DNA of 64,000 nucleotides from Cheilinus undulatus (Eukaryota; Chordata; Actinopteri; Labriformes; Labridae): the NCBI RefSeq assembly GCF_018320785.1, contig NC_054877.1, forward strand, positions 39,206,151-39,270,150, read 5' to 3'. Below, piece by piece: positions 1-64,000 of the stretch (position 1 is its first letter; each line of letters starts with the position of its first letter). Position numbers and translations under genes: made by a program. A model generated the notes under the pieces. The model worked only from the letters and a program-made list of their open reading frames with translations. It searched no databases and was not told the DNA's origin.

Positions 1-384
1 TAATGTTTCAGCAATTACTTCTCTGTTGCTTTTCTGTTTGTGTAGATTATGGTTTAGCTATGAAGTCTGACATTAGTTTCCAAATGGTTTAGTGCAGTGT
101 GCCTATCCAAATTGTTCACATTACAAATTAAAGGTAATTTCATTTCTTGAATATGGTTTATTTTGAAAGTGCTATTTTGTACTACAATATATCCACACTC
201 ACACCTACGACCAATTTAGAGTCTAATACAGCATAAAAATAGAATTAATTTGTTGCTGCTTTGATAAGAATGATTATCTTTTAGGTTAAAAATAAAATAT
301 ATTTATCAAAGATTTATTTTCCAATGGACCATGATTTTCCTGACCTCCATGGGCCCCCAGTATGGCTGGGCCCCTTAAAGCTTT

Positions 385-405
385 AATAATAATAATAATA
401 ATAAT
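385..405. repeat. (AAT)n microsatellite
   Basis: Seven uninterrupted AAT units. A similar and longer array is at 37311-37346. Confidence 0.9.
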
Positions 406-829
406 ATCTTGAATTTATATCGCACCTTTCAAGAAACCCAAGGACGCTTTACAGGAACACATAGACATGGACAAACTATGTGAGGGGTAGGATGAGTGTA
501 AGGGGTGCTTTAGTGAAGACTGTAGGCTGTGGTGGACAGGTGGTGCTTGAGACGTTTTTTGAAAATATCCAGAGATGGAGCGCTACGAATGTCTGCAGGA
601 AGAGTGTTCCAGAGGGTGGGAGCTGCAGCACCGAAGGCTCCGTCTCCATAGGTTCGGAGTTTGGTTTTGGGCATGGAAAGTAGGCCGGTGTCTGAAGATC
701 GAAGGTTGCCCTCTTATGGGCGGCCTTTTCAACAACACACAATCAGACTAAAAGGAGTTGCGACTTCCAAGTGAGTCATTTGACTTAAAATGTGTGTCTG
801 AATCAGATAAAAAAATACACGGTCTCCAC

Positions 830-1470
830 CTGTTTTAAGGTCAGTGTTCATGATTCAATCAGAAAGAGACTGGGCAAAAATGTCATCCATGGTGGAGTTC
901 CAAGGCCAAAACCACTGCTGACCAAAAAGAACACAAAAGCTCCTCTCGAAACACCTGATGATCACTGAGACTTTTGGGACAATATACTGTGGACTAATGA
1001 GACAAAAGCTACATACATCCTGCTACATCTGGCGTAAAACCTTGACTTTCCGTAACTGATGGAACCATGAATTCTGCTCTCTACCAGAAAATCCTGATGT
1101 CCGGAAATGTCCGGCCATCAGTGAAAGACCTCGAGCTTGAGTGCACTTGGGTTATGCAGCAGGATGAGGATCTGAAACACACCAGGAAGTCCGCCTCTGA
1201 ATGGACTAAATGGAGTGGCCTAGTCAAAGTCAGACTTAAATCTGATCGAGATGCTGTGGCAGGACCTTTGACAGGCCGCTCATGCTGGAAAACCCTCCAG
1301 CGAGTTCTGCAAAGAAAAGTGTGCCAAAAGTCTTCCACAGTGATGTAAAAGACTCACTATCAATGATCACAAATGCTTGCTTGCAGTTGTTGCTGCCGAG
1401 GGTGGAACACCCAGTTATTAGGTTTAGGGGGCAATCATTTTTTCACATAGGGCCAGAAAGGTTTGGTTGG
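830..1470 (+). mobile_element. Tc1-like transposon remnant, family B, copy 1
   Basis: Tc1-type text such as TCCAAGGCCAAAACCACTGC and the end fragment GGGGGCAATCATTTTTTCAC is shared with the copies at 16430-17010 (reversed) and 51815-53395. Stops and frameshifts break every frame, so the transposase is dead. The left end is not resolved. Confidence 0.65.
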
Positions 1471-2404
1471 AATAGAGTTGAAGTTGTAAAAATTAGACTT
1501 TTAAGATAATCGCTCACTTTTGTGATAGTAATCCATCAGGAACACGAACTTATACAAGCTTTACTTGATTGTTGAACACTTGGCTCTGCTAAATATTGCA
1601 GCAGAGGAACAGCTTAAGGAGTTAAACTTCCTGATCAGTCCTGTGTGTTGTTTCTGTATCCCTCTCCATTTGCAGTCAAAACCACAGTGGCCTCATTCAA
1701 AGGACTGAGGGGGCTGTGTTTATCATGCTGAGCTGGGGTCTGTCAGAACACAGCCAAAGACCCCCTGTGGTCTCCATTCCTCTGGTCTTGCTGTTTTAGG
1801 ATGTGTATGCTTGTGTTTCCTCAAGAGGGAAAGTTCTTCACGGAATGAGCGGGCGGAGTCTCTTGTATATTTCAATAAAGCTTCAGCGATGTTTCTATCT
1901 GCTGATTGGAGAATAATGAGGTTTTACTTCATACTGCTGCTCTGATGTTGAACCTGCTCAGCAGGGGTGCAGCAGCTTTGATATGGCCTCATTCTCCTTT
2001 ATCATACTCAGTTACAAAGGAACCAGCTGTCTTAATGAAACTCTGAAACTTGCCTCTAATTTTGCTCTAAAATGCTTCTTAATCCTGATTTATACTTCTG
2101 CATTGAATCTGGCATACGCCAAAGGTCAACATAGCCCTGAACCCTGTATTCTACTGTTACTTGTTAAACTGTTTTGTGTCATTTTGGATTTTTCTTCTGT
2201 CTTGATCAGCCAAAGAGGTGGAGGTCAGGTGGGTCGTAGGCCTCCTGACAAACAGCTGTGCCCAATATTTTCTAGTTTATGCCCAAAACTCTCAGTTTGG
2301 AAGAAAAAGACTTTCAAGCATCATGTGGTCAGTTAATGCAACATTGTCCTGGCATTTGATCATAGGGACATGTTAGACTAGGGTGTGTCCTGTAATTAGC
2401 ATCA

Positions 2405-3260
<856 letters not shown>

Positions 3261-3319
3261 TGAAAACAGAAATTGGTTGTAGTTATTTGCATTAGTGATT
3301 TTCATTAGTAATTGGTGAT

Positions 3320-4620
3320 TTTCCTCAAATGAAAGCTATTTTAAACAAAGACATCTTTGCAGATCAAGTTCCATATTGACATAGGAGCCCTTCTTTGATA
3401 TCACCTTAACAACTCTCTCATCCATTGAGCTTATAAGTTCATGATAGTTTCTGCCTGTATTTCCTTTGTGGACTCCAGAATAGCCTCCCAGAGCTGCTGT
3501 TTTGAGCTAAATCCTCACCCTCATAGAGCTTCCTTTAAGGATGCTCCACAGGTTCTCAACAGGGTTGAGGTCAGAGGATGATGGTGGCTACAACATGATT
3601 TTTTTTTTTATCCTTTATGACCATAGCAGCCAAGGCCTCAGTGGGATTTTTTGCAGCGCAGGATGGTGTGTTGTCTTGCATGAAAATGATTTCACTCCAT
3701 TTGGCACATTTTTTTTTTTTTTGTACAATGGCAGGAAATGGGTGGTTAGAAACTCCACACATCTTGCTGAGGTCATTCTGAGACCTTCTGGCAACTTAAG
3801 GGTTGGGCTTGATTCCAGCCCAAAACATGACTCCATCACCTCCCTGCTGATGTTTCAGCCTTAGTGGGACATGGTGGCGATCCACCAACCATCCAGAACT
3901 TCATCCATCTGGACCATCCAGTATAGCACAGCATTCATCAGTGAAGAAAACTGTTTGAAAATGAGTCTTCATGTATGTCTGAGTTGCCTGCGGTCATTTC
4001 TTGTGGGCATTGGTTAAGGGTGGCTGAAATACAGCTTTACAGCAAGCTTCTGGAGGATCCTGAATCCAGAGGTTCTTGGGACTCCTCGGCACCAGCAGCT
4101 TCAAATACCTGTTTGCTAGTCATCAGTGGATTTTTCACAGCTGCTCTCTGATACGATAAATTTGCCTTACAGAAACTTTATTTAGTACGCCTTTATCTGA
4201 ACGAATCCATCTGCATCCCGAATCATACACAAATCTTTTCACAGTATGATAATCACTCTGAATTTTTCCTCAAATATCCAATGTTTTCATACATTTTGCA
4301 AGATGCAGCACTATTTCATGCTTTTCATCTGCAGAAAGATCTTTCTGTTTCCCATGTTGCATGAAACCTGTGACCTGTTGAAGAATGTGGAACATCCTCC
4401 TTAAGTAGTTTTCCTTTAATCGGGGCTCACCTAGCAAAGTAAGGACCAAACCTGTCTGAGATTGATGCCAGTGATGGAAACTGACAGAAAAAGCAGCACA
4501 AGTGAAAACTTACCTCTACTTATGAAACACAAAAGAAGCTTAAGATTGTTTTCTTTTTTTTTTTCTTTGTAATTTGAACGGCTTGCACAGTCATGCACAT
4601 CAAAAAAACATTTGATAGCG
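3320..4620 (-). mobile_element. Tc1-like transposon remnant, minus strand
   Basis: On the minus strand, broken frames give the Tc1 C-terminal part, including a block like SCKTTHHPALQKIPLRPW around the second catalytic Asp and an end like MDERVVKVISKKGSYVNM near 3420-3370. Multiple stops and homopolymer slippage (T runs at 3600 and 3710) inactivate it. It abuts the plus-strand remnant ending near 3260, so the two probably inserted side by side or one inside the other. Confidence 0.65.
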
Positions 4621-5763
4621 CTTCTTTATGCAGAAGTCACTTCCTGACCCCCATCTGGAGTCGTCCACTGTGACGCCATCTTCAAACAGCCTCTAGACTT
4701 CTTCAGTTTTTCCTGGTGATAACTTCTTCAAAAGTCAGTAAAACTTCTGCTCTCTTTGTAACTTGTTGCTTTAGACACACTTGAAGGTGGCTGATCTTTC
4801 TAGTGCTGCCACGTTGTGCTGACGGTTATTGAAATGTCTTGCCTCTGTTGTTAACTGTGAAACTTTGATTTATTCACTTCAAAGTGCTTTTTCATGTGCT
4901 CCTCTCTTATTTTGCCTCCCTCCTGTTGAGTGAGGAGCAGAGGACAGTCCAAAGCTGCCTGAGATAAAAGCAGAGAAACAGATAAGTGAACAGAATGGGA
5001 ATAAGTGATGCTGACAGGGGAAATAAAATGCAAAGAGAGCAGATATGAGTCATTTATTCCCCTCTTATTAGTTCTCTCATTTCTGTCCACAAGGGGGAGC
5101 GTCTGCCAGGTAGTTAAACATCATGACAGATGGAGCTGAGGGGGTTTGTGTGCTGGGCTCCCCACTCGGTAAGATGGATTAAATGGTAGAAACCGGGGAG
5201 GGGGCGCCTGATGTACAGAACAGGAGGGATAGATGGAGCGTGTAGGATGCAGAGCTAATGGCAGCCTACGGATGATTGGCTGTAACCACCAGCCAATAGG
5301 AGAGAGGGAGGAATAAAGAGACTCAGTGGTGATTAGAGGGTCTCATCTATTAGCAGCTGGGGGAAGGGGCTGATGAAACATGGGTTAATGTGTGTTGAGT
5401 GTTTCTGGGGGGCTTTGTGCTGGATGAATGACCAGAAGGGATGAATGAATTTAGGAAGGAACAAAAAAAAAAACATTCAGATGATTTAAAAGTGGTGGAA
5501 AATGTTTAATTTTATCAAAACACAAGTAAATATGCTTCCTTTTTTGTCTCTTGTCATAGGGTTTTATATATTAATGGATTTTACATGTATAAAATCAAGC
5601 TGCAATTACAGAACATAATGAACATGAAGAAATTAACATAACAAACAGTGCTTTTTATATCCCTCTCTTCTTTGTCCTTTCATTCCTGTTTTAGATCCTT
5701 TCATGTCAGCTCTGTGCTTTTTTCTATGTTTACATGCACCTGATTTGTCTCCCTCTTCCTCTC

Positions 5764-8700
5764 TCACTTTGTTTTCTTGGCCGTCTTTTTGGCGAGGTAG
5801 CTGTGGTAGTAGAAGTTACTGAAGAGAGCGATGAGGCTGAGCGAGTAGGCCAACACCACCGCGTTCATGGAGTCAGGGAAGTCGCAGTCGGCGAACAGGT
5901 TGTAGGTGGTGTGGATGGTTACGATGAAAAACTGGAGCTGGAGGACAGGGGAAATAACAGACCTTTTAGTGAGAAGAAATTGAAAAGGCAAAGGAAATCA
6001 TCATTAAGCATCGGCATGTCTGCACCGCAGAGATGAGAAAGTAGTTCCTTCAGCTTCCTGACCATTACACCAACAGGAACTGTGACGACATTTTATTCAA
6101 ATGCATGGAATTTAGTGTGGAGTTGGCCCCCCTTCTGCAGATGTAACAGCTGGAGGAGAAGGCCAGTCTCTGTTCAGGTCCATCCAAAAGGTGGGACCCA
6201 AGAGTGAGTCACGGAGCTGTTTCCAGTGTGTCGTGAATGTGTGACAGGATACAAAATCATAACAGTCTGTGAGGTACTTTTACTTTTTTTCTGTGGTTCA
6301 AGTTTTGACAGCTGAAAAGAATCCAAAAAACTGCTTGATAGACTTTTTCAGTGTTTTAGGAAAACAAAGTAAGCGCCTTAAAAAGGCCTAAAATTTTTTC
6401 CCACATTTTTGAGAGGTTCTTGTGGACATTTTTCAAGTAAATCTAAAGAAATTTCCACAACAAAGAACTTTTTCAAATTTTTGAACAGTCGTAATACTTT
6501 TCACAGAAAAATTCAGCAGTCTTTCCAGGAGGTTTCAAGGAACATTTCAGGAAGTTTTGGGAACCTTCCTGGAAACATTTTGAAATTTTTGAAACTGTTA
6601 TTTCAAACAATATATTGTCATTTTAAAAAAGAAATAACAATATGCTCAAATTATCAAAAAATACCAGTGCAGTTCCTGTACAGCATGGTCCACTGTCCCC
6701 TATGTGTAGCATTAGTTTTTATATCAAATTGAAATGATCATATTTTCTGTTCTACTTGGCCTATTGACATCAAACAAAAACTGAAATAAACCTTAAAAAT
6801 AATGCTTTCCACACAAATTGATTGCAATGCAAAATGTGGCTTTTTTTCCATACTGCCATGTGACAAAAGTAGCATGCGATGAAATCACGCCAGCGTGATT
6901 GTGGATCGTGGACCTAAGAGTTAAAGTATTAAATCGTCAAAAAGAAAAAAACTGTCTGAGTACAGTCTGGGTTTGATTCAAGAACAGAGTTTGGAGTGTG
7001 GTTTAATTACTTCCAGTCCTGTACCTTCTTGGAAAAAAAAAAAAATCACCGTTTTAGTAAAAAATATACAGGTTAATTTCACATTTCTCCCTTATAGCCC
7101 ACATTTGTGCATCATATCTACACAGCTGTGGCACTGAGCACCACACAGTGCTCCATATTTGGCTCAGAAAAATTCCTAGTTGCAAGCACTGTGTGCTATT
7201 TTGGTATTTTAATGGTTAAAACCAGGGTGGTGATTTTCAAAAGCAGCTCTTATTAGTATTTTATAGATATTTGTTGAGACTCGGGACATGGAGCTTGAAA
7301 ACAGTCAAACCAGGATGGATGGTAACCCCAGAGTTCACTGAAGTATTGTTTAAAGGTTGCATTAGCAGCTACTGCCACAGCTACAGAAGTATACCTGTCA
7401 GTGGTGATTAGCTAAAAGACATATCATCACTGAATACAAGTGTCTCTGCATGCAAATATGTAAATGTGCACATGAATATGAGTGCATATAGGCCACTGTG
7501 AACCAATATCCATATATTAGGTGGAACAGCTATTATATAGAGGACATAAGCAATGACTTTATGTGTGAATGAGGAAGACAAACGCTGCAGATCAGTATAC
7601 CCCACTCCAAACAAACACCCCCACCACTCCGTTATTATAACTCAATAATTACCTCTTAAAAACACAAAGACGTGCCCTTATATACACACAAAGAAAACAA
7701 TCTCCAATCCCTCCAATTACCTCCAGTTTTTCAGCTCCAGTTCACCTCGCTGTGAGGCCAACTGTTAGAAGAAGCTTGGGGGTCAACACAGAGGTCGGCA
7801 CAATTATTCTTACATAATGGCAGGCGTTCACCACACTGACCTATTTATGTTGCTGCCATATTCACAGAAAGACAAACATACAGGATGTATTGTCTCTTCA
7901 TCAGCACTTAATGTAGAAAACAGATGGTCCTGTGGTTAGTTTAGGAGCATCAGCGCTGGTAAGCCGACTAGTTACTGCAACAGTCAGCGAGAACAATGAC
8001 GGACCAAGCAGGTGGCCTTCTGCTGACGTGAAAAGTTTCAAACTGAAGCTTATATAACATATTTATGGTCATTTTTACATATAAGTCTGGTCTGGAGCTA
8101 GTCTGTCTTTATGCTCTATTTCAACAAGCAGCAACTTCTAGAGCCCTCATTCAATACAGTTCATTAACTGTCCACTAGAGGCTGCTCCCCCTATAGGTCC
8201 AATTTATAAATGACCAGCTGTACAGCAGAATTAAGCAGGTTTACTCCCTGTTGCAGAAAAGTAAGAAGTGACCCACCCACAGAAATAACAGGGCCCCTCA
8301 CAGTAGGCAGGGGCCCTTAGCAGGCCTGGAATTTAATTTTTTCATAGTATTTAATGTCATTATTGAATCAAAAGGGACTAAAAGGATTGGTCAACATGTT
8401 GATTTTTAATCAAAAGGAGTAAAATAAAGTACTGGGGAGCCCCTCTACTTCCCTTCGAAAATGTCAAAAAAAAAAACAGTCTAACCTGATACGTCAGATG
8501 GATGTGTTTCACATATCCATCTGGGAAACCTTCGATAGACAGAGTTTGGGAAAGGGCAGCATGTCTGAAAAAACACTCGGAGGGTAATTGGATGAATGTT
8601 CTGTCTGTCACATCAGAGCAACAAAACACGTGACGTTATCGCTGCTACTGAGGTGCGCATGTGCAGCTACCGAGGAATAAACTAGAACTGTTAAATGTGA

Positions 8701-11700
8701 ACCATAGCAACTATAGACATGTCAGTACACGACTTTTGTCGTTTCTGAAAAGAAAACAACTCACTGCTGTTCTTTGTTCTACTTTTAACAAAGAAATGTC
8801 GTCAAGTTCTGATAAAGCCCACTTTAGCGGCATCCACGCTAATGTCTTCCATCATAACGGCACGGCCTCTTGTTGCTGCTTGCCTATGTCATGACTCCGC
8901 CGTGCCCAAAACTACTGCCCCTCATCACTGATTGGTCCTGTCACTTTCTAACCGGGCCCAAATGGTTCAGACGGGAGCTTTGCAAGATGGATTTGCCAGT
9001 GAGAAACAAGGAAACGGACGTATCCATCTGCTTTGCAAAGTTAAAGAAAGTTAGGATAGTGGAAGACAAGAAAGCAGGGACGGAGAGCAAAATGTGGAGG
9101 ATGATGGGGGAGAAGAAAGCAGGGACAGAGAGTAAGATGAGGATGATGGAAAAGAAAGCAGGGACAGAGAGTAAGATGAGGAGGATGGAAAAGAAAGCAG
9201 GGACAGAGAGTAAGATGAGGATGATGGAAAAGAAAGCAGGGACAGAGAGTAAGATGAGGATGATGGAAAAGAAAGCAAGGACAGAGAGTAAGATGAGGAG
9301 GATGGAGAAGAAAGCAGGGACAGAGAGCAAGATGAGGCTAATAAACAGAACTAAGGTGAAGGAAATAACAAGTAAATTTAATTAACCATTTAAAAGAATA
9401 TTTCTAGGTAACATAGGAAAATTATAGTTCAAAATTAAGTCTAATAATTGCATAAATGTTCTTAAAACAATGCAACATTTCTTGCTCAGCTCTCTGGCTA
9501 AGGGGGGGCCATGTGTAATTTTCTTTCTGGGGTCCAAATTCCCTAGCTACACCCCTGTATGTACCACATTTCTGAGTCTTTTTTAATATCCCAACTTTGG
9601 TCTAGGTTTATGGCTTTACATAAACAATAAAACAATTACCTAATAAAAAGTTCCAGCCAGCCAATGTTACCAGGGACAGAAAGAAAAAAGCTCATGTTAT
9701 TAGGGGACAATGGTTATGTATTTAGAAAGTCTGAATCTGTTTAAAACTTGTGTGCATATAATTGTTGTATGAGTGTTTTTGCTAAGAAAATAACATTTGG
9801 CCATCATAGCTTGAATTAAGGATGGACCATGTTTTTGCTAACCATTTTTGGCCACCACATGTGACTGGGGCCCAGGAAACTTTCACCCTTTATCCCCCTT
9901 TATGGGTGGCCTTGGTTGGGCTGTGTGGGGAAACTGAAGAACAGACTACAGCAGTATTGAATCGGTAAAGTCACTTTATTTTAATTACTTTTTGGAAATA
10001 CTTTACAGCTAATATTGTTAAACTACCATGCGATAGAATTTTGAAAGCAAGACTTTCCTGTAACATTAGAAATTGTTGTGCTACTCTAAGTCCTAAGTAA
10101 ATTTTTAGTGGAGGTTACAGTTGAGATCATCAGTTATTGAAGACTAATATGGGACATCTAATAGACAAGACTCAGTTTTTATTTGCAATGTGGAGTTTTA
10201 ATGTGGAGCCCACTTAACAGGGCATTGGTTAGATATTTGTTTGGACGATTTGTTGCTGTTTTCAGAGGAGGATAGTATTTGGCTGTAGTAAGCTTCTAAG
10301 TTATGGTAGCAGCTAATTATACCAACAGGTTTCTAAAATAACTTGATATTTGTGCCACATTTTTGCAGTATGAAATCCCAGTTTTATATATTTATACATA
10401 TCTTTATAAGTTTGTAGTACACAGCAGAGTCTGTCTGCTCCAGCTGTGGTTAATGTAAATTAATTTATTCATGGTTTTTCTTGCAGGGGTGTTAGGTTTG
10501 TCATCAGCATTTCCCTGCAGATAACACAGCAGGCAGTAGTGATGACGGGGTGTTTTATTTTACAAGGTTCACGCTGTTCAAGCGCTTCAGTCTGCCTACT
10601 GAGAAGTCAGTGTGATGGCACATTACTGAAACAAAATGGTGGATTTATAAAGACCGTTTTTTCATAAAACAAAGAGTTTAGATCTTGTGTCATACAACCC
10701 CAATTCCAAAAAAGTTGGGGCAATGTTTAAAATGTAAATAAAAACATAAAGGAATCGTTTGCAAATCTCATAAACTCACATTTTATTCACAGTTGACCAA
10801 AAATGACATGTCAGATGTTGAAACTGACACTTTTGACCATTTCATGAAAATATTTTTATTTTGAACAGAATGACAGCAACAAATGTCAAAAAAGTAACAG
10901 GGTGAGAAAGGCTGGAGAAGTAAATGGTACTGATGACAAACAGCTGGAGGATAATTTTGCAGCTAACTAGGTTAACTGGCAACAAGTCAGTTACATGACT
11001 GGGTATAAAAGGAGCATTTTAGAGAAACAGAGTCTCTTAGAATTAAAGATGTGCAGAGGTTTGCCAATGTTGGACAAACTGTGGAACAAATGGTGGAACA
11101 AATTTCAGAAAAAATGTTCCTGAACGTAAAATTGTGAAGACTTTTAATATCCCAACATCAACAGGACATTATATCAGTAGTTCCAACCTGGTGGTCCAGA
11201 CACCCCTGGGGAGGGGCAGCTAGTGCCAAAGCCATATGTGAACCTGATTCTCCGGGCCAAAGCTCCTTTAGAATGGAGTGAGGCAAAATGGAAAACTGTT
11301 CTGTGGTCAGACGAATCAGAATTTGAAAATCTTTATGGAAACCACGTACGCTGAGTCCTGCAAACTAAAAGGGAGATGGACCATCCAGCTTGTTATCAGC
11401 ACACAGTTCAAAAGCCTGCATCTCTGATGGTGGGGGGTTGCATTAGTTTGGTAGCTTGCACATCTGGAAAGGCACTATCAGTGCTGAAAAGTATACAGAT
11501 GTTTAAGAGCAAATTATAGTCCCATTTTTAGAACCTACATCTGACAAGCATGGATCAACAGTCCTCTCCCAGAGCTCCAGCTACTGGTCTCCTCATTTTC
11601 TAGACATTTACAGACTGGTAAACAAAGCTTTTTTGAGATGTGTTGCTGCCATCAAATTCAAATGAGCTAATACTTTTCATGAAATGGTGAAATATCTCTG

Positions 11701-14418
11701 TTTCAACATCTGACATGTTATGAGATTTGACAATCATTACATTCTGTTTTTATTTACATTTTACATAGCGCCCCAGCTTTTTTGGAATGTGGGTTGTATT
11801 TTAGCTCTTATGTTTGTATCCATTGCTGTATCAGTGAAGAGCAAGCTGCTCCAGGTGAAAGATACATTCAGTTTAAATTTGAGAGCTTAAGTTGATTTGA
11901 GAGTAAAGGAAAGCAGATGAACAATAATTGAATGGTTTTTACTCATAGAAATACTGACCAGCTGCAGGGATGTGAGGTAACGTTTCCACCAGAGGTATTT
12001 CAACATTCCTGGACCCAACGCTGCCAGGCCGTAGTACAGATACATCACTACATGAACCAGAGAGTTAATCAGACCAATCAGGAAAGCTGTGGACACAAAA
12101 CAGAGGAGATTTTTACACTGCATTCTCTTCAAAACTAAATTTGGACAGCTCTTATATTTATGGCCGTAGTCTGAGACCAGATTGGCGTGTTGGCATTCAC
12201 TCACACTGGCCACCGGCCACATATTTCACCCCGGCCCACCAGTTGAAGATCATGGTGGCATGATGGTAGACGTGGAGGAAGGTCAGCTGGTTGTTCTTCT
12301 TCCTCAGAATGAAAAATATCTGAGCCACAGAGACAGAGAGATACTGTGACTGCAGTGTCACACTCACAGGCACAGACAGCACGTTTGAAAAGAAGAGCTG
12401 TCACTTTATCTGAGGATTTTAACCAGTAAAACTTTTTCTCCCTCCTGTCATACTCACAGTGTCACTGAGCTCAATGACTTTAGAGAAGTAGAACCACCAG
12501 CACACTCTTGCCATCTGTCCAACAGGGTGAAAAATGTGTGATTAGTCTGGTAGCATTTTTTCCTTCCCTGTGTATGATTTCTACTTCAGATTATTTGTTA
12601 AACAGTGATTTAAGAAGAGCATGCTCTGTTTCACTGTCATGTCAACATACTGACTGTTTGGCTTTTGTTTTGTTGACAGTATGTTGACCTTAAAGGTCGA
12701 GGCCAAAATCAAATTTCAGAACTGAGCTGTGTCTACAAGAGTATTAATAAAGATTTACCCGCATGGCCAGTGGGCTGTTGCTGTAGTCGACAGGCTGACA
12801 CAGCAGACTGTATTTGGCCAACCAGGAGGACGCTGTGAACTGGAGGACAGAGAAATTATTTCTTTTGTCTTTCAAAAAGCACAGGAGGTGTAAGTGTAAG
12901 TCGTGCATTTGTGCTTTTCATTTTCAAGAAAATGCAATAAAATAAAAGAAAAAGAAATCTGTTTCATTGGGTCTTTCTTAATCCAGTGTATGAGTGCCAA
13001 TGGGTGCAAAATTACATTTTTTTATCCTCTCATATCTGCACTCAAATGTTCCAAAAGTGCTCTGGAGCTGTGGTTCTCAACTGGGACACAAAAGTGGGTC
13101 ACGGAGCCATTTTCAGTGGGTCACCACCAGGTATCTGAAAAAACGAGTGGTGGCTAAACTCCTGAAGACCTTATTGGACATGCACTGATACCTTTCATTT
13201 ACCCTGTTGGGTAAATCTAAATGTTTGATCAATATTTCAACTAATTAATCTCCTATTCTTGCAATAAATGGATACTTTTCCCATGATAATGAAGTAATTT
13301 CACAAATTTCCTGGAAAATTGGCAAAAATTAACACATAATGATGGGAACAGAGGGTATAAAATCAGGTGTTTTGGTCCAATCATGCTCCAAACTGCAATG
13401 TATTCAGTTAACCAAACATGCATTGTAGAATTTTTTTTTAAACTTGGGTTGTGATCTGTTGTACGACAGACTGGTGGGTCTTAAGGCCGGATCAGTTGAG
13501 AACCACTACTCTAGATCAGGGTTGTCTAACTCATTTTGGGTCCTGGTCCCGTATGCCGGACAGTTTTTTGACATCAAATATAAATATCTATGAATATAAA
13601 TGATCCAATGATGCACATACCACCTGTCACATTTCTGTGACAGAAAAGATGTTTTCACTTTTCTGCCGCTCTGTTTTGGCATGGGTTTGCGATCATTACA
13701 GTTGGGTCTTCTGGTGAATCCAATAGCTGCTGCCGCGTTAGCTGTTAGCTTGGATGTAATCACAGCAGTCATAAGGCTTTCAGTACATGTAAACCCCGCC
13801 CATACCAAACTCTGTATGGCTCTGAAGGTATTGTCACTCAGTCAGTCAGTAAGTCACATGTGTAGGACTGACCTCAGCAATCAGCCAATAAAAAATGCTA
13901 ATTATTTGACAGCCCCTATGAATCCACATTTTAAAAGTGGAGCTGAAATAACAGAATAGAGAAAACCTTATGCAAAGAGCACATCATCCTTCTCCAGCCA
14001 TACATCACCTCAGACTAGCTGTTTCTACAACTTGCAGCAATCTGCCTTCACATGTGAACATTAACATTCAATAGTACCTCATAGAACATGTATGCAGACA
14101 GGCAGACCATGGCAAAGTTGTAAACAATCAGGACGGGTTTGAGGTTGACCGGCTGTCTTTTGGCCATCAGCTTTGGTCCCAGCCAGATAATGAACAGGTA
14201 ACACAGGAAGATACAGCCGACAGGAACAGGAGAATAGACCAGGGGCCAGCCATCTGTCCGCTTATCTGCACAGAGGATAAAGAAAAAAGATAACTGCTAG
14301 GTTTGATATTTTTTCTTCTATAAAACTGAAATATGCATGTAACAAACATTAGGGAAAGTGGTAACTTGCCTCCATTTCCCAGAATTCCTTGGTAGAAAAG
14401 TTGTAATTTCTGCCACAT
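5764..14418 (-). CDS. elovl8b: ELOVL8-type very-long-chain fatty acid elongase, 7 coding exons
   Basis: Seven minus-strand exons join in phase: 14418-14370, 14265-14078, 12839-12759, 12514-12458, 12319-12205, 12086-11959 and 5937-5764 (792 nt, 263 aa). ELOVL enzymes carry out the condensation step of microsomal fatty-acid elongation in the ER membrane. Exon 5 carries the catalytic histidine box HVYHH at about residues 141-145, after the family motif [14 protein letters not shown]. Other family blocks are KVIEL in exon 4, the hydrophobic MYLYYGL segment in exon 6 and several membrane segments. The protein ends KKTK, a KKxx ER-retrieval signal. Length fits ELOVL8 (about 263-267 aa), and the block [20 protein letters not shown] points to ELOVL8 rather than ELOVL4, which it otherwise resembles. 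Intron 1 has a GC donor; the other introns are GT-AG. The last intron (6 kb) is full of repeats. The 8b rather than 8a assignment is from memory of the paralogues and is less sure than the family. Confidence 0.87.
5938..8150. other. elovl8b: elovl8b last intron, first part: nothing recognised
   Basis: Intronic, AT-rich, with an A-run at 7034-7046. No coding exon, RNA gene or named repeat is visible. Confidence 0.5.
8900..9060. repeat. dispersed repeat shared with 33640-34085
   Basis: The segment with ACTGATTGGTCCTG...GGGAGCTTTGCAAGATGGAT has a diverged, inverted counterpart around 33900-34030 (GATCCATCTTGAAAAGCTCC in plus orientation). It is probably part of a nonautonomous DNA transposon; neither terminus was resolved. 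Confidence 0.45.
9068..9346. repeat. 39-bp minisatellite, 7 units
   Basis: Seven units of 39 bp (the first 45 bp) follow one another. As the period is divisible by three, one frame gives repeated [13 protein letters not shown] peptides (open from 8870 to 9385), and two minus-strand frames stay open as well. It lies in the last elovl8b intron. Open frames on both strands are explained by the repeat period, so I call no gene. Confidence 0.9.
10695..11796 (+). mobile_element. Tc1/mariner-type element with long terminal repeats, copy 1
   Basis: Terminal inverted repeats begin CAACCCCAATTCCAAAAAAG on the left. The right end, CAGCTTTTTTGGAATGTGGG then TTG, is flanked by TA. Internal text matches the fish family copies at 14754-15770, 26330-26935, 28900-28985 and 39371-41012. 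The transposase region is frameshifted and internally deleted. It lies in the last elovl8b intron. Confidence 0.75.
13068..13508. mobile_element. hAT-type MITE (GTGGTTCTCAACTG ends)
   Basis: The left end CTGTGGTTCTCAACTGG and the inverted right end TAGTGGTTCTCAACTG are flanked by 8-bp duplications, CTCTGGAG and CTCTAGAT (6 of 8 match; hAT elements favour such targets). A second copy is at 32132-32836. It inserted in elovl8b intron 2. Confidence 0.7.
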
Positions 14419-14753
14419 GCTGAGCTGGAGACCCTGAGATGAAGACACATGAGGAGAATATTTTATTATCTCAAAATTCAACCTAAATACCACATTCAAA
14501 ATATTTAGGAGGATGTTTCATACAGTGGCAGAAAAGTTAACCATCTTTATGGCTTAAAACATGGAAATTAGTCTGAGATTTTTTTTCTTTAGTTTAAATA
14601 AAAACATCAGAAAAATGCACTTAATATTTTCACATTCAGAAAAAATATAAACTGTTAAAAGTTCAATAAAACATGTTTTATTATCCCTTATTATTTAATT
14701 AAGAAAAATTCAATTAAGTTTTGTCCTTTAAAAAAATGTAGGGACATACATAT

Positions 14754-15770
14754 AAACCCCAGCTCCAAAACACTTGGGGCATTTTGTACTGTGTAAACAA
14801 AAACAGATTTCAGTTATTTGAAACTCTATTTCTTTTTAAATATACACACATTCTGAATTTGACCCCTGCAACGCCATACCAAAAAAGTTGGGACAAGGGT
14901 AAAGAAGACACAGGAGAAGTTGTGGAATGCCAACCCCCCCCCCCAAAAAAAAAAAACTGGAACATTCATCAGGTAAGAAGTTTGGTTGGTAACAGGTGTT
15001 AGTACCATGACTGATCCAGTTTTGAAAGACTGCATGGGCATGGGACAACATTTCTCAAGATGTAATTGCAAGGATTTGTGGGATTTCACCATCTACAGTC
15101 CATAATCGTCAAAGGATTCAGAGAATCTGGAGAAATATCTGCTTGTAAAGGGAAGGTTCAAAAATACAGAAAAAAATGCCTGTGACCTTTGACCTCTCAG
15201 GTAGCACTGCATTCAAATGTGGCGTCTTGCTGTAGATTACAACAGCTTGTGAACACTTTAGTTAACATAGTATACACCTCCATCTGCAAGTCTGCAAAGC
15301 CAAAGCCATACATCAGTGTCATCCAGATGCACCACTGACTACCGTGGACTGATTCATAATGGAAAGTGTGCTGTGGTCTGACAAGTCCACATTTCAAATT
15401 GTTTTTTGGCCTAGAGTAGAATGACAGGACAGATAATTATCACCAGATCAAAAGCTAACATCTGTGATGGTCCGGGGTGTATCAGTGCCCACAGCATGGG
15501 TCACTTGCACATGAAGACACCTTCAGTTCTGAGAGGTTCATACGGGTCTTGGAGCAACATATTCTTACATGTCTTTTATCAGGGACGTCCCTGCTTATTT
15601 CAGCAAGACAATGCTAAGCAAACATCCTGCACAGGTTACAACAGCATGGCTTCACAATAGGCAATGTAGCAAATATATTGCATATAATTTGAAAAAGATT
15701 AGCAAACCAACGTATTCTATTTTTTTCAGGTTTTACACAATGTACCAACTTTTATGGAATGGGGTATGTA
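14754..15770 (+). mobile_element. Tc1/mariner-type element, copy 2
   Basis: The ends AACCCCAGCTCCAAAACACTTGGGG (left, 14756 on) and ACCAACTTTTATGGAATGGGG (right) are diverged versions of the 10695 copy's termini. The interior carries recognisable but broken transposase text (for example TTTCAGCAAGACAATGC near 15598). It lies in the elovl8b 5' UTR intron. Confidence 0.7.
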
Positions 15771-16429
15771 TTTTAGCTGCCATTGATTTATTACATTATG
15801 GTGAATTTTCATGAATCTAAGCATGGCCTCTGTCTTCTAATCTACATGAACGTGATGTAAAATGTGCATCAAGTTTAAGTGTAGTGTAACCAAAACCACA
15901 GACCTGATGTATGTGACTGTAATCTTTGTTCATGAATGACTCCCTCTCTTTAAAAGCTCTCACACAAAGAAAAACACTGAAAATTTGATTAAGCCATCCA
16001 GAGATAATCTGGATTAGAATTCAAGGATTATGTTCACTAATCCAAATGTATCTCTTGATAATGGATAATAACTAATCACCTTCCTGATGACTGTCAGCCT
16101 ATTTTAATCAGGGAGGGTTTCATATAACCTGGGACAGTGCTGCCCTCTAGTGTTTAATGGGTCACATACTTAACCATCATTTACAGCGTGTTTTAAACAG
16201 ATCTGAGCTTAAATTTGACCTTGATTAGTTTTGAAGTTATTTTTGATAAATGTCAAAATATCTTTGAAATCAGTCTTTTTTTAAATTTTACATTAGATGT
16301 AGGAAAGATATGCTTTGTTATGTCTTTGCAGGGATTTGTTCCCGTGATAGAACGGTCCTAAAAAGAATTTACTTAAACGTAACTTAGAGATGACTCAAAA
16401 TGAAGTGAGCTCGAGGTCATGAACTGATG

Positions 16430-17010
16430 GACAAACATTCCAATTCAGGATTTTCTGGTAGAGAGCAGAATTAATGGCTCCGTCAATCACAGCAAGTCGT
16501 CCAGGTCCTGAAGCAGCAAAGCAGCATCACACTTTTGATGAAATGCTGTCAGTTTTACTCCAGATGTAACGGGGATCAACAAGATGTTTTTGTCAGATGT
16601 GAGACAAGACTTTGTCTTCTTCTTGGTCAGCAGTGGTTTTGGTCTTGGAACTTTCCCATGGATGGCATTTATGCCTGGTCTCTTTCTTACTGTTGAATCA
16701 TGAACTCTGACCTTCATTGAGTCAATGAGGCCTGCAGGTCTTTAGATGTTGTTCTGGGTTCTTTTATGACCTCCCGGATGAGCCATCAATGCTCTCTTGG
16801 AGTCATTTTGGTAGGCCAGCCACTCCTGGGAGGGTTTGACACTGTCCCAAGTTTTCTCCATTTGTGGATAATGGCTCTCAATGAGGATTGCTGAGTCCCA
16901 AAGCCTTAGAAATGGCTTGATAACCATTTCCAAGAAGATGTCAATGACTTTGTTTCTCATCTATTCTTGTGATTTGTTGCTTTCTGAGATCTTTAAGCTG
17001 ACTTCACTTT
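16430..17010 (-). mobile_element. Tc1-like transposon remnant, family B, copy 2
   Basis: The reverse complement matches copy 1: the segment at 16445-16475 is the inverse of GAATTCTGCTCTCTACCAG at 1071. The downstream motif CTGACAAAGTGAAGTC is shared with 52462-52480. Only degraded coding text remains. Confidence 0.65.
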
Positions 17011-18329
17011 GTCAGACAGCCTGGTTAAATTCTAAAACAAACATCTGAATTTGTTGTGAGAGACAATGAATGCTGTCTTTCAAAGTAAAGGGGATCACAC
17101 TGTCTTTGCTATGTAAAATAAATTCAATTCAATTCAAGTGAAAGTATAGACACTCTATTAAAGTCAGGGACTACCAGCTTTGTGACTTTGATTTGTAATA
17201 TGATCATGAAATCAATCAAAATGACTATAATAGTCTTTCTTGTGTTAATGTGAGTGAAAGCATGGTTTATTTACTGTATCAGCGGGAGAAGCAGGCTTAA
17301 GCACTTTAGCTTCTGTAGCAGCGTCTTCACTGGGATTTACAGGACAATCCCTGAGCGTAAGACTACTACAACCTGCTGAGGTTTATCTACAAGGTTTAAG
17401 AAGCACTGCATCGTAACTACAAGTCTAAGAAAGATTTTTCAAAGCAACAATCAAATTAGATTATCAAGAATATTTGCAGGACATAAAAATACCACCTATG
17501 GAAATTATGACCACTTCTGCAATCTGCACAAAATAAACAAGGATGACAGCAGCGTTCCTTCAATCTGGTTTCTTCACGGAGAGATCAGGGAATCATGGGA
17601 AACTATTACAGCATCATGAAATGTATGTAAACTCAAAAATGTCACTAAGTGAGGGATAATCGTGACCTTACCTTCATTCTGGTGTTTATATTTCTTCTAC
17701 TCAGCTGTCTCGGGTTGAAGCGTGCTGCATCTCAGCCATGTGTTAAGCAGCACTGAGGTAATCCACCTGTGTGTACTGGATGTGTGTGAGTGACTCAGGG
17801 ATGACATATGGCGACATGTTCCTTTATTCTGGTGTGCAGGTCAAGTACCGGCCAGCTAAATCCCTGCTCTCAGAGTAACACTGTTACTCAGGATACATGT
17901 GATTGATCATCTGGCAATTTTATTTTCATCTTGCTGTTCTTGTTTTCTGAATACCCTACAATAAAAGGTCTTATCTTTGTTCTAATCCATGTTTTATTTG
18001 TTTTTAAGAATTGAATTTACACAATTTGCCATTCCTAATAAGTCTGATGTTTTAAAAAGATATCTTTTTGACTTTTTTGTAATACTACCAGTCATCTGCT
18101 AGCATTTAGCAGCATAAAGACTGCAAAAGAGGGTTCACTGACTGGTGATAAAATCCCCCTTAACCTTACCGCTTTTGCAGTATTAGATAACAAAGGCTTG
18201 GACATGTACTGTTCTACCCTCTCTGGATAAACTGCCTGTTTTTCATAATCTAAGCTGTTAAAATAATGTTGTGATTTCTATCCCAATCTTACAACTTCAA
18301 CTTTCACATAAACATGGGTGCTTATTGCC

Positions 18330-18490
18330 TTGTGGTTAGGTGGATCCTGTGTTGCCAGTTGTCCAAGTGTCAGCGCAGATTCAAATCTGACCTTTGGCTC
18401 CTTTCTCACCTGTCATCCCCCTTCTACTTCTGTCTCTGATTTCCTACGCTATCACCTTTGCTGTCCTCTTGAAATAAAGACAAAGGACTA
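18330..18490 (+). repeat. tRNA-derived SINE-like sequence
   Basis: An A-box-like start (CTTGTGGTTAGGTGG) and a B-box-like AGATTCAAATCT are followed by a C/T-rich body and an AATAAAGACAAAGG tail, the layout of common fish tRNA-SINEs. It is diverged from any tRNA, so it is not a functional tRNA gene. Confidence 0.5.
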
Positions 18491-18807
18491 AACATTTAAA
18501 AACACACACAACAAAAACGAGTCAACCACATTACTGCTCACACCGTTTTCCTAATCAGCTTGGTAAACCAAAGGAAAACTTTCAGGAATTTTTGGTGAGG
18601 GTCACTGCAGTGGGCAGCTATTCAGAAGCCATTTCCTTGCATATACAGCACAGTATGGCTTTGATGACATAGTTGCACATCAGCCACTACAGCAGAAACA
18701 AGTGCATAACTCTATACACTGACTCCTAGTGGCAGCCGCTATGCATTTATTTCATCTTTAAATCAAGATGGCTAATGACCAGTCAGGTATGCCAGGTTCT
18801 TCTATAA

Positions 18808-19798
18808 CACAGGTGTCAAACTCAGTCCCAGTGGGGGCCAGAATCTGGATAGAGATCTAACCTGAGGGCTGACCAGAGTCAACATTTAACCAAAAACTGT
18901 CAACCTCATTCTTACCAGTGATGAATAATGGGAAGTGAAAAACAACTTAGCTCTGACGATGAAGGATTTTTGGATTTAAAAAAGTCAAAATGATAAGTTT
19001 AAAGGCTCAAAATCTGAAGATAAAAGGCAAACTTATTAGTTCAAAAGGTCAAAACACAACGTTATAAGAAAAATAGAATAGAAAAAAATAATATATCAGG
19101 CAGAAATATGAGACTAAAAGTTAAAATCATTCATCTAAAAGAACAAAATATGAGACAAAATTCACAACTGTGAATTTAAAAGGTGAAATATGAGAATAAG
19201 AAACAAAAAGTTTTGAGTTTTTAAGGTCAAATATGAGATGAAATACAAGGTCATGAGTTTTTTAAGGGCAAAATGTGAGGTAAAATTTAAAATGATGACT
19301 TTAAAGGCTAAATATGTGTTAAAATTGAGAATCATGAGTTTAAAAGGTCAAAATATGAGGTAAAACTAATAATTGTAAATCCAAAATGTAAAATATGAGA
19401 TGAAATAAAATATTGTGAGTTTAAAAGGCCAAAATATAAGGGAAAGAAATCAACATCATGTCTTTAAAGTTCACAGTATGAGATAAAAAGCCAAAGTTAT
19501 CAATTGAAAAGGCCAAAATATGAAAAATAAAAATTCTAAATCCTAAGTTTAAGTTGTAATTGAAAGATGCAAAATTGAAAAATGGCTATGAAAACACATT
19601 CATTTAATCTTTTTGTTTTTACTCTTGAGTCTAAATTTGATGACTTAAGGATATTTTTAACCATCAAGGTTTAGTTTACATGTTTATACAGGAGTACCGT
19701 TGGGCCAGTAATAGTTCAAATGTTATATGATCTTGTGGCCGGGTATAATTGTACCACAGGCCAGATTTGGCCCCTGAGCCTTGAGTTTGACACCCTTG
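18808..19798. mobile_element. hAT-type MITE (GGTGTCAAACTC ends), copy 1
   Basis: Inverted ends CACAGGTGTCAAACTC and CAAGGGTGTCAAACTC are flanked by TTCTATAA and CTCTAGAA (6 of 8), as expected for hAT. The interior is an unusual array of A-rich units such as GTTTAAAAGGTCAAAATATG, repeated about every 40-60 bp with variation. Related copies are at 20800-21450 and 44300-45164. Confidence 0.75.
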
Positions 19799-19969
19799 CT
19801 CTAGAATATCCACAGAAGCCTTGCATTCTTGCAGGTAAAAAATAAATTGTGACATCAAGTAACTTCTAATGAGTCATGTCATTGTTAAACTTTCCAAACA
19901 TTGATTTTTACATCGGGACAAAATTCCCACAATTCAACTGTCCACTAAAAACATCATGCATCAGTAGCT

Positions 19970-20735
19970 ACAGTGCATTCAGGAAGTATTCAGACCCTCT
20001 GACCTTTTTTCGGTTTGTTTTTTGTTGTAGCCTGACGCTACAAATTTATGAAAATAGAAAACTGAAATATCACATTGACAAGTATTCAGATTATCTGCTT
20101 GAACTTTAGCTCAGGTTCCTCCCATTTCTGGATCTTTGCTGAGATGTTTCCACATCTTGAGTGGAGTCCACCTGTGATGAATTAAACTGATTGGTTATGA
20201 TTTGGAAAGAAACACACCTCTCTATAGAAGGCCTCACAGCTGACAATGCATATCAGAGCAAAAACCAAGCATTGAGGTCAAAGGTCACTGCCTGCAGAGA
20301 TAGGATTGTTGAGAGGCAAGGATTTTGAGAGGGCTACAAAAAGTCCCAAGAGCACAGTGACCTCACAATTCAATTTAATTTACCACAGGTGGACTTTTAA
20401 TCAAGGTGTAGAAGCGTCTCAGCAAAGATCCAGAGAAAAAAGAAGGAACCCCAAATAAATTTCAAGGGTTGTTGCATATGGTCTGAATACTTATGTCAAT
20501 GGGGTTTTTCAGGCTTTTTTTTTTTCTTCTTTTTATAAATTTGAAAAAAAAAAACAAAAACTGAAATTCTGTTTCACTTTGTCATGATGGGGAGCTGAGT
20601 GTAGATTATTATTTTTGTAACCTTTGTTGGGGGTCAAAAGAGCTTTTTTAAAAACTGATTTGGTTTGTTTTTAAGATTTCCTCCATGTTTTGTTACACTA
20701 AACATGCTCAGAGTGCATAGTTTCTCTATTCCAGT
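19970..20735. mobile_element. Tc1-type MITE, internally deleted
   Basis: The left end CAGTGCATTCAGGAAGTATT, followed by CAGACCC, is the classic terminus of a fish Tc1-like family. The inverted motif GGTCTGAATACTTATG lies at 20478. Most of the transposase is gone, and the right terminus (near AGAGTGCATAG, 20711) is decayed. Confidence 0.6.
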
Positions 20736-20799
20736 GCACATGATTTCCCTTCTGTTTTAAATTTCTTCTACTTTGATAAAATCGAGCACCAATGAGAAG

Positions 20800-21450
20800 T
20801 CCTAAGGGCCGGACTATTTAGGCCGTTTGTGAAAGTCAATCGCAGATTCTGAATTTAGGCCTTACCTAAGAGCCTTAAAAAGTCAACATTTAAACATAAA
20901 CTGTCAACCTCATTCTCATCAATAGTAAAATATGAAAAAAATAACACTGATAATAAACCTTTCTGAGATGAAAAAAGTAAAAATGATAAGTTTAAAGTCA
21001 AAATTATTAGTTCAAAAAGTCAAAACATGAAATTCAAAGGCAAAATAATGTTTTTTAAAGGCAAATATATGAGATAGAAAGTCAAAATCACAAGTTTAAA
21101 AGGTAAAATTATATCTCAGAATTTTGAATTGTGAATCTTGAAGGTCAAAACATGAAAAAAGTAAAAACTACAAGTTTTAGTCAGAATTTTAAGGTGCAAA
21201 ATTGAAAATATGAAATGACAACATTAATTTCTTTTCTCCCCTTCCTGACTTATTTACTCTTTCCTTTTTCAGATTTTTATAATTTAACAAGGATATTTTA
21301 AATTGTCATGGTTAAGTTTACACGTTTACTGGAGGAAATCTGCAGACCTCATACTAGTGGGCCAGTTTTAATGGAAAGATTGTTTGAGCTCGCTGGATAC
21401 AACTGTACCACAAGCTGGATTTGGACCCCAGGTCTTGAGTTTGACACCTG
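20800..21450. mobile_element. hAT-type MITE (GGTGTCAAACTC ends), copy 2
   Basis: The right end CTTGAGTTTGACACCTG and the interior GTTTAAAAGGTAAAATT-type units match the 18808 copy. The left end is degraded. It lies just downstream of the selenop2 polyadenylation signal. Confidence 0.6.
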
Positions 21451-21625
21451 TGAGCCAAGAGAACAAAGTTAGTGCTCTTGAACAGCAAAAAGTGTTGTTT
21501 TAAATATTTTAAATAGAGTAAAACACTAATAATAGTCCAGTTAAGCTTTATATTAACATGACAGTGCCAAAGTCTGATTTTTCTGATGTAATTCAACAGA
21601 GCCAAAGTAATTTAGTCGTAATATC

Positions 21626-21631
21626 TTTATT
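21626..21631 (-). terminator. selenop2: polyadenylation signal AATAAA of selenop2
   Basis: AATAAA on the minus strand lies about 230 nt downstream of the SECIS element, so the transcript probably ends near 21605-21610. If there is no intron in the 3' UTR, it is about 2.1 kb long (23727-21605). Apart from the SECIS, that stretch shows only a G-run at 22406-22417 and low-complexity sequence. Confidence 0.6.
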
Positions 21632-21861
21632 GAATCACTTCCAAATACATGCACAAGTTTTGGATAAAAGAGGGCATGTTAAGTTCTGGAAGCGCTTTTA
21701 TGTACACAGTCATTTAGCAGCAAAGTCCAAATCCTAACAGAAAGAACTGACAGAAGCAGAAACTGAACAGGAAGGAAAATATCCAGACAGAAATCTCACA
21801 GAGGTTTACTCATCAGCATGCTCAACATCCTTAAACTCCGTCTGTGTCAGAATGACCATCG

Positions 21862-21947
21862 ATCCGTCCGCTCTCTCCTCACACATCCACCTACAGCCTC
21901 CTGCAGCAGGTTTGACACTGTAGACTTCATTAATGGGAGAGGACGGG
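21862..21947 (-). promoter_or_regulatory. selenop2: SECIS element (form II) in the selenop2 3' UTR
   Basis: Read on the minus strand, the 5' core ATGA (21930-21927) is followed by GTCTACAG, which pairs with CTGTAGGT through eight base pairs, two of them G-U. The apical part has AAA (21913-21911) and then a mini-stem CCTGC/GCAGG, the signature of form II. The 3' core GGAT (21888-21885) opposes TGAA with central tandem G-A/A-G pairs flanked by U-U. Below the core, CCGTCC pairs with GGACGG and CTCTCC with GGAGAG. This structure recruits SBP2 and the Sec elongation machinery and is needed for UGA recoding. Hand folding only, but every conserved element is present and correctly spaced. Confidence 0.85.
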
Positions 21948-23727
21948 CTGGGACAGGTGGCATTATGAACACAGAGGAGTAAGGTGTGAGCAAGCTAACA
22001 GAAAACCAGTCTGAGCACTGCTGGAACAGATTCCCAACTACTCAGTGAACTGCTAACAAAGTCAAAATAAAACACCAATGGTAAAATACACAAGTAAAAA
22101 CATTCTAGCAAAACACTAAAAAGCAAGTTCAACTAAAGAATTCTACTGTATTCACATTGCTGCAAAGCTTACTGTAATGTCATAAAACTACATCCAAAGT
22201 TGTGTAAAAGTAGGAAATCTCACTAATTTTTGAAATCACTGCCTCGAAAAAGACCAGAACTGAAAATATAAAAACTCTATCACTTATCATCAGAGTGGAA
22301 AGTAACTAACTGTTATTAAGTAGCTTTCAGTGTATTAGTAGGTTTTTTTAATATACATATATTTTTTAAAAATCTGTCATTTTAGCTTTATTTGTGTATA
22401 TTCTGGGGGGGGGGGGTACTGTAATCCATTACAATTTTAATGTTGTCACTTACTACATAAAAAAATCAAAATAAAATGTTAAAAGGAGGAGACTGAGTCA
22501 GAAACAGTCATGCACTCCAGCAGGCCTTCTGGGACCGCCTCCAGCGCTAACCGGAAGTGCCTTTTTCAGTGCATTTCTTCCTGATTATGAGAAACTTCTG
22601 AATGAAAACAAAACATCTGTTTTCTGGTTAGTAAATAAGCCTTGTGAGGTGATGTCTTTATTGAACAGAGTCCTCAATTCAAAACAAGGAGTAGTACTGG
22701 GAAGGAGGCCGCTGAGCAGTGCTGGTCTAAGCTGGCTGGAAATGCCTAGTGTGAGGGCTTTCCATGTTACAGAGGGATGTTTGGGCGATTGAACTCGCAA
22801 CCTTTGGCGCCCTCCATAAAACGACATGTCCTGTTAAAATACTGAAAATTCAGAATTCACCTTTTAAACTGAAAGACTAGTCCACTGAAACGCTGGCAAT
22901 GGAAGTTTACCTTCATAAAATAGCATCAGATATTGTAATAAATGGAAGTTTGAGTTCTAAATGCACTTGTATCTTTACCTTTTAGGAAGTAATGCAATTA
23001 ACAGACATATCAATTATGCCATATTGTCACAATGAGATAACCTCAATAAAAAAATTATAGACCTTAGCATGAGCGTATTTGTTATACAGGGGGAAGTGAC
23101 GCAGTGGTGGACAGAGATGGGGAGGGCAAAAAATTTTTGATTGTATTGAAAATCTACATATTTGTGGGGGGGTTTTTTGGAACCTGTTTCGAACCAGCAC
23201 ACCTAAGAAGTCCTCTGAGAGGAATCAAGGGCTATTGGAGCAGGAGTGGTTTGTAAATCAAGACAGACAGACATGCTGTAAGTTATTTCAGTGCAGAAAT
23301 TACATATTGTATCTTTGATAGTAACTAGGAATTAAATCATTTCCTCTCATATTGTATCAAACTAATGTTAATATTTATCTACCTCCTAGTTTATACTAAT
23401 AGAAGATATGGAGTTAATGACTGCTTCTATGAGCAGAATAATCAAACATGTTGTTTTGACCTACAAATGCAGTTCTATTCACCCAGGTTTTTCACCACTC
23501 ATTGACTTTTTTAGTTGCTGATCAGTCACAAAGCGTTACAACAATTTTAACTGGTCAATTTTTCTTCATTCACACAATTTAAAAACTAAAAAAAGCAGTA
23601 TTAGAAGATACGAGTGTTTCAGCCTCCTATCATGAGCTTCATATTTGAGGGAAATGGCTGCCATGTGAAATAGGGAATCAGACTGATGTCTGATTTATCC
23701 ACGTCTGTACCACCATGATGACTGTGG

Positions 23728-26700
23728 CTAATCTTGGTGATGATTATGATTATGATGTTGGTGGATATGTGGATGGCGATGCTGATGGGGTTGAGTGTTG
23801 TTATGACGTGTATGGCGCACAGGCTGGGATTGATTCCGGTCGTATTGAGGGTGATGGGGATGAGGGTTGTGGTCAAAAGGATGGTGGTGTTGATGCTGAT
23901 GTTCATGCTGAAGTTTACGATCTGGAGGAGGTGGATCCTCTTCTTCATCATCCACGGGTGTTATGGATGAAGGGTCGATGTTTGACAAAGTATCAAGGGC
24001 CTGAAAAACAGAAAAAGACATGGGAGAGTAACGTTTTACTCTACTAGTTTGGCCACTGGGGCAGCAGAAAAACCTAAAAACACAACACAGATTCTAAGAC
24101 ACTGAATAGAAAACTGCAAAGTGTTGAAAAAACAGGCCAATTTACAAGTGAATATTAAAAACCTGTTTCCTCTAGTGTCCAGAAGAAGCTGGATCCAAAA
24201 GTCTAAGTCCCAGCAGAAATTAAAGTGTTACAGTCTGCTTTAAAAATGTTTTTGACCTGGATTTCTAATAATTCTGGCCTTGATTGGTGGTGGACATGCA
24301 GGGAAATGCAGTAAAACACAGGCATGTGGGCTCATGAGAGGATTAAGTGTGACTGAAAAACTAGAAATAAAGAGAAAACACACTGATCATACTAGGGGTG
24401 GGACCAAAAATCAAAATATTGGGATATTTCCTGGTGTGATACTGTATCAATGTTTTAAACTGCAGTATCAATATTTTATTCATTAATAATTTACTTTGTT
24501 GGTGAGGGAGTTTGTAGTGCAATTTCACTCCCCAACAGAGTTGGCGGCAGGCACCGCTAGCTGCTAGCAGGCAGTTGACTCGTCCCTCTTCTCCCCTCTA
24601 CACAATGAGATCATGGAAGCCTTACGGTCTGAGCGAGCCAGTCACTCATACTTACCCAGCTGAGCGACTTCTGCTGCATTCATAGCGGATATGTGGACTT
24701 ATATTGGCTTCCAAAATGACGGTTCAAACTTAGACAGGAGTCAAGTCTATTGCAAGATATGCCACACCATAGTGAAATACTCAGACAATGTGACAAATCT
24801 GAGAACTAGCCATTTCAGCTAATGGCTAACGTTAACAAACAAGCCTGCTGAAGCTACTGCTGGTCTCTGCTCATGCAGCCATAATCACAGTCAATACCTT
24901 GTTTTACTTGTAAGGACCTACACCGTGTAGTGTCATTAAGAATGAAGGCTTTCATAACACAATTCTAAAAAAAAAATCGCTGTATCGTTATAATACCGGT
25001 ATTGTGGACCATGTAGCGTATAGTATCGCAAGTTACCCTGTGATTCCCACCCTTAGACCATACACTGGTGCTGCTGCTGTTATAACAATCTGAAAGACAT
25101 TATTATCACACTAACTTATATGTTTAGAAACCAGTCATTGGTCAGTTAGACCCAACAGAAATCATTATAGTCATTATATTTCAAGGAAAAATGGTTGGGA
25201 AACACTGTCTTAGACGTTCAGCAGTACATTGCACTGTGACATTATTCCCAGTGTAGTGTCCCAGTTAAGTATTTAGTGCAGATGCGTCTGATTTGAAACA
25301 GCTTCTGTGTTTTGTGATTACTCACAGTGCAGTTGCAGATGTCTTTAAAGTAAGTTGCTCTGATTGCAGCCTCGACGTAGGGGTAGTGAAGGAAACTGTA
25401 AGGCAGCACGATATGGAAGGTGAGCAGTCCACAGCTGAAGAAAACAAAATGACAGGGAGAGACAAAAAAGCACTTTATTGAATCTTTACTGGTTTGTTAA
25501 AGTGCAGAGTGTACTATTTCACCTAGTAGCATTCAGCAGAATGAACTTGATTCAAATGTGACATTTTTTTTTCTTAAGCAGGCCTATGTTAACATGAGTA
25601 TTTAATCACCTGAATGTAGTTTTATTTTAATTAACTTTGAATAAGCCTTTATTTAAACATAAGAAGGACCCCTTACATGGATGCCATCTTGGATGTGTTC
25701 ATCTTGCATGTTTGTACGGTACCACAGAAGGGACAAAACAACAGAATAATATTCTGAACTGAGATTTAGAGGTAGACATGCAGTTAGGTGATCTTAACCT
25801 GCAGGATTTCTTTTCATATGATTAACACATGCCTGGTGAAGTTTTGCACTCTTAATCAATACAAGACTAAAACCTTACAGCTGACCGATTTGATGTTGCA
25901 AAATATGAATCCTGCTTATTCTGAGATGATGTTTGCCTCACCGATCATAGACCAAGAAGTCATCTTTGTCTCCGTCCAGAGCCTCCCACACATCATTCTG
26001 AAGTGGAGCCTGCTGGTACACAGGAACATCGGTGGGCGCTCTTCTCTTCAGCTCCCAGTACATTGCTCTGGACTGAGCCTCCCTCTCATTTACTATCATA
26101 AAAGAAACTTCAGTGATGTTGCTGCGCTTCAGCTTCTCACGCAGGCCTCCGATCCTACAAACAGACAGATTAAGAAATGAGTTGATAACATCTTGTTGCT
26201 GATCCAGAGATTATTTGAATCTGATACCTAAATTCTTAGAGGTACACCACCTACAGTCTCGTTAACACCAGATGACATTTTGGGAAATAAAATGAGAAAC
26301 TTAAGAATCAGTCTTTCGGGATTCTTTTCGGTCCTCCAGATGTTGCTGGATGGTTCCTCTTCCCTTTAGTTTGCAGGACTTAGTGTCCATGGTTTCCAAA
26401 CAGAATTTCACATTTTTACACATCTGACCACAGAACAGTTTTCCATTTTGCCTCTGTCCACTTTAAATGAGCTTTGGCCAAGAGAAGACAGTGATATTTC
26501 TGGATCATGTTCACATATGGCTTCCTCTTATACAGATTTAACTTACATTTGTGGATGGCACAGGCGACTTGACAGACAATGATTTCTGGAAGTATTCCTG
26601 AGCCTGTGCAGTGATTTCCAGTTCAAAATCATGAATGTTTTATCCAGAGATCAAGAGCATCCCATATTGACCATCAGCCTTGTCCCTTGTGCACAAAGTA

Positions 26701-29700
26701 CTCCAGAATCTCTGAAACTTTAACTGTTATAATGTACTGTACATGGTGGGGTATTTAAAGTCTTTGCAATTTTTATGAGCTCCAGCTGTTTGTCATTAGT
26801 ACCATTTACTTTTCCAGCTTGTTGTTGACTTGTCCCTACTTTTTTAAAATTTGTTGCTGGCATCAAATTTAAAATTAGCTTATATTTGTATGAAATAGTA
26901 AAAAGTCTCAGTTTCAACATCTGAAATGTATTTTGTTGTTAAACTTCTGCAACGTACAAGCTCATTCAAACTGCCAGAGATAACTCATAAAAGCCAAGTC
27001 AGTTTGATTGTGTTAAAGACAGAAGAGTTTGTCTCTAATTTTATTTTAAGGTAGTTTGTTTTGTAAGCAAATAGCAAAGCTTTAGCTAGTCAGACTCATT
27101 CTTTTAAAGACAATTAAAGCATGCAAATTGGATCTTGATAGCAAAATCCCACTTTTTCAAACAAAAACCTCTTCTAAAAAATAACTTTTTGACTGCTTAG
27201 CCCTTCTTTCTCAAAACCTGATATGAAAAACGTTATGAGAAAACATTTAATAAAATAATAACCAGTCTGCTTGAAGGAAAAGGTTTGCCAACACTCTTAT
27301 AAATATTGATGTACCTAAGGCTAAAGCTACTGAAGCTAGCATAGCTACATAACTTACACAGCAAAGCAAAAACAAATGAAACTAAGTAAGCTATGTACAC
27401 AATGTAGCTTATACGGCTAAATCTGAAGCTAACAAAGCTAATGTAGCTACACGACTTACACAGCTAAAGTGAAAACAAATGAAACTAAGCAAGCTATGTA
27501 CATTGTGTAGCTTATGTGGCTAAATCTAAAACTAACAAAGCTAATATAGCTACATGACTTACACAGTTAAAGCAAAAGCAAATGAAACTAAGCAAGCTAT
27601 GTACACAATGTAGCTTAAGTGGTGAAATGTAAAGCTAACAAAGCTAACGTAGCTACAAGACTTACAAAGCTAAAGCAAAAGCAAATGAAACTAAGCTTTG
27701 TACACAATGTAGCTTATGTGGCTAAATCTAAAGCTAAGAATCTTAACATTAACATAACTACATAAGTTACACAGCAAGAGCAAATGAAGCTATGTAAGCT
27801 ATGAACATAATGTTAACAGCGTTACATGAACTACATAGCTAACATAGCTATATAACTTTCACAGCCAAAGCAAAAGCAAATGGAACTATGTTAGCTGCAC
27901 TATGCTATGTTTGCTAAAGCTCTAGCTGTTTAAGGAGTTATGCAAATGCTGGTTCACTTTACCTTCATTAGCTTTAGCTCAAGCAAACGTAGCTGCATTT
28001 GTTTACATAGTAGCTTAAACTATGGAGCTAGCAAAGCTATGTTAACTTTAGATAAAGCTAGCAAAGCTAAAGTGAGCCTCCATTCACATAACTACTTCTA
28101 AAACAGCTCTATACATAATTTAATCTTAGATTAGACATCTAATGTATTTTTGTTTTATTTAATAAATGTTTGTAACATTTGCAATTATTACCATTGCCAA
28201 GGAGGTAATGTGATCAGGTGGGTTTGTTTGTTTGTTTGTTCGTTCGTTCGTTTGTTGGTTTGTTAGGTTGTTAGCAACATAACTCAAAAAGCCATGGATG
28301 GATTTTGATGAAATTTTCAGGAAATGGCAGAAATGGCATAAGGATCAAGGAATTTTTTTTAAAGGATTCTGTACTATTGGGAGATAGGTCTGTGCTGTTA
28401 CCACTTTACACCAGGAGATGGCGGACATGAGTAACTTATCCAAAATTTTGGAGTTAATAGAGTTCGAAAGATGTACGCCCGGTCAAGGAGATGAGTGGGA
28501 GTGTAACAGAGAGAAAGACAGCGAATTGTAGCGAGAAAACTCAAAATGCTGGGAGGAATAGAGGAATATTCACCCTCTGCCATGACTTTCACACGTAGCG
28601 AAGCCAATGCTTTGTCTCACTGTGTCTCCACCCCACTGGGGAGGGAGTAATTGGCAAATTACATTTTGGGAGTGATACCGATCACCGTCTGGATCCACGA
28701 AAGGATTCTTCACTATTGGGAGATAGGGCTAACGGCGGAGGTCTGTGCTCTCTGAGTGCTTTTCTAGTTTTTTAATGTATCTATCTCTGTCAATTGGCTG
28801 TAAGGAATCAATGTATGACATTTTAGCAGTTAGCATATAAATATCACAATTTAAAATCAGCGGGCTGACAGTGCTGCAGATGAGGGGGAAAGGATTTTCC
28901 CCCTTGAAATCGTAAATAAAAACAAAGTGCAATGACTTTCTAATCTCATGAACCCATATTTTATTCACAACAGAATACAAACCACATATCTGCTGCCTGT
29001 TGCACCTGCTATGCGTAAGTTCTGCCTTAAGTTATGGTGTAAAGTCCACACTAAACCTTACCTTCAAACTAGTTAAGTCCTAACTTAAGTTGTGTCATTG
29101 TTTGGTTGCACCACAGAAACATAAGGTTGATCAGAACTAGAAGAGATTCACGTCCAAACTAACCAATATATTGTCGCAGATATGTTCAGGTATCCTCTTA
29201 CTTTAACCAATAAGTAGCTGGGTTTCCATTACACTTGGAAATTCGCAAAATCGATAAAAAGCATGATGAAAAACTGGTAATGGAAACACCTGAATTTTGA
29301 AAAAACCCTAAAAAAATCGCTAAAAAGTGTTTACGCTCTCAGGAGGCGGTTTTTCAGGCGTTTTGATATAGAAATATATCACAAAAGTGTAATGGAAACA
29401 CTTTTTCCGCATTTACAAGTCACGGGACGTGACGTACAGTGTCACATGACCAGTCACTCCGAGACAACATGGCGCGGTACGTGTGGACAGAAGAAGAAAC
29501 AAGACTTTTCTTAACATGATACTTCTACTCTTATACGTGGCTTTTGCCATACATACGGACTTGACCTCTGAACTATCATCTGTTGCCTTCGTCTTTTGTT
29601 CAAAATTATCAAGGCAACCGCCGTAGATGTAACCAAAACAGTACCAATATGCAACAGGTTTTGAGCGTTAAGCTTCCCTGCAGAGGATTCACGCGAGATG

Positions 29701-31006
29701 AGATTGTACGAGAATTGCAAGGCCTATGCCCAAAACTCCCTTCAATGGAAACGCATTCAAAGCGCAATTGTACCTGATTGAAATTTAAGAGATATAGCTT
29801 TTATTTTGCGAAAAACTGTAATGGAAACCCAGCTATTGGAAGCATTTTTTTAACCCTGTGTTTGCTACAGATTATAACGGCTAAAAATAACATTTGCTAA
29901 GTGCTGTTAATCATCAAACAGCATCCAGCGTGGACAAAAAATATGACCAGGCATTTTGTGAGTATTGTGAAGCCTACAGCCTAAACCTAGAGCCAGTATA
30001 AATAACAACACTGACATCGAGTGGTGAAATCGCTAAAATCACAAGATAATGTAACAGTGGACGGCGGAAATGATCTCCGCTCACAGAAAACAACAGTGTT
30101 ACTGATCATGGAGAACGCAGTGCTACCTCCAAATTTCCGGTAAAGTCCTCAACTTTTCGTCACCTTCAGGGTTATCACGTCTTTTAGAGCTATCACTATG
30201 ATGGGCATATTCTGTGGAGGACTTTACACCTAGTAGGGGTAAGATTTTAGTTACCTCCGCCAAGGAGGTTATGTGATTGGCACGGTTTGTTAGTTAGTTA
30301 ATTTGTTTGTTAGTTTTTTGTTAGTTTGTTAGCAATTTAACTCTAAAAGTTATCGATGGATTTTGATGAAATTTTCAGGAAATGATTCAGAAATGGCATA
30401 AGGAAGAACTGATTAGATTTTGGGAGTGATCCGGATCACCGTCTGGATCCAGGAATTTTTTTAAAGGATTCTGTATTATTGGGAGATAGGGCTAATGGCG
30501 GAGGTCTGCGCTCTCCGAGTGATTTTCTAGTTTTAGGAATGTAATTTCCAGATTTTGTTTATGAATAAAGGTGAATTTAAAAAAAAAATGGCCCTTCTAC
30601 AACGCTGTACCAGAAAATGATGTCTCTTACATTCTGACAGAGGTTACGTCTCACAGCAGTGGACTGCAAGTAGGAACGTCTGAGATTGGTGGTCTGCAGC
30701 CAGGCCCTTCTTAAATATATACATTCTTTAAAACAGTTTAACTAACCATACAAGCCCATTCACCAAATTCCTTTCTTACTTGGAGGCCTGAGTGAGACAG
30801 AAATGTCAGCTGGCCTTCAGCAGTGCCACCACGACCACATTTCCCAGCAGCGCTTTCATGGGTGCCTTTCCCTTAATATCCCAGTGAGGGGCAGGTCTGC
30901 AAATCATGGAGGCATTGTTGTCCCCCTCCACCTCCAGAGTGACATGAGAGGCCCACAGCAGAGCTGGCAGGGCCGCACACAGCCACAGCAACAAGAGGGA
31001 GCGCAT
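23728..31006 (-). CDS. selenop2: selenoprotein P2 (single-Sec, His-rich), 4 coding exons with in-frame UGA
   Basis: Minus-strand exons 31006-30780, 26154-25942, 25434-25326 and 24000-23728 join in phase (822 nt, 273 aa when UGA at 30808-30806 is read as selenocysteine). Selenoprotein P is a secreted plasma selenium protein with a thioredoxin-like N-terminal domain. Residues 1-19 form a signal peptide. Sec67-His-Phe-Cys70 is the UxxC redox motif after VALLKAS. Exon 2 holds SFMIVNE, VPVYQQAPLQ and DGDKDDFLVYDR; exon 3 holds CGLLTFHIVLPYSFLHYPYV and an NCT glycosylation site. Exon 4 is acidic-proline, then histidine-rich (22 His in about 70 residues), and ends at TAG. The Sec-rich C-terminal region of selenop1 is absent, so this is the single-Sec paralogue (also called sepp1b or selenopb), known from fish and lost in placental mammals. 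Ordinary gene finders would stop at the UGA and truncate exon 1. A SECIS candidate lies downstream. Confidence 0.93.
24393..25055 (+). mobile_element. nonautonomous hAT element with a BED zinc-finger fragment
   Basis: Terminal repeats TAGGGGTGGGA and TAAGGGTGGGA (inverted) are flanked by 8-bp duplications GATCATAC (24385-24392) and GACCATAC (25056-25063). On the plus strand, around 24705-24815, the translation resembles the N-terminal BED zinc finger of hAT transposases (VYCKICHTIVKYSDNVTNLR). The His pair that should follow is replaced by a stop. It inserted in selenop2 intron 3. Confidence 0.75.
26330..26935 (-). mobile_element. Tc1/mariner-type element fragment, copy 3
   Basis: Minus-strand text matches the interior of the 10695 family (for example ACCACAGAACAGTTTTCCATT in plus orientation near 26428, shared with 40541). 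It ends in the inner part of the terminal repeat (TTTCAACATCTGAAATGTAT). It lies in selenop2 intron 1. Confidence 0.6.
27300..27930. repeat. AGCTA-rich tandem array, ~104-bp period
   Basis: The landmark GCTATGTACACAATGTAGCT recurs near 27389, 27492, 27597 and (shortened) 27689, giving a period of about 104 bp. Flanking units such as ACTTACACAGCTAAAG keep the same spacing. The array decays toward 28080 into scattered AGCTA/GCTAA words. It lies in selenop2 intron 1. Confidence 0.8.
28190..28770. repeat. dispersed repeat (GCCAAGGAGGTAATGTG start), longer copy
   Basis: It shares its start (GCCAAGGAGGT), middle (GATGGATTTTGATGAAATTT) and end (GGCGGAGGTCTGTGCTCTC) with 30250-30535, in the same orientation. 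This copy has about 300 extra bases and a GTTT/GTTC microsatellite at 28224-28260. A partial internal duplication of the GGATTCT.ACTATTGGGAG block is visible (28358 and 28694). Confidence 0.7.
28900..28985. mobile_element. Tc1/mariner-type terminal fragment, copy 4
   Basis: Only the inner terminal repeat remains: AATCTCATGAACCCATATTT with flanking text matches the 10695 and 39371 copies. Confidence 0.55.
29215..29835 (+). mobile_element. MITE with perfect 19-bp terminal repeats and a SANT-like fragment
   Basis: TAGCTGGGTTTCCATTACA at the left is exactly inverted at the right. Internal inverted copies of TAATGGAAACAC-type words occur near both ends. From 29469 the plus strand reads MARYVWTEEETRLFL then a stop, like the start of a Myb/SANT-type DNA-binding domain of PIF/Harbinger elements. 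I cannot find a clean target duplication. It lies in selenop2 intron 1. Confidence 0.7.
30250..30535. repeat. dispersed repeat (GCCAAGGAGGT start), short copy
   Basis: A second copy of the family at 28190-28770, also in selenop2 intron 1 and in the same orientation. It runs from CTCCGCCAAGGAGGTTATG to GGAGGTCTGCGCTCTCCGAG. Confidence 0.7.
30806..30808 (-). other. selenop2: in-frame UGA selenocysteine codon of selenop2
   Basis: The minus strand reads GCC AGC TGA CAT TTC TGT, giving Ala-Ser-Sec-His-Phe-Cys. The frame stays open after the TGA to the splice donor (AA then GTAAGA at 30780/30779) and resumes in phase in exon 2 with LREKL homology. A Sec-x-x-Cys pair at this place is the hallmark of the selenoprotein P redox centre. 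A plain nonsense mutation is unlikely, because conserved sequence continues directly downstream and a SECIS structure is present. Confidence 0.93.
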
Positions 31007-31990
31007 CGTGCCTCCCTTGCTGGACTAGAAAATACCTGATGGAAGAGAAAACAGAAAATAAATGTCATATCATGATAGATGATAATAGAGACAAATGCTC
31101 TCTCTAAAAGATCAAGTAAAGAAAGTGAATTTTAACCTTTTTTAGGCCTAACTCTTTATATTTTAACTAAATGTCTACACTGGTCAAAATTCCAGTTATC
31201 CTCATTATTATTACGGTAAACAACAGAGCAGGGCATCAAAGCAGATTCAGTCTTTGGCAGATTTCCCCACACAATAACAAATCTCCTGTCAGTCTGATCC
31301 CCTAATAATTAAAAGAGTAAACCCTCATTGTCTTTGTTATCACATGTGGAGATAATCTGTAAAAGAGTTTGTTATGCAGAAAACAGAGGGAAGAATGTCG
31401 GGGTCAAAGGGACAGACAGGCTGGTAGACAAAGAGAAGCTGGGACAAATATTTACAGCTACGTGAAGGCTACTGTCTGCACAAACAATGAAGAAATGGGA
31501 CATTTGAGGCAAATTTCAACTAATTTTAATACAAGTCATTAAAGCTGTACATATTTTTATCAATTGGTTTGTTAGAGTATTTTAAAAAGGGTCATGCACT
31601 TGTCTATATCCTTGAATAAAAAGGACTAAATTCAATAGATAATTGTAAACCTAATAAATTCAGACCCCTTGAATGGCTATCAGACATATAAACAGACCTT
31701 AAAATGATTTATCCTCCAGATTTATAATAGTTTTAGTAAACGATCATTCTGAGAAACTCAAGTAACAGCAGGGTAAGACTATACTTGTTAACACAGAGTA
31801 TTTTTCACATGAAAACATGTAGATAAAAATAAAACAAACATGAGCGTAAAAGCAGCTCTTACCTCTGTCCTCTCTCTGTCCCGTGACCCACATAAACAGA
31901 CAGTAAACTGCTGTTGTTTTTAAAGCCTGTGGGGTTGATGAAGCTCTTCCCCCAAAACAAACAGAGAGAGAGAGAAAGGGGGTGAAACAG
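31007..31990 (-). promoter_or_regulatory. selenop2: selenop2 5' UTR exon and TATA-like promoter
   Basis: The coding exon has a short leader bounded by an acceptor (TTCCATCAG then GTATTT at 31035). An upstream donor, CAGAG then GTAAGA, lies at 31863/31862. About 55 nt upstream of that donor, the minus strand reads GGCTTTAAAAACAACAG (near 31925-31909), a plausible TATA-like box that would place the transcription start near 31885-31890. A GA/CT microsatellite (31964-31978) sits just upstream. The exon and start site are inferred from sequence signals only. Confidence 0.45.
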
Positions 31991-32131
31991 AGTGAGAGAC
32001 TGTATGTGTACAATAGGGCTGGCTACACTCTATTTTCAAATTAAAATGATTGGGCAACCACAGACATGAGGACATTTTCAAACAGTCTTTTACCTGATAA
32101 TCCTCCAAAATTCAGCCAGACTGGACTAGAA

Positions 32132-32836
32132 CGGTGGTTCTCAACTGGTCCAGCCTCACCAATATCTTTGATGACAAATTGTGACCCAAAAAATATCAAC
32201 AATGCACATTTAGTAAATAAAAATGTTGCACTGAAGAGAAACAGAATTTATGATAGGAAAAAGACATGTTTTACACCTCCTTTCCCCGTGATAACTATTT
32301 TCCAGAGATCTTGTGAAATTACTTCATTATCTTTGGTAAAAGCAGCTTTATTCTTGCAAGAAAAGGAGATAAATAAGTCTAAATATTAACCCATTAAAGC
32401 CTGAAAACACAAATTATAGCCAGAAATGTCTAATTTTTTGAGACTGAAATGATTATTTAACTTTCCACTGAGATCCAAAAATTCAAAATTTCAATAAAAT
32501 TTAACGTGTAGATTTTTTGTATCTCATTTGATACATTAGGAGTTTTTGGTAACTGGTAATACACCTCAGGGCATTTTTATCATTCTTCAGATTGTATTCA
32601 GAAGTTTTCATTAATTTATTGATCATATTGATTAGATAGAGATATCATAAAAGTATGTATCAAATATGATACAACAGGCTTTAAGGGGTTAATAAAAAAT
32701 GTAACCCTTAATCACAATAAAACTGAGTAAAATAAAAGGTATGAATGCATGTTCTTAACCACCATTTTTTTGCGACCCACAAAAAACTGCTTTGCGACCC
32801 ACTTTTGGGTCCTGAACCACCAGCTGAGAACCACTT
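32132..32836. mobile_element. hAT-type MITE (GTGGTTCTCAACTG ends), copy 2
   Basis: The ends CGGTGGTTCTCAACTGG and (inverted) AAGTGGTTCTCAGCTGG are flanked by GACTAGAA and GACAAGAA (7 of 8). The interior is larger than in the 13068 copy. Confidence 0.75.
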
Positions 32837-32849
32837 GACAAGAATAACT

Positions 32850-33625
32850 AAAATCCCTTTTTCAGGTTTTTCTAACAAAAATACGTGACCTTGGCCTGCC
32901 CAAAAATCTCCTTAAGTACCAGAAAAATCCATTCCTTCCCCCCTCTCTTTCTCCACCTTTCAGAAAATGTGTGCTGAAACAAGCCATTCTCAGATTCTCC
33001 CCTCATGATGTCATGTGGGGAGTTAGCCCCGCCCCCAGGTTCAGTTGGCCCTCCCCACCAGGAAAAAAATTCTGCCCTCCTCTCCTGATCCTCCAGCTGC
33101 GCCACATCCATTAAGCCACATCTATTTCCTGTTAGGGGTGGAGTCAGACAGCTCAGTAACATTTAAAGCCACAAACACATCAAACAGCTCATTCTGAGCA
33201 AGGCTTGTAGCACCACATTATGTAATAATGCCACATTATGTAATAACCCTAACCATAGGACTTAGTGTGGGCTCCAAGGTATGCCCTACCCAACTACCTT
33301 GCCCTAACTCTAACTGCTTAGTGACTTAAGCCTAAACCTAACCCCCCTTCAGGGCTCTAGACTAAACAGCTAACCTTAACCCTAGGACTTAAGGTGGGCT
33401 CCAGGGTATACCCTACTACCCTGCCCTGACCCTAATCACTTAGTGGCTTACAAAATACAGCATTATTACATAATGTGGCACTACAAGGCTGAAACAAAGG
33501 GGGGGTTTTTAGACATGCAAAATCTAATACTGGAGTGTTTTTTCATCAACAGACTACGTAGGCATGTTTTGGGGCCCCTTTGAGACTAATACAAACTTGT
33601 CTTAAAAGGGTAAAATATGTGACCT
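32850..33625. mobile_element. TTAA-type (piggyBac-like) MITE, 5'-truncated and interrupted
   Basis: Text matches the intact copy at 51959-52446 (for example CCCCTCATGATGTCATG and TTTAGACATGCAAAA). The right end, AAATATGTGACCT followed by TTAA at 33626-33629, is intact. The left end is missing next to the hAT MITE. A 280-bp second element splits it at 33206-33485. Confidence 0.7.
33206..33485. mobile_element. 280-bp MITE nested in a piggyBac-like MITE
   Basis: Terminal repeats TGTAGCACCACATTATGTAA and (inverted) TGTAGTGCCACATTATGTAA are flanked by AGGCT at 33201-33205 and 33486-33490. The uninterrupted host sequence is seen at 52306-52312. The interior is two diverged copies of a roughly 130-bp CCCTAACC-rich unit (each with a GGACTTA..GTGGGCTCCA block, at 33259 and 33386). 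Confidence 0.8.
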
Positions 33626-33639
33626 TTAACTTCACTCTC

Positions 33640-34085
33640 AGCAGCCCACAGTGGAAATCTGCTCTCCACCAATCAGAAGCATTGCTGTGACACTCAAGGA
33701 TTGTTGGTATGTTGAGCCTGAGATCATAAACCAATGTCTTACTAAAGAGAAGGTCAATAATATACTTCCTTGTGTCTTTTACATGATAATATACACCAGT
33801 GGTTCTCAAATGGTGGGGCAAGGCACACTGGTGTGCCTTGAGGCAAGTCAAGGTATGGCTTGAGCAGATGTCATTACTACAGCTATAAAACAATAACCTT
33901 GCGGCGCAGATGGACTGACTCCATGTCAACAGATCCATCTTGAAAAGCTCCAATCTGGAAAACTTGTGCCTGGTTTGAGGACTGACCAACCAGGCAGAAG
34001 AGGGTGGTAGCGGCAGGCAGGTTTGGTTGTGCTGCGAGTCGGTTATGGGAATAAGTGGTTGGCTCATACGCAACTATAGTGACTG
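33640..34085. repeat. dispersed repeat shared with 8900-9060
   Basis: Contains the inverse of the GAGCTTTGCAAGATGGAT region. A GTGGTTCTCAAATGG-type fragment with GCACACTGGTGTGCC is inserted near 33795-33850 and is shared with 44150-44190. The long minus-strand open frame (34073-33546) crosses two unrelated repeats, so it is not a gene. Confidence 0.45.
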
Positions 34086-35789
34086 TTTTATCATATCTGA
34101 AAGAGGAGCAAAAAAAAATAAAAATCTTTTAACAGAGAAGATGTTTTTGCACATCTCCCTACCAGCATCAGCATGAGGCGACTGTGTCTTCTAAGTGTCC
34201 ATATACCATTGTTTCAGACTCTGGTAGCTCATGCTAAGTCTACATTGAATGGTTATGGCATTATGGCTTATAATCAGATCTAAAGAGTAGCATGGACTGG
34301 GCTATGTTGTGACTGATAAGGGACAGCAGGAAGGAGAGGGCGGGAGTGTCTAATCTTCCATCGCTCTTTGCTCTTTCCATGATGGTTTTCAGGTATTTTT
34401 TAAAATTCCAGCTTCAATGCCCCCCTGCTGAATCTCTGATGTTTAGTCTGGAAGTTTAATGTGTGCAGTAGTTAGCAAGAGGGATATGGAATCAATTCAT
34501 CTGTTTGACTGGCTTCATATAACATCACCAGCACAATATGTCAGCTCCCATTGCAGGTGTGTTCTGGTTTCAGCTGAGTACAACAAAGATGTGATGTCCA
34601 TTTTAGTACCCAATCACTGGTTCACCACTTTGTCCCGGCCTAACAAATGAAAACATCTTTGGCTTTCTAATCAAATTACAGCCAAACAGCAACACTGGGA
34701 AATCTAATCAAGCTTACAAACCAAACCTGGATAAAAAAGGCAGTAAACATTGTAGTGAAGTTTAGCTTATCAGCACTGCCATAGTTAGCATGCTAACATT
34801 AGCTGTTAACTCGTCATTAACTGTTCATGTGAGCAGGATCAAGGCTGAGTTTTCTTTCCGATTTTCACCTAATGTTTGAGTAATATTGACTTTGCAGTGT
34901 GAGTCAGGCTTTGGAGTACAGAGGTAAAGGCCACCATGTGACAAACAAACTCGTGGTTTGGCCAAAATCAATGTCAGTCAGCACAAGAAGGTCAGATCTA
35001 AAAGAATGTTGTACGGTATCTCTAGAAAAATAAACTGTTGTTTACATGTACTGATTGACCAGTCAGCCCAGTGTGCCACATTTATGACTTGTCATCTTAA
35101 TCTTTCTTCTTAAATTGTGTTTTCTGGTTCAGATTAGTTCACAGACTAACTCTAAAACATCTAATCTCTCATGTGAGTGATTTGTTTGAAGTCCAACCAG
35201 GGCCAAAGTTTATGTGTCGCTCTGTCACACATGTTGTCACTCTACTTTGTTTAACTTCGAGTTAAGATAACTCTGACATGAAGTAAACTCTTCCTTTGGT
35301 AGGATGGAGCAGCTACATGTTCAGTGGGGCATTCATGAGACATATTGCACTCAAAAGAGGAAATAAATTCAAATGCCCCACAAAAAGTCCTAACTACACA
35401 CAAGTGTCAACTACATAATCAGCTTGATTACACTGAATTCTTCCCTGACAGCATTTAAACGATGCTGGGCAAAGCAGCACATTTTTGATTGTCATCCTGT
35501 TCCTGTCCAGCATGCAAGCGCCAGGCATTGTGTCATATTGCAAAGCATCCCACGCTCTTTGTTCACTCTGCATCTTATGAAAATTTAAAAGTAAAGTATG
35601 TAAAATTCCACCACAGGGGGCTCTCAATTAAAACAATATCAGAGGATAAGAGTCAAATCTGCACTACTCAGTACTACTGTACGCTTCTTGTTTTGAATTG
35701 AAGACCTTTTTTTTTGCAGAAATGTGCCGCTATTGGCACTTCCTCGCTGAGTCGAGCTGAAGGTCCAGTCACTGGTTAATCAGTAGTCC

Positions 35790-36840
35790 TGGCTACCATT
35801 ACACCACAAAATCAAACCACAAAATCAAAGGAACACTTTAAGAAACTCAGAAAAAGGGTTATTAAAAACTATAAGTCAGGAGATGGATACGAAAAAAATC
35901 TAAGGCACTGAACATACCCGGAGTTTAGTTCAATCCATCATCAAGAAATGGAAGGAAAATGGCACATAAATCTTCCTCGATCAGATTGTCCTCACAAACT
36001 GAGTGGCTGTGCAAGAAAGAGACTAGTGAGAGAGGCAACCAAGACCCCCAAGACTACTCTGAAGGAGTGACAAGCTTCAGCAGCTGAGATGGGAGAGACT
36101 CTGAATTTGTTAGCCGTTGCCTGGGTTCTTCACCGGCTGAATCTTTATGGGAGCATGCAAAGAGAAAGCCACGGTTGAAGAAAACTCATATCTGGATAAG
36201 CATTCACCAAAAGGCATTTGTGAAACTCTGATCAAATGGAAGAAAGTTCTTTGGTCCAGTGAGACCAAAATGGGGCCTTTTCGGCCATCAGACAAGATAC
36301 TATGTTTGGTGGACGCCAACCTCTGCACATCACTACAGACAAATTGTGACGCACAGTGCTGTGGAGATGCTTCTCAGCAGCCGGCCCTGGAGGGCTTGTA
36401 AAGGTAGAGGGTAAAATGAATTTTGCGAAGAAGGACAATCCTATTAAGTCTGCAAGAGAACTACAGCTTGGGAGAAGATTTAGTTTCCAGCAAGACAATG
36501 ACCCAAAGCATACAGCGAAAGCTACACAGATATGGTTTAAAGACAACAAGGTGAATGTTCTGGAGTGGCTGAGTCAAAGCTCAGACCTCAATGCAATAGA
36601 GAATTTGTGGCTTGACTTAAAAAGGGATGTTCATGCCTGACCCCTGTGCAACCTGACAGAGAATGCCAATTTTATTTAATTAACATTACTTTGTGGGAAA
36701 ATGTTTTCACTTTGACATTAGAGAGGTTTTTTTTTTACTTATTTTTTTGTCAAAAAAGCCAAATTATATTGATCTATACTGATTTATAAAATCAATAAAA
36801 GGGTAAAGCATCCTAGGAGGTTGAACTTTTTATAGACACT
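35790..36840 (+). mobile_element. Tc1-like transposon, family A, copy 1
   Basis: The plus-strand frames give transposase blocks: a WSSETKMG segment, then [13 protein letters not shown] around the second catalytic Asp, then SSDLNAIENLWLDLKRDV near the third acidic residue. The usual SPDLNPIE is altered to SSDLNAIE, and the frame is broken upstream. The right terminus is TTTTTATAGACACTGTA; the left terminus is lost. Confidence 0.8.
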
Positions 36841-37308
36841 GTATTCCCACCAATTTTCAGAAGTTAAACCTGCTGCTGGGATGAATTTTTTAAATATTGT
36901 GTGAGGCACCACTGTACCAATAAGCCATGCCCACCACCAATAACCGGATCAGTCATCTCAATTTTCCACTTTTTTAAAGTTTTTCTTGTTGGTGATGGAA
37001 ACATGCTCACACTACATTTTCTTGTAGAATTCCACAACACTCACCTGCTCACGAAAAATCAGAAATTCAGGTCAAAGTTAAAGGAGACAGCTTTGCTTTG
37101 AAAACTGTAAGGGGTCATTATTGAGACTGTCTGGACTGGGTTAGTCCATGTTGGAGACCCCCCCCCCCTGAAAAAAGGTCTGATGTTCCCCCTAAATTTC
37201 ATAAATGTTTGAACCTGTTCAGGCCCTCAAAAGGACGCAAAGAAAACTGAACTGGGACGATCCAAGCAATGACAATGTGGTCCTTTTACCACTCAGTGCT
37301 TGAGCCCT

Positions 37309-37310
<2 letters not shown>

Positions 37311-37346
<36 letters not shown>
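37311..37346. repeat. (AAT)12 microsatellite
   Basis: Twelve AAT units; probably length-polymorphic. Confidence 0.95.
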
Positions 37347-37348
<2 letters not shown>

Positions 37349-38008
37349 TAATTTATGTCAAACTTTTGGTGAAAGAAATGCACAGAAATTCAATATTTCA
37401 ACAATAGAAGTTCAAAAACATTCACTGATAAGCAAATTTGAGGTACACACTTAAAGTTTTTAGTGATCAGTTTGATCAAAAATTAATAAACTCCCCATGC
37501 AGAGCTCATTAAAAGCTATCCTAAAAGAACTCTTTATCAACAAATCCTGGGGGCAGAAACCCCAGACCCTCTACTGAGGTCTGACAAAACAAATCTTTGC
37601 TGGTATTAGAGAGTAGACTTTCTTTACTTTTCTCCAAGGTGAAGACAAAGTACCTGGGATGGGGGCACCAAATAATTATCTTGTCTAGTGGCTAGAGCCA
37701 GCGCCACTTTGTGTTAAGGTACTGTTTACCCTGTCCAGGTTTCATTCCACTATAACAACAGGTTAAAGCCACACTATCACATTTTCCCCTGCATGCTTAG
37801 TAGAAATTCTGCAGTTTTTCTGAGCACTGGATTAAAGAAAGCAAACATAATATAGAAATGTCATTTCTGTCTTTGTTTACCTGCATTTATCTGGACACAG
37901 CTCAGCTGTCACAGTAAACGCAAGAGTTTACTGTCATTTTCAGCACAATACTGCCACCTACTGGACTTTACCTGAACTCCAAGGAAAAGGCAGGGATTTA
38001 AGTATTAC

Positions 38009-38455
38009 TTAAAAGGTTTTAAAATTATGAAAGGTTTTACTTGCAGAAAAGGTTGAACTGTCTGGCACAATCATAAATTCATCTTCCTTTTTCCAGGCTT
38101 TTAATGGAAGAATGTTCTTGATATTTTCATGTTCCTGCTTCTCAATCTGTTGGATTAAGAATTCTGTTAACATTTGAGGAAAATAAATGGATTTCACAAC
38201 ATTGATTTATAAATTAGATGTCATCTGTCTCTCTTTCTCTCAATTACGAGATATTGAGACCACCTCTACCAGGAGCAGCAGCTCTAGTATCCGACTGTCC
38301 AGGAGAGGTGGATGTTTTGCACCCTGGTTTTCCTCAGTGACCGGTGAGTTCACCTGGATTTGTATACAGAGACAAATGTCACACAGCAGGAAGAAGTGCA
38401 CCATGGCAACACAGTGTAAATAAAGACCAATAAACCAACTCAGAACAGAAATCAT
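38009..38455 (-). CDS. unrecognised two-exon reading frame, 120 aa, hydrophobic N-terminus
   Basis: I do not recognise this. An ATG at 38455 opens MISVLSWFIGLYLH, continuing through a long hydrophobic stretch that could be a signal peptide or membrane anchor. It runs to a donor (TCTC then GTAATT, 38248/38247). An 84-nt intron ends in TGTTAACAG, and the second exon (38163-38009) continues in the same phase with FLIQQIEKQEHENIKNILPLK to a TAA. The mature part is Glu/Lys/Leu-rich and could be helical. It lies 270 nt downstream of the slc7a8 stop on the same strand, so it could also be transcribed within the slc7a8 3' UTR, be a remnant of a lost gene, or be chance. Upstream exons may exist: there is an AATCCAG acceptor near 38356. 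The gene call rests only on compatible splice sites and composition. Confidence 0.25.
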
Positions 38456-38725
38456 TTTAGTGTTATTATAGTGAGGTAATATTATAAACAGCTTGAACAA
38501 TATAACAACATGGACATTTAAAATACCAACTGCCATCAAGACTCAAACAGTGCAGATAAACAAGTGGGAAATATTGTAACAGTCCAGTGATACTACCCCC
38601 TCCCCCAGACTTGACGCTGTAAAAATGCATTTGGGACAAAGGCCATAAGTCTAATAGTGATGAGCAGTGAATGTCTGAGTCAATGCCTGTCTTTTCTACT
38701 CCTCTGTTAGCCTTGTTGCACATGT

Positions 38726-41700
38726 TCAATCAGGATTTTTCCCCTCTTCTCCATCTCTGTCCACCTTTGGATGTGACGTAGGCTCCTGGTTCTCCTCCAT
38801 GACTGGGTAGACCACTGAGCAGAGCTTTTGGCACAGATGAGTCATTTTACCTGGGTTAAGTTAGAAGAGACCAGTCATTTGTGGTTCATGGTAAATTCAT
38901 ATTCATCCTGACCATTTAACTCTCTCCATGTTTGTGCCATGCTCTGTAAAAACTGTAAATCTACTACATACATGTGTGATTTAGGGGCAGTGCCTATAGA
39001 TCATGCTATAGATTATATAGCAGAAGCTGTTCAAGTTAGCCCACGTCTGCTGAAATACATTTCTGTTTAGCTAGTAAAACCATGTCTGAATTACGCTTGC
39101 AGTATTAGCCGGTCGCAAGGGCTAATGTTTCAAGCACATACATGTAACAATTTTCTAATGCTTGACATTTAACAAATAATTTGATTTATTCAAACATTTT
39201 CATTAATTTTTCCCTAATCAAACATTTCCTCAAATGGATGAGTGATTATGAAATAATTAGGAAAATCATTTTCCAAATGATGGAAGTTAGTCATTTTGGT
39301 CAAATAAAACAGTGTCAGCCTTCCTATTATAGATGCAGTAAAAAGGCACATCTAAACCCCTCCATTTAATAAAACCCCATTTCCAAGAAAAGTTGGGGCA
39401 ATGTGTAAAATGTAAATAAAAAAAAGAATGCAATGATTTGCTTTTCTCATAAATCCACATTGTATTCACAATAGAGCATAAACAACATTTTAAGAGACAT
39501 TTTACCATTTCATAAAAAAATTTAAGTTAATTTTAAATTTGATGGCAGCAACACCTCAAAAAAGGCGGGACAGAGCCATGTTCACCATTGTGTAGCATCC
39601 TCTATTATTTCAACAGACTAAATGCTTTGGAAGTGGGGAGAACATGCTGGAGTTTTGGGAGAGGAATGCTGTCCCATTCTTGTCAAATTTAGGATTTTAG
39701 CTGCTCAACAGTCCTGGGTTTTCTTTGCCAAATGTTTCCTATTGATGAAGGGTCTGGACTGCAGACAGGCCAGTTCAGCACCCAGACTCTTCTACTGTGA
39801 AGCCATGCTGTTGTGATGGATGTGGTAAGTGGTTTGCCTTCGCTTAAATAGTCGAGGCCTTCCCTGAGAGAGGTGTTAGCCATTTCTCAAAGTCTAGGAT
39901 CCTTTATTCGTAGGATGGATCCTCCTGAATCAGGTTGTCAAAGGCAAGGCCAGTCCTCCCTGGCAATTGTTAAACACACATTTGGAACAGGCTAGCAGGT
40001 GTGTGCAATTATTGGAATAGTCGAACCTATATATTTAAGGTGGAAACAGGACGTTTAAAAGTGTACTGAACGCCCAAGGATCTGGCTTCCTCCTGATATT
40101 GCACTGTTTTTTGAAGAGAAGGAAAACTGTGTGCACTACATTGTGGGTAATTCCTGTGAGCAGAGGATACATATGTGCGTCAATGGAAATTCTGTCTCTT
40201 GAAACATTTGGAGGATCCTCAATGTTAGAACAATCCTCCAATGGCAGTCAGTGATGTACCTTTTAAAAACTGCTGTTCCAGGATCCTTCCTTGGCTTTGA
40301 GAAACAGCAGTTTTCTGGATAGGAACATACGCTGCTCTGAAACCTCTATACTTTTCAAAATTTGTAGTGTCTTTCCAGACATGTAAGCTGCCCATATAGG
40401 CAGTAATGCAACCTCATACCATCAGAGATGCAGGCTTTTGAACTGTGTGCTGAAAACAAGCCGGATGGTCCCTCTCCTCTTTAGTCTGCAGGACACACAT
40501 CCATGGTGTCCAAAAAGAATTTCACCATCATTTCATCTGACCACAGAACAGTTTTCCATTTAGCCTCAGTCCATTTTCATTAGCTTTGGCCCAGAGAAGA
40601 CAGCTGCATTTCCGGATTGTGTTCATATATGGCTTTTTTATTACATGAGTTGTTCCACAGTTTTTAAATGCAGTTTTTTGCAGATTGGTGAACCTCTGCC
40701 CATCTTTACTTAGAGACTCTAAAATGCTCTTTATCATACCCAGTCATGTTACTGACTTGACACCATTTAACCAAATTAGTCGTCAAATACAGCTCCAGCC
40801 GTTTATCATTAGTACCACTTATTTTGTCCAGCCTTTTGTTGCCCTGTCCCTACTTTTGAGATTTGTTGCTGCCATCAAACTCAAAATAAGCCAGTATTTT
40901 TCATGACATTGTAAAATGTCCGTTTTATGAGAATGACATTTGCAAATCATTACATCCTGTTTTTATTTACATTTTACTCAGTATCACAACTTTTTTGGAA
41001 TAGAGGCTGTATAATGAATACAAAGTTGCCTTACCAAGAGTGACATCAAAACACTGTGGCTTTTTTTCCCAGTAGACTCCCAGATAATAAACAGGGACGC
41101 CGGTCATCATGATAGCCAGACCGATACCACAGACAACAGGCTCGGAGTAGAGAGAAAAGATGAGCAGGAAGGCCCAGAACAGCAGGTAGATCACTGGCCA
41201 AACCAGGCTCACCTGGAGGATGAAAAGACAGATATTCATGTAAAAAATTACAAAATTGCACATTGGGTTTAGATGTTCACATTACAGTTCTACCTTTTTA
41301 TTGATTTTATAAATCAATCATGGTCAAAATAATTTGGTTTTTTGACCAAAAAATGTCTTTGATATCAAATTAAAAACAGATTTCAACAAAGTAATGTCAA
41401 GTAAATAAATATATGTAATGAAAAATAAGTGACTGCATAAATATTCACTGGTTAATCCATAAACCTGGCTACCATTACACCATGAAGACAAAGAACAACA
41501 AGCAACTCAAAAGGGTTATTGAGCAGTATATGTCAGGGGATCAATGCAGAGTAATTCCAAGGCATTGAACATACCCCAGCAACAGTTAAATCCATGTTAA
41601 AGAAATGGAGGAATGTGGCACATGTGTAAATCTGCCAATATCGGGCTGTCCCCACAAATTGAGTGACCTTGCAAGGAGGAGACTAGTGAGAGAGGCCATT

Positions 41701-44700
41701 GGCCAGGGTACTAAAGTATTATTTATTTTGAAAGGGCATATGGAAAACAAGAAAATGGCCCGTAAGTTAACGTAAACTTTTCAAAATAATAGCCTGAGTA
41801 AGAAAATAAATGTCTATCCATCTATCCAAGTTATTGTAGATGAAGTTGTGGTAAAGAAAGGCTAAAAGAAACAGTTATAAAAACAAATATCAACTGCACA
41901 TCTTTGCAGTTTTCTTGATTTTCATACAGTCAAATGCCCTTTCAAAATCAATGATACTTTGGTGCACTGACCAGCCACCAAGACTACCCTGAAGGAGAGA
42001 CTGCATCCAACTGTTACCCAGGTTTTTCACCAGTCAAAGCTTTATGGGAGAGTAGCAAAGAGGAAGCCACTGTTGAAGAAAACTCAGGTTAAATCTGGAC
42101 TAGAGTTCACCACAAGGCACATGGGAGACTCCATGGTCAAGAGGCAGAAAGTTCAAAGGTCTGATGAGACCAAAATGGGGCTTTTTGGCCATCAGACGAC
42201 AGAATATTTGGAGACACCAAACCCTGCACATCCCCACAGACGCACCATCCCCACTGTAAAGCACAGTGGTGGCAGCATCATGCTGTGGGGATGTTTCTCA
42301 GCAGCCAGCCCTGGAAGGCTTGAAAAGGTAGAGGGTAAAATGAATGTGACAAAATACAGGAAAATTATGGAAGACGATCTTATTCAGTCTGCAAAAGAAC
42401 CATGGCTTGGGAGAAGTTTTATTTTCCATCAAGACAAGGACCCGAAGCATACAGCAAAAGCTATTCAGAAATGGTTTAAAGACAACAAGGTGAATGTTGA
42501 CAGAGTTTTTTTTAGAGGGGTCAAAAAAGCCAAACTATATTGACAATGACTGATTCTTAAATCAATACAAGGGTAAAGCATCCAAGAGAGTAAACACTGT
42601 TTATAGGCACCATAGCTGTCCAATGTGTTTCTTTACCTTGATTGGTCGATACATGTTGGGCTCTTTGATGCGCAGCACAATCTGCCCAGCGACAGTGACG
42701 CCGTAGAAGAGGTAGTTGATGAAACCCACATAGTTTATGAGGGTGTAAATGTCACTGGTGCACAACATCAGGAGAGTGGAGATCAACTGTATGTGGTTAG
42801 AGAGGAGAAATGTTTGAATGTTGCTGCTGGTGAGAACACAAGATGTATAAAAGTTGAAAGTAAGAAGTTGTGTTCTAGGACTCACAGTAAACAGTAAGGC
42901 TGGGATGGGAGTGCAGCGCTTAACATGAATCATAGCCAACAGACGTGGGAGATGACCTTCCCTCGCCCCGGCAAAAAACAGCCTGAGATACAAAGACAAC
43001 GATGGGTTAGGTCATCAGAGAAGAGCCAGCTGGTACATGATCAAACATGTGCACTCGCCATTGAAAATAGAAGCCTGTAAAGTAAGAAAATAAAAGGTGC
43101 AAAATGTGCAGCTCTATCAAGTGTGTTGGGACATGTAACTCAAGCAGGACCATCTTGGTAGAGTCCAATATGCTTCTCAAAGAGGAGAGAATATGATTCA
43201 GGCAGTGTCCCCTCAATCTCACACTGAGTTTGTTAACACAGAGATGAATAGCTGTGCTTGTTTATTTTACTCCTGTTTATCTTCTTAATTTCACCCTGCT
43301 TGCCCTGATTTTCCATGTAAATCAAATGGAAGTAAAAGGCGAATAATTAAAAAGGGAAAATGCTCAACAAAAGCAAAAATACCATTAATAAAAGCAGCAG
43401 CTGAAACTGGACAGAGAAGGAAAGGAGGACAAGACAAGTGTGGAGACATGGGAGACAAACTGACCGCGATGACGTGAAGAGGGAGCCATTGACCCCCCCG
43501 AACGTAGAGAGAGCCACAGAGATGGGCATGATCCATGACATTACTCCTAGCAATTTCTCTCCAAATGTCTGGGAGAAATATTAGGAGTAGAGAAAGAAAA
43601 GAGGAGCAGACAACAAAACACTTATAATTGCAACTAATCTGGATATTTCTAAGTGAAGTGTTTGAGGGAAACAGATTAAGCATGGCTTGGATAGATGTCA
43701 TCACTCTAAATGGCTGCTGCAAAGACAAAACTACATATCTAGGTGATAACAGGCTGTGCTAACTAAATGCCTAGTCATGCATTATCAGATTTAAATTATG
43801 TAGGGTTGTTTTCTTACCACTGCCACAGCATTGGAGGCCAGGAGCTCCTGTGGGCTCATGGCGGTGACATAGGCCACGTTGGCAAACACATAAACAAAGG
43901 TGACCACAGGGATGGAGATGAAGATCGCACGAGGTAAATTCCTAAGAAAACGAAGCAAACAGTTACTTATTGTACGTGAATCCTTTTCTGTGACATTAAG
44001 TTTATGTTCCCATAAAAAACACACAAAGTAAAAAGAAATCTTATTGTAAATAAGTTCTCGTGAGCATAAATGTAAAGATGTGAATCTTCCACACAGTTGT
44101 ATAGTTATAATGATGATGTATGGTTGAACAAATTCCCACTCCACACCTGGACTTTCCTCAAGGCACACCAGTGTGACTCTGCACACCATCTAGGAACCAC
44201 AGGTGTCCACTATTAAGTGTTTGGAATTTCCCCTTGTAGGACTAACAAAGAAATATCTTATACTATGACTTTAGTTAATATAATTTGACAACCTAGGAGA
44301 AGACAGAGCCTCATGCCCTCATGCCATTTAGCACTGATGATAAATGATTTTGAGATTTAAAAAAGTAAAAATGGTAAGTTTAAAGACTCAGAACCTGAGA
44401 TTAAAATTTTAACTTATGAGCTAAAAAGGCATTTAAAGTCAAAATCATGTTTTTAAAAGGCAAATATATAAGAAAGAAAGATTTTATTGTGATTTTTATT
44501 GGTCAAAATGTGATAAAATTAGAAATCATAAGTTTTAAAAGATCAAAATATGAGATAAATTTCCAAATCATTGGTTTAAAATGTTAATAGTTGAGGAAAA
44601 AAATAGATTTTGAGTTTAACAGGTAAAATATTACTTAAAATTTAGAATTGAGTATACAAAAGACCAAATTATGAGATAAAAGTCAAGGCAAGGAGCTCAA

Positions 44701-47700
44701 AATGTAAAAACGCAAGAAAAAAAACCATAAAAATCGTGAGTTTAAAAAGGTCAAAATATTACTCAAGAATTTAAAATTGAGGATCTTGCAGATAAAAAAA
44801 TAAGATTAAAGTTCAAAAATGTGAATTGAAAAGGTCAAAACATGAAATAAAAGCTCAAAACCTTAGCTTTGCGTGATAACTGTGAGATCCAAAATCAAGA
44901 AAATGAAATTAAAAACAGAAATATATTTTCCCACATTCCTGACTTTTTATCTAATTATTTTATTTTTTTCTTATTTTTATGACAGAACAAGGATATTTTA
45001 AATCATCGGGGTTAGGCTGACATGTTTAAACTGGAGGAAATCTGCAGATCTCAAACCAGTGGGCCAGTTAGCCTATAATAAAAATATGTTATGACCTGGC
45101 GGGCCAGGTATAACTGTACCACGGCCAGATTGGGCCCCCGGGCCTTGAGTTTGACACCCCTGCTTTGTGGTTAACAATTTCTTCAGAAATTGTAAGGGAA
45201 TTCATGTGGATTTTTGAATGGAAAATGTCCAGGAAATCCCGTTTTTTTTAGTGCTTGGGATTAACAAGTCCTTGTGGTCCATCTGCATGACACTGGTGCA
45301 TGTCATTACTAAGGGAGCCACAAGAGGGGGTCAGAGTGCCAGTAAGCATTACTGTAATGCACTGACTATTCATTATTGTCTCTGACATAAATATGCTGTT
45401 TGTTTAATAAACGTGTGATGACTGCAGAAGCTAAATGAAGCTGTGTGATTCTGAATCTGATTACCAGAGGTACAAGGTCTCAGACAGAAGCCATTCCTTT
45501 CAGAGAAGCCTGTTTTTATTTTTTGGCAAGATCCAAAAGATAACCAAATAAAGTAATTTTGCTGCAGAATATTTTCATACCACCATCCATTTAACAAACC
45601 ACAGATTTCAAAGTGAAAAAAAAAATGCTAAGAAATATGGTTGGCTTTAATTTACCTCCTGTAGGGGTGTCTGAAAACCTTTTCTGGGAGTCTGTCTTTT
45701 ACCATTTTTATCTCTAATTGTATTTATTTATGGTGCTGTACTCCCCTTTGTCAGTGCCGCTGTGTTACCTGTAAGGATCAACCAACTCCTCTGTGACGTA
45801 GTTGAGGAAGTTCCAGCCCCCATAAGCGAAGGAGCCTTGTAGGAAAGACAGAGCGATCAGACCAACTTCATAGTCCCTGAAGGTCTCAAAGGCGTGGACG
45901 GGCTCCAACCAGTAATAGTGGCCTGTAAACCAAAAAGCAAGGATATGTTTCATTAAAAACTATGCCTTAATGTCAGCTTTTTATCAACTGGCTGGCATTT
46001 TGTCTTTAGTATCTAGGTTTTTATAATCAAAATAAAATAGAAATAGTATTTAATCAGCTGAAATAATTGTACTTGATTCAATTGCTGTGCACATGTAAGT
46101 CCCTGTTTATTTGAACTGGAATGAAACCCAGTAACTCCTCTCATGACCTCAGAAAAAAGTCAGGAAATAGTTCCTAAAATAACCAAAAACAAAGGCCTGA
46201 GTCAGATGAAGATGTTCTCTGTGCTCATGTCAGGATTATATGCATGACTTGGTGCTGTGACTCTAAAATCACATGAGAAATAAAAGAGGGCTTCATTGTA
46301 ATAACAGCTAAAGCCAGTTTCTGTTTACACATCATGCAGACAGTAACTTTCAAACTGATACAGGAAAATGGAGGATACATGATATGAAGGAGCAAACATT
46401 ACCCTTGCATATTTGGACGACACCCATGATGATGATAAGGCCCAGGGCTAAAAGCTTTCCTGCAGTGAAAACATCTTGGACACATGTCGCCCAACGCACA
46501 CTGTAGCAGTTCACCCACGTCAGCAGCACTAAAAGAAAAGTAAGGGATTTTTTTATGTGGGCTGATATTCCAACAAGTGAAATATTAATATGAGAGCTCA
46601 ATCTCAAGCAATTTGAGTGCATTCGGAAGTGCCAACAATTTTTCTCACATCAAATTTAGCTTTTTGAAAGAGACAACACTGTAAATGACATGTTATCGTC
46701 ACTTGAGTAGAAATCTCTCATTCTAGCTTGGTTTTAGCTTAGCTTGATTTTTCCTTAGATGAAGCTCACAGACCCAAACAGCTGTTCTGATACACTGAGG
46801 CAGAAGAACATATAGCCAGTAGCCAAAACTCAAACTGCAAAATGCCAAACAGAGGCTTTCTGGATGAAAAATAAAACTCTTCAAAGATTTCTGAGCCAGC
46901 ATTGTTTCTTGGCCCTTTTTAACCTTGAACTCACTAAATTACACAGAGCAGCTTTAACCGTCTGTGGCGCCATATAGCCTAGCTTCTCTAAGCTCATCCT
47001 ATATGAAGGTGCAAGGCACACTGAAATCTCTGAAGGACAATGGCACCACTATATATACAAAGCAACTTCAAAAATACAGAAAAATCCCTTTTAGCTTTGA
47101 AATGCCTCTATGCACAATGCAGAAATTACATTTTCATTCTCTGATTTAAAAAGAAGGCATGAAAAACTAGTGTCAAAAAGAATGGCAGCTTCAGAAATGG
47201 GGGCAACCTGCAGGAAATACCAAATTTGGTAAAGAATATACTTGAACTATATCAACCCTAGTCTTACAAACGTATAAAACTGTGGAGACGTAGAGCAAGA
47301 ACACGAAATAAAGCACGCCATCCCTGAAATAAAACCGCTGTGCTGCTTCATAAGCCATATCTGTAAATGCACAAACCTTAATCGATACACCAACAGCCAT
47401 TTAAACTTAGGTTTTACTGAATGACTCACGCAGGCAGACAGCAGCCAGCAGGCGCAGGCTGCTCTCAGGGGGGAGGCAGGAGGGGAAGAGGGGCTGCAAG
47501 ATGTAGTTGGAGAAGGTGAGAGCGATCACAGCCTGGTTAGTCGGGTAGATAACCAACAGTGCAATCCACAGCCGCAGAAATCTAAAGGAAAACAAAGAGG
47601 TGGTTAATGAGCCGTGAAACAGACCGGTGTCTCACATTCTCAGAACAACAGTGTTATAGAATACCAGCCATTATTATAGATAAATGTAATAGGAAAACAA

Positions 47701-50700
47701 AGCCTAATAAGCACATTAGCTGAGAGCATTATAGGGAAGCACTAGAGCGTTGTTTAAAGACAAGAGGAATGACTAAGTGGGTCAGCGACATCACTAGATG
47801 CTCTTAATGTACAAAAATGCATTAAGAGAGGCTTTAATCACACAGAAAGTATAGTGGTGGAGGAGCAGAGAGGGGCGGAGGTTTGCTGAAAATTCTCATC
47901 AATTACTAAAGGCTTGTAACAACCTTATTATGTGCATTTTTAGAGCGCTTTCATGCATCATTTGGCACAATACTGCAGCAAGAACAATGGACTGGAACAA
48001 AGCTTTTTCATACAGAAACCCGTGTGATTTCTATAAGCCTCACTGTGGATAATCATGTCATTTTTGGCGTGCTTCAAAAGGATTCTGACTCAGGTTTGTG
48101 TTTGTGGGAAAGAAATGCAACGCTGGTCAACCTGCAACTAAACTACCTTCAATATTTTGAAGTTAATATCTACTTTAACCACATAAGGCATTTTCTGTGA
48201 AATCCTGTAGTTCTGCTACCTGATATCCAGCTACAAGTGCATCTAAAAAATCAGAACATGAAAAAGTTCTTTCTAATACAGAAATGCCAGCCTGCTGGGA
48301 AATCATGTTCATTCAAGATTCAGTATTTGGTTGAGGTTCCTTTTACTTTAATCACTGCATCAATGTGAATTAGCATGGAGGCAATCAGCCTGTGTCACTG
48401 AGGTGTTATGAAGCCCAGGTTGCTCTGCCTTCAGCTCACCTGTATTGTTAAGTCTGGTGTCTCATCTTCCTCTTGACATTTTCTAGGAGATTCTCTACAA
48501 GCTTCAGGTCAGGTCGGTTGGCTAGCCAATCAAACACAATAACACCATGGTCAACAAACCAGTTTGTGGTAGTTCTGGTTTTACTGTGGACCGGTTTCCT
48601 GCTGGAAAAGGAAATCAGTATCTCCATAAAGCTTCTCAGCAGATGGAAGCATGAGGTGCTCTAGAATCTCCTGGCAGATGGCTCATAGCATTGACTCTGG
48701 ACTTGACAAAGCACAATGGACCAACAGCAGCAGATGACATGGCCCCCCAACACCATTTCTGACTGTGGAAACTGAAAACACCGGACTTCAAGCACCTTCA
48801 ATTCTTTGCCTTGAGCCATTAGCCAGAGTAATAAAAGTTTCTAATGTTTTTGAGTTTTGGTGAAAGTAACGACTTCTCACATATCCTAGCCACATGAGTG
48901 TAAATTGAAGATCCTGATGTTAGTTGTTGAGGTCTAACCACATGGTGCGCCATCTTTTCAGAACAAAACTGTTAGCCTCTAAGGCTAACAAAGTTTGCTA
49001 GCTTCTAAGCTAAAAAATGCTATGCAAGTGCCATTTAGTTATGCTAAATGTGTTAGCCTTGACATTTTTTCATCTGAAAATAGCAGCTGTTTGATATAAT
49101 ACATCTAATAAGCTGAAATCTCTTTAAGAATCCTTCTGAAGTTGTTGCAAAACAAACCCAATTACAGCTGCTTCTCAGAGGCGGTGATGCCTCTCTGTGG
49201 TTCTGGAGTGGCTTGACACCAGGAACACAACATTTGAGGCCATATCCTGGACCCATCTGTGTATTGTGACTCTTGATGCACTGGCTCAATCTTAATCTCC
49301 TCCTTAAACCCTGAACCCTTAAGGACTTAACTGAATGCACCTGGAAAGTGATCAAGTGTGTGAGGCTGCAAGTGCTAAAAGTGGAATGAATAGGAATTGT
49401 ACAGCCCTTTGTGTTTCTCGTTGACAGCATGGCGTCATATTACCGAAGATTGCAACATTGGGAATGTTAATTTATTGAACAAGCAAGACAAGTGTGCCTC
49501 GCCCATAGACCTGTTTCCACAGTGGATGAAGGCTGTTTGATATAATATAACCAGAGGAAAACTTATTTTTTGCAGTGTCAACACTGATTGCACCCTCCAT
49601 GTTTTTAGTTTACCGTACACTTCACTTTTACAGTGTTCACTACCAGGCTTTGCCAGGGAATCCCCGTCAGTGGTCGCAATCCCATGAACTATGGGTAATT
49701 CCTTCATGCCAAGTCTGCAGATATGCCCACTCATGAGAAGGGCTCAAAAAGTCTGTGAAAGATCCCTCATGCACTTTACAACCTGCCAGTGTGACAGCCC
49801 TAGGCCCTTACGGACTTAGTGGGAACGTGCCTCAAAGTCACTGAGTGTGGCCACTGACTCCAGCATCAGTCTACCCCCTGTGAACCTCACCCAAGTTCTT
49901 GAATTGGCTTTGTGTGACAACCGCCTAAAGGTTTGTCTCATTCCTGTCGTTTGTGCATCTTTTCTTACCACACCTTTCCCTTCCAGTTAAACTATTAATA
50001 TGCTTTGATACAGCCTCTGAGAACAGCCTGCCCTTCTGTTGCTTACCCTCATTGTTAAGGGTGTCATTGATTGTCTTTTGGACAACTGTCGAGTCAGCAG
50101 TCTTCCCTGAGACTGTGGTTGTGTGAACTCAACAAAAGAGAGAATGAAGGCCCCTGAAACTTTTGCAAAGTGGATTTTTCCACAATATTCTGATATTCTG
50201 AGTTGCACCTGTACATGTGTGCACTATCAGGCCAGGTCTACATGCATAAGAACCTCAACTTCCTGGGTTAGTATACCATACATACTTGGGCATTTTAGTG
50301 GTTCTGAATGAGCATGTATTCACCAATTCAAACTGTTGGACATGGACATAAACAAAGCCTGAATTCCCTTAAATCTTCGCCTGATAATATCTTCCTAACT
50401 CACCCAGCCAGACCTCCAAAGATGTCCTTCACATACGAGTAGTCTCCTCCTGACTTTGGGATAGTGACGCCCAACTCTGCATAGCAGAGGGCTCCAATGG
50501 CTGTGATAGCTCCTGTAGTTACCCAGACAATGATGGCTACACCCACTGAGCTGGCATTCCCCAGGACCCCCTTTGGACTCACAAAAATCCCCGATCCAAT
50601 GATGTTGCCTGGGGAATAAAGGACACAGCAGATGAGGACAAGTCAGAAAATAACTTCTTAAAAGCTCATAAAATAATGGAAGTGATGACGTTTGGCTTAT

Positions 50701-53700
50701 TCACAGGAGGCTAAAAACAGCTTGAAAACAAGCTCAAAGTACAAACACAGGAAGAGATCGAATTTCTTCATACAAACTGTCCTGTTTCCTGTGGTGTTTG
50801 TGTTTACAGTTTCTCCAAACAAAATTAACTCAACTTTGCGTGGGTTTGTTGGTCAGCCCCTGTGGGAAATCTTGTTTGAAATCTTCCCGCACTATTTCAA
50901 GGCGAGTAAAACTGAACGTAGCCACAACTGAGCTGTTCGCTGTGATATCGGACAAGTGTGTAAATGCTTTTATTTGCAGCAGACTTTGTAAAAGAAAACA
51001 GAAAAGACATCTGATTTGTCTTTTAATGCCTGAGGAGATGACAGAATGAGTTCACATGCTGTGCCTGCTGGGACCAGCAGGAAACAATAAATCAAGTTCA
51101 GAGATAAATACAGTTTGTTTCTTGGGTGAAAGCATCAACATTGAAGAAATGACGGGCTGGGTAAATGTGGGAAAAGAGAAGAGTTTATCAAACTGACTAC
51201 TGACGGAAGTTTAAAAGAAAAACACTGAACCTGTGATGGCAACACTTGTCAATTACTGGTTGTACAAAGTAATAAGCTAGCACTGAGAGTTACTGCATTT
51301 CACTGCAGTGCCAAAGGAGTTCTTACCAATTCTGCCTCAGCATGGCAGGGGTAAAGTTCAGACAGTCTGTCCATATTTCAAAGATTAATTAAATCAAGTT
51401 AATTTAATTCTGCCCTCTACTAATGTTTGGATTATTAAGTTGTGCCAAAGTGTAAGTCGTTCTATGAATTTATACACATGTATAAGAATCAGGCCATGAA
51501 CATAAAGATGATAAGGCTGCATCTTGTCCGTGGTGCTGCAGCCCCATTATGATATACATTTCTCTCGTTAATGGTGGACCCCCAGCCATCAGTGGGATTG
51601 CCTTTTTTTATTGGATATTTTTTCTTTGTGCAATATGTTAGAGCTAAACAGAGAATATGGCAGCCAACAGATCACTGGAGTAATGGAACTGCCAATGAAA
51701 TATCATGCACTAGATGTACAGACAGAGACAAACAAAACAAAGATAGCCTCACTAAACACAAAATGCTGTCTCTCAATGATGATTCAGTTTATTAGAGGTA
51801 CAAAGCCATCCCAACCTACCTGGCACTGTGTGAGAAAGTAATTGCCCCCCTCTTATATAAACATGAATTACTATGATGAACCACATATTTAGTGGAAACT
51901 GTGTTAGATTTCTCTTGACTGATTGCTGCCAGACCTTTGAAATCAAGAAATCCCTTAAAGGTCACATATTATGCATAACACACTTTTTCAGGCTTTTCTA
52001 ACAAAAATATGTGCCCCTGGCCTGGCCATAATCCCCCCCCCCCCCCCCCCCCAAGAATCTCAGATTTTCCCCTCATGATGTCATGCGGGGAGTTAGCACC
52101 ACCCACAGGTTCGGTTGGCCCCCCAACTCTGAAGAAAGTTCCACCCTCCTCTCCTGATCTTCCTCTCAGGTGGCAGCTGAGAGGAGCATCAGGAGAGCCA
52201 CATCCATCAATCCACATCCATTTCCTGAAAGGGGTGGAGTCAAAGGCGGAGTCAGACAGTTTAGTAAGATTTAAAGCCACAGACACAGAAACAGCTCGTT
52301 CTGAGCAGGGCTGAAACAGAGGGGGCTTTTTAGACATGCAAAAATCCAATACTGGTGTGTCTTTTCAGCAACAAACATCACAGGCATGTTTTGGGGACCT
52401 CTGAGACCAATATAAACTTGTCTTAAAGGGGTCAAATGTGTGACCTTTAAATCGAACCTGTCTGACAAAGTGAAGTCGGCTAAAAGATCTCAAAAAGCAA
52501 CACACCATGCTGCCATCTAAAGAAATTCAACAACAGATGACAACAAAGTCACTGACATCTATCAGTCTTGAAAGGGTTACAAAACCATTTCTGAGGCTTT
52601 GGAGATCCAGTGAACTATGGTGATGATTGCCATTATCCACAAATGACAATCCACAAAAACTTTGACCCAGTGGTGAATCTTCACAGGATTTCCTGGCCAA
52701 CCAAAATGACTCACATCAATGATTCATCCTGGCCACAAAAGAACCCAGAACATCTAAAGACCTGCAGGCCTCACATGACTCAGTTACAATCATTGTTCAT
52801 AATTCAAAGATAAAAAAGACACGGGGGAAAAAATGCAATCCAAGGCAAAACCACTGCTGGCAAAAAAGAACACAAAGGCTCATCTCACATTTGCCAGAAA
52901 AACATCTTGACATCTTAGGAAAATACTCTGCGAACGCATGAGACAAAAGTTGAACTTTTTGGAAGGTGTGTGTCCTGTTACATCTGGTGTAAAACTAACT
53001 GTGCATTTCATAAGAACGACATCACACAGACAAACATGGTGGTGGTGGTGGTGTGATGGGCTGGGGCTGATTTGCTCTTCAGGACCTGGATGACTTGCTG
53101 TGACTGATGGATGCCAACACCAGCAAGTCCACCTCTGAATGGCTTGCAAAAAAAGAACATTTTGGAGTGGCCCCGTCAAAATATGGATTCAAATCTGGTA
53201 GAGATGTTATGGCATTATCTTAAACAACCCATTCATGCTCAAAAACCCTCCAGTGTGGCAGAATTAAAAACATTTCTGCAAAGAAGAGTGGGCCAAAATC
53301 CCTCCAAGGATGTGAAAGACTCATTGCCAGTGATTATAAATGCTTGCTTGCAGTTGTATCATTTTTTAGCAGCTGTCAGGTGATGTTGCTGTAGCACCAA
53401 AACCAAAATAAACTATAACTTTCCCACAGGAGAATGAACCCAACAGATTAAGGTACATAAAGCAATTCAGTAGGCTATATAGTAATGCTGACTCAAATGA
53501 AGGGTGAGATGGATTTTTGTACAAACATATCAAAGCTGAGTGATGTGCTCTTACCGATTATAATTCCACAGGCGCTGACTAAGCCGATCTGTTTCTTCAG
53601 AGCCACCCCGGAGTCTCCTGCATCCTTCCCCTCACCAGACTGAGGGTCTGAGGGCTCTGGCTGACCCCCACCACCGCTGGTGCTACTCCTCTTCCTCGGC

Positions 53701-53711
53701 ACCTTCGTCAT
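38726..53711 (-). CDS. slc7a8: LAT2-type heteromeric amino-acid transporter light chain, 11 coding exons
   Basis: Exons 53711-53555, 50608-50404, 47581-47430, 46528-46403, 45922-45769, 43941-43818, 43568-43465, 42982-42886, 42786-42637, 41212-41035 and 38850-38726 join in phase without a stop (1572 nt, 523 aa; human LAT2 is 535). SLC7A8 is a Na+-independent exchanger of neutral amino acids at the basolateral plasma membrane, linked by a disulfide to SLC3A2/4F2hc. The substrate-binding [12 protein letters not shown] stretch of TM1 spans the start of exon 2. The bridging cysteine is in LFPSC (about residue 156). Further LAT2 blocks are [51 protein letters not shown] and [11 protein letters not shown]. 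The N-terminus is Gly/Ser/Pro-rich and unconserved. The short hydrophilic tail in exon 11, far from exon 10, was placed from QKLCSVVYP, matching the LAT2 tail. The in-frame GTG upstream is not a start; the ATG at 53711 is. Introns carry many transposons. Confidence 0.95.
39371..41012 (-). mobile_element. Tc1/mariner-type element in slc7a8 intron 10, near full length
   Basis: The ends AACCCCATTTCCAAGAAAAG (left) and CACAACTTTTTTGGAATAGA (right) are inverted repeats flanked by TA. At 1.64 kb this is the longest copy of its family here. Transposase text is on the minus strand and broken (for example a [20 protein letters not shown] segment near 40600). The element ends only 23 bp from the slc7a8 exon 10 donor at 41035. 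Confidence 0.75.
41449..42612 (+). mobile_element. Tc1-like transposon, family A, copy 2, in slc7a8 intron 9
   Basis: It matches 35790-36840 (starting with TGGCTACCATTACACCA). From 42073 it has an open stretch with [18 protein letters not shown] and [18 protein letters not shown] deletion after KVNV removes the third catalytic region, and the frame ends at 42543. A ~290-bp unrelated segment (41715-41975) seems inserted. The right end, near TTTATAGGCACC, lies 25 bp from exon 9. Confidence 0.75.
44300..45164. mobile_element. hAT-type MITE (GGTGTCAAACTC ends), copy 3
   Basis: The right end GGCCTTGAGTTTGACACCCC and interior GTTTAAAAAGGTCAAAATAT units match the copies at 18808 and 20800. The left end is decayed. 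It lies in slc7a8 intron 5. Confidence 0.65.
48234..49310 (-). mobile_element. Tc1-like remnant in slc7a8 intron 2
   Basis: The end CAAGTGCATCTAAAAAATCA and interior text such as GCACAATGGACCAACAGCAG and TGGAGTGGCTTGACACCAGG belong to a common fish Tc1-like family. The middle (about 48820-49130) is unrelated or strongly diverged. No open transposase remains. Confidence 0.6.
51815..53395 (+). mobile_element. Tc1-like transposon, family B, copy 3, carrying a nested MITE
   Basis: The left end has TGGCACTGTGTGAGAAAGTA then ATTGCCCCCC. The interior matches 830-1470 and the inverse of 16430-17010, with broken transposase text such as [15 protein letters not shown] at its end. A 488-bp TTAA-flanked MITE interrupts it at 51959-52446. 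It lies in slc7a8 intron 1. Confidence 0.7.
51959..52446. mobile_element. TTAA-flanked (piggyBac-like) MITE
   Basis: The inverted ends AGGTCACATATT and AGGTCACACATT are bordered by TTAA on both sides (51955-51958 and 52447-52450), the target signature of piggyBac-type elements. A C-run of over 20 bases is at 52026-52052. The copy at 32850-33625 confirms that it is a family. Confidence 0.8.
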
Positions 53712-54470
53712 CCTCAACACCTGGCCAGTGTGTCCCCCTTAGGGTCCTGTTACCTGGGGGTTATCTACCCTATCAAGCATAAACAGAGTATAAAAAGTGA
53801 ATTGTTTACTAAAAGTTAAACAGCTCTGGCTATCTTTTTCCTGCTCACACTGCTGATGAACTCCCTTCTGACCATTAGATGTGAAAATGCCGGTGGCATT
53901 GGTTGTGTCGTACTGTAGTAGACTAAAGTGGAGCTAAGAATAGAAACCACATCCTAGCATTAATAATTCAGAGTGCTACACGAACTGCGGTACAGGCGGA
54001 GACTTTAACTACAACAGAATACTGAAGACCACAAACATGGGCTGCGCTTAAATTCTCTACTTAGAAATACAGAGTAAAATTAAGCACGAAATATTGGAAA
54101 CTTAGGCGTAAATTCAACAATTCAAAGGCTTTTAAAAGGAACAGCACGAGCTTTCCTCTTCTCTCCGCGTAGCTAACAAACGAAACTTCTGGGATTTGCA
54201 ATTAACCAATCAGCACAGCGCTCGTGCGCTTTGTTTCCCAGTTTTAACCCTAAAAAGAGAAACTTATAAATCAATGACTCACCTCCACAGCAGCAGTAGT
54301 GCCTGCGAAAACGCCTGAAAGCTCCGTGTTAAGTGACAGACTTCATGTTCGGCGTTCTTGTTGTCGTCTGTCGGTGAAGAGGAGCGAGGAGGTCTAACAA
54401 AAGACTTTCAGCTGACAGCCTCGATAAATGGAAAAGCGGTTCCTTTTCAGCCAATCAGCGCAACTGTCAA
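53712..54470 (-). promoter_or_regulatory. slc7a8: slc7a8 5' UTR, noncoding first exon and promoter region
   Basis: A 42-nt leader precedes the ATG, up to an acceptor (AACCCCCAG then GTAACA, 53753). A strong donor, GTGGAG then GTGAGT (54283/54282), marks a likely noncoding first exon that extends toward about 54420. A CCAAT box in reverse (CGCTGATTGGCTG on the minus strand, near 54446-54458) and a second ATTGGTT-type site near 54205 suggest a CCAAT-driven, TATA-less promoter. Start sites are not visible directly. Confidence 0.45.
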
Positions 54471-55030
54471 CACGATTCAGGCCCCGCCCGCTGTAGTTTT
54501 ACTACCATTGACTGCAAAAGACAGGCTTACCTCCAGCTTTTCCCTCATAAACTAACTGCAATGAGTGAAATAAATACAATTTTAAAAAAGAGAGGAAATC
54601 GTGGTAATTTTATTGAATCAGAAAAACGACAAAAAGTTCAAATTCAGGATGAATTCAATGGGCTGGTTTTATTATTTTTTGTAAATTGTCCATTTGACCG
54701 TTGAATTTGACATGCACAAGCTCTGACATTATAAAACAGTGGTTCCCAAGTGGTTCCCATAGGGGGGACACTGAGAGGGGGTTGCAAGATGCTTTCACAC
54801 AGAGTATTTGTAAGTTGTTTAAAATTGTAGGCTATATTGTACCTGTTATTGAAGAAATATAAGCATATGAGTGGTCCAGTGAAAGCATGGCCATTTCATG
54901 AGATTTATGCTAAACTCAATGTAATAATAAAAAAAACTCTTAAAATGTTATCGAGCACATGACTGTCCTTGAATGTGCACAGCTGTGTTCAACTATGCTG
55001 CAACCACTCTGCTATAAATGACAAATTGAT

Positions 55031-55343
55031 TATTAATTTGTTAAAAAAAAGTGGGAAAATTACATCTATTTTTTCATTATCAGAGCTAAAGTTCACCCAC
55101 TTTTGAGCAACACCACATGCTCAGGTAAAATGGGCCAACAGTGATTTTTTTTAATAAGATATTTTTTAATCGCAACAGTGACTGTTTACTTCGATGAAAA
55201 TATTTCATGCGTTCGGATATATCTTATTAAAGATTAAACTATTCGTTAAAAACGTGGGGAAATTACATTTATTCTTAAATTATTAGAGCAAATATTAACC
55301 CACATTTGAGATACACCAGCATGCCTAGATAAAATTATTATTT
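55031..55343. repeat. two-copy direct duplication, ~209-bp offset
   Basis: 55031-55137 and 55240-55343 share GTTAAAAA, GGGGAAATTACAT-type text, TTAGAGC, then CCCACTTTTGAG/CCCACATTTGAG and ACACCA.CATGC in the same order, at roughly 75 percent identity by eye. Confidence 0.6.
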
Positions 55344-56959
55344 TTCTATTCAACATGTTTTTAAAAAGTATTTTAATTTTTTTCATCCTATTTTTTTTTG
55401 TCAAATTGAATGTAAACATGTATTTATGTGGCCTATTTTAGCTGAAAACATGATCCTAATTCCCTTCCTGGATATGCTAAAATAGGCCAGTGTCTGAAAT
55501 GACTTTTTCCCCAAAAAAGACAAGTTTGTTTTCAGATTTAAATTTATTTCCATTTAAAAAAGCAAGTAAAATAATCGATCAAAAAGATTTTACTTTATTG
55601 GTAAACTTATTAAATGATCTCTATCCCTCTCATTCGGATTTTCTCTCTGTCCCTGCATGTTAACACTGTCCTTCCCACCTCAGCAGCCTCAGTCCAATAA
55701 AAACTGACACTAAATATCAAAAAAAAGTTGAAAACAAAATTCAAGGTCAGTCGTTGTGATTGGCAGTTACATTATAAAGAGCCGTGATGCTCAAACGTTA
55801 TTTAGCCTATTTTAGTTCATCCTTTGTAGACAAGCACGATAATTTTACTGAAAATTAAAGAAATAATAAGATTTACTTAACAACAAAATACAATTAAGAT
55901 GTAGCACTACCTGTTGTACTGCATATGTACTTTTTCACAAGTAGTATAGATCAACAACTTCTACAATTACTGTTCAAATACTTATGAACCAAACAGTTTA
56001 TGTTCTCCTGTCACAGCTGATGTTGATCCCACTTGATAAAATGTAATGACAACATGACATTTTTCAGCTTTGCCCTACTAACAACCGTCTTTCCTTCACT
56101 CTTAGAAGTCTCCTAAATATCACCATAGTCTAATTTCACGCATGTCAGGCCACGCACACACCCTTTCTGCTCTTATCATGTTGCATACACTTGCTGTACA
56201 TATCTAACAAGTTTCAGTAACTGAAGACAAACAACAGAGACGGGGTCAGAGGAGGATTGCAGCATATAGAATGACTGACTCTTTCAACTGGAATTAAAAT
56301 AAACTAGAATGTTGTAAGTGATTTCTGGCAATGTGACAGAAATAGTAAAAATGGTCAAATCTGAATTGTCATCAAATGAAAAATTAGCATCTTGTTTTAA
56401 AAACTGTATAAAAAATAGTGACACTAAAGACAAGCTATGAATGATGTAGGACGGTGGTTCCCAACCTTGGGTCCAGGCACTGGCCAAAGATCTCAAGGGG
56501 GGAGACGTACCCTGTCTGCTCTGATGTTTAAAAATTAGATGTAAATTTATACATTTTTTAAAATCATGATTAGAAACAATATATATAAATTATATGACAG
56601 CGTATTAAAGAAGGATCTGCTCATCTAAGAGCGTAAAAGCTGAAATTTTGGGAAAAAAATAAAATTTTTGAGATTAAAAAGTTGTATATTTACAAGACAG
56701 AAACTCTGAATTTTTAGAGTTTAAAAAGTTGCTCATTTACAAGAAGAACTCGAAATTTCCAAGTTAAAAAATGTTAAATTCTGAAATTAAAAATTCAAAA
56801 ATTTCAAGTGTTTAAAATCATAAATTTAGAACAGTGTAATGTTAAAAACAGACAGGAAACAAAACTGACAACAGCAATTGGATTTCTGGATTTTTTGAAA
56901 AATTCCAAGTCTTGGTTCATGTGCATTTTTGACTTTTAAAGTAAAAAAAATAAATCTTT

Positions 56960-58020
56960 TTTTTCTCTTACATGAATAACTTTTTATTATGTTGGGATTT
57001 TTTTCAATGAAAATTCAAACTGATTATCAGGAGAGCAAAATGATTCAGACAAACTAAGAAAAAATGAATGTCTATTTTTAATACTTGGATGAAAATCTTT
57101 TGCATGGCTCCCATGGACATCACTGAATTCTGGGTTTCCTCCCAGTATGATTTGCCAAGCCTTTATTGCAACTGCCTTTCTGCCTTCAGTTTTGTCTTCA
57201 TTCACTAAAAAGTGTGCTGCTCTATTGGGTTGAGATCTGGTGACTGACTCGGCCATGAAAGTTTTTTTCCCTCTTCTCTGCCTGAAGAAACTCTTGGGTT
57301 GCTTTCACAGTATGATTTGTGGTCTTAATCCATCTGCACCAAAGTGCAGTCCTATTAGTTTGGCAACTTTTGGCTGAATGTGAGCAGAGAGTTAAGCCAT
57401 ACACACTACATAATTCATCTTGCTACTCCCCTCAACGGTCACATTGTCAATAAACACCAATGACCTGTCCCATTACTAATAACTCTGCCTCTACTATAAG
57501 TTTATCTTGTTTTCATCTGTCCTTAAAATCCAATTCCAGACCTGGGAGGGTTTTTAGATGTTTTCTAGTAAGGTCTAATCTGTACTCTTCCTGTTCTTGA
57601 ATGTTACCAGTGGTTTGCACCTTGTAAAGCCTCCTTGTTTACATTCAAGTGTTTCTTGATTGTAGACTTTGACAATAATACGACAACCAAGCGTTTTTAA
57701 ATTGTCAACATGTTATACAGAAGTGTCCTCCAACAGAGAAGGAATCTGTGTTCACCCACTTTCTACTGTGGTCTTTCAGGCCTTTTGGCATTGCTGAGCC
57801 TTCCAGCCTACTTTATAACATTCAACCAAATATCCAATCTGCTCTCCTGAAGTGTTTGCTATGTATAAGATTTATCTCTTTTTCTCCAGCCTGATTATGG
57901 CCTTCCACTCAAAATTATCTCCAGACCTTTTATCTGCTTCATTAGTCCTGAAGTAACAGGCTACAACAGGCTATTAAACTGCTAATTTTACAAATCCCTT
58001 TGAACCCCTGATTCTAGAGG
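56960..58020 (-). mobile_element. Tc1-like transposon remnant
   Basis: The minus strand reads broken transposon-derived text, including NRTALWCRWIKTTNHTVKA and FHGRVSHQISTQ (near 57360-57225), that matches a fish Tc1-like family. No intact catalytic region is visible. Termini were not resolved. Confidence 0.5.
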
Positions 58021-58544
58021 AGCCCTCTGTGGTCAGCACACACAAGTTGAGGATGGGTTGCGAATCCCATCAGTAAGTACCTCTGATCTATCCGACATCT
58101 AAGATGACACCTACTGAACAACCCACATCATTACAGTCTTGGCTGCATCTGAGCTGGACATGTCTTATTTCTTTATTTTTTCATTTCTGACAACAGCTAA
58201 GAAAAAAAATCTGAAGAAAGGCCTGAAAAGGTGATTTTTGCATATGTCCCCTTCAATGCACTAACAAAACATAATCTGATCTGTAATAGACTGAAGAAAA
58301 TACTGACATACCTACATGCACATTAGAGAAATGTCACAGATTTTGAATGTCCAGCACTAACATTTTAGTCGTTTTAGACTCCTTGATAAAAAAATTAACG
58401 TAATTTTTCAGTTATTTATAACCAGAGATCTATTTAGTCTCGTCTTCCTCTGGGAAAAAAAAAAGTCATCTAACATTTTTAAAATTGCCACTAGTGCAGA
58501 TCATTTTTTACTTGTCCATTGAGCTGTTGGTCAGTTGTTTTTTT

Positions 58545-58640
58545 ATATATTTTGGGGCTTTTTATGCCTTTATTGATAGAGGAGGACAGTGGATAGAATC
58601 AGGAACGAGGATGTAAGTAATGTGAGTCAAGTATTCCCTA
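58545..58640 (-). repeat. SINE 3' fragment
   Basis: TTTTTATGCCTTTATTGATAG followed by AGGAGGACAGTGGATAG is the inverse of the usual tail of fish tRNA-derived SINEs. It is close to, but separate from, the prmt5 polyadenylation signal. Confidence 0.5.
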
Positions 58641-58700
58641 AACCTACGTTCTGGAAACCCAAAAACTCTCAGATTGTAAGAATAACATTACAGTGTTGTT

Positions 58701-58706
58701 TTTATT
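58701..58706 (-). terminator. prmt5: polyadenylation signal AATAAA of prmt5
   Basis: AATAAA on the minus strand, about 480 nt after the prmt5 stop codon and with no earlier candidate in between, implies transcript cleavage near 58685. The intervening 58707-59185 is the 3' UTR. Confidence 0.6.
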
Positions 58707-59185
58707 GACATGGTTCAAACATACAGAAACAGAATAACAAAAGGTATTCAGACAGACTTTTAACAACATGGTATGGGACCTGAACTGCATAACTTTCCTC
58801 GGACCCACTTTACGCCGTGGGGTGGGGCATTTCATCAGTGTTTACATGGAATGTGTGTTTGATAAGGCAAAGGTTTGGTAGGATTGAGTGCGAGACATCG
58901 GAGACAACAAGTTCAGAACAGGAGGGGAAAACAGACTGAAAAACAAACATTGGCGTGGGGTTTAAACTCATCTCTCACAGCAACAATACACTTCGTGTAC
59001 AGAAGAAAGTCCATGTTTGCTGGAACAAACTTCTCAAAATCACACACTGTGAAATCCCATTAACATCTTCACTGCTGGCTCAAAAGTCCAGATTTTAACG
59101 TGGTATAGAAAAAGAGCCACCTTTAACTCAACTGCTGTTAGGTCTTACAGTAACGCGTGTGCTCTCCTGTGGATCTGAGGCGACT

Positions 59186-63980
<4,795 letters not shown>

Positions 63981-64000
63981 CTAAAGGAGCAGAGGCAAAT

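Follow-up and report, generated by a model that had tools for sequence, protein, structure and literature searches.

A selenop2 gene with a single internal UGA codon and a type II SECIS hairpin in its predicted 3' untranslated region

On the minus strand of the window, i.e., the whole 64,000-nt stretch of Cheilinus undulatus DNA that was analysed, an intact reading frame spread over four exons and containing a single internal UGA can be read directly from the letters, together with a type II SECIS where the 3' untranslated region (3' UTR) of this gene is expected. The gene is almost certainly selenop2 (SelPb), with selenocysteine (Sec) predicted at UGA67 and the hairpin at 21947-21862 as the putative SECIS. 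We regard this as a real, intact selenop2 with its own SECIS, ordinary for its kind and belonging to a gene already known. In biological terms it adds another orthologue to a gene that has been published; its relevance lies chiefly in annotation, where gene finders that take every TGA for a stop would shorten selenop2 to 66 residues. The coordinates of all features are collected in Table 1.

Table 1. Features of the predicted selenop2 gene and its 3' UTR (window positions; a slash marks a splice junction).
Feature	Position	Strand	Basis or remark
Predicted 5' UTR part of first coding exon	31007-31035	-	Acceptor TTTTCTCTTCCATCAG/G, 12.7 bits, 29 nt before ATG
First coding exon	30780-31006	-	Hydrophobic N-terminus and U-H-F-C motif; joined frame; donor CAA/GTAAGA
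In-frame TGA, codon 67, U of UxxC	30806-30808	-	In frame with ATG 31006
Second coding exon, portion of SelP_N domain	25942-26154	-	Joined frame and Pfam
Third coding exon	25326-25434	-	Joined frame and Pfam
Last coding exon, His-rich tail	23728-24000	-	Joined frame; TAG stop 23730-23728
Predicted 3' UTR up to AATAAA	21632-23727	-	Single exon in simplest model
ATTAAA variants 5' of SECIS	22441 and 22352	-	Motif only
AATAAA 5' of SECIS, possible early poly(A) signal	22657-22662	-	Motif only
Second AATAAA 5' of SECIS, putative poly(A) signal	22387-22392	-	Motif only
Type (form) II SECIS	21862-21947	-	Rfam SECIS_1, fold and letters
SECIS cores	ATGA 21930-21927; AAA 21913-21911; GGAT 21888-21885	-	
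SECIS mini-stem	CCTG 21910-21907 / CAGG 21903-21900	-	Minimum free energy (MFE) fold, 4 bp, 3-nt loop
AATAAA 3' of SECIS, expected canonical poly(A) signal	21626-21631	-	Motif only; 2096 nt after stop

Joining the four coding exons results in a frame of 273 residues (822 nt) with just two stop codons, the TGA at codon 67 and a TAG at codon 274. Hence, the in-frame TGA pointed out in an earlier, sequence-only reading of this DNA is indeed a codon of the gene, and with no further internal stop the deduction of a single-Sec protein made there holds as well. All three coding introns start with GT and end with AG, and their splice phases match. When scored with matrices of approximate frequencies, the donors of these introns reach 7.7, 7.5 and 6.6 bits and the acceptors 8.5, 11.2 and 15.0 bits. 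These conventional introns and the position of UxxC within the first coding exon would agree with the layout published for the gene (excerpts of PMC6301783) and thus speak for selenop2. From its hydrophobicity, judged by eye, the N-terminus encoded by the first coding exon is a probable signal peptide, and on the same basis the product is probably secreted. Histidine makes up 22 of the 90 residues of the last coding exon, after which the TAG closes the frame and a further stop, TAA, follows 11 codons on, leaving no Sec-rich tail. The analysis located the four coding exons and a strong acceptor in front of the ATG, but no non-coding exon upstream of these; an acceptor at this position is what a non-coding exon 1 would lead one to expect.

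Downstream of the TAG, the 3' UTR is most simply a single exon of about 2.1 kb, and we infer that the SECIS lies inside the selenop2 mRNA. The ATGA core is found about 1.8 kb past the stop codon, where the sequence-only reading had placed the element, and the distance from the UGA to the SECIS core amounts to 2418 nt, provided that the 3' UTR is continuous. The description of this 3' UTR as unusually long, in contrast, finds no support in selenoprotein mRNAs. According to excerpts of PMC3316567, UGA-to-SECIS distances in mammalian selenoproteins range from 207 to 5207 nt and 3' UTRs measure 1027 nt on average, with a mean of 5174 nt for Dio2, which also has the longest average UGA-to-SECIS distance among them; by this yardstick, which is one of mammals only and not of fish SelPb, the 3' UTR found here is long but not remarkable. 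The Dio2 mRNA resembles the predicted selenop2 transcript in decoding over a long 3' UTR but encodes an unrelated protein. Repeats common to the window were rejected as a cause of the length, on a comparison within the window only: blastn of the 3' UTR against the rest of the window (E 1e-3, low-complexity filter on) revealed no shared repeats, and a search of the 3' UTR for inverted repeats of at least 14 bases (9-base seeds) gave none.

A variant of the same gene model would have an intron in the 3' UTR, putting the SECIS in a separate last exon. A candidate donor at 22860 (8.5 bits) and a candidate acceptor at 22597 (11.9 bits) score like the real sites of the gene and would allow for this arrangement. 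Such sites, however, are about as dense elsewhere in the window. In the 3' UTR, 4 donors (in 1.77 kb) and 3 acceptors (in 1.75 kb) score at least as high as the weakest coding-intron site of the gene, and at the same threshold 59.9 kb of the minus strand contain 1.6 donors and 1.85 acceptors per kb. The candidates thus provide no evidence of an intron. Moreover, the five exons described for zebrafish and medaka SelPb (excerpts of PMC6301783) are reached here without an additional intron if a non-coding exon 1 is counted, and SECIS elements mostly sit in the exon bearing the stop codon (excerpts of PMC3316567). We therefore consider the intron unlikely and prefer the continuous 3' UTR.

Within the continuous 3' UTR, use of one of the AATAAA motifs upstream of the hairpin (22662, 22392) would leave part of the selenop2 mRNA without a SECIS, and translation of this part would end at codon 67. 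We give this only a slim chance. If true, the choice of poly(A) site would turn production of the entire selenoprotein on or off, since its sole SECIS would be removed; the possible poly(A) sites pose a small question about regulation. Partial precedents for SECIS-less mRNA are human SELENOP, where poly(A)-site choice drops one of its two SECIS (excerpts of PMC5133445), and a variant of human SelS, where the SECIS is lost through splicing (excerpts of PMC3316567).

The assignment of the hairpin itself is carried by covariance model, fold and letters. In the searches with Rfam covariance models, which weigh sequence and structure jointly, the full-length SECIS_1 model (RF00031) aligned to minus-strand positions 21939-21875 with 34.0 bits. 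This was the top match both for the whole window (E = 0.0058, all 4227 families) and for the stretch 21400-23900 (E = 0.00023). That the window's best Rfam match has the strand of the gene and lies 1.8 kb beyond its stop codon counts for the selenop2 reading. The core GA/GA quartet, the apical AA and helix II are all present. As the score is 1 bit under the curated gathering cut-off of 35, the scan at gathering thresholds listed no match. In the MFE fold, helix I is followed by an internal loop around ATGA/GGAT, helix II, the unpaired AAA and a 4-bp mini-stem; the position of this mini-stem above the apical AAA defines a type II SECIS. In line with this, the ATGA, AAA and GGAT cores and the form II class given in the sequence-only reading are borne out by letters, fold and the SECIS_1 match. 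Its mini-stem of CCTGC/GCAGG needs correction, as the fold pairs only CCTG with CAGG and closes a 3-nt loop; the 5-bp version cannot form because merely 1 nt would remain in the loop.

How much stability the fold can claim varies with where the hairpin is cut. The 86-nt hairpin has -33.0 kcal/mol and a z-score of -2.86, with 1 of 200 shuffles as stable, whereas for cuts of 65 and 101 nt the z-scores are only -1.50 and -1.46, and 20 and 22 of the 200 shuffles, respectively, reach the stability of the cut. A loose home-made SECIS descriptor hit 8 of the 769 ATGA sites in the window (both strands), no excess over the mean of 7.07 hits per set in 30 random sets of the same dinucleotide make-up. 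The score below the SECIS_1 cut-off, the missing descriptor excess and the cut-dependent z-score count against the assignment, and the first two of these would fit a chance look-alike, with the true SECIS elsewhere in the 3' UTR. Against such a coincidence, neither the whole window nor the stretch 21400-23900 has any other match to SECIS_1 with E up to 10. The core elements are present and correctly spaced, and strand and place of the hairpin are those expected of the SECIS. Furthermore, it is the most stable of the eight descriptor hits (the next has -25.5 kcal/mol). In 60 additional random sets, none of the 416 hits reached -33 (lowest -30.9), although 32 of them had at least as many pairs as the hairpin, which has 23. 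The random sets carry the composition of the whole window, so that local G+C favours the hairpin in this comparison; the tests with 200 shuffles are free of that bias. Taken together, a chance look-alike is highly improbable.

The identity of the gene, likewise proposed in the sequence-only reading, is supported by the Pfam domain SelP_N (PF04592), which covers the whole joined product with an E-value of 3e-76 (profile positions 2-233 of 234). The queries had Cys in place of Sec, or consisted of the parts before and after the TGA, submitted separately. In the latter case, the leading 66 residues matched profile positions 2-36 (E 1.3e-9), and positions 38-233 were matched by the 206 residues that follow the TGA (E 9.3e-59). 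As the matches stop at position 36 and resume at 38, the TGA corresponds to position 37 and coding continues beyond it. It is therefore barely credible that the UGA acts as a genuine stop in a 66-aa remnant or a pseudogene: the list of open reading frames (at least 60 aa, TGA as stop) represents the gene start by a 66-aa frame only, which is just the truncation by a naive gene model that the sequence-only reading had foreseen, but this leaves unexplained why the frame runs on for a further 206 codons, through the remainder of the first coding exon and the next three, to a single stop at its end, why the splice phases agree and SelP_N matches strongly, and why a SECIS lies downstream. Among the other Pfam families, Redoxin reached 13.6 bits (E 0.058), below its cut-off of 26.6. 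A search by sequence for a solved structure returned no match at E up to 1, and in a collection of genome contigs none of 75 pattern matches was confirmed by tblastn as a relative.

Decoding of UGA as Sec in eukaryotes depends on a SECIS that recruits SBP2/SECISBP2 and eEFSec with Sec-tRNA[Ser]Sec. For the selenop2 mRNA, the hairpin would accordingly bring SBP2/SECISBP2, eEFSec and the Sec-tRNA to the ribosome, where UGA67 would be decoded as Sec. The predicted product of 273 residues would then have a thioredoxin-like domain whose redox motif, U-H-F-C, contains the one Sec, and in addition the His-rich tail. Judging from the literature on SelPb (excerpts of PMC2397514), the fold of this product should be thioredoxin-like. 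Upon failure of Sec insertion, the ribosome would halt at codon 67. Three exon junctions follow this codon, the nearest at a distance of 26 nt and the last 348 nt away, and the terminated mRNA should thus be open to nonsense-mediated decay.

The comparison with SelPb/SELENOP2, known from fishes, birds and other vertebrates, brought up no feature foreign to the family. Shared features are the one Sec in a UxxC motif, its location in the first of four coding exons, a tail that is His-rich and not Sec-rich, and a single SECIS of type 2. Intron 1 of the gene described here spans 4.6 kb and carries repeats, several of which recur elsewhere in the window, and the 3' UTR is probably about 2.1 kb long. 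According to excerpts of PMC5133445, SelPb/SELENOP2 has one UGA for Sec and one SECIS, of type 2, and those of PMC2397514 describe a His-rich region and the absence of the Sec-rich region. Five exons, the first non-coding and the first coding one bearing UxxC, are given for SelPb of zebrafish and medaka and for salmonid SelPb1 in excerpts of PMC6301783, where salmonid SelPb2 is assigned 3-4 Sec and three coding exons; Xenopus SelPb has Cys in place of Sec (excerpts of PMC2397514). SELENOP (SelPa) is alike in its SelP_N domain with UxxC, and intron positions are common to SelPa and SelPb (excerpts of PMC5133445). In contrast to the present gene with its one UGA and one SECIS match, however, SelPa possesses a Sec-rich tail, many UGAs and mostly two SECIS, although salmonid SelPa2 has one (excerpts of PMC6301783). 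With one UGA, one SECIS match and no Sec-rich C-terminus, an identity as SelPa was rejected.

Excerpts of PMC8392482 and PMC12025145 contain no mention of selenop, sepp1, prmt5 or slc7a. A match to the Rfam snoRNA family sR2 at 23733-23787 on the plus strand (26.6 bits, cut-off 42, E 0.081) is antisense to the His-rich coding stretch and is for this reason taken as due to chance. In the neighbourhood of selenop2, for which 11 of the 43 stop-to-stop open reading frames of at least 100 aa were submitted to Pfam, exon pieces of an ELO-family elongase are found to one side (near 12274 and at 12093-11914, minus strand), and amino-acid-permease-like exons as well as PRMT5 exons are located further upstream of the gene.

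Repeats are present in the 4.6-kb intron 1 of selenop2 (SelPb). One block, resembling a tandem repeat, matches itself at offsets of about 100, 200, 300 bases and more, with an identity of 66–87%. Besides, dispersed repeats were found at three places in this intron. They recur around window positions 11 kb and 40 kb or inside the intron itself, with 78–84% identity in the longer matches.

Among the neighboring features, an ELO-family fatty acid elongase is represented by two exon pieces bearing the HVYHH motif and matching PF01151 (E 1.5e-10 and 9.9e-14), and its sequence is presumably similar to Elovl8. On the other side of selenop2, an exon of the arginine methyltransferase PRMT5 (PF05185, E 1.3e-26) and amino-acid-permease-like exons are found. 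The latter probably belong to an SLC7 transporter, with one exon matching PF13520 at E 3e-06 (26.9 bits, under the curated cut-off of 27) and another at E 0.0094, likewise under the curated cut-off. Transposase fragments of Sleeping Beauty and Tc3 type gave Pfam matches to HTH_SB (E 1.5e-12) and HTH_Tnp_Tc3_2 (E 1.6e-07). An ORF carrying seven copies of a 13-residue repeat, with the opposite strand also mostly open, has the look of a minisatellite and not of a gene.

Additional features by window position
Feature	Position	Strand
Transposase fragment	2400-2729	plus
Transposase fragment	41971-42543	plus
Repeat-bearing ORF	8858-9385	plus
Opposite open frame	8941-9381	minus
Elongase, exon pieces	11914-12290	minus
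Intron 1 dispersed repeat	26345-26942	
Intron 1 tandem-like block	27280-27904	
Intron 1 dispersed repeat	28188-28771	
Intron 1 dispersed repeat	30251-30534	
Permease-like exons	42601-50700	minus
PF13520 match	42601-43011	minus
Permease-like exon, E 0.0094	near 50597	minus
PRMT5 exon	61876-62187	minus
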